A stretch of 64,000 nt of DNA from Thermothelomyces thermophilus ATCC 42464 (Eukaryota; Ascomycota; Sordariomycetes; Sordariales; Chaetomiaceae): assembly GCF_000226095.1 (NCBI RefSeq), contig NC_016472.1, positions 2,914,001 to 2,978,000 on the forward strand, given 5' to 3'. Under the pieces are notes generated by a model, which made no database searches, was not told where the DNA came from, and was given only the letters and a program-made list of their open reading frames with translations. Made by a program: the position numbers and the translations under genes. This document shows positions 1 through 64,000 of this stretch, piece by piece; the stretch's first letter is position 1, and every line of letters starts with the position of its first letter.

Positions 1-410
1 AGAAGCAGGACCAGAAGAAGGCGACCAAAGACAAGTCCAATGTTACCTGCTACAACTGCGGAAAGAAAGGGCATTATAAGCGAGAATGCCGGAGCCCGAA
101 GAAAGAATGGAAGCCAGTCCCTGGAAAAGAAATCGCGGACATTGACGAAACTACCAAGAACGTCACCGAAGTAGCAGCTACGAGCTACGAAGACAAGGAT
201 AGTGACACGGACAGTCTCGGACACGACGGCAACGGTAAAGACGAACAAGCACCGTACTCCGAACTGGTCACTGTGGACCTAGAGACAGGTCTTGCCGAAT
301 GGGACATGGCAGGAGAGTATACGCCGCCAATTTCGATTCTCCCAACCTTGAGGCAGTGGGGTTTTACAGTTACGCAGAGGCGGGATGGATCGTGGACAAC
401 CGACACCTAA
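1..410 (+). pseudogene. gag C-terminal part with CCHC zinc knuckle (copy A)
   Basis: The frame opens before the window. A complete CX2CX4HX4C zinc knuckle (CYNCGKKGHYKREC) is read at 48-89; in retrotransposon Gag this binds genomic RNA for packaging. It is followed by an acidic, Ser/Thr/Asp-rich linker and then a stop after the segment ending near 409. The equivalent knuckle in copy C (62870-62911) has lost its first two cysteines, so copy A keeps the best version of this motif here. The end of Gag proper cannot be fixed, because protease and pol probably continue in the same ancestral polyprotein. Confidence 0.85.
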
Positions 411-2340
411 GGAATCGAAAGACCCGGACCTAATGCTCTATTCCTCTAGGAACGAATCGAATGGTACCGTAACGAAGTTTTCCGACTTAACACGGAACTG
501 CGCGAACGGGATGGGCGCTTGACTCGACTCGCCTAGTAGAGCGATAAGATGAAGGACGAAATGAGGGAACTCCGACGTATCGTGGAAACCATCAAAGGGG
601 AACAGCCTGTGACATATGATGGGCCCGATAGCTACGCCGAGCACTTTGACGATCAGCAACTTAGCCACGACGTACGGAACCCCGAATACCAGTTCATGCG
701 CGCGAACCGCGGAAAAGACGAACGTACGTGGGAAAGCTACTGGAAGAAACACTCTTATATTAGCACTGGAGTACCTATGGTCCACGTACAATGGGAAGGA
801 TTTGGGAAAGAATTCTAATACCTCCCGGGCGACGCCACGCGACTGTACCCTCGACATGAGGCACATGCGCAAGTGCCCTGGTTCCAGTGTGTGGCACACG
901 AATGCCGATACCACTTCCGCGACAAATTCGAAAACAACCACTGGCCGACCCGACAGGAGAACGGGAACGGAGGCTTGTGCCCTGTGGAATGGGTCTACGA
1001 TGTAGGAAACAGAGCGGCCGAATTGCTCTGGAAGATCGAAGCCCGCGATCTAGAAAGCATCACGATAGTTCCAAGACGAGCCTGGCCTAGGCACTGCGGA
1101 ACCGGACGAGACATATAGGACTTGTGCTAGAGCAACGATTGCCTCTATTACGCGGACGAAAAGAAATTGCGAATTCGGGAGCTTTAGATGAAGCTATGGT
1201 ACGCACGATGGAAAGCGGAACGGACCTAATGGTAGGAAGCCGCAAGCACTCAATGGCTTACGGAAATGAGCACGATCGACGAAGCTGCTATTAGCCGAAC
1301 AACCGGAGAGGTTAGCACTGACCTGGGAAACGGGTCAGGGCCCTTCGAGGGGCCCGGAAACCATTAACGCCCGCGTAGCGGCGAGTGGTAGCGCAGTATA
1401 GGAGGAACTAGCGTAAGAGACTACTATACCGAGACCTCCCGGCAGAAACATGGGAAATCGCCGTAATCTTTGGACGACGGCGGCAAGACAAGCGGCTGTG
1501 GATAACAGCATAGTGGAAACAGCACGAAATGCTCGCACTAGTGGACAGTGGAGCAGAGATGAATCTGATTTCGCCGACACTGGTAAATCAGCTACGGATA
1601 CCCTGGAGAATGAAGCGGAAGCATAGCATAGTCAAAGGGCCATTTCCGACACAATAGGTACGCAGGGAGACCGAACCGATCGACATCACTGTGGCAGGGA
1701 AGACTATAGCAGTCGTATTTAGTATCGTGGACATGGGTAACGACAAAGACATGATATTGGGGTTACTATGGCATGAAGATTACGACCCGGACATTAGCTG
1801 GAAGAATGGTGGCCACCTGCGACCCCGAACGGAGTTGTATTCGACCAGCGAGATGGGGAGCGCGCAAGGATCGCGAGCGGACGATGCTCAGAGAAAGGCA
1901 TGTCCTACGGATCCACCGCAAGAGACGGACAGTGGCAGGCAGACCACTACGGACTCTGGAAGAAGCGGTATAACGATACCGACGTTGCGACAGGAGGAAC
2001 GAGCTGAATCGCCGATAGCTGTTCTCTCCGTTGACGAATGCGGAGCACTGCAATGGGAGTAGTGGGTTGAGACAGGAGAAATCGCCAGTATCGCTATAGA
2101 CGGAACCAAGTTCGCATACTACTAGAAAACCGAGAGACGAGACAAGACTAGGGAAGTACCGAAGGAATACGAAGGACACCTAGCATTCGAACCGAAGCAT
2201 CTGGAAGGATTACCAGAACACAGCCCATAGGATCACGAGATCAAGCTTAAGGAAGGAGCACGACTGAAGTTCTTCAAGATTTACTATACGAGCTAGACAT
2301 AGGACGAAGAACTTAAGCGATATTTGGAGGAGAACCTTTG
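411..2340 (+). pseudogene. gag-pol linker and aspartic protease, RIP-broken (copy A)
   Basis: This stretch is open in short blocks separated by TAG/TAA. Blocks at 549-818 and 873-1118 read as a hydrophilic linker with a Cys/His-rich patch near 880-960 (CX4C followed by His), a possible C2H2-like finger between Gag and protease. The protease core LVDSGAEMNLIS is read at about 1538-1575; DSGA is the catalytic Asp motif of retropepsins. The segment at 1691-2062 continues the protease domain (VDMGNDKDMILG, equivalent to the family's ILG flap-end motif). The same blocks are found in copy B (60300-61590) and copy C (63390-64000). The product is certainly broken. Confidence 0.75.
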
Positions 2341-3691
2341 AAGAGGACATATCCGCCCGTCGACATCGCTAACAGGCTACCTAATCCTGTTTATGCCCAA
2401 GAAAGACGGAAAGCTATGGTTATACGTCGACTATCGGCAACTTAACGAACAGACTGTGAAAAATCGATACCTGTTACCGCTGATCTCACGGCTCCGAGAT
2501 CAGTTAGCAGGAGCCCAATATTTCACGCGTCTTGACTTGCCATCGGCCTACAACCATATACGGATCAAAGAAGGCGACGAGTGGAAAACGGCCTTTAGGA
2601 CACCTTATGGCCACTACGAGTACCTCGTTATGCCATTTGGACTTACGAACGCGCCGGCAACGTTCTAAGCCCTGATTGATCAAGCTATCCGACCCTTTCT
2701 CGACAAATTTGCGGTATGTTATCTCGATGATATACTCATCTTCTCCAAGACGATGGACGAACACCGGAAGCACGTAAAAGCAGTGCTGGACGCGCTGCAC
2801 GCGTACAAGCTATTAGTTAACAAGGGAAAGAGCGAATTCCACGTCAGGAAAACGGTGTTTCTGGGATACGAGATATCCCCAGGACAAATCCGGATGGAAC
2901 CTTCAAAGGTTGAAGCTATCAAGAATTGGCCACGACCGACGTCAGTCACGGAAATACGAAGCTTCATCGGATTTGCAAACTTCTACCGGATGTTTATTAG
3001 GAACTTTGGAGCGATCGTACGACCTTTGCACGAACTCACCAAGAAGAATGCTGAATTCCAATGGGAAGAACAACACGAGCAAGCATTCACGCAGATCCGG
3101 AACGCCATTACCGAAGACCTAGTATTGGTACTACCAGACCCTAAGAAGCCATTCGAGGTAGAAACGGACGCTTCAGACTACGCCATCGGAGGACAATTGG
3201 GACAACGAGACGAACAAGGGAAGCTACATCCTGTAGCCTTCTTTTCAAAGAAGCTCGATGGACCACGTCTCAATTATCCGATCCACGACAAGGAACTACT
3301 TGCGATTGTCGAAGCTTTCAAGGAATGGCGACTATACCTCAGCGGCACGATTGAACCGGTACAAGTATATACGGATCACAAGAATTTGCGATACTTCATG
3401 ACGACAAAGGAACTCAACGGACGACAAATACGATGGGTAGAATTCCTCGCGGAATTCAACTTTGAGATCCGCTACAAGAAGGGCAAAGAGAACGCACGAG
3501 CGGACATCTTAAGTCGACGAACGGATCACACGGAAGGACGAACGGGAACGACACCACCGTTGTTCAAGGAACGGACAGACGGAACGCTGCATCACGAGAC
3601 GCAGACACCCGTGGAAGATGATCTACTCGACTCGTTCCTCGAATGTTGCGCAATCTTTCGAGAAGAAAGGATCAACGAGGCACAGTATTAA
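2341..3691 (+). pseudogene. pol: reverse transcriptase and RNase H (copy A)
   Basis: From 2393 the frame reads the RT fingers/palm ([44 protein letters not shown]). An in-frame TAA after TF at about 2666 replaces the usual Gln and fits CAA-to-TAA RIP. The catalytic YLDD box is at 2720-2731. From 2753 the thumb/connection and the Ty3-type RNase H follow, with ETDASDYAIGG near 3160 and the DHKNL motif further on; the frame ends with the usual tether (NARADILSRR) near 3500. A TAA closes this block at 3691. RT copies element RNA into cDNA and RNase H degrades the template. The remaining breaks are few enough that the element probably died recently. Confidence 0.93.
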
Positions 3692-3706
3692 GTAGCACCC
3701 GGACCA

Positions 3707-5113
3707 GTGGTACCTGACGGAGTGGAAGAAAAAGATGGGAAACTCTGGTACCGAGGTAAAGCATACATCTACGACAAAGATCAACAGCTGCGGATGATTC
3801 GAGAACTCTACGAGTCGAAACTTGGAGGACATAAAGGAGTCACGAAGACTGTCGCACAAGTCAAGAAACACTACGACTTTCCACAGTTAACGGCACGAGT
3901 TAAGGAAGTTATACGGAGTTGCGACATCTGTAATCGAAGCAAAACGGCACGACACAAGCCGTATGGGCTACTTCAGCCACTGCCAATAGCTGACAAACCA
4001 TGGAGTTCAGTTACGATGGACTTTATTACGAAGCTGCTAGAATCCAAGGATATAGCCATAGGAGTGACCTACGACAGTATTCTTACTATAGTAGATCGCC
4101 TGACTAAGTGGGCATACTTCTTTCCCTACAAGGAGTCCTGGACAGCGGAACAGTTAGCAGACGTGATCTATCGGCAAGTTGCATCAGTGCATGCTTGGCC
4201 GCAAGAATGGATCACCGACAGAGACACCAAATTCGTATCGAAGTTCTGGCAAGCGTTAATGCAACGATTAGGCGTTAACAGTAAGCTGTCAACGGCATAT
4301 CACCTACAGACTGACGGACAAACGGAGCGACTGAACCAAGTTGTCGAGCAGTATCTCCGTTCTTACGTCAACTACTAGCAAAACGACTGGGTCATGCTGT
4401 TACCAATAGCACAACTCGCCTATAACACGACGCCGACAGAAACGACCAAAGTCACACCGTTCTTCGCGAACTACGGATACGAAGCAGACCTTAGGCAAGG
4501 ACCAGAAGTCATAGTGCCGAGAGCAGCAGTCAAAGCGGAACAAATGCACGTACTGCATGAAAAGCTCAAAAAGGAACTCGAGTTTGTCAGAACCAGAATG
4601 AAGAACTACTACGACAAACACAGGCTCGAGGGACCTCGCCTAGAGAGGGGAGACAAAGTCTACTTAATTGCACGGAACTTACGAACCAAACGACCAAGCA
4701 CGAAGCTGGACTTCAAGAAGGTCGGACCCTTCGTTATCAAAGAACAAATTTCGACATCTAACTACCGACTATCGTTACCGTCATCTATGCGACTACGGAC
4801 GGATGTTTTTCATATTTCACTTCTCGAACCAGCACCAAAGAGCGCCAAGGTTGCTACGCACATCGAAGCAGAGGACAAGGAAGAAGAATGGGACGTTGAA
4901 GAAATTCTGGATTCACGTATTATTAACGGAGAACTGCAGTACCTGGTCAAATGGCTTGATTTTGGACCAGAAGACAACTTATGGGAACTAGTCAAGAACC
5001 TGAATTGCCCTGAGAAGCTAGAGCAGTTCTACCGGCGGAATCCTGACCGGCCACAAGAACCAGCTCCAAAGCCCATTCCCCGACAGAAAAAGAGGGGAAC
5101 CCGCCAGAATTAG
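3707..5113 (+). pseudogene. pol: integrase and chromodomain (copy A)
   Basis: The N-terminal zinc-binding HHCC module is visible (GGHKGVTKTV, CDICNRSK). The catalytic core shows MDFITKL, ITDRDTKFVSKFW and TDGQTERLNQ, giving the D, D and E residues. A single TAG at 4376-4378 (after SYVNY, before ND) splits the frame, where the family has Gln. The C-terminal region ends with a chromodomain at about 4887-5060 (EEWDVEEILDSRI, LQYLVKWLDFG, NLWELVKNL), which in chromoviruses directs integration to marked chromatin. The stop at 5111-5113 lies 25 bp from the stop of the opposite-strand ORF at 5139, so the two genes meet tail-to-tail. Confidence 0.93.
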
Positions 5114-5138
5114 GACCGGGATCTAACCCGATCGACTC

Positions 5139-5669
5139 CTAATCAAGCACGTCAAAAGTACCCAACGCCTGAGCCTGACCCGTGAGGGTCTGTGTCTCCG
5201 ACATCGGCGGAGGAGTATCTGGTTCTTCCTCTTCCTCTAGACGAGCTATGCCACGACGAAAAACTTCGGCACCACGATCGCGCAGGGATTGCTATAAACG
5301 ACGCAATCGACTTAAACGGCTTAGCGTCTGAGCAAGCAGCGCCTCGGTCTCGGCAATCTCTTTCGAAACCTTCTCCTGCTCCGACAAATTCGAAAGGACT
5401 AAGACAGTTAGCAACCCAAGACTACGAAGGAAAACTACGAGGAACCTACAGGCATCCGCAACGTTCGGACCACTGCACTTCTTGCCCATGCGAACACAAT
5501 TTTGGCACTTGTTCAAACCCTCCATCATCACACAACGCTTCCGCGGCTTCGCATTCCAACAACGCTCGCAAGGCATGGCGACTTCGTAACCCTCTCGCTC
5601 GATCTTGATCGCAATAGCGTGTCGTTCGCGCTTGAGATCGCGACGATTCCTGGGAATACGATCAGCCAT
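5139..5669 (-). pseudogene. Antisense accessory ORF of chromovirus: Zn2Cys6-like cluster protein, two exons, one RIP stop
   Basis: Read on the minus strand from ATG at 5669. Residues 34-65 hold six cysteines with spacing CX2CX8CX8CX2CX6C (starting CERCW, ending GKKCSG), close to the fungal Zn(II)2Cys6 binuclear cluster but with eight rather than six residues between the second and third Cys. Basic residues (KPRKR) lie inside the loop. Translation then runs through a hydrophobic stretch that is better read as an intron, 5399-5449 (51 nt): donor GTAGGT, branch GCTAAC, acceptor TTAG. Splicing joins exon 5450-5669 to 5139-5398 in frame. The second exon is rich in Leu/Glu/Arg heptads, as in dimerising coiled coils, and has one TAG at 5292-5294 where CAG is expected. 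Spliced length is about 159 residues. DNA binding is inferred from the cysteine pattern only. It is not part of standard gag-pol. Confidence 0.72.
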
Positions 5670-5784
5670 GACGAAAGGAGGTTAGCGGAAGAAGGACGTT
5701 ACCTATTGAGAAAGGGGATGTTGGTGGTATTTGAAACAAGTCATGAGAAGCTTTCGGGTCGAAAGCCCTGAAGAGGGGGCATCG

Positions 5785-6236
5785 TGTCACGAGCTAACCA
5801 TATACCGCGACCCGGTGGGGTGCAGCAGGCCGAATGAGCCACCAATCAAGAAGGACACGAAGCGAGGCTGACACGGATCGCTAGGGAGCGCAGGCTACCA
5901 CGAGCGAACAATTGCTAAAAGGGGAAAGATAGCGGAGGATAGCTAGCTACCAAAGGCGATCCAAAGACAGGATCGAAGAAGGCTATAAGCGATCAGGAAG
6001 AGTATATATACATGTAAATAGTCACTCGTTATGGTGGACTCTGGGAGTTCACCAGTGGTAACAATCACAATCACAGTACTCATACCAAGCATTGCTGATT
6101 ACTGTGAGAGACAACTCTAAGTGTTGTTATGAACCCTTTGGCTTCACCGAATCCCTCAGACGACCTGCCTGCTTGTCCCGCTTCACCCACCTCCGTCTGG
6201 ACCCTTTCAGAAGAAGTCTGAGTTGGGTTCGTCACA
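5785..6236 (+). repeat. 3' LTR of chromovirus copy A (452 bp)
   Basis: It starts TGTCACGAGC and ends GTTCGTCACA, and is preceded by a purine tract (GAAGAGGGGG) fitting a polypurine primer. It aligns end to end with 58405-58863 (5' LTR of copy B). With copy C (61592-62039) only the 3' half aligns, from AGTCACTCGTTATG onward. A TATA-like stretch (AGTATATATACATG) lies near 6001-6014. It directly abuts the second gypsy element at 6237. Confidence 0.9.
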
Positions 6237-6289
6237 AGTGGCTAGGCGAACCTTATGTCAACCCTAGGATCCTTTCCTATAGAGGACCT

Positions 6290-8400
6290 TCCTAGACCTT
6301 CTCATCCTTCGAACTCTCCTTCTAAGAAACTATCCTGATAGGAACTATTTGACTACGCTAAGAGTGTCCTAAGGAGGCGTGGTAAGATGCTTTATATACC
6401 GTAAGCATAGGTGTCAGATCCTAAAGACTAACTATAAGAAGATCCTCTATAGGAGCTAGAATCGCTACTTAGATTTACTAACGATTATAAGCTATATCAA
6501 GCCAAACCTGACAATTTCGGCGCTAATAAGGAAATGATAAGCTAGTTAAATAGCAAGATAGATCTTCGATTTAACTAGTTAAAGGAACGAACCGATTGCT
6601 TTTTTAATAAGACTAAGGGAGCCATCTATAAATTGTTATAGTAGCTTGAAAAAAGTATTGTTAGGATAGATTATAGCTTTATAAACTACCTAAAGGGAGT
6701 CGAAGATCGACTTTATAGCTGCCTAGAGAAGGACGTTCTAGCTATAATAGAACCGATATTTGATCGTATTAAGGATCTAGAAATATATATGTTATAATAT
6801 AGAAATATACTTGGTCGGATGGCAATATAGATAAAGGAAATAGTCGATATAATATATAGTCAAGATGGCGAAAACGATAGTTAATTGCCTAGTTATCGGC
6901 GATCTTCCTTTGATCTTATTAGACTTAGCATTATAGTAGAAGAAGTATAATAAGTTAGCGATCTTACGGAAGATATATAATATGATAATAGTGCTTTCCC
7001 TATACCTCCTAAGGGCGTTAGTATTAGCTATTGTTATAATCTTGGCCGCCCTAAATGTATATAGTCTTTATATAAAGTCCTATACTTTGTAACTAGTAGT
7101 AGCAGAGGTAGAGATCCTAATCCCTTAGATTCTAACGAAGATAACACCCTATCTAACTATTGCTAACCTTTAAGAGACTGGAATCTAGGATGCCGTCAAG
7201 GCGCTCTATACCCTGGCAATAGTAGTAGCAATGGTAAAGGTAATAACGGCAGTAATAATAGCGATAATGGCAATAGATATTATGGATACAAGTCTATATA
7301 CGATATTACTATAAGTATATAGAGTCGCTTAGACTTTAAGATCAAGAGGGACGATATTAGCTAGTTCGATCCTTCTTTTCCTAACCTATATTCCTTAGGT
7401 ATTATTAACAATAGTAAGAATCTAGTATTTACCGATGTCTACTGCTTTGCTAACCGTATTGAAACCTTCCTAGAAAGTAACCTTAATGGCAGCGTTAAGA
7501 CGTAGATTCTATCCTTCTTCTAAACCCTTCTTGGCAGCCTAGCTATTATTTAGTAGACTAATAAATTAAACGGCTCTATATATGGATAATTACGCAAATT
7601 AGGTCTTCGAGCTATTATAGATCGACTATAGGAATGCTTTATACCTAACGCTATAACTACCACTTGTAAGTTTAATAAAGCTAGTCTACGTTTAAAGGAT
7701 ATCGTGAAGGACGAGCAAGCGCTTAGTTTCTTTGTTTAGAAGATGCTTTGTTAGGCGTACTTAATATATATACTTAACGAACGTAACGATAACTAGTAAG
7801 GAGTTATAGTTTAAGTCTAGTTAGCTATAGACCTCTATATTAAGTAGTATTTAGATTTTTCCTAGCGACACTCCTTACTTAGCACCTATATATAGTATAT
7901 TAAGTAGTCTTGATCTATTATTTTAGCGGCTACTTTTGACCGCTATCTATATCTATAGAAGAAGATATCCATAAATAGCAAATTAAAGTCTCCTAGAGCT
8001 AAAAACAGGGGGTCGTATAAGCCTATATACTATAACGCTAATCGACCTTAACAATTTAGCTATAGATATAATAAGCCTCTAAGATATAATTAGTGTAACC
8101 ACGAATTTGAATGTAACCATAGATTTAACTATAATTGCCGGTTTGATCACGATTACAGATTTGACTATAACCGTGACTAGGATCGCTATAATTAGGATTG
8201 CCATAAGTAGGGCAATCGTAGCTAAAAGCAGGTCAGATTTGGCAAGGACGACTACTAGCAAAAGGAATATCACGACCGTGCTAACTTTACTAAAGAAGCT
8301 AGCGATAGCTCCAAGCCGGATCAATCTGACACGTAGTTAGCCAAAAGTGCCCCTAAATCTAGATCTAAATCTTCGGGTAGCGACATTAGTATTATGTACC
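6290..8400 (+). pseudogene. gag-like region of second gypsy element
   Basis: No frame longer than about 80 codons survives. The order and position before protease, plus Asn/Ser/Gly-rich repeats (7200-7270), indicate the gag region. A tract near 8060-8330 is rich in Tyr/Asn/Arg/Asp codons in one frame and resembles the low-complexity tail of Gag. No intact zinc knuckle could be read. Nearly all stops are TAG/TAA. The N-terminal limit is not certain because the 5' LTR is missing. Confidence 0.5.
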
Positions 8401-11252
8401 TCGTTCTAGACTTATAACTAACTTGCTACAAGTGCTATAAATCCTTTAACTTGTATATCGAACTATATACTTATACTAAGCGATGCTATAGAACTAGTCC
8501 TCTTCCTTCTATCTGTAACTACAAAGCTAATCTTACAGACTTGGCTCGCCATACCTATGGTTTCTATAATACTACTCTAGAGATACGAAATGCTCTCTTC
8601 CGGCATCTAAAGGCATGCGAAAACGCTAAATCTGGTAACATTCGCTACCTAGTAGGAACTCCTAATAGGTAGTTAGATCTACCTGCTTCGCCGCTAGAAA
8701 ACGTGTACCAAGCTATAGACACGCTACCTATAGACATTACGGCAAAGGCATACCAAGTTAGGGACGTACCTCCTAGGCGTATGCCTGACCGCCACGGTTT
8801 ACCACTAGGATATACTTATCTATACGTTAGGGTATATTACAAACCTATAGATCGCGAAGCAATGGAAGTGTACCTAGATCTAGGCACTAGCCGCTCCCTG
8901 ATTGACCGTACTTTTCTATAGTGATCAAACTACCAAATCAAACGACGTAAGGGCAGAGTCAAAGGTATAGAAAACACTATATTAAGCCTTAACGAATAGG
9001 CGTCTTTCGATATCTACTTGCTAGGTATAGAAAACGGTACTCCTACCCTAGCTAAGTTTACCTATACGGTGTAGGTTGTCAACTCTCTGGCACCGAATCT
9101 TCTAATAGGTAACAAATTCCTAGATTCGTATGACGCGAATATAGACTACTATCGTAAGGAAGTCAAATTATAGTTATTCGAGTTCTGTCTTCCTTTTTCC
9201 GTATATATATACTCTATACCCTACATACGGAAGGTCAAAACCACTCGCGAAATCACTCTCCTGCCTAACTAACGGGCAATGGTACCTATCAAATATAAGC
9301 CTCTCCTAATAGGTCGTGCCTTTATATTTAACTTAGCTTACGTAGCCGTCTGTAACTTTGTTATAGATATAAAGACCCTAAAGGTAGTGCCTATCGAAAA
9401 TACTATATAGGGAACGTTACGTATCTTAAAGAGGCACCCTATTAGAAGGATCAAAGAAATGGAAGATAGTAGTTACTTTGCCTATTTATAGAATACTACT
9501 TTCTATATAGTAGTAATCACTACTACCATCTTAATAATAGGTATGCCTACTGCCGTAATAGACGTTAACCTTACAAAACTCGCCAATTAGTGTAACGTTA
9601 TACCGGTCAATGCTTCCTTTGATTTGAACCGCTATTCGGGCATAATCCTTAAAGGTAGTTATATCCCTATAAAGCTACCTATGACTATAGCCTTATTTAC
9701 AGCCTCTAACGACGCGAATTCGGATACTCCTATTAGCGACTTCGTCTTCTAACTTGCCTAGCAATCTTTACCTTTTCTACCATAGGATATTTCGCTAGAA
9801 GCAATTCTAAGAGCCGCTAATAAAGTTACTAGCGAAGCGGAATATAAACCACGCGTGCCTAAGAAGCATTCCACATTAGGATTAAAGATATTAGGGTCCC
9901 TACCTAAGATCGTTACTAACAACAGCGTCTATATATACGCAGGTAACGTAAAACTGGCCAAGAAGTTCGCTAACTTAGTTAACGGATTCCTATAACTCTA
10001 GAACGACGCTAGTCTGATTAATATTCTGTAGAACGAGTAGATAAAAGTGCTATTTGTAGAAGGCTAGTAATACTAGAAAGTACGCTCCCGTATATATCTA
10101 TTAAGCCAGAGGGACAAGGAAGTCCTAGATAAAACCTTTGACGCCCTCTATTAATAGGGCAAATTACGGTTCGTAAAGAACGTTACTCCTTTCGCCTATC
10201 CTGTTTTCGTGGTCTGGTATACTATAAAAGGCGTTGTAAAGGGCCGTGTCGTCATTGATCTATATAGTCTTAATAAGGTTACTATCCTTAATAACTACCT
10301 ACTACTATTATAATTAGAGATTATTATAGCTTTATATAGAAAGAAGTTTATTATAGCAATTAACGTTATATTATTTTTCCATTAATTTAGCATATATCCT
10401 CTGTATTGAGACAGATTTACGCTAATCAGCCCTTACGGTCTAGAACAGCCGATCGTAGCGCTTATAGGTTACCATAATTCGCCTATATATATATAATGGT
10501 TTATAGATTAGCTATTACGACTATATTCCTCCTATTATCGCGCGTTTATCGACGATATCGTCATTTTCTTAGATATAGCCAAGGATTATATACGGCACTT
10601 AAAGACGATCTTTAGCCTATTCTAGAAAAAAAATATCGCCATCTTACCCACTAAGTCATATATTAGCTACCCAAATATAGAACTACTTGGCTTTCGTATA
10701 AACAGTCTTAGCCTTACTAATATAGATCAACACGTTAAAGTATTTAAGTAGTTATCGTTTCTATATACGTTAAAGGCATTAGAATAATACTTAGGCACTA
10801 CTAGTTTCCTATAACACTTGATTCTATACTATGTAAAGATCGCCGAGCTGCTCTAGAAACGCAAAACTGACCTACTTATATATAGCCGTAAAACTAGCGA
10901 ACTAGAAGTAGAAAACCGTACTAGGAAGATAGGCTATTATAGCCGTACTTCCTTTGACCTAACCGAACAGGAAAAAGCGTCCTTTGCCGCCTTACAAGAG
11001 GCCATTTATCATGAGAACCCGACTATCCTCTACCACTTTAATCCTAACAAGTAACTATATATTTAACTTAACGGCTATTTAGAATACAGATTTAACGTTA
11101 TAGTCTTCTATACTTACAATAGATATAACTAGCGCCTAGGCAACCCTATCCTAGCTAACCAAGTGCTACTAGTAATATTATTATTATTAGTCCTATACCA
11201 TTATGCTAATAAGCATGCCAGAGCCTCTCTAGTTATATACAAAGAAAACCGT
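8401..11252 (+). pseudogene. pol 5' part: protease, RT, RNase H N-terminal half (second gypsy)
   Basis: A short Cys/His segment (SICNYKANLTD, HLKACENAK) at 8510-8630 precedes the protease. VYLDLGTSRSLIDRTF at about 8865-8920 fits an aspartic protease DTG/DSG loop with its Thr or Ser replaced. RT is read through stops: KGVVKGRVVIDL near 10230, YNYLLPL-like motifs near 10290, and AFIDDIVIF at 10541-10567 with both catalytic Asp intact. The RNase H region follows and stops abruptly at 11252, within the LINE target-site duplication. The reading resumes at 16413 (LSRLLTKA). Many TAG/TAA codons make it non-functional. Confidence 0.82.
11224..11252 (+). repeat. LINE target-site duplication, left copy (29 bp)
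   Basis: This 29-bp stretch (CCTCTCTAGTTATATACAAA...) matches 16384-16412 except at four positions, all C/T or A/G transitions as RIP produces. The RNase H reading of the host element continues across the second copy, confirming that the repeat is duplicated target DNA. Confidence 0.85.
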
Positions 11253-11749
11253 ACCTAATAGGCCAGATAAAAACCTCTATCCCTCCTTTAATGCCTAATC
11301 TAGAATACTAATACACTACAAAGAAAAGGAGAAGTGGCCAGAATGGCCCTAAAGAGGCCTTCCTTCCCGGTCTAGCCTTCTTGCAAGGCAGTATTCCGGG
11401 AGCCTCCCTAGGTCCATTAGCTACCGTAGAACCCTCCTTGCCAAACGATGGTTACGGGCCCCTATACCCCGCAAAACGAGGTCTAGGTCCCTTTGCGACC
11501 GTATTTCCCAGGATTCCCACGTTCGGCTTCTTGGTGGGTTCGGGCACTATACGACTAGGTGCTCTATAGTTTCCCTCCCCTGGCCATAGGCACAGTAAGG
11601 GGTACTGATCCCCAGGACTTGAACCCTAAAAAGGAAGTCATAGAGGCTAATAGCCCCTATACGGGCCTGTACTAGTAGGGAGCTCTAGGCCTTTGTTAGG
11701 CCCTAGTGCCTTTATAGGCCTTCCCCTATAAAAACCAGGCACGGGGGGT

Positions 11750-14726
11750 CCTTGTCTAATATATGCTATATCCTCCTACCGGCTTGGTCGGCCCTTTAAC
11801 GGTTGCTCTAGCTGGCTAATACGGCTATTTCCGTAGCCTATAGCCTTCTTTGTAGGGTCTGTAGGGGAGGTCGACCCCCTCTATAGCCCTCCTAAACCTA
11901 CTGCCGGACCGTTAACCTTGCTACCTCTAGGGCTATAGGCTTCGGCTCCTCGCCCCTTGCCCTAGCCCTTCTCTTCCGGAACCTCTAGCTTAGCCTATTA
12001 TAGGCCTGCTAGATAAGGGCCCTTGTAGGGACCTAGGAGGCCCCCGGACCTACCCCGGTCTGTAAGAGCGGTTAGTCAAGTTTAGCTTCGAAGTCAGCTA
12101 GCCTCTTATTAAGATTGAGGTCGAAGGGTAGTACCTAGGCTTCTGTTTCGAGGTACCGGATAGGAGTAGCCTTATAGGCCCTGGTAACTACTCAAAGAGC
12201 CCTATATTAGGCCTTTGATAGTTCCCTAGCAGGGCCTTCTAGCTTACCCCCTGGCTTGGTAGGCTTATAGAAGTTCGAGGCCCTGTAAGCTAGGGCGCTA
12301 TAGATACACTTGGTGTAGACCTTATAGGCCTGTAGAAGGCTAGGGCCCTAGGTCTTTGTAGCGAGCCTAGTTAGGGTAAACTCCTAGGTTTCTAGCTTCT
12401 TAGCTATCTTTGCGTAGTAGGGGCCCCATTATAGCCTCTAGTCTAGCCAGACCCTAAGGAATCTGGCCGACTTCGACGGGGCTATAGTGGTAGTACCCTC
12501 TCTAGGCTGTAGGAGCTCTAGCGGTTGCGATCACTGTTTCCGGCCCCTGTTAAAGTGGATAAGCTCGTACTTTTCCGGGGCAAAAGCTATACCCTGGGTC
12601 TTTGCCTACTGGAGATAGGCCTTCTAGGCCCTCTGTAGTTGACCGTTATAGGCCTCCTCGGCCCTCCCAAAGGCTAGGAGGTTAGTGTTGTCGGCGAAAC
12701 CTATTAAACTGACCATAGGGCTGGCCTGGCGGATAGCCTAGTAAAGGGAGGCTATATAGAGGATAAATAGTATAGGGGAGAGGGGTAACCCTTGTAGGAC
12801 CCTGGCCCTTACTACTATATCCTCCGTTTCCTGGCCATTGAAGTAAAGGATAGCCACCCTATCCTATAGCCACTCCCTAACCTAGACTACTAACCACTTC
12901 GGGAAGCCCTGGCTTTATAAAGTGGCTAGTAGCCGGGTGTGGTTGACAGTGTTAAAAGCCCCTAAGATATTAAGCTATAGGAGGGAGGTAGCTACCTTGT
13001 ACCTCTAGGCCTCCTAGACCTAAGCCGTAATAAGCTAGATAGCTAATTCTATAGACCTATGTTCCCGGTTGCCTATCTATTCGGCCGGTAGAAGCCCGTA
13101 GGCCTCTATAACGGCCGTTACCTTCCGGGCGACTATAGCCTCTAGTACCTTGCCTACTATTAGTAGGAGCGCTATAGGCCTATAGCTACCTAGGGTAAAG
13201 TAGGCCTATAGGGGTTTGCCGGGTTTGTAGAGGACTATTGTCTTGGCCCTTTTGAACCAGGCTAGGAAACAGCCAAGCCGTAGGCTTTCCAAGGCTAGTA
13301 TAGCTAGTATCTGGTAGAGTAGCTGCCTACAGGCCTTTAGCAGACCTATAGGGAGGAGGTCCTCCCCTAGGGCCTTCTACGGGGCCGCTCTAGCTAGTAC
13401 TACCCTAACTTTACCTACCGTAACCCCCTAGCTCATTTTAAACTTCGGCTCCTAGTGGTCGTTCAGATCTAGGTCGTCGATATCTGACAGGTCTGCTTCC
13501 GGGTTCGGAAAGAACTTATCGGCTAGTGCTTTAGCCTTCTATTAATAGGTTATAAGCCCTCCTTCGAAGGCCGGGAGCTTTAGAGGGTCGACCGGTAAGT
13601 GGCTTTATAGCCTTACCTACTGCTCTAGCCTCTATAGCAGGTCCGGCCGGTTAGTTACCTTCTATAGTGTAGCTCTCTAGCTTTTGGTCTTCGTGGCCGT
13701 AATGGTCTTAGCCTAGTCCTATAGGGCCTGCCGGAGTGCTTCCTACGTATAGGGGTTTAGGGTGCCCTTATAGGCCCTCTCTACCTCCTTAGCCCTCTTC
13801 TAGGCCTCTCGAACCTCCTTCGTCCACTACCGAGCTCATTTACTACCTGTACTAGCCTTCTTTGCTAGGGCCAAGACCGTAGCTATCTCTTTAAGGGCCT
13901 CTATAAGCCTGTCAAAGGCCCATAGAAGCTCCTCCGGGCCCTGGAAGACAGGCCTGGCCCGGGCCGATGCCTATCTACTAAGCCGGAGTAGGAGGTAGGC
14001 CGCCTCGGCCCGCGTAACCTCCTTATCTAGGCTCTTCTAGTCCTACCCTTTACTAGCCGGCATGGGCCTATTGGTCCCCTAGAGGGAGACATCTAAGGCC
14101 TATAGGTAGTGGTCAGATTTCTTATGTTCCATAATATCCTTGTAGGTCGCTTCTAGCCTAGCCGAGGCCTAGAATAGGTCTATCGTAGAAGGCCGGCCAT
14201 GCTAGTCCCCCTAGGGGGCCCTAGTAACCTGGCTGTAAGGTATATATAGGTTAAGGTCCTACTAGTCTACAAGGCTAAGGAGGTCCCTGGCCCCCGGGCT
14301 AAGCCTATTAAATAGGTCCTAGACTAGGTGGTAGTGGTTAAAGTCATCTATAAGAACTAGGGAGTAGGTTGGCTGAGGTAGGGCTAGCAGGTCCTATAAG
14401 AGGGCCTGCTCCCCCTTATTATTATAGACTAACTAGAGCTCGAACCCCCTCTCTCCTAGGGCCGGAAAGGTTACCTTATACTAGTTCTCCTCTACCGAAT
14501 AGTCCTACTAGCTAATTAGGAAGCGCTTAGCCACTAGAATAGCCGCCTTGCCCTTAGGCTTATAAACTAGGTAGTATTTCGAAGCCTAGGGGCAGTATAT
14601 TGACCTTATAAACTGGTTGATCTATGGTTCCTAAATGGCTAGTAGGTTATATTTAGCCTCCTCTAGTAGGACCTCGAGGGCCTGTTTGTTACCTTAGGTA
14701 TTCCACTAAAGGATCTTAATTTGCAT
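11750..14726 (-). pseudogene. LINE ORF2: AP endonuclease and reverse transcriptase
   Basis: The likely start is ATG at 14726 (MQIKIL, then WNT after one stop), matching the start of endonuclease domains in this class. Further downstream on the minus strand come AIQEPWIN-like and LVLIDDFNHYH-like motifs (the D/H endonuclease pocket), then RT motifs GLPLSPILF at about 12770-12800 and GFADNTNLLAFG near 12665-12705, where ADDT is expected (Asp-to-Asn by a G-to-A transition). Many TAG stops interrupt the frame. The 3' limit is approximate; an RNase H domain may lie at 11800-12480 but I could not confirm its residues. Confidence 0.8.
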
Positions 14727-14739
14727 TTAAGGTAGCCAG

Positions 14740-16098
14740 GGCAGGGGACAAAGGCACGGTGGTAGTAGTAGGCTCTATAGCCATTCCCCCCTCGGCCGGC
14801 TATAAGAGGGAGGGGGTTCTAGGCTATAGAAAGGAGATATAGGTCTGTCGGGCATTAAACAAGGCACTCCTAGCCGCCTATTAGGCTAGGGTAGGCCTCC
14901 TATAAGGGCGTTTGGCCCTAGTTTGATAGTAGTTATCATCTTCCGGCTGGTTGCTAAACTCGAAGGCTACCTTCTAGTATGGTTGCTCTAATGGTTAGAA
15001 GGTTCGAGGTCTATACTAGTAGGCCTCCCTAGCCCTTTCCTAGGCCTTGACTTTCTTTAGGCAGCCCCTATACTACGCTATATAGGGGCCCCTATAGGCC
15101 GTATACCTACAAGGGAGTTGGTTAGAGTAGGTAGGGCACTAGGCCTCCCTAGCCTTCCCCCCCTCCCTATAGGCCTTTACGCTACAACGGCCACAACAGG
15201 CCGGCCGCTAGCAGTACTGCTAGGTATAGCCAAAGCTCTAACACCTATAGCACTACCTCGGCTCTAGAGCATCCTAGTAGGGCTTGTAGTCTAATACCTA
15301 GGCATCCTAGACTACGCTCTCGTTATAGGCCTTCTAGGCCTCTTTGAGGTCCTATAGGCCTAGAAGTACCGTGGCCTACTTCCTTTATAGGCTCTTTAAC
15401 AGCCGGAACTTGACCGTTTCGATCGAGTGTAGGCCTACGGCCTCTTTAAAGTCTTGTTCGCTGACCCCCTGTAGCTCCTCCTTCCGGACTCCTTTAGCTA
15501 GGACTATATAGGCCCTGCCAACCTCCCTAGCCTCCTCTTTAAAGGCTGTAGCCACCTATCGCTTGTTAACCGAATACTAGTCCTTGGTAGCCTTGTCCTT
15601 AAAGACCACTACTATATCCCTGCTTAGGAGCTTCCTAGCCGTAACGGCTCCCTAGCGGCTAGAAGCCCTGTTAACTACTTAGACTATTTCGGCCGGGGTT
15701 TGGGCTTTAAGGTCCTCCTATAGGCTTATATTCCGTATCGTAACCTCCCGCGAGGCCCGTAACGGCACTACCTTGGCCGATAGTAGGCCTCCCTAGGGGC
15801 CTATTACCCCCTGTTATAAGCCTACGGCCACCTGCGCCTAGGTAGGGCAGGGGGTAGCCTTAAGGGCTTCTTTAAGCCCCTTTTTGACTTCCTCGGCTAC
15901 GAGTTCCTATAGGTTCGGAACTAGGCCTATAATAGTAGTTGTAAGGCCCTATAAGAGCCTATTGGCGAGGTCCTATGCCTTGCCCTATTTAGGGCTTGGC
16001 ACAAGGTTGACTAGTTATGTGATAAGACCCTTTAGTTCTTTGATATCTGGGGTAGGGTAGGCCTATAGTAGGCCCCCCTTTGATTGGTTCGAAGCCAT
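14740..16098 (-). pseudogene. LINE ORF1 (Gag-like) with zinc knuckles
   Basis: The start is placed at ATG 16098 (MASNQSKGG). The upstream frame at 15989-16199 is open but overlaps in another phase. The C-terminal third holds a cysteine-rich block at about 15175-15250 (CYRC, SFGYT, QYC, ACCGRCS, with TAG stops between them) matching the tandem CCHC-type knuckles of Tad-like ORF1, which bind element RNA. Upstream parts contain long Glu/Lys/Ala-rich helices (KKGLKEALKA). It ends just before ORF2, the usual dense packing. Confidence 0.7.
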
Positions 16099-16383
16099 AG
16101 GCCTCCCTACTTGGTGGCTTGGCGGTAGGCTTTAAATCAACGTTACGCTTAGGGGCGCTAGGTGGTCTATGCGGTGAAAATTTTTGACGGGCGTGCAAGG
16201 TGAGGTCGGATTGCGGTCGGGTCCGGTTCTAGCGCTTGCGATGCCTGTTGCACACCCGCAACGGCTCGCGCATGGTTGAAAGTGGTACTGTTAGATAGCG
16301 TTTTTCAAGAGCTTTCTAGCGATGGTAGTTTCGTGAGTTTTGGTGGGGTATTCGCAAAGATGCAAGAGAAGCTTCTTTTGCTT

Positions 16384-16412
16384 CCTCTTTAGTTATATAT
16401 AAAGGAAGCCGT
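16384..16412 (+). repeat. LINE target-site duplication, right copy (29 bp)
   Basis: Second copy of the 29-bp stretch at 11224-11252 (CCTCTTTAGTTATATATAAA...). The four differences are transitions. It sits at the 5' end of the minus-strand LINE. Confidence 0.85.
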
Positions 16413-18400
16413 CTGCTAGTGATATTCTTAAGCCGCCTATTAACAAAGGCTAAGATATAATATAGACCCTCTAAATAGGAAGTTGCTTGTCTGGTCTAGG
16501 CAATTCGCAAACTATATATAATAGTCTATTTAGCGTATATACTAGTCATTGTCCTGACTAACCATACCGCTATATATAGTATTATAGAACAAACTAACCT
16601 AGATACAAGTTCTACTAACTATGCCAATTGTCGCCTAATTAACGCGTCTATCTACCTATTATAGTATAACCTTAAGGTCTACCATCTTCCTAGAAGACTT
16701 AACTTTATACTAGACACGTTAAGCAGATTAAGTGCCTTAGGAGACCCTAAACCTTCTAAATGACTAGATAGATTGGCTGTACTTGATAACGTTTGGTTTG
16801 CTTTTGCCAAGGCACGGATAGATTCTAAACTTAAGGCAAAGTTTGTTAATAGCTATAAGGCTAATGCTAAGTATACCCCTATCATTAAGGATCTTATCAA
16901 AAATAAGCACGTAGATAGGACTATTAATAATAAGGGCATTGCTATTTTTTCGTACTATAGGCTACTGTTTATTCTGATTAACGAGCTCCTCTACTATATC
17001 TGCCTAGATGGTACTTATATATTATACGTTCCGTTAAGCCTTATATAATATATCTTGAGTTTAGCCTACGATAAGAAGCATTACTTTAGAACCAATAGGA
17101 TAATATACAACTTATATAGCATTACGATCGACAGAAAAACTAGGTATGTATAGGATTATACAAAGTATTGCCCTATCTGCCAAGTTAACGCTACCGATCG
17201 TAACCTTCCTATAGATAACTACTAACCAATTCGTCTATCTGATATACTACCTATATAAGTAATTACTATCGACTTTATAGTAGCGTTACCATTAGTTCCA
17301 TTAGCCGGAACGCTATAGCATTTAAATAGGTATAATAAGTTCGACTTAATAATGACCATGTCTTATAAATTGTCTAAACGAACGCTCCTTATACCTGGCC
17401 ACTCTAACTATACCACTACTAACTAGGGCTATATATTAATACGACAACTGCTCCTATCCGACTAGGGAGTACTAACCGCTGTTATATCTGACCGTAACCG
17501 CAAATTTACATCCAAGCTATGGACTAGTATATAGAAAGCGCTAGGTACGAAGCTATTAATAACTACTATATACCACCTATAAGGAGATGGTTTTGTAGAG
17601 CGGAAGAACCAGACGGTAGAAATCGCTTTACACTTTTTTGTCTATAAAAAGCCAGATAACAATTAGACCGCTATACTTCCGTAGCTATAGTAGCATTTAA
17701 ATAATATATATACCGCCTTTATTAGCATATCTCTATACAAGCTACTCTACGGTTTCAAACCAGCTAGACCGCTAGAAGCACTAATAGCGCTATCGAAAAC
17801 GGCATAAGATATCCTAGTCCTACACAAATATCTATACTAAGATGCCTAGATAGCGATAGACTTTATAACGGCCCATACTAAACGTAGATACGATACTAGC
17901 TACCGTGACATCGAATTCAAGCCAGGCAACCAAGTATATCTATACCTCTACCGTAGCTACTACTTGCCTAGATAGCCGTCGCCTAAACTATCCTAGTAAT
18001 ACGTAGGTCCTTTTAAAGTCGTTAAACGCGTTAGCTACCTAGCTTATCGTCTTCGTTTACTACCAAATATAGACATCTATCCTATAATATTAGTAGTATA
18101 CTTATCGTCTATACCTCTAGGCACCGACCTATATAACCATGCTATACCACCTCCTAACCCTATTAAGGATAGCTATACTGATAGCGGTTTAGAATCTGGA
18201 GACAAGTACGAACTCAAACGTATCTAGAACTATAAACTTATATATAACAAGTATAAGTATCTAGTCAAATAGGAAGGACTTGGCTACAAATATAACGTTT
18301 AGAAGACCGACTTCTAACTATACTATATATACAAGATAGTTAATAAATACTAGGTATACTAGGGAGGTCAATTTACTATAGTTTAAGCAACGTAGATCAA
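16413..18400 (+). pseudogene. pol 3' part: RNase H C-terminal half, integrase, chromodomain (second gypsy)
   Basis: Directly after the duplication the frame continues the interrupted RNase H (LSRLLTKA, EVACLVW). The block 16773-17048 is the tether and integrase N-terminus, and CPICQVNATDR near 17170 is the CC half of the HHCC module. The core reads DWGVLTAVISDRNRKFTSKLW near 17460-17525 and GDGFVERKNQTVEIAL near 17590-17625, supplying the second Asp and the Glu. YLVKEGLGYKYNV-like residues near 18255-18300 mark a chromodomain. Stops are dense and mostly TAG. Confidence 0.85.
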
Positions 18401-18531
18401 ACCCCTATATAGACGCCCTTATAAGGAGGCATCAAAGGCTCCCCTAAAAAGAGCTATGGATAGAAAACGCTAAAGTAAGGCTATAGGTAGCTAAGAGGAA
18501 GACATATAGGACACTATAATAGTAAGATAAC

Positions 18532-18663
18532 GCTACTACTTTCCATTACAATGTTACTATAGAAAGAAGGCATATTTAAGAGCTATTTAGAGCTATAGCT
18601 ACTACTTTCTATTACAATGTTACTATAGAAAGAAGGCATATTTAAGAGCTATTTAGAGTTATA
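18532..18663 (+). repeat. Two tandem 66-bp units near 3' end of second gypsy element
   Basis: Units 18532-18597 and 18598-18663 both begin GCTACTACTTTC and differ by two C/T transitions. They lie between the chromodomain and the putative polypurine tract (GGCAGGGGAC, 18690-18699), that is, in the 3' untranslated region of the element. Confidence 0.9.
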
Positions 18664-18700
18664 GTATAGGTACTACGTTTTTTCTTCTAGGCAGGGGACT

Positions 18701-18898
18701 TGATATAGTACGTTGTCTACGGACGTGTCCATTATATAAGGCTAGATAAGATAAGACCTATAGATCTGGCAAACGGGCTAGCAAACGGAGGGTTCTTTGT
18801 TCCTATCCTCTACTTATACAGAGCCATAGGGCTAGCAATCGTGGGAAGGAGACATCGCACTTTTGAACTATTTATAACTTACTAACTTTCTTCTATCA
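18701..18898 (+). repeat. Probable 3' LTR of second gypsy element (198 bp)
   Basis: It begins TGATATAGTACG right after a purine-rich tract and ends CTTCTATCA, giving TG...CA ends. The change from AT-rich RIP sequence to normal genomic composition occurs at its right edge. No second copy is in the window, so the ends are inferred. Confidence 0.4.
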
Positions 18899-20887
18899 AT
18901 TGGAACCATCTTCTATCTATTGGAAACCATCTTCTGTCATGGCCAGTCGTCGCGAGTCCGTTGGCTGGGGATGGCTTTCAAAGCTTGGTCTTCCGGTCCT
19001 AACCCTAAATAGAATACTTCCACAAACGGAAAGCAGTTCGTCACCGGTCTTACGAATACTCCGTTTTGCCTCAGCTCCATTGACACCATAGGGATCTATT
19101 GTCTCGGGACGTCCGGCCGAGAGACAAGAAACGAAGACTGCAATACACGACAAGACAATTCCAGAAAGATCAGCACTGACAGTCAGCAATCAGCAGCCAT
19201 GGTGTAATCCGAACTCCGTTTTCCTGGAAAACCCAATAGTCGGAAAAACCAATAAATGGTTGGGAAAAGTTAACGGCCTAAGAGAAGCTGGATTACTTGT
19301 ATTGAGCCACAACGGAAGCAACAGGGGATACACCAAAACGTGCAGGCACATTTCATGTCCTGTATTGTATGTACTGAGTATCGTTCCCTTACCTGGGATA
19401 CTGTAAGCTGAGGTACAGTACCCAGATCCTGCTGCCTCGGATCCCATCGCACCTGCCCCGGTCCCCCAGGGCAGGACCAATTACGTCTCTCACTTGACGC
19501 AAGGATGACGGGACGGTGATGGCGACCTCGCATGCGCCCGCTCTAGCTCTGATTTGATTGGCAAGCAACTGCCGGGACCATGGCGCCATTGGCTACAGCG
19601 TTCGGGCACCTCAGTTTGTATGTATGCATGTACATATGTACAGTACTGCCACAAGTCGATCTCGGGGGAGCCAATCTTGCATTCTACGCTGCTTACGACT
19701 TCTTCAAGCCCAACTTGGAAGTCACTGCTTGCGGAATTCCATCGCTATACCTTGACATGAACCATGCATATGAAGCGCCCATTGCATATGTACAATACAC
19801 TACGCCGCATCACAGTACGGAGTTAATCTGTACCCTGCCCTCGTAAAGAGTCGACTGTCCATATACAGAGGTAACTGTGTCCCACAAAGCTGTGGAGAGA
19901 TGGGACGGGAACCCCTTGCGGCCTCTTTTTACATGGTATTTCTTCCATTCCTGTTACGCAGTCCACGCCGGAAGGATACATAGGTGAAGGTGCCCCAAGG
20001 TATCTGGAATACTTGTGTTGGTTGGAAACGTACGTAACTCAACCTGAACAACCAGGCTTTTGTGGCCAGCGCCGGTGGCAACAACGAAATACTTTCTAGG
20101 AACAACACGCATGCCCGCTCGCACCGACTTCAAAGCGGGCCATCTTCTCCCTTTCGTCTCGGTTGACATACGGTTAGGTAAGGTATTTCAGCGCGGCTCA
20201 AAAGTCCCACGTTCGAGCGAACATGCTCCCGAGTTCATCGACATCTCTCCCGATTTGACCAGAAAGGCCGGGCATGATTCAGGCCAGGCGCCTACCGTCT
20301 TCGCAATCACACATGACGGGCGGACCCTGACGGTACGTACGCAGCACACGTAGGAGCCATCGCATCGCAGCGGAGACACGAAAGAAACAAAAAAAAGGAC
20401 TACAAGCCCCAATTCGACCGAGACAAAAGTACCCCCGTCTTCCAGGAGGGGAAAACTGTCACACCTGGCTGCAGGACGCTGGAAACCCCTCCCCCTCCCT
20501 TCCTCCCTCCTCCCTCCCTCCCGTGGGACCGAGAGACAAGTAGTAAGTGACTACCTTACCGAGCTGCTGTGTCACCAAACATTGTCAGCCCATGCGGGGC
20601 AGCGGCACAGCCGATAATCATGGTTCGAATGCGGCAAACCGCCTGGGAAGCTCGCAATCGTGTGCACACTGTTGTATCTATACTTTTCTTACGCGGTAAC
20701 ACAACGGCTCTGACCGGGGGGTGCAATCCGTAGCTTAATCAGCTAGGAGAGAAGGGAGGGAATAAGGGGGGCTGGGAAAGAGTGTGTGAGTTCCACTCTA
20801 TGCATAATATGCATAAATAAGTCCAGTCAAGGGGCAGCTCTGCGTGCGCGGGCGCGGGCGCGCCGAGGCACGTCCGATTGAGACCGG

Positions 20888-20937
20888 GGAGACGGTGAGA
20901 CGGCGAGACCGAGGAGACGGTGAGACGGCGAGACCGG
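20888..20937. repeat. 25-bp tandem repeat, two units
   Basis: GGAGACGGTGAGACGGCGAG plus five bases, repeated at 20888 and 20913 with one difference at the last base. Confidence 0.8.
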
Positions 20938-21774
20938 GAGATGAGCGACTGCTGAGTCGACAAAAAAATTATCAGTTGGAAGTGGTTCGTATTATAATAA
21001 GGTCGGGTACAGGGTATGTGGCAGCAGGCAGGTTGATTGGGCCGAAGACGAGTGAGCAGTCAGCCCTCCCCCGTTTCATCTCTCTCTCTCTTTCTTGTCG
21101 CCGGTCTGCTATGGTATTTTATGTTACACCGAGGGAGGGAACCTGCAGAGATGATTGTGGTACAGGAGGGTAGGGTACCCGTCTGGGCCGCTCTCGTTCG
21201 GGAACCTTTTGGCTTATCGCGACAGGGGACGGACGGTCTGGGCCCGTCCATCCATTAACTACTAGTATTGAATGCGACAGCTTTTGCTGATCCAGCAATG
21301 CGTAAAGTATAGCGTGCGTGTTCCATACCCTGAGCATGTTTGCAAGGGGAGAGAAAGAGCCGGGGGGATCTGAGGGCTTCGGCACATGCGGGGACCGGGG
21401 GGAGGGCATTATTTGTACTGTACACGTTGGTTATATGCGAAAACCTCTTTCCCTCTCTCTCCGCGTCCAGTGTAATGACCCATCACAGGGAAGCGAAAGG
21501 CTTTTTGATGCAGAGCGCACCGGAAACACGAATCCCGAGGGCCAGATTGGATTAATGCACGGGAAGCAGGGCATATGCGGCGAACAGCAGGGTCAAGAAC
21601 GACACCGCAAGCCTCGGCGGTATCATTAGTCTCGTTTTTCCATTAGCTGCGCCTCCAACCAATGTTCCCATAAGTCCCGAAGCCGAGTCCAACCCCAGAA
21701 ATGTGGAACGCCAGTCAATGAAACCGTGCCATGAACAACCCAGCCGAGATGGAGCACCAAACCAAGCGAGAACC

Positions 21775-21797
21775 AAAAAAAAAAAAAAAAAAAAAAA
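21775..21797. repeat. A23 homopolymer
   Basis: Uninterrupted run of 23 A (T on the minus strand), about 170 bp beyond the stop of the minus-strand gene at 21964-23175. It could be a slippage-prone tract or a remnant of an A-tailed retroposed sequence; no other sign of the latter was seen. Confidence 0.85.
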
Positions 21798-21963
21798 TGG
21801 TGCTGAGGAAAAAGAGTACAGCGCGACATGGGACCAAGAATAGCAGTAACCAAGTAGAGGGGGGGCAAAACCACTCGAAGAGGGAAATAAGCGAAAGATG
21901 AGACGAAGGGCAGAAATAAACAGAAATAATACATGTTCCCCCTCGCTTAATCAACCACGGGGA

Positions 21964-23175
21964 TCAGAAACACTCACACCACCCACTCGCCGGATCCCTC
22001 ACCCCAACCCGCTGCACGATGAACCCCAGCTCCCACATCGCCTCCTCCTCCTCCTGCCCTTCTTCCTCGTCTTCCAGCACACTGCCGCACTGCCCTGCAC
22101 AAGCATCATCCCCATTACAATTACCACCGCGCTCCACCTCCAGACCCCCCGCCTGCCCTCCTCCGCATGCGGCGCTGATGATACCGGCGGTAGGAGTAGT
22201 AGTAGAAGTAGTAGTAGTAGTATCCCGATCCGGATGCAACCCCTCTTCTTCTTCTTCTTCTTCTTCCGCCTCCCCGCACCCCTTATGCTGCCGCCCCTGC
22301 CGCCCTTGCCGCCCTTGCCGTCCTTGCCCTTGCGGCGGAGGCGGGTGTTGTTGTTGCCTCTGCAGGACGACGCTGGCCCAGCAGCACAGCCGGCCCTGGG
22401 CCGAGAGGACCTCGGCCTCGTCCTCGCGGAAGCCGGTGAAGTCGGCCAGCAGGCAGCGCGAGAAGACCCAGTCGTCCGCGTCGTCGGGGTGGGGCTGGAT
22501 GCGGATGATCGTCGTCGTCGGGCGGCGGCGGCGGCGGGTTTTGTGGCTGTTGTGCCGCGGTTGTGAACAACGAGGACGGGGAGGATGAGGATGAGGATGG
22601 TGAGTAGTAAGAGTAGCAGCAGCGGTAGTAGCAGCAGCAGCAGCAGGAGCAGTAGTAGTAGTAGTAACCCTCTGTTTCTTGTCGCCTTTCTTCTACCCCT
22701 CCTTTCCGCCGGGCCCTGGACGGTGGGTTGGAGAGTTGGCAGCTGGTCGCTGAAGTAGTAGTAGCTGTTGTTGTTGTTGTTGTTGTGGTTGTTGCTGTGG
22801 TGGTGATGGTGGTGATGGCGGTGAATGTTGTTGGCGCTGTTGCCGCCGCCGGAGGTCGCCGCCGAAGCGGGAGAGCAGGGTGCGTACCAAGGCGCCGGGG
22901 AGAGCGACCTGTTCAAACTTGCCGCTGCCACTGGGAGAGGAAACGGTGGTGATGTCGAGGCGACAGTGGGGAAAGTGCATCAGTGGAACTGGGGTTGGGA
23001 AGCTCTCCTCCACAGCTAGTTGGGGTGATGATGGCTCGGGTTGTGGGTCGTGGATCTGGGGCGCTTGGTCCTGAAACTGCGTCGATGAGAGGAGCAGGTC
23101 TGAGGCGTGGAGTGCGAGGTCCATTGCCGAGCTGTCTGCGCCCTTCTGGGCCTGGTGTCTTGTTGGCGAATGCAT
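21964..23175 (-). CDS. Hypothetical low-complexity protein, two exons
   Basis: ATG at 23175. Exon 1 (22697-23175) encodes about 160 residues, including a well-structured stretch (FPTPVPLMHFPHCRLDIT, then GSGKFEQVALPGALVRTLL) followed by Pro/Gln runs. A TAG just after is avoided by a plausible 150-nt intron, 22547-22696 (donor GTAGAA, acceptor CAACAG), which joins the same frame to exon 2 (21964-22546). Exon 2 holds a second structured block (HPDDADDWVFSRCLLADF, TGFREDEAEVLSAQGRL), then poly-Glu, Thr/Ser repeats and an acidic tail. Total is about 353 residues. The two non-repetitive blocks have coding character, but I do not recognise the family. The trinucleotide repeats create many long shadow frames on both strands. 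The intron boundaries are inferred and lack a strong branch site. Confidence 0.55.
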
Positions 23176-24047
23176 GACACGGAGAGGCGTGTTGCCCTCG
23201 ATGTTATTCTTTTTTTTCCTGATGTCGTCGCGAGGTACAATGAGGTGATGTAGGAGCAGGCGAGGTGTGCGCGGGGGCGCGGGTGCTTTTGATGAGGGAA
23301 GGAAGCGCGGGAGTACACTAAAAGGGAAGATGGTGGGGTCTCGCAGCGCGCGAGAGATCGAGATCTTTATGCGTTTCGCAAATCGCTGGTGCTGACGAGG
23401 AGAACGCTACACTATATAGTATACGTGTGTTCCGACTCCAGAGCGTCCAAGAAGGTTAAGAAAAAAGAAAGAAAACGAGATGAGGGGCTGTTACCAGGGT
23501 TTGTCTGGCCGGAGAGGGTGCGGCGTTGGTTATGACAGTGTATATATAAGGACGTACATACATACATTCACCCTACTCATCAGGCCGTTAACTACACTAC
23601 TATGGAGTCCAACTGTGTAACCTCGAACGAGTCGTGAATGGTTGCGAATGAGCAACCGGCCGATCAGGAGGCGTCAAGCCAATCCTGGGTCCGCAGGGAG
23701 GCCCAGGGAGTGCGGGGCGCCAAGGCTTCCGTTTCTGGCTGCCCCGCCGCCAGGCCCAGCACCTCCCAGCTTCAGTTCTCCCCGTCACTCGACCAAGCAA
23801 CCCACGCAACCTTGTTGCTGTTGCGGTTAAACTTTTCGATCAAAGTTTTGGGCCAATCGGGCCTTAGTCGACAACAGACCGTCGCCACGAAAGGGAATTG
23901 ATGTATGTACGACAGGAGCTGGCTCCGAAGAGCTGAAGTCTGCCGGGGTCAGTACCTAGTTACTAACAGGAGCGACCTCTGCCTTCGGGAAGGGGGGTGG
24001 GGGGAGGGGGGGGGTGTCGACTGAAAAGTCTCCGACCGCTGGCACCC

Positions 24048-24061
24048 CTACACTAGTGTAG
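24048..24061. repeat. Perfect 14-bp palindrome
   Basis: CTACACTAGTGTAG, one of many members of the GTAGTGTA/TACACTAC word family in the 24-30 kb intergenic DNA. Confidence 0.9.
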
Positions 24062-24706
24062 ACGAGTGTAATGGTGTACGGATTACAGTACAAAGTATGA
24101 AACCAGCTCGGCTCCATCTTTCACTCGGCGAGGCACGCAACGTTGAAAGCCTGGAGCGTTTTGGCACTAGTCTAAGCAATCCATACATACTCGAATAGTA
24201 ACCAGGCACATTTTTGATGGTGAAAGGAGCGTTTTGCGGGGCGCTGCGCAAGAATGCAGTATGAGGTCCATGCTGCCTCCCGTCTCTTCGCCCTTGCATG
24301 CCCGTCCCAAGAATCTGGTCTAAGAATGGAGAGGCCTTGCCTGATTTGGACCAGGAAAGATGCGATTGGTTGGTGGTGCTATTCGGTCCAAGCTCCAGGA
24401 GTTTCTATTGGCCCAATGGGACGCTCGAATGCAGCCATCCCAATAGGGGCAAAAAAGCGTTGCACGCGCCGTCGCAGAGTGTTGCTGGGGGGTAAGGTTT
24501 AGTGCACACCTCCACTACTAGTGTAGTGTACACTAGTACTATGTACACTACGACGCCATGGGCTTGATCTGCGCGCTCGGCCCGAGGAGGCATCTTTTGC
24601 GGTACTTGCCGAACTGGAGTCAACTCCGGGACCCCGCAGCGACAATGGTTGTTGCTCGTGTACACTACACTATCCTTACCCATAGCATCCCTACCAGGGT
24701 ACGGAC

Positions 24707-24720
24707 GTAGTGTACACTAC
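24707..24720. repeat. Perfect 14-bp palindrome
   Basis: GTAGTGTACACTAC. Related copies: the AGTGTACACT core at 24525-24534, and an inverted pair around 25444-25470. Confidence 0.9.
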
Positions 24721-27700
24721 TGGACTTACTTTAATCTGCACTACCGTATGTGCCATTGCAGCGTATATGTGCTGTACTGTAGTACCTTTGTACTCGTCCA
24801 CTATGTGACACAACCTCAACAATAGTGTACCAACCTCTTGGAGATAACTCAGGTCAGATATGCAAGCAAGGACATACAATCGATTCCTCCTCATGCACGA
24901 ATGTACAGAATCGACAAATAACGGGTAGCGAGTGACGTAAACCGCACCATGGCACTGTACTGAGTAGTGTAACCATGTCACAACCATTCTTTCTTTTCTA
25001 TGTACGCTCCGGGCCGTCGTGTCTTATGGGAAGCCCTCCGCACATGACCTGACGTCCATTTGGATTAACCTTGCCCTCTAGGGGATCCGATCTTGTGCCT
25101 GCAATATACGGATTACTGATCCCGTCATCATTTTCCAGCTTGGTCATCGGCACCCCTTGTCTCGCGTTTATCATTTTTTCCCCACCTTGTCGTCATAACG
25201 ATCCCGTGTGCTGTGTTATGCAATGGCTGATGCCGATCGACAATGCCTTGTCTCTGAAGGTGCCAGGCCATGGCTCCACGAGACTAAATTTCCGTGCTTG
25301 AGATAACTAGCGTAGCCAGGCACAGGTAGAACGCATTTGGTTTCGTTTCCGCATCTCCCCGATCGCAGCCAGGTACACCCTCCGCAACCTGACAAGACGA
25401 TGTAACAACATTACATACTGTGTATACCAGGCACAAGTATGCAGTAGTGTAGGGATTCTACTACACTACACTAGTCTAGTGTGCAGGACCGCCCGAACCT
25501 TGCTCGGAATTTTCCGAGGAGTTCCAATACTCAGCTCCCACTCCTTCACTACTCTGTAGGCTTAGTGTAATCCGGAGTGACACTAGGGCAGTTAAGGCAT
25601 GTTCCGTTGGTGCACTAATACACCCATTTCGGCCCCACCCTGGAAGGTTGACTCTGGGGCAGTGGAGGCTTTTGTTGGGCTGGCTTCTCATCAAACAATT
25701 CACAAGCCACGAAGCACATCGTGTACCTCCGAGACCAAAACGCCAGGAACAGAGAGAAGATACGAACAGACAAAAAAATTGAGCCCGATATCCGGGTTCG
25801 CGTCAATCACAGGAAATGGACCCTAAAATTGCCCTTTATGGCAACTGGGGCAAGAAGGAGCGAAAAAGAAACAATTATAGACAGACCCAGGAAGGCAATG
25901 TATGTAGGTACCTAGGTAGTTATGTGCAAGTCCGTACGGCATTCAGTATATATCTACCGCGGCAACTAATCCGTGCACTCCTTCGTCCTGCACTCCCGTG
26001 GGGCCGCTCCAGGCATTCGGTGTTCTTTAGCGGACTAGTACATACAGATCCGAACACTACACGCCCGCCGCCTTGCAGAGTCGATGTCCAGAACTCTCCG
26101 ATCTACACTGTACACTACGCAGAACCGTACATACACCACATAACCGTTGACCACACAACGCAACCCTATACTACACTAACCTCACTGGGATCAGCTAGAC
26201 ACCGGAGCATTTCCTCCAGGACGACTTCTTACACTTGCTTAAAGCCCCACCCGGTTCTCCATACGCCAAGTGTTGCATCGCGCTGCATACCTTACGCATG
26301 TATGCATCGAGTGTATGTGCATATACTAATGTGTAGCTCGTTGCTACCACTCTATATATGGTTAACTTGATCAGCTATGCACTATGCTAAGGTTAATGGA
26401 CGGAGTACGGATTAGAGGTACTTGAGTCGCGCGTAGATCTGCTACACAACAGATGCGGGTTGATCATATAACTCAAGGCCCCTATGCTACTCCGTACTCC
26501 GTAGCTCTTGAGCGTAGGTGGTGTTGGTGCGTGCTGTACAGAGAGGGTGGTTGATTCCGCCCTGGAGAAGGTAGGGAACCACGATATACAGACCCGGAGA
26601 GGTCATGCCACTCTCACATGCGTCTGCGGTCAACTTTCTATTCCTTTCTCTCTTTAGGTACACTAGACCCGACCGCAAACGAACAGAAAAGAGGCTGTCC
26701 ATTGGTTCGGAGCATCGAAGTGGCAAGAGCGCCACGGCAGGGCTCAAGACCCAGCCGGGCCGCATGAAACATGAAGAAAAAAAAAAAATATTGGCACGCA
26801 GCCGGATTCCGAGAGCCACAGTTTCACAAGCCCTGCTTAAGCGAAAGCCCGGTGAGGGCAGTTTCAGGGGTCGTGCTGTGGCCCGTCACGTGGGTAACCA
26901 ACCACGGACATGGCCGTTCAGAAGTGGCGGCGTTTGCCTGCAGGCCTTCTGTCTCTAATGCCGCATTAGTGTGTGTAATTAATAATTCTCTCTGTTGGCG
27001 TGCTGTACCTGGGACCTTTCAAGCCTTCGTGTAGTTATGGATTGAAGAGAGAGAAAACCTTGGATGCGGATGCGTGCCAGCATCAGTGGCGATGTTCCCC
27101 TTGTCTCGAGGGCTCGATCTGGCCTATTGGGTCTTTTTCATGTCTACTGTCGCAAAGTTTCACCCCCTGCCCAGGTACCGACCAGGGCCCCACGAAAAAA
27201 CTCCATTCCCCGGGCAGTACCGCCACCCATTTACAACCACTACGTCAGGAAGAAAAAAGTAGATAACTAGGAAACTATTGTAACCAGGATACGCATTTCG
27301 TTTTATCCATCTGCTGGTAATGTGGTTTAATGTGGCACACTCTTCAAGTTGGATTCCCGGTAATACCTTGTAATACCAAGTCAGGGGGTCAAACTTACCC
27401 ATCACACCATAGTACACTAGTCTATAGGTCGATTATGTATTGTATGGATGGGCAATATCCTAGTGTTAACTACTCCGTGCTCCGTTGCTAAATCGAGAAT
27501 CGGCCCACTTCCCTAGTAGTGTATTGTTTCAATCCCCGTAGGGAATACTAATTACACTACTCCGTACGTTTCGAGCATACACTAGTGTCGGCAGCTAGGT
27601 TGACGGAAACTAAGGCGTTGGCGCCCGCCAGCCCTTGGCCTCGCTAGTTTGTTATAGTGTATTTGGGTGGGACTGAACACACAACACTACCGAAAAAGGT

Positions 27701-28296
27701 GTTTAAGCTTCGCGGAACCTGGGATGGTTGCTATTTGCGTAACGGGTGGACGACGATAATTTGGGTATTAAATCAGGTACCACGTCTGTTCCACCCCCCT
27801 TTTTTCTGAAAAATCCGTGTATGTACCACTCCATGTTTGGTGCATTATTACCTACCTTGCCCTACGCATTGAGCATTTCCTACAGGATAATTAGGGGCTC
27901 TTCTGACCGCCAGACCAGACATCTTTTGGTCCGGCGCTGTACTTCAAGTTTCTCGCTCATCATGCCATCATGAGGCTGGTTCACAAAACGCACACGAGAC
28001 TGGTGTAATCCGTGAGAGTAGTGTGGTGTGCTGTAAGAGGAAGGGGGTATCTCTCCCCGCATGCTTCCTTGTTTTGGGATATGATCAACCGGCATTGCAT
28101 GATTAATTACACATACCTTGTTCAACTACCGCTCGATCGTGACCGCACACCTTGAAGAAATAATCAGGCATTGTGTTTGATATTCAGAGCCAGGCGCACA
28201 GGTGGGCCTTCAGCCGACCGAGCGATTCAAGTAAGCCCCGAACCTTTATACTACAAGACAAGACGTTTCCAGATTTTTGGCTTGAGATCTGGCGGA

Positions 28297-29273
28297 TCAG
28301 AGCGCCAACAACGAGCGGTTCTCGATGATTCGATCCTTGTAGCCCTCCAGGAGGACTCGGATCAGGGCGTTGGCCAAATGATCCACGTCGATAGCACCAT
28401 ATAGCTTCCCCGAGAGCCTCGCAGCAAGGCCGGCGTCAGGAGGGAGAATGCCGCTCGGGCGGGCGCAGTAAACCACAAAACGCTTCGCCGTGTCCGCATC
28501 GGCGACTTGACATAGCTGCTGTTCCACTAGACCCTGTGAGGACGGGGTCAGCAAAGTCCGCGCGTGAGGAAAGGCAAGGGGGTGCTTGGTCGGCTCGTTA
28601 GAGGGCACCTTGACGCGACGGGTGTCAGCCATGAAATGGAGGGGCTTCGACTGATCCCATTCGGCGAACTTGCCGCTGCAGAAGACAAAGCGGAACTGGC
28701 CGCCAGCGGCGAGCAGCGGTGCCAGGGTCTCGCGGAATGCATTCGCCGCGGCGACTGTGTAGTCGACCTGCACCTTTCTGTACGTTTCGATGTCCGGGAA
28801 CTGGGTCGCTCTCCCGCCGATCGCCCTTGACATGCGGTTTGGTTGGTCGAGTCAGCGAACGGCTTGATGAAGCTAGACTGTGTGCAGTGCCTCCACGCTA
28901 GCGGACGAGCAGTGTAGTGTATGTATCCGTACACGCAAACGTAGTGTACGGAATGCACTACGCTACTCCGCACACACTCGGGGGACGGTAGAACGCCGCT
29001 AGCTTGTGTGCTGTAATCCGTACACCTCACACCAGTGATGGGTTCCACCTACCAGAGGCAGCCCTCAGCCCCCCTGACCTTGTCGAGCAATTGCGTTGAG
29101 TAGGTGGAGAAGTCGTCGTGGAGAATTACCGTGATTTTTGGGCTCTTGGCAACGGCTTCGTCGAGCGGCTTTCGCGAGATTGCGAAAACGTGCGAGATGT
29201 CGTCGTTGGCGATGCATTGTCGGATGAGGGCGCTGCCGACAAGGCCGGTGCAGCCCGTGACGATGACCTTCAT
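28297..29273 (-). CDS. NAD(P)-binding Rossmann-fold protein (SDR/epimerase-like), three exons
   Basis: ATG at 29273. The N-terminus MKVIVTGCTGLVGSALI carries the TGxxGxxG dinucleotide-binding motif right at the start, as in extended or atypical short-chain dehydrogenases. Exon 1 is 29053-29273. Intron 1, 28826-29052 (227 nt), has donor GTAGGT and acceptor CAAG with CTGAC upstream; splicing gives GCLW-AIGG in frame. Exon 2 is 28609-28825 (FPDIETYRKVQVDYTVAAA). Intron 2, 28534-28608 (75 nt), has donor GTGCCC, branch GCTGAC and acceptor CACAG. It is a multiple of three and so reads open, but removing it joins RRVK to GLVEQQL, the expected helix. Exon 3 is 28297-28533. Spliced length is 224 residues. 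Substrate unknown; probably a cytosolic oxidoreductase or an NAD-sensor-like protein. Intron 1 is unusually long and contains palindromic GTAGTGTAC words. Confidence 0.85.
28826..29052 (-). other. Long intron 1 of Rossmann gene carrying palindromic words
   Basis: At 227 nt it is about three times the other introns here (51-82 nt, apart from the tentative 150-nt one at 22547). Positions 28910-28975 hold AGTGTAGTGTATG, GTACACGCAAACGTAGTGTA and CACTACGCTACTCCGC, the same words found between genes at 24-30 kb, suggesting that this material spreads into introns as well. Confidence 0.7.
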
Positions 29274-30803
29274 GGCGATGGCTGCTTACACAGTCCACGA
29301 TGATTTGGTTTCGTGGTCCGTCGACTGGTTGGGTGTCATCGCTAATAATCGGATATTGTCCTTGGCCGCCAGCGATGACGCGCAATTGCAACCCCCGCGT
29401 TGCCGCATCCAGTTAGTGTATGTGTACGGATACCGTACCACAGTATGTAGGTATGTATGTACCTTGTGTATGTATATAAGGCACTGCACATACAACGCTA
29501 CACTACGCTAATGAAGTTCACTGTCTGGGGTCGGGGGCCGATCAACCGCTCAGTCCCCAGTCGGGTGCCACTCCCCGGAAATGCGCAGGCTTCCGGGGCC
29601 CATAATCCTTCGGACTTTTGGTTGAAGGGCTGATTACGGATAGCATGAAGTAGTGTAATAATACACTACGGAGTACTCCGTAGGCACGGCAGGAACAGGC
29701 GCGTTCTGACTGCAGGTGGCCCCCAAACCCCCCTGCCCCGATCTGCGAAACCAAGGCAGGAACCACACTTTCTTCTCGAGTCCAGGCCCTTTTGCCACCT
29801 CTGCATGGCTTCCTCGGCTAAGGGAACCCACCAACGCAATTAGACTTTACATGGATGGGGACTCCGAAGGTTTTCGGGGTCCAGATCCCAGCGCTTCGTC
29901 CCTTGCAGAGCAAATTTGCCAAGAGGTTAGGGGTTGCGCCGCCAGCGTCTTGTTACGAACACAGGCCCCCCTTCAGGATGGGCAGGCCCTGGTCAGATTC
30001 AGATTCACCAAAGCGGCGCACAACATTTCCGAGAGGCGTCGGAAGCTGTTGGCCACCCCTCGCAGCCTCGTGGGCGTCGAACTCCTTCCTGCTGCAGCCT
30101 GGATCGACAACACGGCAGATTACCGAGGCCCCCGTTGGACGCCGATTACCATTGCGATGGTTCGCCCGCACCCTCGGGTCTTGAGGCTTACGCAGTACAC
30201 GAGTTGCAGTGTCGGCTCAGGTCCGCCCACTGTTTCACACGCAGTTCACCCGGCAGCAGCTGCCTTCTCTCTGGCCAATTGGTGTGCGCATGGTTTGGTT
30301 TCTGGAGTCATGAATATCCCGCCGTGAATTGAGGAGTCACAAAACAGCGAAAGTACCCAAGGTAAGCTTGCTCTTTTCCTGCCTCCACCCCCCCTTCCCC
30401 CCCGGGCTGCCAGCTTGTGGCGATGCAAGTCCTGTAATACTACTCAGTGACGGCTGACAGCTAACATAGTGTAGCAGATTACGGGCGCAAACAGCCCCGA
30501 CAAAGTCGGGCCCGACAAAGTCGGCCGTCTTTTGGCTCCCTCTCCCCTTTCTTCCCCTGGAGCACGCCTGGACACCCCGGCGGCCCGGCCAACTACGCCT
30601 GGATCCTGAGTAAGCGGGCCACTCTGTTTTAAAAAGGCAATGCGTGTGTCTGTACTTGTAACTATGTATATACAATCATTACCAGGATTGAAGTGTACTG
30701 TACCCCCCGGATTTCGTCGGCTTTCTTATTTCGCTACCCTGAAGATTCACAAAAGCATGATATCCGCCTGCCTGCGTCGGAGCAGACCGACCAACAGCTC
30801 CAA
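29274..30803. other. Intergenic, no supported gene
   Basis: It contains the start side of the minus-strand Rossmann gene and the presumed promoter of the 2EXR gene. An open frame at 29716-30327 begins with GTG; its first ATG is at about 29851 and it shows no domain, so it is not called. A stem (GTAGTGTA, loop ATAA, TACACTAC) at 29650-29669 runs directly into the palindrome CGGAGTACTCCG at 29669-29680. Confidence 0.55.
29650..29680. repeat. Compound palindrome: 8-bp stem plus 12-bp palindrome
   Basis: GTAGTGTA-ATAA-TACACTAC followed without gap by CGGAGTACTCCG. Both word types of the dispersed family occur joined here. Confidence 0.9.
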
Positions 30804-32252
30804 ATGGTTCACATGGAGCCTGTAAGGATGCCCAAGAAGTTGAGCATCAAGCCATGGCATCGCCAACCACCCGGGCCGGCATCACACTCCGCCTGCTCTC
30901 CCACCGGACGGCCATACTCACCATACCCTTACCGAGATCTTCCCAAAACACCAGGCGAACAACATCTTTCCCGCGCCCTAACCAAGACCGCACCAGCATC
31001 GCCCACCCGCGATACGACATTTCACCTCTTCCCTCTGCTTCCAACTGAACTTCGCCTCCAGATATGGCGCGAAGCGATGCTCGCGGCTTGCGCAGCCAGC
31101 CGTGTACATCGCGTTCGCCTGGTCATAACCTACCACATGGTCTCAGACGACGGCGAACCCACGTCGCCAACAGCAGCGACGACGCCAACTACAGCGACAA
31201 AGAGGACAGTCCCATCCCTCCAGGTTCACCCCACCGCCCACCTCGCAGCCTCTACTTTTGCCACCCGTGCCCTGTTATCCTCGTGTTCCGAGGCCCGCCA
31301 CGAACTCCTCCGGCCCGGCATCGTCTCGAACTTCCTCCCTGACACCCTTCCCGTTTACTTTCATCCTCGGCCATGGCATGATCGCCATTCCGGGGCGATG
31401 CAAGGGCCATCGACGTCCGCGAGGGGAATTGTGCGGCTCGACCTGGCCCGCGACATCCTCCTGCTCGACTCGCTCTCGGCCGACCTGCTGTTGCAGCTCG
31501 CGGACGCAAGGTACTTTGAGCCGGGCCTGTTGGACCCGCTCCAGGGGGTCAGAAGGCTGGGCCTGGACGTGGACGGGTTGATGTCGCCGCCGGAGACGGA
31601 AGGGGGCGACGACGGCAGTCGTGGGATTGGTGATGGTGATGGTGATGGTGATGGTGATGGTGATGGTGATGGTGATGGTGATGGTGATGGTGATGGTGAC
31701 GGTGGAACAGATCTGTCCGAGGGGGCCGTGGTCCCGCCCATGGTGGAGATGGCGCTGGTGAGACTGGTCGGCTTGATGGGAGGTGACGGGGGACTGGAGG
31801 CAGTCTATCTGCTCGGGGAGAGCGCCTGGGTCGGAGGGGACCAGGATGAACAGGAGCCCGGGGCCATGTCACCCGTCCAAGGGAAGGAGCAGGGACACCT
31901 CTTCCTCGGCGGGGAAGGAGAATCGGAGTGGTACAGCACACGCCCCTTTCCGTCGTACTATGTGGACAGCGGATACCATGCGCGGTTGGCGAGGTTGATG
32001 CGGCTCTTGTGCCAGTTAAGGCAGGCTATGGATGCGCCTGCTGTCGTCACGGACCTGGATGACGAGGAGGTACTGGAGAGGCTGGAAGAGACGAAGCTGC
32101 GGGTCCTGGGCCATTATTATATCGTCCAGCCCGGAAGCGGGCGTCCCGAAGGGCTTCAGTTGTCGAGTGCCGAACTGTGTCTCGAGGCTGCATTGGGCCG
32201 AGAGCCGCGGTGGGTGCAGTGGGAGTGGGTCTGTCAGTGTCTTGATTGTTGA
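30804..32252 (+). CDS. 2EXR-domain protein with Asp-Gly repeat
   Basis: The open frame extends upstream to 30693, but that begins with GTG; the first in-frame ATG is at 30804 (CCAAATGGTT), giving 482 residues without introns. Shortly after a Pro/Ser-rich N-terminus comes FHLFPLLPTELRLQIWREAM (about residues 73-92), the defining motif of the 2EXR family, a fungal-expanded domain of unknown role. The middle contains about a dozen Asp-Gly repeats, encoded by a GATGGT hexanucleotide array at 31629-31700, inside a domain otherwise continuing with LDLARDILLLDSL and LDPLQGVRRLGLDV, usual for 2EXR proteins. The C-terminal part ends at a TGA only 85 bp before a copia LTR. Function unknown; family assignment is secure. 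Confidence 0.88.
   Translation: MVHMEPVRMPKKLSIKPWHRQPPGPASHSACSPTGRPYSPYPYRDLPKTPGEQHLSRALTKTAPASPTRDTTFHLFPLLPTELRLQIWREAMLAACAASRVHRVRLVITYHMVSDDGEPTSPTAATTPTTATKRTVPSLQVHPTAHLAASTFATRALLSSCSEARHELLRPGIVSNFLPDTLPVYFHPRPWHDRHSGAMQGPSTSARGIVRLDLARDILLLDSLSADLLLQLADARYFEPGLLDPLQGVRRLGLDVDGLMSPPETEGGDDGSRGIGDGDGDGDGDGDGDGDGDGDGDGDGGTDLSEGAVVPPMVEMALVRLVGLMGGDGGLEAVYLLGESAWVGGDQDEQEPGAMSPVQGKEQGHLFLGGEGESEWYSTRPFPSYYVDSGYHARLARLMRLLCQLRQAMDAPAVVTDLDDEEVLERLEETKLRVLGHYYIVQPGSGRPEGLQLSSAELCLEAALGREPRWVQWEWVCQCLDC
31629..31700 (+). repeat. GATGGT hexanucleotide array (codes for Asp-Gly)
   Basis: About twelve units in frame within the 2EXR gene. The opposite strand reads as poly-His or Pro-Ser in shadow frames. 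A likely length polymorphism. Confidence 0.9.
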
Positions 32253-32337
32253 GTTTGCCACAGGAGGGCAAAGTATTTGCTTTCGTCTTCTCGAAGTCGG
32301 CGTTGGGCGGGTGGGCTTTGGTTCGGCATAGGGATGG

Positions 32338-32547
32338 TGCCGAACGCAGTGGGAGCTCCGGGAGCGTTGAAAGCAGTCTACAGCGGGGTGGCTGTACGAA
32401 GGAGACAGTGCCTTGTTAAAGCTATCTACAAAGGAGACAAAACGAGTGGTATTTATAGACAAAGGGACTGGCCAATGCGTTGAACAGCCTCATACAGCTG
32501 TGGCAAACGCGTGGCTAATACGCTTGGAAGCTCCACAGCTTCCGACA
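32338..32547 (-). repeat. Extra (solo-like) copia LTR, little mutated (210 bp)
   Basis: The same 210-bp LTR as at 32553 and 39424, beginning TGCCGAACG on the plus strand and ending CGACA. It is flanked by GATGG at 32333-32337 and GATGG at 32548-32552. It keeps C and G at many places where the other two LTRs have T or A, so it is the least RIP-affected copy. Confidence 0.92.
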
Positions 32548-32552
32548 GATGG

Positions 32553-32762
32553 TGCCGAACGCAGTGGGAGCTCCGGGAGCGTTGAAAGCAGTCTGCAGCG
32601 GGGTGGCTATACGAAGGAGACAGTGCCTTGTTAAAGCTATCTATAAAGGAGACAAAACAAGTGGTATTTATAGACAAAGGGACTAGCCAATGCGTTAAAT
32701 AGCCTTATATAGCTGTGGCAAACGCGTGGCTAATACGCTTAGAAGCTCTATAGCTTCTGACA
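32553..32762 (-). repeat. Copia 3' LTR (210 bp)
   Basis: Begins TGCCGAACG and ends TTCTGACA on the plus strand. Compared with the LTR at 32338 it shows mainly C-to-T and G-to-A changes. Confidence 0.93.
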
Positions 32763-32809
32763 TACCCCCTAGTTAAAGGCAATAGTCGTTTAATTACGCT
32801 TTATAGTGA

Positions 32810-33937
32810 TACTATTCTTGGTATTATATCCTTTGTCGCTCTTACCTCGATAGCTCCTTTAGGGGGCCTGCCTTCTATATTTAGAAGTCTGAAAGAGTTG
32901 AGTATAGTAGAGCGATTCCTTTGAAGCTATAGATCAAATATATCTATCGTAGTCGTAGTAGCGATAGTATTACTAGTTTTAATTATAATAATAATAATAG
33001 GATAACGCCTCCTATGCTTGAATTAACGGATGACTTGATAGGTGCGCCCGTCGCGAATACTATTACTACTAGCAGGTCGACTCCTGCTCCTATAATACCT
33101 CGAAAGCGTAGGTGTGCTAAAGCTTCCAAACTAGCCTCTAAACCATAAGTGTTCCTATTATCTTTATTTGATTGATTTTATTACCGGTTTTGCAGTTTTC
33201 TAGCGATTCTAGCGATTTAAGCAAGTTCGTATAGTTCGGCTTCTTCTAGTTAATTTGATAGCGACTCTATTACAGTTTCTAGCGCTTTACTAATCGTGTC
33301 TAGATCATTTAAGCTGACTAAGTATAGCGATATCGAAGCTAGCGAGCTTTATAAGGTGCCCTATAGAATATATATATAGTCGGCTCTAGTAGGACGTTCT
33401 TTTAGCGAATATCGTAATCATTCCGGCGCTAGCTCCTACTACTACTATTATACCTATGGTTCTTATAAGTATAAGGAGATATATACTAATTGCCTACATG
33501 TCTAATAACTCTTATAATACTTATACTAACTATAATGGTAGTCCTACTTCTTATATTAGGTTAGCAAAGGATTTGACAAAGGCTTTACTAGATAGAGCTA
33601 AGGCTTTTATAAGTCCTTAGATCCTAAACCTCTACCCCTAACGTATAGGCAAATCGCTAACAGTTATATATAGGATCTTAAGAAGTTATATATAGTCCTT
33701 TAGAGTAACCTAAAACGTGCTAGTATAGACGATACGGAGAAGTACGAACTTAATAAGGCTGAACTTGCATGTTTCACGAAGATCGCCTGCTCCGTATATG
33801 ACATCTTCTACTAGTTAGGCAAGATCAAGGAGGCTTATAATGCTTGTATTAGCGTGCCTAATGACACGTTAGGCGCTATGTTATTACCTAGCCAGGATAA
33901 AGGCAAAGGCAAGGCTGTTAATCCTAGTAACGGCTAA
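32810..33937 (+). pseudogene. Antisense accessory gene of copia element: three exons, RIP-broken
   Basis: Plus-strand reading, opposite to pol. Exon 1 (to 33144) reads through two in-frame TAGs into NNNNRITPPMLELTDDLIGA and PRKRRCAKASKLASK. Intron 1 is 33145-33195 (51 nt): the donor reads ATAAGT where GTAAGT is expected (G-to-A), acceptor TTTTGCAG. Exon 2 (33196-33468) reads a Ser-rich block (SDIEASELYKVPYR, GRSFSEYRNHSGASS). Intron 2 is 33469-33541 (73 nt): donor GTATAAG, branch TACTAAC, acceptor GGTAG. Exon 3 (33542-33937) reads SYIRLAKDLTKALLDRAKA, then, after an apparent one-base loss near 33607, KPLPLTYRQIANSYI and ISVPNDTLGAMLLPSQDKGK to a TAA. All phases agree across both introns. About 330 codons; no family recognised. 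The start codon was not identified. The stop is about 70 bp from the end of pol, tail-to-tail. Confidence 0.65.
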
Positions 33938-34009
33938 TAGTAGTAGATAAGGAGTATTAGGTGGTATTTTATTTAACGAATTTAACTTATTTTCTACCCC
34001 CTAGTTATA

Positions 34010-35950
34010 TAAGCTTATAACTAATATCTTAAAAATTAAGGAGAGCCTTCTAGCACTTAAAGGCTTATTAGCTAAGTTATTTAGTAAGCCTATCTGCTAG
34101 TATCTAACTAGTTAATGGATATATAGCTTTAAACATTCCTTTCGCTACTTCCTAGTATAACTATATATTATAGATATCTATATACCATAGGCAAGTATTA
34201 ATACGTTCGTTTTTAGCCATTACTAGTCCTATCGTTTGCTAATTATTGTAATAGATATTCTAAGGTTCCCTAAGCTTAAGATTAATATCTATAAATAGCC
34301 TTTTAAGTGCTATAGCCTCTCTTACTATAAGGGAGAGCATTAGAAGTTCTACTTTAGTGTTTAACGTTATAATAATATCCTAGCGCGATGCCTTCTATGT
34401 AATGGGACCTCTAAATAGGAAGAAGATATATCCCTATAACAAATACTATATATCTAGATCATCTATATATAACGCGTCTCTAGCGATTACAAGCATCAGA
34501 CTTTCTAGCGCTTGCTCGCCTCTATACTAGATTAACAGGTAAGAGCTCCTAAATAGATATCTTACTACTTGCTATACCTCTAATAAGTAGTCTAGTCCTA
34601 GGTTAGTTAGGTATCAAAAGAGTACTAAATAGGCGTATATAATGTCTAGATATAATATAACTATATGGTATAGGATTAATCTAATAAGCTCTTAATACTT
34701 TTTAATCTATATATTAGTAACGCTCCCTTCGAACTTCTTAAGTTCTTTATAGCTTAAGGAAGTTAGCTTATATATACTAGGTACGTCTAGCCTATATCTT
34801 CTCGCTACCTTTCTAATATATTAGTTATAGACTAGCTATATCTTATATATAGGTCGGTCTCGAATCACCCTAATACCAAGGAACTAACTAATATTACCTT
34901 ACTTATAGACATTGTATCGAGCTTTGATTCCTTCTATCACTAGCTTAGCTACTACGGTGTTACTTTTATAGAAGAAGACTAAGAAATCGTCAATATAAAA
35001 GATTAGGATAATACATTTATTATAGCTTAGGAAGAGGCACTTCTCTTTGCCTAATGGTTTTATACCTAGATCTAATAACGTTTTATAGAACTCCTTATAC
35101 TATAAGAGTAGCAAGTCTCTTAAGCTATATAGAGCTCTTCGTAACTCTATACATTTCCCTAGCTACTTGAATCCTTCTGGTAATTTGTAGACGATAGGAT
35201 CGTCTTCTGGTCGTTCGGCGTTAAGGAACGCTTACGCTATATCGAACTACTTGACTTCTAAGTCAAAGTACGTAGTGATCGCCATTATTATACGGAACGA
35301 CTACGCCGCCAGAGTAGCTATATACGTACTTTCTATGGAGCTAATATCTTATAGATCTCCTCGTAGGTAGATCCTTGCCTTGTACTTCTCTAAGAAACCG
35401 TCCTTGTCAAACTTATATATAAAAACCTATTTTAATAGGATAGGTCGCGCTTTCGCCTGCTTACGTAGTACGATCTTCTACATTCCCCTGCTCTCTAAGT
35501 TATATATCTCCTCGCGAGCCGTATCTTTAAACTATTATCCTAATAGGTAGTTATATAGGTCTTGCTAGTTAATGGGAATATAAGTAAGATTGTTGATATA
35601 CTAACGTAGCTTGTTTAGAGCTATTCTAAGGTACGTGATATCCTTCTATTATATAGTGGTAGCGAACACTATATATATTGTTCTTATACTCTAGTCTTCT
35701 AGATAAGCTTTCTATTAATTAGGTAGGTAAGTCTTATAGAACTATTACTAGAGTTCCTTAGTTATATAGATAAAGGAGTAGTAGTAATTAACCCTCTCCT
35801 TATTTTATAGCCTTTCGCTTAACTAGATAAGGTCCCTAGGCTTATAAGCCTTCCTCTTACCTCTACCTCTCCTTATAGGAAGTTGCTAAATAGCTTTTCC
35901 TTTGCTTCTACCTTCTAGAGGATACGTTAGCTAATCCGGACTTTGCTTAA
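34010..35950 (-). pseudogene. Copia RT and RNase H
   Basis: On the minus strand the RT catalytic box reads FYIDDFL (forward 34984-35003) followed by a region like the copia FLGIRV connection. The extreme C-terminus reads ADRLTK (forward near 34090-34110), the usual ADxLTK tail of copia RNase H. Many TAG stops, non-functional. Confidence 0.8.
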
Positions 35951-38900
35951 TGCTATACTCCTCTAACCTAGCTAGGTACGATATGTCGGTAATACTATCC
36001 CTAGCTTCTAGCTCTTCTATTATAATATATGTATTTGACTTTTCTATAGAAGGCATTCCTCTATTAGATTTGATGGTTCCCCTGCTCTCCCTAGTATCTA
36101 GTTAGCTAGCTAGTGACTAGGAAGACCCTAATTTAAACCCTCTTACTTCCTAGTAGACATCCCCTTCATTAGCCGGCGTAGGGCAAGTCACTAAGGGCTT
36201 AGGCATATATTTAGGGGTTAAGAGTCCTCTAAAGCTCTTTATCTATTTGTTAAGTTTGTCTATTGCTTATATCTCTACTATAAGAGTCTCTAGAACTAAT
36301 TACTCGCTTATAGGCTATATGTTAGAGAGCTCCCTTACCCCTAAGTCTTAACCCTATTAGAGAGATTAGTCTACTATCAGACTCTCTTACGATAGAGGTA
36401 GCTAAGCCACTATAATAGAGTCTTCTACTAGTTATTAGGTCTATTATAACGCTTCCTAGAGAAAGTTAATATCCTAGGAATCTTTGCTAAGATCGAACTA
36501 ATTAACTTCCTAGCTCGCTACTACTAGCGATAACTCTATTAGTTACTCTTTACCTAGATAGTAGAAAGTCTTCTTATCGAAGCGAACGTTACAAGTTATA
36601 ATGACCCTATCAAGCTTGGGTATCTAAACGCGATAGATATCAGATACGTAATATTCTATAAGATACCCTATTAGCCTATATAGTAGCACCTTAAAGTCCT
36701 TTATATACCGCTTAGCTTCCCTATCCTTATAGAGGATATATACCTAGTATCTATATATAAAGATACTACTTTAGTCTAAGTATAAGTCACTAGTTAATGT
36801 AATTATTAAGCTAGGTTTATATTGGCGAAAATACTATTTAAACTAGCTATAGAGTATTTCGTTAGGAGTTCTAAACAAGTAAGCACGGCTTAGGCTTATT
36901 ATATATAAGTATATTACTATATATATACTTTCTAACTAAAGCTTTATAGGTAGATTCGCGCTATTAAATATCTTAATTAAGCGTAAGATTAGCTCTTACC
37001 CTACTTGCTCCACTAGTCCGTTAAGCTTATAGGTATATAAAGGTAAGAGTTTAAGATTAATACCACTTTCTATAGCCTAAGTCTAGTAGCGTATTAGTAC
37101 GTACCCTGCTAAACTAATCGTTATAGTGTCATTATCCTACTTAATCTTATAAATAGCAAGCCTATATTAGTGTCTTATCTAGCTCTTGAAATTTTAGATG
37201 ACTTCTATAATCTAGTCTAGCGACTTTATCATTAAGAGGAAAGGGAAGAGCTTCCTATTATACTTATTAATAATTATAAGTAGCTATCGTAATCTATTAA
37301 TTGCTTTAAGATAGTCAAATAGATCCTAGGCTACTCGCTAGAATAGGCATGCCGACTTCTACTTAGGTAGTGTTTTCCTAGAGATAACCTTGCTTACGTA
37401 AGTACAAGTATAGCTCTTGTACTTAATACGTACTATCCCCTTAATATAGACATTTCTAGCGTTATTAATAAGTGCTTTTAACGCTTCTAATCCGAGGTAG
37501 CTAGCTTTTAAGTACTAAAGATCCTTAGTATCCTCTCTTATAATAGGTAACGCTTATATCTAAGACCTTCTACCATATATAGCGAACACGTTCTATAAGG
37601 ATATATAGATATTTATAATACCTGCTTTACTAATTAAGACGTAGTCTAGGAAGCTCAAGTAGTAGGAAAGTGGCTTGTATTCGAGGAAGGTAAGATTATA
37701 CTTACATTCTAACTTCTAAAGGATAACGTTATTTACTAGTATTCCGAAACGTAGTAAGCAGTCTAAGCCATAGTACTAAGCGCCTACCTTAAGTAATAGA
37801 GCTTCCGAGATAATATTAATATAGAATCCTTTAATAATAGTAATATCCTTAAGCATTAGGCTCTTAGTATATAGTCTATATAGTCTATCTAGAACATTTT
37901 TAATTACCTAAGTGCCCTTCCTACTAATAGGGAAGGTCGTTATACCTGCTTTAACGAACTTAGGATCTTTTACCTTAATAAACGTCCTAGGTAAAAGGAA
38001 CTTCTTATTGTTAACTAAGTAAGTCACGCTATATAAGTCTAGTAAAGTGTTTTCCGAAAGAGGATAACGCTATAGAGCGACTATATTAAACGCCCTATAG
38101 TAAGTCAAGAGCTTGCTAAGTAATTAAAGGCTAATAATTAATATATTAAAGGAACTAGGGTATCCTACTCCTAACTACCTAGAATAAGATAGCTCCCCTT
38201 ACTTAGCGATAAGTTAATTTTTTAGTCTAGCCTACTTTAGCTTATCAAGCTCTTAGCAAATCCTCTTATACTCTTTATTAGAAAGGTATAAGCGTTACTT
38301 GTTACTATAGACAGCTTACTTAAGCGTATAGCAGTCTACTAGATTCTATAGATATCTTAGACACTTATAGGGACATCTCGTATTATGCCGCTAACTGCTA
38401 CGAGAGTCTCTACGCGAATCTCTGCCTCTCTCCTTACCGCTCTTCTAAGATATAGGAAGTATTAGCGTGTAAGTTATCGAGAAGATTCTATACTTCTAAG
38501 AGACTCTAGGTTACGTGTTATTATTAATTAAGATCTTAGCTATTATAATGAGGGTGCTAAGCTCTAGAAGTAGCTATCCTATACTATTAGCAAGCTCGAT
38601 TTCTATCCTTTTGTTCGTTACCTAGGTTAGTAAGATATATATAACAATAGCGTTAAGAAAGGTATAAAGTCCTTATATACCTTGTACTTCTAGAATATTG
38701 TATTAGATGGCTTACTAAAAGGTAATATTAAAGTTACAAATCTAGCGCTATAGATTAACTCCTGAATGCTTGGCTATATTAAGACTAGTTATATATTATA
38801 TAGTAACTATTATATAGAACGTTATAATAGATAGTATAAGTATAGAGCAAAGCGCCTAGATAATCCCCCTAATAAGGTTTATATCCTTCTTTCTATACGC

Positions 38901-39423
38901 TTTCGTAGCTTTATAGAGTTTAGAATCTATGGTATACACTAGCTAGCGTTATAGCTATCCTATCTGCTTGTTAACGTCTATAGCGTATACGATATCTTTA
39001 TAAAAGGAGTCTTATAATTATATAAATTCGGCTATGACGGCTACGTTAGAAGGTATTAAATCTATAGATATCGAGGGCGACAATCCTTTTAAGAGTTGCT
39101 CCTAGGAAGCTAAGATAAGGTTATCTCTAGCTTGCTTATAGGTTAGGCGCTATAGAACTTCTAGATCTAGCTTATAGTCGCCATTAGGGTCGACAAATCC
39201 CTATATACTAGCGAATTTAGCCTATGACTATAGTTCGATATATTATAAGTTCTAGGAACTAGGCGCTATAAGGCATATAAAAGTCTCGACTAGGATCTCG
39301 GATATAATAGACGTGTCATCAAAAGCGTATTAAAGCAAGGTAAGAGGGTTCGTAATAAAAGAAGCTACTACTAATATTAAAGATATGTCGGCAGAGGAGT
39401 AGTCAAGGCGCCGGGCTTATAAC
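35951..39423 (-). pseudogene. Copia gag, protease and integrase region
   Basis: On the minus strand, forward 38350-37400 reads nearly continuously through TAG stops (GYPSSFNIL, LYLSNKEYKRIC, FLEYKPLSYYLSFLDYV). The same passages are found in the other copia copy at 57460-58380, confirming coding history. Integrase occupies roughly 37300-36000 by position, and the gag region lies toward the 5' LTR at 39424. Individual catalytic residues are too damaged to assign. Confidence 0.7.
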
Positions 39424-39633
39424 TGCCGAACGTAGTAGGAGCTCCGGGAGCGTTGAAAGTAGTCTGTAGCAGGGTGGCTATACGAAGGAGACAGTGCCTT
39501 GTTAAAGCTATCTACAAAGGAGATAAAACAAGTAGTATTTATAGACAAAGGGACTAGCTAATGCGTTGAACAGCCTTATACAGCTGTGGCAAACGCGTGG
39601 CTAATACGCTTAGAAGCTCTATAGCTTCTGACA
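39424..39633 (-). repeat. Copia 5' LTR (210 bp)
   Basis: Same ends and length as the LTRs at 32338 and 32553; followed by GATGG. It carries its own set of C-to-T/G-to-A changes, for example CAGCGGGG to TAGCAGGG. Confidence 0.93.
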
Positions 39634-41877
39634 GATGGGAAGGTTTCTGCTTCTAAAACGGCTATATCCCCTTAGCATAACTGCGTCTCTCCTGGCATGT
39701 AATTAATAGGTAATCTGGCGTAACCAAGGTCTAAATAATTATACGACTCCCTTTTTCCTTTATTCACTGCCTCAGACCAAGTTGGTATAGAAGTCAAGGT
39801 ATCTAACGGGTCAAGGAATATGAGATTGTGGTGTCGTGTGTGGTGACAAGCGCGTTTAGCAAATGAGTTCATCTTGAGAAGATCCTTTACTTTAGCAATG
39901 CTCTACCTGACACTCCATTGAAGATCTGGGTGGCTAAGACGTCTACACCGGAAATGTGGAGCATGTTAATGACGTCCTAGGATTCTCGGGGGGGCAGTGT
40001 ACGTGCATTGTTTAGAGTGTCTAGTGTTGTAACATATTACCTAGCTCGACAAATAGCAGAAGTTCGAGTTACTATATACGATTCACCTAGTGCAACTTGT
40101 AATTCTAGGCAATTTGGTGTACATACTAGATATTAGACACGTCAATGGAATATCATGGACAGTTATGGAGTGCCGGTTGAAGCTCTTCATTGTGAAGCGT
40201 TCTGTTGGGTTCAAAGTGCTATAATTACGGGACCAAGGTGCGACCTACGGCTGTGCCGATCTCTTTGCCACTTGTTGACACCTGATGTCAAGATGCATAT
40301 ATATATACGTATGGATTCCGTTCTCTTTGTTCTTGAAGCTTTGGCTCTTTGCTCCATTGCTCCTGCTCTCTTCTCCGGGCCTGCGCTCCCAGCCGACTCA
40401 GACCGCTCCGTGTCATCCCCTTGTTTCCTCAGCCCTCACTCGCTTCTTATTATTACCTAATCTTTTACTCTCCTCTCCCTTCCCTGCTATCATCTTTCCA
40501 GGCTCGCGATAATAAACCACGTATCCGCTCTCCACCTTCGTGACGAGAATGAACGGTTCATTCACAAGCTCAGGCGTCGATTCTTATCAAACATATGAGG
40601 GGCAGTGGTCTCAGCGACAGAGTAATCATGGGAAAACCTTCCGGACTAAATGCGAACCCATGATATCCGCAAGCAGGGTTCCTTCTGTTACTGGGCCGTA
40701 ACAAGCCCTTTTGGCGTGTGCTTCTACAAGCCTTAATCTCCACCCCTACTATGCCCGACGGCGCATCAAAGCACATTAACCGCCCACTGCGGACTTTATC
40801 GTCGACATCCCGTCGGCTTCCTGCATCACCGCTAGACAATATCGCCGTCCTGCTCCGAATTATGGGGACCATAATCCCACTAGATACAGTCAATTGCATA
40901 TTCGCTGCGTTCCCCCTATTATCGTCGGAGTTCATGACAGACCAGCGTCTCTGATTCAACCCTACGTGCCCACTAAATTTACCGCAACGTCTAGAAATCG
41001 CGGGCAGTCGGGCGAGGTTCGGCCTTTGGGCCTAATTAATAGCGCCTGCCGGTTCCTTCAGCGTAGTTCCTTTACCAAGTACTGTACCTTGCCTATAATA
41101 AACGGCGAGGGTTATCGAAGGAACGGCTGGGCTCGACAGCCGAAGCCTGTGACCGACGGACTTCCTAGCACCCCTTGAAACTCTTAAGGTCAGGATATTC
41201 AGCCCCAGGTAATTAAGTATTAGTTAATTAGTGGGCTCACACACGGGTTAACGCGCAATGCTCTATGCCAAAAAGTTCTGCTCTATACGAGCAATAATTA
41301 AATCGCATCACTTGATATTCTTTCTCGTTTTGGCAAGAAATTGCCGTACTAAATAACTGTGTGGGTGGTATGGTCGTATGGCAACATATTAATTCATACA
41401 TTAGCAGCGTCCTGTTAGAGCTCGGGTGACGGAATTGCGCCCCTTCGCGGCAGCCCAACACAGTAATTAGCGTCCACCCGTAATTATTCACCCTTCAAGG
41501 GCCTCAATGTCGCTTCGAGCTAGTCACATCTTGACAACCGCCTTGTGGTTCCCTCTTACCGCATGCGATAATGCCGTCCATCCATATCTGTCCTCCAAGT
41601 CTGCTTGTCGCTTGGTGAGAATAACAAGCATACATCGTCGAACCGAAAAATGAAAGCCAATTTCACGTCATATCGTGAAATATCATCAAAGGCCCCGCCC
41701 TCCACTTCTAGCCCCGCCAATTGCATTTTCCGTGTCAACAATTTCCAAGCCCACCCCGCACCGACGTCATAAGTAGTTAGTTCGTCACCGCCATTCCTTT
41801 CCCCTCTATACTACTTTCTCACAAAACTCACCCAAGTTCGCTAAATACAAGTACACACGTCGGAACAACCCTGATCA
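39634..41877. other. Intergenic, no supported gene
   Basis: From GATGG at 39634 the sequence returns to non-repetitive composition but is moderately AT-rich and carries only short frames (for example a 129-residue minus frame at 40570-40959) without domains. The last 200 bp are the likely promoter and 5' leader of the RNase H-domain gene (CT-rich, with CCTTTCCCCTCTATACTACT at 41796-41815). Confidence 0.5.
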
Positions 41878-42818
41878 ATGCCTCGTGGGTGGTACCTAGC
41901 CCAGGGGCTAATACCGCTCGGCTCAAGCAGCAGCGATGACGAGGAGGGTCCTTGTGAGCTCCCGGACGGCCGGCTGGTCTGCGGTCCCCATGGCCTGGTA
42001 ACCTGCGGGAAATGTTGTGTAGACTACAGCTTCATGGATGACGTTCTTGGTCACGACAGCGAAAACGAAGAGCAGGAGGATGATTTATTTGGCCTACTCG
42101 ATGGCTTCCCCTTGAGAAGATGTACCGGTCGGGCCTTCCCCACCAAGTTCGTCCCACCATCGGGTTCAGAGACTCCTTTCGAGTTATTCTCTGGCCGGAA
42201 GAGCTATATGCGTGTTACCAGGCAAGACAATGAACAGTCAATGCAAGATGATACCAGCTAAGATAGTCCATCAGATACACTTTCCGAAATGATGCCGGCA
42301 AAGTCCTCATTCGCACCGACGGTGCATGTCTAGACAACGGCCAACAAAACCCAAAGGCAGGCTGGGCTTTCTGGCACGGGTTTGGTCCTTCGGGCAAGCG
42401 ACTCGTCGCCTCTGGCCGCCTAGAGAAGAAGGGACCTTTCGGCGACGATAGTATTCAGTCCAGCAACCGGGCGGAGCTCCGCGCTGTCATCGCCGCCCTT
42501 CGTTTCCGATACTGGCCCGGGGAGGGGTTCCACACACTTGTCGTCGCTACCGATTCCGAGTATGTGGTTGAGGGCTCCACCAAATGGGCTAAGACGTGGG
42601 TCAAGAATGGCTGGGTAAAGCGCGGAGGGGCCGGCGTCAAGAATCGGGATCTCTGGGAGGCTCTACTGGGTGAGATCGAGCGATATAGGGACGAGGGCAT
42701 GGCTGTCCAATTCTGGAGGATCCCGAGAGAGTGGAACATCGTTGCTGATGCAGCTGCAAAGGAGGCTGCCGCTGAGGAAGAGGCACCTAATGAATGGACA
42801 GAAGTCATTGGGTTCTAA
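41878..42818 (+). CDS. RNase H-fold protein (RNase HI-like) with N-terminal Cys-containing extension
   Basis: ATG at 41878. Exon 1 (41878-42213) gives a 112-residue N-terminus, MPRGWYLAQGLIPLGSSSSD then an acidic region with CGPHGLVTCGKCCVDYSFMD, a conserved-looking Cys patch. Exon 2 (42267-42818) holds the RNase HI fold with all four acidic catalytic positions: VLIRTDGACLDNG (Asp), SNRAELRAVIAALRF (Glu), LVVATDSEYVVEGS (Asp) and WNIVADAAAKEAA (Asp). The frames differ, so an intron is required; the best fit is 42214-42266 (53 nt, donor GTTACC, acceptor GATAG), which is a weak pair, so the junction may be off by a few codons. About 295 residues. It should cleave RNA in RNA-DNA hybrids; the classic hybrid-binding domain of RNase H1 is absent. 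Confidence 0.82.
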
Positions 42819-45416
42819 TAATTTAGATTAGGGATGGCGATACAGATTGCAATGTCTCCTACGAATTCAACTATCGTTCGCTCCAGTCTTACAAATCATA
42901 TCTTCTCGACCTCCGTCGTAACATCTCGACCTCTACCCCTGCCTACCACCTAATACTATAGAGATGTCTTACAGAAACGGCCTGTCAACTAGATTAATTG
43001 TAACAGGCGGCATATGCCCTCCGCATTGCTTGATCACATCCACTCCTCCGTGTTCATACTTGTTTCCCCCCTTTCTCTGCATTGTCACTCGAGGGCCAAC
43101 CCTACGGCCTTCGGCTTCGGAGATTGAAATAGCTCAATGGGATGGCTAGGACAGCGCTCGCATGCATCCACCAGCTGCCTTCAATCATTCGGCGATCCGT
43201 TCCTGCTAGTACGTCTCAGTCGGACCTGTGCTTTCCTGCTCCTAATCACTGCCCTCTTGCGCATTAGCGCTGGGGCAGCGTATTGATCAGTCTCGGGTTC
43301 TATCCTGTCCCACCTAGTTTTCATATCCGGGCGAGTCGATGGGTTTACAAATATCCGTAGTATACGCAAAATATTCCTAGAGGTTGCGATAGCCGTCAAG
43401 GGTGGTTGTGATGGTGGCAGGGACCGGTGTTCTAGGCCTCGTGTGGCCAGGGGTTTGTCAGAATCTGCACGTCTCGTGGACAACCTCCTACGTGTTTCGT
43501 TGACGACTTGCGCGGAGCGCCTAGCTCGGAATTGCCAATCCCGCACCCATGCACCGCAAGACCGCCAAAGGCCTCCCTTTGGTCACAAGGCCGTTGCGGG
43601 AAGCCAATGGGGAGGTCAGTTTGAGACCTTTTGAGCGAGCGAGCGAGCGAGCGAGCGAGACGCTTCTCGCGACAAGGAGTTTCCACCCACTGAGCGCTAC
43701 CACCCGAGCGGAAGGTGGTAGGTGGACCTGGACGGCCTGTCTAGTAAACTGGGGAAGCGGTCGATAGCGGCACCCGAAGAGGCTAGAGAACCTGGGGAAG
43801 CTGCCCCCGTGGGATTCGGAAATGGGGCGCCGCTTACGTCTCACGTGAGAGCTGTTTCATCTAGTGCAGTGTAATGGATTGTCATTTCTTTCCGCTTCAA
43901 ACCTCGACTTGGAAATTTGCACCGACGAGTGTGGAAAAAAAATGGGCTCATTTAGTGGACACTGCAGTATATCGTTGCTGTTGTTGTGGCGGCCCCCATT
44001 TCATGGATGCGTTCGGGACGGCTTCTAGGTTTGTTCGGCCATGCCGCCATATTCGGGGACGAGGGGCGGATGTATGTACGGTATGTATGTACATACCTAA
44101 CCTATATATGTACAGTTCATACGAAGAAGGCGGCTTATCGAGGGGTGAAAGTGGCTAGCTTCTGTGCGTTTCAGCTTCACTGGAAAGCCGCTGTTCACAA
44201 CGGGTAAAGCGTGTCCAGGGTGACCAGATCGCCGGAACTCCAAACAAACAGCGGAGAGAGCCCCGATTGGCACAGGCGCACTGCCCTGGTTTGTCATGAT
44301 ACGCCCCTGGAAGCTCGGGCGAATAGAGGGTCGAACACGATTAACGACGGGGGTACGCGCTATCTTGGTTGTGCATACCCGTGGGGGTCAAAGCCCCAAA
44401 ACAGGAAGCTTCCACTTAACGTTCGACCTTGGATACTTGCCTCTTGCCTATCTTGCCTCTTGCCTAACAGTTTGTTCGACTTTTTTTTTGTAACACCCAG
44501 CTCATATAGCCCGATGCTTTCCAGCGGCGCGGAAAAGATTTTTTTCGGGCCCATTAGCGCACGCTAACATTTGCAATTGCCGTTCTTTGCTCTTCTTGAT
44601 CATCGATTGGGCTGCCACTCCATTTGCAAATTAATCCTCGTCTTCGACACACGATCTGACGGCTACCGGTAGTTGGTTTCCGGACTGTTCTCCCTTGAAA
44701 TGGCGTCAAACACCGTCATCACCCTCCGAGCTTGACCGAATCAGATGGTCCATCGGCGCAGTCCGCCGGCCACCTCAGTAGAAACCTCAAAGGAGGATAC
44801 CGTGCCCTGCACTATGCCCTTACTGCCCGAGTATCCTGGGGCACGACGGGGCTTGGAGAGTGTTCCCGTGATCACCCTGCTTTATGTTTTGGTACGCTCT
44901 CAAGTGGCCTAGAACATGCCACGCAACCCCCTGGTCGCACCGAAGCCCATACCGCCTTGCGTACTATATGGGATCATTCCGGACGTCTGCCGGGCCGGCG
45001 GTGTTCCTTCGCCCGGGACCCCACGCGAGTCAAACAGGAAGCTAAGCAACGACGGTCCCCCCTGAACACCAGGGTTCGCTACCCGGCGCAAGGCCAAGAG
45101 CCTCATCCGCTGTGGCCAGCCACCGGTCACTTGCTTGATCCTTGTTCTCTCAGCCATATTATAAAGATGGGACTGAGGCACCTCCTGTCATATCTCGATG
45201 CTGTTTAGAATCATCTGCCTCGCCTTTCCCCCCTTCCTCGGACCCCAGCAGGCATTCTCTTATTGTCTCCTTGGGTTCCCCAACTCGCATTTGAAGTCAT
45301 CAGAAGTCATCAGAAATCGTCTGACAGCACACTTCAGTCCTCGGAGCCAGCAGCAAACCAAAGGGGAACCCTTTCATCTGTTCCACCTTCCCGTCTCCAA
45401 AAGCTCCGTCTAAAAG
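42819..45416. other. Intergenic, no supported gene
   Basis: Short frames only. Contains a GAGC array at 43633-43659, a short tract with GTATGTATGTACATACC at 44079-44095, and a TTTTTTTTT tract at 44480-44488. A 158-residue frame at 44732-45208 has no domain and unusual composition. The 3' part (45200-45416) is the probable promoter and leader of the DapA-family gene, with tandem GAAGTCATCAGAA-like repeats at 45292-45316. Confidence 0.5.
43633..43659. repeat. GAGC tetranucleotide microsatellite
   Basis: Almost seven GAGC units in a row. Confidence 0.95.
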
Positions 45417-46580
45417 ATGGAGTTATCACCCCAACCAATGACCCCAACCACGCCCACCCATCTCCCCTCCGACAACTCACCTCAGCCACACCCACAACCA
45501 TGGCAGCAACAAGAGGGGCAGCAGCAGCAGCAGCTACAGCGGCAAAATGGACAACAACAACAACAAGAAGAAGAAGAAGAAGAAGGAGCAATCCCCACGC
45601 CGCCCCTCCCCAGAGGCGTCTACGTCCCCATGCCGGCATTCTTCACGAACAATGACGACGTCGACATTCCTGCGACACAGCGGCACGTTGCCCGGCTGCT
45701 GGCTGCGGGGGTAACGGGGCTGGTAGCTCACGGCTCCAACGGCGAGGCGGTGCACCTGTCCCGGCGAGAGCGTCGGGCCATCACGGAGGCGGTCGCCGAC
45801 GCGGTACGGCACGAAGCAGCTGACTACTCGCACGCGCCCGTCCCCATCATTGCCGGCTGCTCGGCCCAGTCGGTGCGCGAGACGCTCGAGCTCTGCCGCG
45901 AGGCCAAGGACGCCGGCGCCACCCACGCCCTCATCCTGCCTCCGGGCTACTACCGCGGCCTGATGGACGCCGACACCGTCGTGGGTTTCTTCGCCCGCGT
46001 CGCCGCCGCGAGCCCGCTGCCCGTCGTCGTTTACAACTTCCCCGCCGCGGCCAATGGGGTCGACCTGGACTCGGACCTGCTCCTGCGCCTGGCGCGGCTG
46101 CCGAGGGTCGTCGGCGTGAAGCTGACGTGCGGCAACACGGGCAAGCTGGCCCGCTTGGTGGAGGGCGCGCCCAAGGTGAGGGGCACGAGGGACGACTTCT
46201 TCGTGGGAGGCGGCAGCGCCGATTTCATCCTCCAGGGGCTGGTGGTCGGTGCGCACGGGACCATCAGCGGGTTCGCGAATCTCGCCCCGAGGGCCTGCGT
46301 GAGGATCGGCGAACTCTTCGAGCAGGGCCGGGTGAAGGAGGCGAGGGAGCTGCAGCACGAGGTCGCCAAGGGCGACTGGCTGGCCATCAAGTATGGCTTC
46401 GTGGGCGTCAAGGCCGCCATGCCCATCTTCCACGGCCCGGGAGAGGAGTCCTGTGCAGTGCCTAGGCTACCGTTCACGAGATTGGAAGAGCACGGCCAGG
46501 CGGTGAGGGAGATACGAGAAGGGATGGCGGGAGTGTTGGAGATCGAGCGGAAGCTGACGGCCGAGGCGGCCGTGAACTGA
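45417..46580 (+). CDS. Dihydrodipicolinate synthase/N-acetylneuraminate lyase (DapA) family aldolase
   Basis: A single exon of 387 residues from ATG 45417 to TGA. Residues 1-60 are low complexity (Pro/Thr, then poly-Gln and poly-Glu); the TIM-barrel domain starts near residue 65 (PRGVYVPMPAFFTNNDDVD). Family motifs: GSNGE at 106-110, VVVYNFP with the catalytic Tyr at 206, VVGVKLTCGN with the Schiff-base Lys at 235, and FFVGGGSADFILQGLVVGAHG further on. Class I aldolases of this family cleave or form C-C bonds with pyruvate. In fungi they are not lysine-pathway DapA but hydroxy-2-oxo-acid aldolases (L-threo-3-deoxy-hexulosonate or 4-hydroxy-2-oxoglutarate aldolase type); the substrate cannot be set from sequence. 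High G+C, well conserved. The upstream ATG choice includes the Q/E tract; a later start at Met72 would lose the first strand. Confidence 0.92.
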   Translation: MELSPQPMTPTTPTHLPSDNSPQPHPQPWQQQEGQQQQQLQRQNGQQQQQEEEEEEGAIPTPPLPRGVYVPMPAFFTNNDDVDIPATQRHVARLLAAGVTGLVAHGSNGEAVHLSRRERRAITEAVADAVRHEAADYSHAPVPIIAGCSAQSVRETLELCREAKDAGATHALILPPGYYRGLMDADTVVGFFARVAAASPLPVVVYNFPAAANGVDLDSDLLLRLARLPRVVGVKLTCGNTGKLARLVEGAPKVRGTRDDFFVGGGSADFILQGLVVGAHGTISGFANLAPRACVRIGELFEQGRVKEARELQHEVAKGDWLAIKYGFVGVKAAMPIFHGPGEESCAVPRLPFTRLEEHGQAVREIREGMAGVLEIERKLTAEAAVN

Positions 46581-47022
46581 GGGCTGTTTTCTTCCAAATT
46601 TTGCCCCCTGATTACTTTTTTGGAACACCTTGCTCAGCCAGTTGGCAGCCAGGGTTCTATGCCGCGATAGCGACCTTGGAGTTTGGAGTTTGGGCTCCGT
46701 TGGCTGGAATGGGATTTCGGGACGATGGCAGGGCTGGGCGGAAACTTCTGATATACCACGAATATTGTTCCGATGCATGGATGGTGTATTATTATTATGT
46801 CCGTCAATCTCACGTTAGCGGCGTTAGCGGCATGTGCCAGATTTTTGTCCAAGCTGATCTCCGCATTGAGCGAAATACAAATCCAAAACATACGGTTGTC
46901 TATTCGTCCCTTTTTGGGACCCAACATCATAGGCATGTACAAGCGGTTGTCAGATTACCCTCGCATCCCAACACTCAAGGCACCGAACCCCCGAAGCTAT
47001 TGGGTAAAAACCCTTGACTCGA
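46581..47022. other. Intergenic between convergent genes
   Basis: A 442-bp gap between the plus-strand aldolase and the minus-strand J-domain gene, which converge. No repeats or RNA genes seen; it must contain both 3' untranslated regions. Confidence 0.7.
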
Positions 47023-48485
47023 TCACTTTCTCTTGTTCTTCCGCTTGCTGGCCTTGCCTCCCGGTTTCTGGGTGCCGCTGCTCTTAGCCTGCCCCAGTTC
47101 ATCAACCGATTTTTCGAGCAGCTCGAAATCCTCAGCAGAACCGCTGCTTGGCGTGGCCTTGCCAGGCTCTGAATCCGCATCATCATCCACGACTTCGACC
47201 TCCGTTACCTCGTCACCACCTTCGCCTCCGTCCTCGGTGCGCTTCGAAAAGACGCGTCCCAGGGTCAGTCGGTAAATCCACAGTGGGAGGCGAACGACAG
47301 CAGTGTCCTTGAAGGTGGGGCGGACAAGTTCGTCGGGCTGGAAAGGGGTTGGTTAGCTTCGTCTTCTTTGTTGTTTTAGGGCTAGGGGCTCAGCTCACGT
47401 CAAGCAGGAACTCAGCCACGTTGCCATCCTCATCCTCCTGTTCGAGGTATACATCACCGAGGGAGTCGACGACGAGAATCTTGCCGTTCTCAGCAACGAC
47501 CCGCTTCTTTGACCCGGTAGGCCCGCTACCCTGGGGCTGCGGCCGGGGAGTCGCAGATCCTGATGCGGCGGGGGAAGGACGCCCGCGACGTGCCTTGCGT
47601 CCAGCACCCTGTGCCTCCTTCTTGGCGTCACGTTCCTGCATCCGGCGCATCTTGCGGTTCATGGGCACGGCCCGTCCCTCTTCATCCTCGTACAGTTGCT
47701 GCCCCGGAGGCGGGGCAGCAGCGGGGGCGGATTGCCCGTCAACACCGGGAATGTTGATGCCGAGGCTATCGCCCCAGGCGGCGTGGCGGGCAAACTTGAT
47801 GTACCGCTCAACGAACTCGCGCTGGCGCTTCCAGCTCATGTAGAGGGCAAGGTAGTGCGCCGCACCGCCGGCGAAGAGGAACACACCAACCATGGCGGTG
47901 CCCAAACCGGGGCGGTAGCGGCTGTAGTAGTACTCGGTGCCCTTCCATGTGGGGAATCCATTGGCGAGGAAGTAATCGTAACGGTCACGGCCCGGGCCGC
48001 GCAAGATGTCGGCGACGATGGAGAGGCGGGCTTGGCGCTCTGAGGCACGCTTGATGGCGGCCTTGATCTCGGCGGCGGTCGGCGGCTTCGTCGTCACATG
48101 GACCCCCGGTTTGCCCTTGTTCTGCTTGTTCTTCTCCTTCTGGGCTTTGGCGCGTTCGGCCGTCAATTGCTGCCTGACCTTGTCGGGATGGAGCTGCCGC
48201 GATTTCTTCTTGTACGCCTTGTTGATCTCCTCGTGGCTTGCCGACCGGCTGACGCCGAGAAAGTCGTAGAAAGTGACGTCCGGTCCCTCGTGGGCAATCA
48301 ACTCGTCGCGGACGCGGAAGATTTCACGGTCTGCGGATGAGACGGCCGGTTAGTATGAGCAGCTTGGCAGCACTGAGGGATTGGCGTTTGGAGGGAGACG
48401 ACCGCGACTCGCCTTCTTTCGTCCACGCTGCCGTCAACGGCGTCAAAATGGCCAGAAGGCCGAGCGAAACTGCCGAGAGCTTCAT
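47023..48485 (-). CDS. ER J-domain membrane protein, ERJ5-like, three exons
   Basis: ATG at 48485 starts a signal peptide (MKLSAVSLGLLAILTPLTAA). Exon 1 is 48413-48485. Intron 1, 48331-48412 (82 nt), is best read as GC-AG: GAAG/GCGAGT, branch CTAAC, acceptor CGCAG. It is the only donor that keeps phase and restores WTKE-DREIFRVRDEL. Exon 2 (47399-48330) has the J domain with HPD at residues 72-74 (QLHPDKV), an Arg/Lys/Glu-rich extension, RYDYFL, then one membrane segment (MVGVFLFAGGAAHYLALYM) and a positively charged, Pro/Gly-rich tail. Intron 2, 47338-47398 (61 nt, GTGAGC...CCAG), joins exon 3 (47023-47337), ending in a KRKNKRK basic tail. Total 439 residues. In yeast, Erj5 is a type I ER membrane J protein helping Kar2/BiP; the J domain should face the ER lumen. 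Confidence 0.9.
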
Positions 48486-48832
48486 GATAGCATTATCGCG
48501 TGGGTGGTAAGAGGTCGTGTTGCGTTTGGCAAAAGATGGATCGCGTAAGTCGCTGCGGAGCCCCGAAGGAGCCACGTCTTGGAAGTTTTGCGACTGCCAA
48601 GACCTGCCATTTTTGGCACTGCCGATGCGGGTCCTGGGAAACAACCTTGCAGGAACAACCTGGAAGCGTGAGCTCCCTCAGTAGTTTAAACTACCTTACT
48701 CGGCGTGCTCCGGAAGAGCTCAACAGCGCTACCACAAATGTTCCGAAGACTAGTACCCTTAAGGGCTGGTACCGGCGTTTCGCACACCAATATGGGGTAC
48801 AGAATTCAAGTTTTGCCTGAAGATAATCGAAC
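48486..48832. other. Promoter region of J-domain gene, bounded by copia LTR
   Basis: 347 bp between the start codon of the ERJ5-like gene and the first bases of a copia LTR. All 5' regulatory sequence not derived from the transposon must fit here or lie inside the repeat. No recognisable motif beyond short pyrimidine runs. Confidence 0.5.
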
Positions 48833-49021
48833 TATCAGAAGCTAGGGAGCTTCTAAAACTCTAGCCACGAGCAATGTAAGCCACCCTTACAAGCTCGTAG
48901 ACGTACAGATCATCTTTCCTTTATCTATTTATATTACTCTTTCTCTTCTTTATAGATAGTTTAATAAGGCACTTGTTCTATTCCTTCCTTATTACTACTT
49001 TTAACGTCTCTTATACTTACT

Positions 49022-49056
49022 TAAGCTTATAACTATATTTAGTAGTTATAAGCTTA
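49022..49056. repeat. Perfect 14-bp inverted repeat, 7-nt loop
   Basis: TAAGCTTATAACTA at 49022-49035 and its exact complement at 49043-49056. It lies in the left piece of the split copia relic, in the LTR or leader. A second, shorter inverted pair (AACTAGT) follows near 49080-49104. Confidence 0.9.
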
Positions 49057-49176
49057 GTGCTTTAACTACTCTTTTACTAAACTAGTATTAAATTAACTAG
49101 TTAAGAGTTTACTCCTCTATAAATATATATACTCTACTCTTACTATTACTTTATAATATGTTTAATTATAACTAAG

Positions 49177-49500
49177 TGTAATATACTAGCCTTATAGCAA
49201 CTATAGATAAGCGTATAATATTCTATTTAACTACCTTAGAAAGGAAAAAGAGAAAGAATACAAGAGTTATATAAAGGGGCGCCTTTTAAGTATATACGTT
49301 ATAACCTAGGTAGGGCCCGGTTAGGCTCCAGGTCGGGCCCTAACCGGGCCTTAGCCGCGTATCCACCAGACGAGTTACGAACGAGCAACAAATGCTCTAC
49401 GGACCTATAGGGCGTAGGTGAGTGGGGCAGGGTAGGTCTGTTCCGTGCCTGGGTAAAGCCCGGGCATTGTCTAGCCCGGGTGTAGCCTAGGCCTATAATA
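49177..49500 (-). repeat. 3' LTR of third gypsy element (324 bp), with GC-rich hairpin
   Basis: It begins TGTAATATACTAGCC on the plus strand; the terminal CA has become TA. Inside an AT-rich element it keeps a GC-rich core: GGCCCGGTTAGG (49314-49325) pairs with CCTAACCGGGCC (49339-49350), and GCCCGGG words recur near 49450-49490. Confidence 0.93.
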
Positions 49501-49949
49501 TACCCCCCCTCTTTTTTTTTTTACGGTCGCCGGGCTGACCTGCCCTATATTACACCCTATATATCGGTCCTATAAGCGGGTTCTATACCTTCCTTTCTTT
49601 GTCGCTATGATAATATAACCTGTACGTATAATGGTGTGTTATATACGAATAGGTAGCTATTCGAGTTCGGATGAAACCTATACCTCCTTCCCTTTGTTGT
49701 TAGAATAACGCGACCCGTGCGTGTAGTAGTAAGTTACATATATAATAAGTAGTCTGCCTAGGCCTAGTGTGCTCCCTTATTGCCTTCTTCTTATGCCTAT
49801 AAATACCCCTTCCTTTTCCCTCTTCCTTTTAATTTTTTCTTACCTATAACTAACTCTCTTCCTCTATACCCTCTAACTGCCTCTGCCTCTTATAATTATA
49901 CTTGCTACCTATACCTTTATTATACTCTTAAGTTTTTTTTTTTTTTAAT

Positions 49950-51017
49950 TAGTATCTATCTAGTATATTAATAGCTATTGGTTTATTTAATAATAGTAAT
50001 AATAGTTATTACCTTAGTAGTAATAAGAATAAAGATTACTATATAAGTTTTTCCCTTACCTATACTAATTTTAGCTATTATATATATATATAGGGTATAG
50101 ACTAACTCTTTATTTTATAGTATAAGAATACTAACCTTTCCCTTAATAGGTATACTATTAAGCGTAACTCCTCTAATAAGGAGTTTAAGCTATAACCTAA
50201 GAAGTAATAGTACTATCTACTATATATTAACCGACTTCTAAAAGGTAATAAGGTTAAGTATATCTAAGGTTAAGGCACTTCCTATATAATATACTATAAA
50301 AGCTATAGGAGCTATATTTAGGATCTATAGCTCTAAGCTAATAACCCTTACCTATATATAGGTATTAAGAAAATTATAGGTTATTATAATACTAGTACTA
50401 CCTTTACCTCCCTTACTTACTATAAGATTATTAATTAGGATGCCTATTATATTATCCTAATACCTAAGTTCTCTATATTAGTATATTCGTTCTCTATACT
50501 CTTTAAGGCTACCTAGTCTAACCATTTGCCTAAATAGGCTGCCTTTACCCCTACCCTAGCTACAAGTTCTTATTATTCTAGTAATAACTTTACCCTAGTC
50601 ACTACTACCGCCACCCCTAATACCCCTACCTATCGCGGTAACATTGTCTAGCCTATTACTAGCCCTAACCTTACCCTACAAGCTACTAAGCAGCTTATAT
50701 ACCACGCTATAGTATAGAATGATAGCATACTATGCTAGATATAGCATATAAATGAGAACATGTTAACTTTAGTCAATACTAATGCTACCCTCGTCGCCTA
50801 CGTCCTAGGCACCCTATCGCCTGCCTCCCGTACTCGCTCGAACGCCTCTACGCGCCCTATACCTATGCCAATCGACTTCGGCCGTTCCTATGCCCGCCGC
50901 TCTTCCTTGCCTATCGAGCGCGCGGCACGCCTGGTCCGTAATTATAATAACCCTACCTTTGCCACTATAACTATTGTTTTAGAGGGGGAGGATAAGGAGG
51001 AGGAGGTTACGGAGTAA
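49950..51017 (+). pseudogene. Antisense accessory ORF of third gypsy element, RIP-broken
   Basis: On the plus strand, one frame (codon starts in phase with 51015) stays open for about 355 codons except for TAG/TAA codons at positions fitting mutated Gln codons. Readable blocks are NNSYYLSSNKNKDYYISF, YKNTNLSLNRYTIKRNSSNK, then LLKGNKVKYI, TSTTFTSLTYYKII and, in the last 85 codons (50760-51017) without any stop, RPIPMPIDFGRSYARRSSLP, IERAARLVRNYNNPTFATIT and an acidic end EGEDKEEEVTE. The start was not identified; a branch-acceptor pair TACTAATTTTAG at 50063-50074 suggests an intron. It ends about 220 bp before the stop of pol on the other strand. No family recognised and not similar to the other two antisense genes. 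Confidence 0.6.
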
Positions 51018-51234
51018 GTGTATTATATACTAGTTAGTATATTTATTTTGTGTTTATAATTAGACTATCTCTATAGGCGCGTCTATAACACGGTTACGAC
51101 GCGTCTATGACGCGACTATAACGTGCCTGCCGCTTATTTGCCCTAGGTTTACCTACCTATATAAAAAATTTATATTATTTACTTTTATACTTTCCCCTAC
51201 CTCCTATTTATAACCGGTCTATTATAGTAGTATA

Positions 51235-54200
51235 CGTCTCCTTACTCCTACTCGAATGTGTCAAGTGCCTTAGTATTCTTTAGATTCTCTAATGGTTTCT
51301 AAGTTAGGGTATTATATCCTTTCTATTTTACTAGTACGTTATATCGATTTCTTCTCTCCCTTGTATTCCTAGCTATAAGGATTGCTTTTACTTTATATTC
51401 TTTCTATAGTAGTCCTTCTTAGGAGAGTTCTAATACTGGATCTAGTTAGAAATCTAATATACGTTATAAAGGTAGTAGGTCGGACGTAGTATACTTAATA
51501 AGGTTAATATAAAAGGTAGGATAAAGGCTATAAGGAATATCTAGAGTTACTATTAGTAATATTAGTACTATAATTATTTTATATTTAGCGTTAACCTAGT
51601 TAAGTTTATAGCTAGGGCGGTTAGTCTTAATATTATATAAGGATAACTATACTTTATCCCTTACTTCGAATTTCTTAGCTAGGTATTAAAAACAATTAGC
51701 GTTTTCTTGCTAGTGTTATTATATATATATGATAGCGGCCTAGGGCTATTCTATACCTTCTCTTAGGTAGTGTAAGAAATTAGTAGCTCTTCTTTATAAG
51801 GTTAAGGTAGGAACGTCTAATAGGTCGGCGAACTATATTAGGCTTATATTATAATTATAGAGGAGGTAGCTCGTACTTATCCTAGTTACCGTCAAGTTAT
51901 AGTTATTAATCATAAGCTAGTATATAGGTAAATGTTTAGGCTAGTTATACTAAGCAAAGGAAACTACAGTTCGTAAGATAGTCTATACCTCCTAATTTAT
52001 ATATTCCGTACCTCTATCTATCTATAGATAATAGGCCATTAATAATAACTACTTAATCCTAATAGTCTTATAAAGAGTAGTCTAAAACTAGCTAAGCTAG
52101 TCCGAACCGCGATCAGTGATAATTTGTATTAGAAATCTATAAAACCGCCACTATACGTCCTAGAACCGGAGCGTATATACCTCGGCTCCTATCGAGGATA
52201 TAGCTTTGAGCTAGACGTACTTTGACAGCCGGTCGGTAATTACTATAAGGTACTAGGGTAAATTCTCGTCTCGTATAGGAAGATTAACTATAAAATCGAT
52301 AGAAATCTATTTCTAGAAGTGGTTAGCAATAGGTAGGGGCTAGAGGAGTCCTTATTGTAGTTAACGTAAAACCTTAGCCCTTTAACATATATAATAGTTC
52401 CTTATAAACCTCTTTATGTCTAGGGATATAAAATCCTAATAGTAGTCCCGTTAGAGCATTTTAAATAGCCTATTCCTCCCTAAGTAACCTAATATAGGGG
52501 AGTTATAGACATATTAAAGGATAGTAATAGTAAGTAGTTCCTATATAGGGAGCCAAAGTCTACCCTAGAACTAGAGAGTACCTTACATGTTAAAGGAGCA
52601 ATCTATAATCTAGGTCTATACTATATTCGCTTCCTTTAGAAATTTTCAAACCCTATCCTAGACAGCCTAGAGTTAGTATATATAAGATTTGTCCTTAACA
52701 ACTCCCTTATCCCATAAGGCTACTAGCTATTCGTCTATAAAAATAGTGCTCCCCTTCGGTAAGTAGGATGCTTTAGATAACATCAAGGAATCTATCGTAT
52801 CTATCCGGATAGTAGGGAGAAGTTATACTATACGCTATACGTCTTTAGGAAAGTCTTATTCGTAATAGGACAGGGCGTTAGGGCGGGACGCTTATAACCT
52901 AGGTTAGTAATAAAGCTTAAAGTTAAAGAGGGAGAGTATCTTAGCCTATTAAGCTTGCTACTTACTAATTAAACAAGGCTAGGAAAAGTATTTAAGGTTT
53001 TTATAGTTAGTTAAGATCTAAAAGGGAGCTATAATATTATAAAGCTTAGCCGACTAGGCCTTTAAGCACGAGATAATCGTAAGTAACTCCTTATTATGGA
53101 TTATATAGTTCCGTTCGGCCGGGGTTAGTTTCGTAGAGTAGTAGGCTATAGGGTATAGGACCCTGTCTTCTCCCTGCTAGGATAGGTACCCCCCTAGCGC
53201 CGTTCCGGAGCAATCTACCTCGAGTACTATCTCCCGTTTAGGGTCCTATTACGCGAGGACAGGTTCCAATATAAAGGCCATCTTAAGGGCATTAAAGGCC
53301 TTCTATTCCTTAGTCCCCTACTAGAACGGGGTATTCTTATAGGTTAACTATATTAAAGGTTCCGTTAGCCTAGAAAAGTTAGGGATAAAGTCTTAATAGA
53401 AATTAGCAAACCCTAGGAAGCTTTATACTCTCTAAACCTTCTATAGTACCTCCTATTTACGGATAGCGGCTAGCTTTTCAGGGTCTAGGTAGACCTAGGC
53501 CTCTACCTCTATAATATAGCTAAGGTACTTAACTTCTTTTATAGTAAACGTATACTTCTTAAGATCTAATATAAGTCTTACTTTTTATAACCTTTAGAGC
53601 ACGTCCCTTACTTTCCTTATATAATCTTTCCTACTACTTAAAGTATAAACTAAGATATTATCAAGGTATATTATTATAAAGTCTCTAAGCGTTAGGCTAA
53701 AAGCGTTATTAATATATTATTAAAAGGTTATAGGTACGCCTATAAGTCTAAAGGGACAGACAAGCCACTCAAAGAGGCTAAACCGGGTCCGGAATATTAT
53801 TAAATGTTTATAGCCCTCTACGATCCAGATATAGTAAAAGGCTGCCTAGACATCTAACTTTGTAAACTACTTAGCTCTAGCTAAAGAGCGAAGCATTTCC
53901 TTAATAAGTGAGAAGGGGTATCGATCTTACTTCGTAATCTTATTTAGCGCTCGATAGTCAATATAGAACCTCTAACCTCTATTTGCTTTCTTTACTAAGA
54001 GGACAGGGGTAGCGGCCGAAGAGGAGCTAGCTCGGATCTATCCCTTATCTAGCAAGTTAATAACTTGCTTTCGGACTTCTAATAAATGATCCTATAGCAT
54101 GTTATAGAGAGGCCCCTAAGGGAGTTTAGGGATCTTTCCGTCTAGGCCCTCCTTTAATTTGATGTAATAATCGGCTACGCCGTGATGTAAGGGAAGTCTG

Positions 54201-56050
54201 CTAGCTTTCTCCTTATCGAAGAGGTCGGCAAAGTCACGAAGTTTGTCTAGTAAGGTAACCTCTAACTCTGTACTAGGCCCTAATTAGGTACCCCTATTCC
54301 CTATGCTTTCTCTGTCAAATTAGTATCTTGATTTTAAGATAGTTATCATTTCCTAGATACTAATAACTAGGAAGGTATTAGAAGTCTTCTTCTTCTATAC
54401 TCTCTAAACTATACCTATAAAGATTATACCTATATTTTAGGAGATTCCTATCTATCTTGACTATAAAGAGATCTTATAGACAAGTAATCCTAGTTATATC
54501 CCAATTTTAAGAATGCTTATATATATATCTAGTTTGACCTCCTAGTATTTCATTTATAAGAGACCTAGTATAATATTATATATAAGTCCTAGGACTATAT
54601 AAAACGTAGCCTAACTCTCCTAGCTATTAATATCCATTATAATATAGGCTATCCGAGTAATCTTCTGGTCCTATTATAGCCTAGTTATAGTCCTAAGGGT
54701 ATATATAGTAGGCAAACTAATCTACTTAATTCTAAGCTTCTAGTATATTCTTTTACTAATAATACTATAGCTAGAACATCTACTATTTACTTAAGCGTTT
54801 ATAAAGCCGGTAGAGTTAAGGAAGATTAGAATAAGAAAAGGAGGTCTATCTATTCTTTTATAAATCTCTATAAACTCGTCTTCTAGGTAATCATAGTCTT
54901 CTAGCCCCTTTACGAAACTTTGCTTAGGGGCTACTCTTTTCCCTGCTCGCTATCTCCTTCATTAGACAGGTTATCGTCTTCCTTCTAATCCTTAGCCTCT
55001 AAGGTATTAATGTCAGTTCTTGGCTAGTTCTACTATACTGGCCTTAAAGCAGGGGCAAAGTAATACTTAGCAATAAAGTAACCCTTCTACCTATATTAGA
55101 TATATGCTCTAGCTACCTATTAGGCTATACGTACTTCTAGACTGACCTATTTTGCCTATAGGGCATTACCCCTACGTTTTCCTGCCTTATCCTTGTTAGG
55201 TCCCTTCCTCTATAGGTTAATACGTAATAAGTTAATTCCGGTCATCGGTATATCTCCTTCTACGTCCTTCTCTCTCTACGGTTCGGGTACCGCCTATTAC
55301 CCCTATATCTACTAATATTTGTTACCAAGCCAAAGAGCCTCAAGATCTATAGCAATCTTATAGTATTTCTTGACTACCATTATATAATTATCCTAGGGAA
55401 TTCCTTGTCTAACCGCCGTATATTTAAGTTTGAGAGAGAGGCATTGTTATAATTTAATTAGATATAGCTTATCGCTCTAAAGGAGACTACCTACCTTCGA
55501 TAGCTTGGCCTTAAACCAAACAATAAAGGCAGCAAACGGTTTATCGTCTCTCTATCAAAGGAATTCTAGTTCTAACAAGGCCACCGTCTTCTTATAGGGG
55601 TTAGAGAAGATACTCTCAAGATATTAAAGGAACTTAGTCAGGTTATATCTAACTTTCAAGCCTATAGATTTATAGTAGGCCGTAACCCGAGTCTATACTT
55701 AGCACGTAAGGTTTCCCTAGATAAAGACCTATTAGTCGTGATTAGAGCCAATAAAATCTCTATTAGCTATAAGGACGTGTTCTATCGTACTCTTCTATAC
55801 TACAAAGAGTTCCTTTTTACTGTCGAAAGGTTATCTGGTTAGGAGACGCTTCCGCTACGGCCGCTAAGCTTTAAGGGGCACCCTAGCCGACTTAGGGGTT
55901 AGGACAGGTTAGGTTTAGAATGCTCGGAGAGTGTCGATTATCGCGTTCTACTATTCTACTACTACTTAAAGGGAGCGGACAAGCTCTTATAATTCTGCTA
56001 AGCCTAAGGGCCTGTGTACCATCAGATCCGTTATAACTACATTATTAATA
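51235..56050 (-). pseudogene. gag-pol of third gypsy element (RIP-broken)
   Basis: Minus-strand reading through many TAG stops. Gag lies nearest the 5' LTR (forward 56093). RT motifs FEWLVCPF, then INNAFS, then IIYLDNIL where YLDDIL is expected; the second Asp is changed by G-to-A. Integrase core residues ITDRGSD are at forward about 52100-52120. The C-terminal chromodomain reads YTTSDLLPL, LLKEYKVKAIL-like and VLVK-GYNTLT passages at forward 51240-51490. The order RT, RNase H, integrase, chromodomain is that of a chromovirus. Confidence 0.82.
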
Positions 56051-56092
56051 ACTTCCTTAGGGAGTTACTACCGGTAAGGAAGGTAGTTAAAA

Positions 56093-56416
56093 TGTAATGT
56101 ACTAGCCTTATAGTAACTATAGATAAGTATATAATATTTTATTTGACTACCTTAGAGAGGAAAAAGAGAAAGAATATAAGAGTTATATAGAGGGGTGCCT
56201 TTTGAGTATGTGTGTTATGACCTAGCTAGGGCCCGGTTGGGCTCTAGGTCGGGCCCTAACCGGGCCTTAGCCGTGTGTCTACCGGACGAGTTACGAACGA
56301 GTAACGAACGCTCCGCGGACCTGTAGGGCGTAGGTGAGTGGGGCAGGGTGGGTTTGTTCTATGCCCGGGTAAAGCCCGGGCATTGTCTAGCCCGGGTGTA
56401 GCCCGGGCCTATAACA
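56093..56416 (-). repeat. 5' LTR of third gypsy element (324 bp)
   Basis: Starts TGTAATGTACTAGCC and ends GCCTATAACA on the plus strand; followed by CTAAG, matching the bases before 49177. Less mutated than the other LTR. Confidence 0.93.
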
Positions 56417-58404
56417 CTAAGTCTTTAAATAAGTACTCTATATACTTTATTAATGCTAGTAGCTAGCCTTCCTAGTATAGTACTCTCAAGTTAAAAGCTA
56501 GATTCCTAAAGATCTAAAGGGAGGTCGACCTACAAGATGATTACGAACTAAGTAAGTAGATACTACTATACCTAACTTATAAGTAAGTATTAGAGAATAT
56601 TATCGAAGCGGTTTAAAAGTAGTATCTTAAAGTGCTTATGCTAATGTCTAGTCCTTCTAGGATATCTACCCTTATGGTAGATACTTCTACTCTATTTACT
56701 AATCATATACCTATTATAGAAGGGATTGGTAAAGAGCTTTCGAGTTTAAACGAGTAATAGAGAGTTAATATTACTCTTTTTACTAAGAACTCTAGGAATT
56801 ATATAATGCTCTAGAGCTAGATCAAGAGGACTATAGAACTATATCTCTATTATACTATTAGAGCTAGAAAGAAAAGGGGTATAAACGATAATAAGGCTAT
56901 GATATAAGTGTTTTAAGATATAATTACTCCCTTAGAAATAGGTATATATATACTAATTATAACTTAGTATATTACCTGCCTAGATACTATTAAGCGCTTA
57001 GGAGTTAATCCTTAGTACTAGCTTTAGGAATTTAGTATTATATTTAAGTAAGCGCTTTAATATAATATTCTGAAAGTATAAGGTACCTAAGCAATCTTTG
57101 CCTTCCTTAACGCTATTAGGGTACAAATTTTATTAGACTAGGTAATATATAAGAGAAGAGAGGCTAAAGTAGTAGACGCTCTAAGTAAGAGTCTTTTAAA
57201 GCTTAGAAAGCTTATATACCTAGTAGAGATCTTTATTAATAACAATAACTTAGGGGCAATTTTATAGAAACATTTGGTATTTATAACTTTATAGCTCGTT
57301 ATAGCTAAAAAGAGTAGTAAAGAGAAAGTAGGGAGCTCTTAGACTTATTAGAAAGATTATAAGTATCCTTATAAGCGACCTGGATATAAGTAGGATCTGG
57401 TAGATTATAATATACTTAAGCAAGCCCTATATAGTAATAAGTAATATATATACCTCTTTAAGAAGGAATATAAAAGAATTTGTAAGTAGCTTGAATAGCT
57501 AAGATAGGCTAAGCTAAAGAGTTAACTTATTACTAAGTAAGGAGAGCTATCTTATTTTAGGTAGTTAGGGGTAAGATACCCTAGTTCCCTTAACGCTTTA
57601 ATAATTAGCCTTTAGCTACTTAGAGAGCTTATAAGCTATTATTATATATTTAGTACTATTAGTATATAGCGTTATCTACTATTAGAAAGTACTATAGTTA
57701 ATACTTATAGGTCTACCTACCTAGTTAACGATAAGAAGTTCCTCGTTCCTAGGTCCTTCGTTAAGCTTAATAAGCTAGAGTTTATAAAAGCAGGTATAAT
57801 AATATTTCCTATAAGTATAAAAGGAACTTAGATCATTAAGAACGCTTTAGACGGACTATATAATCTATATATAGAGAGTCTAACACTTAAGGACGTCGCT
57901 ATTATTAAAGGATTCTATATAAATATTATCTTAGAGACTTTGCTACTTAAGGTAAGAGCATAGTACCATAGTCTAAATTACTTATTATAGTATAGAACGC
58001 TAGAGAAGAACGTTATCTTTAGAAAGTTAGAATGTAGCTATAACCTTACTTTCCTCGAATATAAGCCGCTTTCCTACTACCTAAGCTTTCTAAGCTATAT
58101 AACAATTAGTAATATAGGTTTAGTTAATACCTAAATGTCCTTCTAAAGCGTGTTCGTTATATAGGGAAGGAGGTTATATATATAAGCTTCCTCTACTATA
58201 AGGGAGGATATTAAGGAACTCTAGTACTTAAGAGTAGGATACCTTAGTCTAGAAGCGTTAAGAGTACTTATTAATAATGCTAGAAACGTTAAGATCAAAG
58301 GGATAATATATATTAAGTGTAAGAGCTACGTTTACACTTATACTAAGAAGGTTATCTTAAGGAAACTACCTAAGTAAAAGTTAGCCTATCTGTTTTAGCG
58401 TGTC
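56417..58404 (+). pseudogene. Copia gag-protease relic (right piece of split copia element)
   Basis: Plus-strand reading through TAG/TAA gives ITPLEIGIYILIITQYITCL, YLFKKEYKRIC, SYFRQLGVRYPSS, FIKAGIIIFPISIKGTQ and CKSYVYTYTKKVI. These match, block by block, the minus-strand reading of forward 38350-37400 in the first copia element, placing them in the Gag/protease to integrase start. The frame is cut at 58404 by an inserted LTR beginning TGTCACGAGCC. Confidence 0.78.
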
Positions 58405-58863
58405 TGTCACGAGCCAACCATATACCACGACCCGGTAGGGTATAGCAGGCTGAATGAGCCACCAATCAAGAAGGGCACGAAGCGAGGCTAACACAGGATC
58501 GCTAGGGAGCACAGGCTACCACAGGCAAACAATTGCCAAAAAGGGAAAGATAGCAGAGGATAGCTAGCTACCGAAGGCAATCTAAGGACAGGATAGAAGG
58601 GGACTATAAGCGACCAACAGAAGTATATATACATATAAATAGTTACTCGTTATAGTAGACTCTAGGAGTTTACTAGTAATAGCAACCCCTTATAATTATA
58701 GTACTTATACCAAGCATTGTTATTAACTACTATAAGAGATAACTCTAGTGTTATTATAAACCCTTTAGCTTTACCAAATCCCTTAGACGACTTGCCTACT
58801 TGTCCCGCTCAATCTACCTTCGTCTAAACCCTTTTAGAAGAAGTCTAAGTTAGGTTTGTTATA
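58405..58863 (+). repeat. 5' LTR of chromovirus copy B (459 bp)
   Basis: Begins TGTCACGAGCCAACC and ends GTTTGTTATA (GTTCGTCACA with transitions). It matches 5785-6236 throughout. Confidence 0.92.
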
Positions 58864-58891
58864 CGTTGCTATCACTCCCTTTGTTCTATTA

Positions 58892-61591
58892 TAGTTTAGA
58901 ATAGAGGTAACTTCGACCTCGACATCGACATAGCTACCAACGTCATAGCCGAACAGCTGCTTACCTAGCTTAGTCAACTCTATTAGTGAATCTAGGAGTT
59001 AGACTAGAGAGACAAGGCTACTTAAGCTCGAATCAAGGAACTCGAGAACGGCAAAAAGCACTCGTAGAAATTAGTTAACGAGGCCTATGCCAAAATCAAG
59101 GCACTTAAGGGCGCTAAAGCGAGCCGTATTAAGATCAAACTACCTAACAAATACGGAGGAACCAAAGAGGATCTTATAAGATTCCTAACAAACCTCCGAT
59201 CTTACTTCTGGCTTAATGATAACAAGTTTCTAGACGATAAAGCCAAAGTCCTCTATATAGCTATAAGACTAGAGGGCAAGGCACTTAGATGGTTTAAGCC
59301 TATATAGAATGACTATCTTACTAAGGAAGATAAAGACGACCGAGATACATTTATATAAGTAGTCTTTTAATCCTACGATCGTTTTGAAGAAGAGCTTTAG
59401 AAGGTTTTTAATAATAAAGATAAGAAGATTTATATATAAGAAAGACTTACTAATCTCTGATAGACCAAGTTAGTAGCCTCCTATACTATATAGTTTAGAT
59501 AGGATATACTTAAGTCTTAGCTTAATAACGAAGTATTAATATAACTATTCTATAATAGCTTAAAAGAAAAGGTTAAAGACAAGCTATATAAGTATAATTA
59601 GCCTAAGACTCTAAATAAATATATTATATAGGCTATTAGAATCGATAATCGACTCTATATATAAGAGTAGTAGAAATAAGGTTAAATAAACAGAACTATA
59701 GTTAAAGCTAATAATAAGAAAAAGCAAATATATATTAGTACCTCGTATAGGACGTACCCTAGAGCTATAAATATAGATATAACATAAAAGCAAGACCAAA
59801 AGAAGATAACTAAAGATAAGTCTAATATTACCTACTATAACTATAGAAAGAAAGGGCACTACAAGTAAGAATATTAAAGCCTAAAGAAAGAGTAGAAGAC
59901 AGTCCCTAGAAAGGAAATTATAGCTATTAACGAAACCACTAAGGACATTATCAAAGTAGCGGCCACGAGCTACGAAGATAGGGGCAATGATATAGATAGT
60001 TTCAGACACAATAGCAATAGTAAAGATAAACAAGCACCATACTCTAAACTGGTCACTATAGACCTAGAGATAGGTCTTGCTAAATAGGACACGGTAGGAG
60101 AATACATACCGCTAATTTCGATTCTCCTAGCCTTAAGGCAGTAGGGTTTTATAGTTATACAGAGGCAGGACGGATCGTAGATAACTAATACCTAAGGAAT
60201 CGAAAGACCTAGACCTAATGTTCTATTCCTCTGGGAACGAATTAAATGGTACTATAATAAAGTTTTCTAGCTTAATATAGAACTATACGAACGATATAGA
60301 CGCTTGATTCGACTTGTCTAGTAAAGCGATAAGATAAGGGACAAGACGAGGGAACTTCGACGTATTATAGAAACCATCAAAGGAGGATAGCCTATAACAT
60401 ATAATAGGCCTAATAGCTACGCCAAGTACCTTAACGACTAGTAACTTAGTAACGACATATAGAACCTAGAATACCAATTCATATGTACGAATCACGGAAA
60501 AGACAAGTATATATAGGAGAGCTACTAGAAGAAATACTCCTACTATAGCATTAGAGTACCTATAATCTACGTATAATAGGAAGGATTTGGGAAAGAATTC
60601 TAATACCTCCTAGGCAACGCTATATAACTATATCCTCGATATAAGGCACATATATAAGTGCCCTAGTTCTAGTATATGGTATATAGATGCTAATACTACT
60701 TCCGCGACAAATTCGAAAACAATTACTAGCTAACCCGATAAGGAAATAAGGACAGAAGCTTACATCTTATAGAATAGGTCTACAATATAGGAAATAGAGT
60801 AGCCAAATTGCTCTAGAAGATCGAAGCCCGTAATCTAGAAGGCATTACAATAGTTCCAAAACGAGCCTAGCCTAGGCACTACAAAATAAGGCAAGACATA
60901 TAGGACTTATGCTAAAGCAACGATTACCTCCATTACGTAAATAAAAAGAAATCGCGAATTCGGGAGCTTTAGATAAAGCTATAGTACATACGACAAAAAG
61001 TAAAACAGACTCAATAATAGAAAGCTATAAGCACTTAATAGCTTATAGAAATGAGTATAATCGACGAAGCCGCTATTAGCTAAACAACTAAAGAGGTTAG
61101 CACTAACCTAGGAAATAGGTCAAGGCCCTTCGAGGGGCCTAGAAACTATTAACGCCTATATAGCGGCAAGTAGTAGCATAGTATAGGAGGAACTAGCGCA
61201 AGAGACCACTATATCAAAACCTCCTAGCAGAAACATAGAAAATCGCTACAATCTTTAGACGACGGCGGTAAGATAAGCGACTATAGATAATAATATAATA
61301 GAAACAGCATAAAATGCTTATACTAGTGGATAGTAGAGCAGAGATAAACCTAATTTCGCTAACGCTTATAAATTAGCTATAGATACCCTAGAGAATGAAG
61401 CGGAAGTATAGCATAGTCAAAGGGCTATTTCCGACGCAATAGGTATATAGGGAAACCGAACTGATCGATATTACTATAGTAGGAAAGACTATAGTAATTA
61501 TATTTAGCATTATAGATATAGGCAATGACAAAGATATAATATTAGGGTTACTATAGTATAAAGATTATAATCTAGACATTAGCTAGAAGAA
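58892..61591 (+). pseudogene. gag to protease of copy B, RIP-broken
   Basis: The gag start codon, ATG in copy C, reads ATA here. The Gag body is recognisable (FGGTKEDLIRFLTNLRSYFW-like passage at 59155-59220, RLEGKALRWF near 59270-59300). The zinc knuckle at about 59830-59875 has lost its cysteines, and the linker and protease (DS-A motif near 61330) follow with many stops. This copy retains the Gag segment of roughly 135 bp that copy C lacks. Confidence 0.85.
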
Positions 61592-62039
61592 TGTCACGGA
61601 TAAGCACATAGGCGGCCTGGCAGGCTGCAGCTAGGACACGGGACATTCCGACAGCCAATCACTCGACGGACCAATCAGAAGATTATCACCGCCAAGACTA
61701 AGGTCGTCACTAGTAATAATAGCATGTCACCGTCGATAACGCAGAATTACAAAGTAAAAGGAGAAGTGGTACTGGTAATAACTATTAAAGAGGGACAGAC
61801 CATTATGTATATATAGCTAGCCAGTCACTCGTTATAGTGGACTCTGGGAGTTCGCCAGTGGTAACAATCACAATCACAGTACTCATACCAAGCGCTGCTA
61901 ATTACTATGAGAGACAACTCTAAGTGTTGTTATGAACCCTTTGGCTTCACCGAATCCCTCAGACGACCTGCCTACTTGTCCCACTTCACCCACCTCCGTC
62001 TAGACCCTTTCAGAAGAAGTCTAAGTTAGGTTCGTCACA
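61592..62039 (+). repeat. 5' LTR of chromovirus copy C (448 bp) with a different U3
   Basis: Begins TGTCACGGATAAGC and ends GTTCGTCACA. From about 61828 (AGTCACTCGTTATAG) it matches the LTRs of copies A and B; the first about 235 bp after the TGTCACG start do not. Confidence 0.9.
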
Positions 62040-62066
62040 CGTTGTTACCACTCCCTTTGTTCTATC

Positions 62067-64000
62067 ATGGTTCAGAACGGAGGTGACTTCGACCTCGACA
62101 TCGACATGGCTACCGACGTTACGGCCGAATAGCTGCTCACTTAGCTTGGTCAACTCTAGCAGCGGGTTCAGGAGTTGGACCAGAGAGACAAGGCTGCTCA
62201 AGCTCGAATCAAGGAACTCGAGAACCGCGAAAAGTACTCGTAGAAGTTAGTCAACGAGGCCTACGCCAAAATCGAGGCACTCGAGGGCGCCAAAGCAAAG
62301 CGTATCAAGATCGAACCACCTGGCGATAGTTCGAGCCTACGTGGAATAACTACCTCACTGAGGAAGACGAAGACGACCGAGACGCGTTCACACAGGCAGT
62401 CTTCCGATCTTACGACCGTTTCGAAGAAGAGCTTCGGAAGGTTTTTAGCAATAAGGACAAGAAGATTCATATGCAAGAAAGACTCGCCAATCTCCGACAG
62501 ACCAAGTTAGCAGCCTCCTACGCCGCACAGTTCAGACAGGACATGCTCAAGTCTCAGCTTAACAACGAGGCGTTAATGCAATTGTTCTACAACGGCTTAA
62601 AGGAAAAGGTCAAGGACGAGCTGTACAAGTACGATCGGCCTAAGACTCTGGACGAATACATCGCGCAGGCTATCAGGATCGATGATCGACTCTACATACG
62701 AGAGCAGCAGAAGCAAGGTCAAATGAACGGAACCACGGTTAAGGCCAACGACAAGAAAAAGCGAGCGTACGTTAGTACCTCGTACAGGACGCATCCCAGA
62801 GCCATAGATGTAGACGCAGCGTAGAAGCAAGACCGGAAGAAGACGACTAAAGACAAGTCCAATGTTACCTACTATAACTATGGAAAGAAAGGGCACTATA
62901 AGCGAGAATGCCGGAGCCCGAAGGAAGAATAGAAACCAACCCCTAGAAAGGAAATTACAGCCATCGACGAAACCACCAAGGACGTCATCGAAGTAGCGGC
63001 CACAAGCTACGAAGACAAGGGCAGTAACACAGACAGTCTCGGACATAACGACAATGGTAAAGACGAACAAGCACCGTACTCCGAACTGGTCACTATAGAC
63101 CTAGAGATAGGTCTTGCCGAATAGGATATAGTAGGAGAATATACACCGCTAGTTTCAATTCTCCTAGCCTTGAGGCAGTGGGGCTTTACGGTTATATAGA
63201 GGCGGGATAGATCGTGGATAACCGACACCTAAGGAATCGAAAGACCCGGACCTAATGTTCTATTCCTCTAGGAACGAATCGAATGGTACCGTAATGAAGT
63301 TTTTCGGCTTAACACGGAATTGCGTGAACGGGATAAACGCTTGATTTGACTCGCCTAGTAGAGCGACGGAATAAGGGATAAGATAAGGGAACTTCGACGT
63401 ATCGTGGAAACTATTAAAGGAGAATAGCCTATGATATATAATAGGCCCGACAGCTACACCGAGCATTCTAACGATTAGTAACTTACCTACGACGTACGGA
63501 ACCCCGAGTACTAGTTTATACGCGCGAACCGCGGAAAAGACGAGCGTACGTAGGAAAGCTACTAGAAGAAATACTCCTATATCAGCACTAGAGTATCTAT
63601 GATCTACGTACAATGGGAAGGATTCGGGAAAGAATTCCAATACCTCCTAGGCGACGCTACATAACTACACCCTCGACACGAGGCACATACGCAAGTGCCC
63701 TAGTTCCAGTGTATAGTATACGAATGCCAATACTACTTCCGCGACAAATTCGAAAATAATCACTAGCCGACCCGACAAGGAAATGAGGACGGAAGCTTAC
63801 ACCCTGTAGAATAGGTCTACAATACAGGAAACAGAGTGGCCGAATTACTCTAGAAGATCGAAGCCCGCGATCTAGAAAGCATCACGATAGTTCCAAGACG
63901 AGCCTGGCCTAGGCACTACGGAACCAGACGAGACATATAGGACTCGTATTAGAGCAACGATTACCTCTATCACGCGGACGAAAAGAAATTACGAATTCGG
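62067..64000 (+). pseudogene. gag and linker of copy C
   Basis: ATG at 62067 (MVQNGGDFDLDIDMATDV). An early TAG follows within 25 codons. An internal loss of about 135 bp near 62321 removes part of the Gag N-terminal domain relative to copy B. The block 62471-62824 is the retrotransposon Gag domain (YAAQFRQDMLKSQLNNEALM, QLFYNGLKEKVKDELYKY). In the zinc knuckle at 62870-62911 the first two Cys codons read TAC/TAT (Tyr) while His and the last Cys remain. The linker, as in copy A, continues to 64000. Confidence 0.87.

What the first reader, a model, noticed from the sequence alone, without database searches (positions are those of the whole stretch)
5139..5669. Spliced antisense gene in a chromovirus encodes a Zn2Cys6-like protein
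On the strand opposite to pol, between the pol stop (5113) and the 3' LTR (5785), is an ATG-started ORF with six cysteines spaced CX2CX8CX8CX2CX6C, close to the fungal Zn2Cys6 cluster, then Leu/Glu/Arg heptads. It contains an in-frame 51-nt intron (GTAGGT, GCTAAC, TTAG at 5399-5449) oriented for antisense transcription; removing it deletes an odd hydrophobic stretch. Such an intron would persist through retrotransposition because it cannot be spliced from the sense RNA. A transposon-encoded transcription-factor-like protein could act on LTRs or host promoters. Similar short Cys-rich proteins are, as far as I recall, widespread as unnamed fungal hypotheticals; I do not know of a description as antisense retrotransposon genes.
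Basis: partly seen in the sequence, partly recalled or inferred. Interest (0 to 1): 0.85.

Follow-up and report, generated by a model that had tools for sequence, protein, structure and literature searches.

The report
Jumping gene carries its own regulator
A fungal retrotransposon carries, on its opposite strand, a small gene (usually split by an intron) for a Gal4-like zinc-cluster protein, and this gene together with the promoter beside it comes in several very different versions attached to one nearly identical element, which suggests an exchangeable self-control module.

Summary
The window is Thermothelomyces thermophilus ATCC 42464. The antisense ORF and its 51-nt intron are real, but this copy is RIP-damaged (in-frame TAG at 5292) and the gene runs past 5139 to overlap the pol end. 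It is a protein gene: 60 database relatives, conserved intron position, transversion constraint, and an intact intronless version matching the spliced product. The protein has a six-cysteine zinc-cluster-like domain (28 of 73 relatives held: exactly CX2CX6CX8CX2CX6C), a long coiled-coil helix and an acidic tail: a miniature Gal4-like factor.

New here: this genome holds seven divergent versions of [antisense gene + U3] on one element body. In five compared fully, gene and U3 differ by 16-37% transversions, pol and R-U5 by 0-3%. Three versions form clades shared with other genera. Six of seven U3s carry clustered GATC(A/G)C sites; one has three GGATCAC-N10-GTGATC repeats 34 bp apart. Best reading: an element-encoded regulator of its own LTR, exchanged with its promoter as a cassette. 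Binding, and activation versus repression, are inferred. One chimeric copy breaks strict pairing. Antisense genes at this position are known (Boty brtn; plant Grande/Retand): a new variant.

The parts
1..5113 (+). gag (3' part, CCHC knuckle) and pol of a Ty3 chromovirus, broken by stops; 4394-5113 holds the integrase C-terminus and chromodomain
   Evidence: Pfam zf-CCHC, RT_RNaseH, Integrase_H2C2, rve (just under its cut-off), Chromo; the 5' LTR lies upstream of the window in L080 4626-5078
5450..5669 (-). antisense gene, exon 1: ATG, basic N-terminus, six-Cys cluster (Cys codons within 5475-5570)
   Evidence: aligned with P0001-P0004, P0007, P0035
5399..5449 (-). 51-nt phase-1 intron, GTAGGT...TTGCTAACT...TTAG
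   Evidence: skipped by gene models P0006, P0007, P0008; same position in versions B-F with other lengths; higher transversion rate than exons
5139..5398 (-). antisense gene, exon 2: coiled coil and start of the acidic tail; in this copy broken by TAG at 5292-5294 and 5139-5141
4995..5138 (-). antisense gene 3' part, overlapping the pol end in antisense (extent inferred from the P0007 alignment)
   Evidence: P0007 residues 43-169 align to C1:2918995-2919399, i.e. window 4995-5399
5670..5784 (.). spacer between the antisense ATG and the 3' LTR
5785..6002 (.). U3 of the 3' LTR, version A; part of the swapped cassette
5875..5881 (.). GGATCGC site in U3
5955..5962 (.). GGCGATCC site in U3
5988..5995 (.). 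AGCGATCA site in U3
6003..6236 (+). TATA-like stretch, R and U5 of the 3' LTR; nearly identical in versions A-E
   Evidence: identity 0.90-0.96, transversions 0-0.03; F 234 bp with 0 transversions, G first 93 bp with 2

Best explanation
The antisense gene encodes a dimeric zinc-cluster transcription regulator of the element itself. Antisense RNA starting in or near the 3' LTR U3/spacer (inferred) is spliced (shown by comparison, not by RNA) into an mRNA for a protein of about 190-220 aa: basic N-terminus, six-Cys cluster, 80-odd-residue coiled-coil helix, acidic tail with a conserved DW. The dimer binds GATC(A/G)C-type half-sites clustered in the U3 (inferred) and, because the tail looks like an activation domain, most likely switches on the LTR promoter and perhaps its own antisense promoter (inferred). 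The gene and the U3 it reads are inherited as one exchangeable 3' cassette: a single template switch near the end of pol during reverse transcription brings in a new regulator together with its U3, while gag-pol and U5 stay (mechanism inferred from the mosaic).
For: Protein gene. 60 proteins at E<=0.01 (6 of them from this species), with named ones from Chaetomium, Canariomyces, Corynascus, Staphylotrichum, Parachaetomium, Apiosordaria, Verticillium, Apiospora, Thyridium and a Xylariaceae species; Parathielavia. Intron at the same place and phase in versions A-F with lengths 51, 48, 49, 47, 69, 47; those of C, D and F are not multiples of three. Version G has no intron and its protein aligns without a gap with spliced relatives over the junction; 15 intact near-identical G copies among 69 matches. 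Third-position transversion excess at p<0.05 in 10 of 20 pairwise exon comparisons, strongest D/E exon 1 p=5e-4, C/D exon 1 p=0.003, D/E exon 2 p=0.004. Zinc cluster and dimer. 28 of 73 proteins held have exactly CX2CX6CX8CX2CX6C. Foldseek hits of the P0017 model are 8 of 8 Zn2Cys6 domains: Gal4, Put3, Hap1, Pho7, Leu3 (weak E). Helix 69-151 in the P0036 model, pLDDT 85.5. Acidic tails with few Lys/Arg; D159 and W160 nearly invariant. Own U3. Version D has three GATCAC-N10-GTGATC repeats 34 bp apart (0 of 500 shuffles). GATC(A/G)C counts in U3 and shuffles of 2000 reaching them: A 3 (6), B 4 (1), C 3 (12), D 6 (0), F 3 (0), G 8 (0). G was fetched after the core had been written down. R-U5 and antisense-gene controls from D and E, and pol from E, are not significantly enriched. 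Cassette. (A-E, nine pairs): transversions about 0 in 911 bp of pol and up to 0.03 in R-U5, against 0.16-0.37 in gene and U3. gag is 95% identical at all 18 version-E elements and 95-97% at all 15 version-G elements. For F and G the gene and U3 give no blastn hit to A while the flanks do. Clades A, D and E each mix T. thermophilus with other genera.
Confidence: 0.58

Rival explanations
1. The protein represses its own LTR (and perhaps its own gene), limiting copy number. Elements with the same cassette would then be silenced by resident copies and new cassettes would escape, as in phage heteroimmunity.
For: Several divergent versions coexist on one body, three are shared between genera, and a negatively acting regulator with its operators would favour rare versions. 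Versions E and G are present as many identical intact copies, while the version-A copies listed are mostly RIP-damaged.
Against: The acidic DW tail with little Lys/Arg looks like an activation domain. No repression data. Bursts of many identical copies do not suggest tight self-limitation.
Confidence: 0.22
2. The U3 clusters are sites of host transcription factors, and the antisense protein acts elsewhere (host promoters, nuclear import or targeting of the pre-integration complex).
For: U3s normally carry host factor sites (CCAAT-like boxes are visible in these U3s); the GENE23 protein of maize Grande is nuclear with unknown role (PMC7264820, passages). L089 pairs gene C with U3 D.
Against: A host factor would not by itself explain why the site type changes with the antisense gene version while pol and R-U5 do not change. 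Spaced inverted half-sites of version D are what a dimeric zinc-cluster protein would read (recalled for Put3 and Gal4).
Confidence: 0.15
3. The antisense transcript, not the protein, is the functional product (dsRNA or interference with sense RNA); the ORF is a passenger.
For: Antisense RNA is discussed as a regulator for plant elements (PMC7264820, passages).
Against: Protein-level conservation over 60 relatives, third-position transversion excess and intron placement.
Confidence: 0.03
4. Chance open frame in RIP-altered DNA.
For: The window copy itself is broken by stops.
Confidence: 0.01

Closest known systems
brtn, antisense gene of Boty-like elements of Botrytis cinerea (Zhao et al. 2011 Virology; seen only as cited in PMC8365987, PMC7264820, PMC4227169 and PMC5987419, passages)
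   Same: antisense gene between pol and 3' LTR of a fungal chromodomain-bearing Ty3 element
   Different: no zinc-cluster, intron, cassette exchange or U3 sites are mentioned in the passages read; homology of the proteins could not be tested (no Botrytis protein named among the 60 hits, a word-limited search)
Plant antisense aORFs: maize Grande gene23, RIRE2, Retand TRP28 (PMC7264820, PMC11963269, passages)
   Same: antisense ORF between pol and 3' LTR; regulatory role proposed
   Different: other protein domains; no regulator-plus-U3 exchange reported in the passages read
Fungal Zn2Cys6 (Gal4-type) regulators, Pfam PF00172
   Same: six-Cys spacing, coiled-coil helix after it, acidic tail, spaced inverted half-sites in the U3 of version D
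   Different: about 200 aa only, no large middle region (recalled feature of the class), non-CGG half-sites, Pfam score under cut-off, encoded by a retrotransposon
DUF3716 (PF12511), fungal domain of unknown function
   Same: exon 1 of version A matches weakly (E 0.005)
   Different: below cut-off; the six over-cut-off DUF3716 places in the genome lie in frames of 265-1260 aa elsewhere
HTLV-1 HBZ (recalled; mentioned in PMC11963269 and, as HTLV antisense promoter, in PMC7264820 passages)
   Same: antisense gene on the 3' LTR side of a retroelement, nuclear protein
   Different: unrelated protein; retrovirus of animals
Tnt1 superfamily modular U3 evolution (PMC1838419, abstract and passages)
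   Same: divergent U3 versions on a conserved coding body
   Different: no element-encoded regulator exchanged with the U3 in the passages read
Lambdoid phage immunity region (recalled analogy)
   Same: regulator and operators exchanged as one block on a common body
   Different: analogy only; not related

Membership tests
Fungal Zn2Cys6 zinc-cluster proteins (PF00172) | CX2CX6CX5-12CX2CX6-8C (spacing rule recalled) | tested here: met
   28 of 73 proteins held, all CX2CX6CX8CX2CX6C; versions C, D, E of this genome (the D copy with its last Cys changed); 38 of 73 are partial or damaged and 1 is wider. The window's own version A (CX2CX8C..., 6 of 73) and version G (CX2CX7CX9CX2CX7C) deviate in the second spacing
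Fungal Zn2Cys6 zinc-cluster proteins (PF00172) | profile match above curated cut-off | tested here: not met
   best E 0.001; 18.1 bits against a cut-off of 21 for P0036; 4 of 31 members at E<=0.1. Window exon 1: E 3.3
Fungal Zn2Cys6 zinc-cluster proteins (PF00172) | Zn2Cys6 fold | tested here: inconclusive
Fungal Zn2Cys6 zinc-cluster proteins (PF00172) | zinc binding and DNA binding | not testable with these tools
   needs purified protein
[quoted passage not shown]
BRTN protein family | sequence homology to BRTN | tested here: inconclusive
   BRTN sequence not available; no Botrytis or Sclerotinia protein named among 60 hits
Ty3 chromovirus | gag-pol with integrase and C-terminal chromodomain, LTR pair | tested here: met
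DUF3716 | score above Pfam cut-off | tested here: not met
   17.2 bits against 22 for exon 1
Regulator-plus-operator exchange cassette (works like a phage immunity region) | gene and U3 replaced together on a common body | tested here: met
   for versions A-E; flanks of F and G and gag/RT of G; one mixed copy, L089
Regulator-plus-operator exchange cassette (works like a phage immunity region) | each regulator acts on its own sites only | not testable with these tools
   needs binding or reporter assays

The most novel reading that the evidence does not exclude
Chromoviruses of Chaetomiaceae carry an immunity-like specificity cassette: an antisense zinc-cluster regulator and its matching U3 site array, exchanged as a block between elements that share one replicating body. 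Rare cassettes are favoured because they escape regulation (or silencing) shaped by resident cassettes, so old versions are kept across genera like incompatibility groups.
Probability: 0.33. Interest if true: 0.92.

Novelty: new variant of a known kind. Interest (0 to 1): 0.78.

Why it matters
Antisense genes of LTR retrotransposons have been known for years without a function. Here the protein has a recognisable regulator architecture, and the promoter next to it carries candidate sites that change with it, so the function becomes directly testable in vitro. If right, retrotransposons hold exchangeable regulator-promoter modules, a eukaryotic counterpart of phage immunity regions, and a natural set of small transcription factors with their sites. 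It also suggests that a number of 'hypothetical' or 'Zn(2)-C6 domain' proteins in fungal annotations are transposon genes.

Tried and rejected
Rejected: chance ORF (copies, constraint, relatives). Rejected: the odd hydrophobic stretch as coding (it is the intron; other versions have other sequence and often another frame there).

Led nowhere: viral-contig scan with P0017 found no relative; profile search of PDB sequences gave 12 hits, none a zinc-cluster protein, best E 0.033; codon-position transversion counts within version A are too few to judge (nearly all variation there is transitions). Inverted-repeat spacing test: by the best repeated pair it is significant for D (0 of 500 shuffles at k=5 and 6) and for B at k=5 only (two GATCA-N21 pairs, 0 of 500), not for A, C, E, F; the total number of inverted pairs is raised in several U3s. 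The N12 spacing noticed by eye in A is not supported. VIA-align's list did not include Gal4 or Put3, which excludes nothing.

Literature: 10 counted searches. None of the listings showed a zinc-cluster antisense gene in a fungal LTR element, but most subscription journals are not held, so absence in print is not shown. The Boty paper itself was not held.

Full report
Where it is. The window is bases 2914001-2978000 of contig C1 of a 38.74-Mb, 7-contig genome. The best database match of the antisense ORF is MYCTH_2294124 of Thermothelomyces thermophilus ATCC 42464, on a contig as long as C1, so I take it to be that fungus. The first 6.2 kb are the 3' part of a Ty3 chromovirus with RNase H, integrase and chromodomain matches. 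The 5' LTR lies just upstream of the window and is 98.9% identical to the 3' LTR over 453 bp.

The observation. The minus-strand ORF, its six cysteines and the 51-nt GT-AG stretch are as described. This copy is broken: TAG at 5292-5294 and TAG at 5139-5141. An annotated sister copy, P0006, is open at both places and reads on past 5139. The damage is RIP-like: among 60 aligned version-A copies C/T variation hits 237 of 237 CpA and 124 of 128 CpG columns but 83 of 187 CpT and 33 of 101 CpC. For the alignment 68 sequences were extracted (the window and 67 loci), 61 kept and 7 dropped for length, and the divergent L077 was left out of the counts.

It is a gene. RIP makes transitions, so transversions were used. 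Columns with any transversion: antisense exons 7 of 480, intron 6 of 51, spacer 8 of 114, LTR 22 of 452, pol 22 of 1035. Exons differ from intron (p=6e-4) and from spacer plus LTR (p=7e-4) and not from pol (p=0.43). In the 60 copies the acceptor reads TAG in 60, the donor GT in 21 and AT in 39, a RIP-type change. Three searches of the protein collection gave 9, 17 and 60 relatives, overlapping and including this species; named ones come from Canariomyces, Parathielavia, Parachaetomium, Corynascus, Chaetomium globosum, Staphylotrichum, Apiosordaria, Verticillium, Apiospora, Thyridium and a Xylariaceae species, and many are from environmental contigs. Spliced gene models (P0006, P0007, P0008; also P0017, P0039) skip the intron: P0007 residue 42 aligns to window 5451 and residue 43 to 5399, while frames that keep it have unrelated inserts of different length at that one place.

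Seven versions. Using a divergent copy (L077) as a bait showed further versions of the antisense gene in the same genome. I call them A (window), B (L077), C (L085), D (L084), E (L083), F (L088) and G (L090). Their introns, at the same place and phase, measure 51, 48, 49, 47, 69 and 47 nt in A-F; the C, D and F lengths are not multiples of three, so their frames need splicing; the donor of D is GTCCGT, and those of the C copy L085 and of F read AT. Version G has no intron, and its protein runs through the junction in register with spliced relatives (CDVLGVSPAQLRSI against CDGSGVPVSSLNRI of P0036). G is present as 15 intact copies 99-100% identical in protein among 69 matches. Version E: 18 genes with the top E-type score, each next to one of 40 identical U3s (40 of 41 listed matches, 40 of 453 candidates scored), the LTRs about 7.15 kb apart. 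These look like recent bursts.

The mosaic. In a five-version alignment (A-E, one copy each, nine of ten pairs) 911 bp of pol show essentially no transversions (identity 0.88-0.95, the rest transitions), and the chromodomain at most 0.01. From the pol tail (about 5041) on, antisense exon 1 shows 0.18-0.34, exon 2 0.20-0.37, and U3 0.16-0.31 transversions per aligned base; from the TATA stretch on, R-U5 is again nearly identical (0-0.03). For F the pol end has 25 transitions and 3 transversions in 173 columns and R-U5 19 and 0 in 234; for G the start of R has 2 and 2 in 93; neither gives a blastn hit to A over gene or U3. Mutation on the spot cannot give this; block replacement can. A single template switch near the pol end between co-packaged RNAs would replace gene and U3 and keep gag-pol and U5 (inference from the standard reverse-transcription scheme). 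A tree of 33 proteins puts version A with Parathielavia and Canariomyces (100/98), D with Staphylotrichum and Corynascus (98/95), and E with Canariomyces, Corynascus and Chaetomium (100/100). Thus the versions look older than the genera, unless they spread horizontally, while the body within this genome is young. That the foreign relatives also sit in elements was not seen directly; the C-terminal VSQGS-like tail that many share corresponds, in T. thermophilus, to DNA opposite the chromodomain codons, which fits.

The U3. Version D has three GGATCAC-N10-GTGATC(C/T) inverted repeats exactly 34 bp apart with different centres (0 of 500 shuffles). In the whole genome the pattern occurs 138+136 times against 0+0 for the reversed control, as expected for a sequence repeated in LTRs. 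By hand from the printed lists (one search prints the first 100 places; one search scored 150 of 556 candidates), 19 of 20 version-D genes (at least 56% identity) on C1, C2 and C3 up to 2.77 Mb have such a site within 300 bp; the exception is C3:1233002. Copies of one family are not independent. The core ATC(A/G)C, written down from A-E, was then found 8 times in the U3 of G, fetched later (1.4 expected, 0 of 2000 shuffles). GATC(A/G)C counts and shuffles of 2000 reaching them: A 3 (6), B 4 (1), C 3 (12), D 6 (0), E 0, F 3 (0), G 8 (0); E instead has GGTGATAA three times (0 of 300 shuffles). R-U5 and antisense-gene stretches of D and E and pol of E are not significantly enriched. The longer local alignments between U3s (B, C, D, F) cover only their first ~100 bp (CCAAT-like part), while the sites lie at about 84-205.

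Against the reading. L089 joins a version-C gene to a version-D U3. C and D share the half-site and have the most similar zinc-cluster exons (61% aa), so this may be a tolerated swap, but it shows the block can be cut between gene and U3. No RNA or binding evidence exists here. Half of the 20 codon-position comparisons are not significant. Activator or repressor is a guess from the tail.

Known and new. [quoted passage not shown] U3-only modularity is known in Tnt1 (PMC1838419, abstract and passages). I found no description of a zinc-cluster antisense gene or of regulator-plus-U3 exchange in 10 counted searches of the held library; that library lacks most subscription journals. Verdict: a real gene, a new variant of a known kind, with a testable and possibly much larger story in the cassette.

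Noticed in passing
window 58405-64000: Further RIP-damaged pieces of the same element group: a version-A-like LTR (58405-58856, 83%), a gag-pol piece (59788-61593, 78%), an R-U5 piece (61823-62039, 95%) and another gag-pol piece (62823-64000, 87%).
   Followed up: partly
window 8001-20000, 32001-40000 and 48001-64000: 4-kb blocks with strong RIP signature (TA/AT 1.4-2.9, CA+TG over AC+GT 0.38-0.75), alternating with normal-composition blocks (20-32 kb, 40-48 kb).
   Followed up: no
L090 and G000 copies: The 15 intact version-G antisense genes match over 594 nt without a gap, i.e. without the intron; precise intron absence raises the question of whether antisense mRNA was itself reverse-transcribed and recombined in, or whether the intron was gained later.
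   Followed up: partly
L083, about 1946-1970: The version E intron holds a run of about 20 T on the antisense strand, unusual-looking in a 69-nt intron.
   Followed up: no
G000 hits of PF12511: Seven places match DUF3716, six of them over the Pfam cut-off and in frames of 265-1260 aa; an origin of the retrotransposon gene from such a host gene is conceivable but was not tested.
   Followed up: no
U3s of L077, L084, L085 and L088: U3s of versions B, C, D and F share a 73-84% similar first ~100 bp, upstream of the divergent site array, so the exchangeable block may itself be composite.
   Followed up: partly
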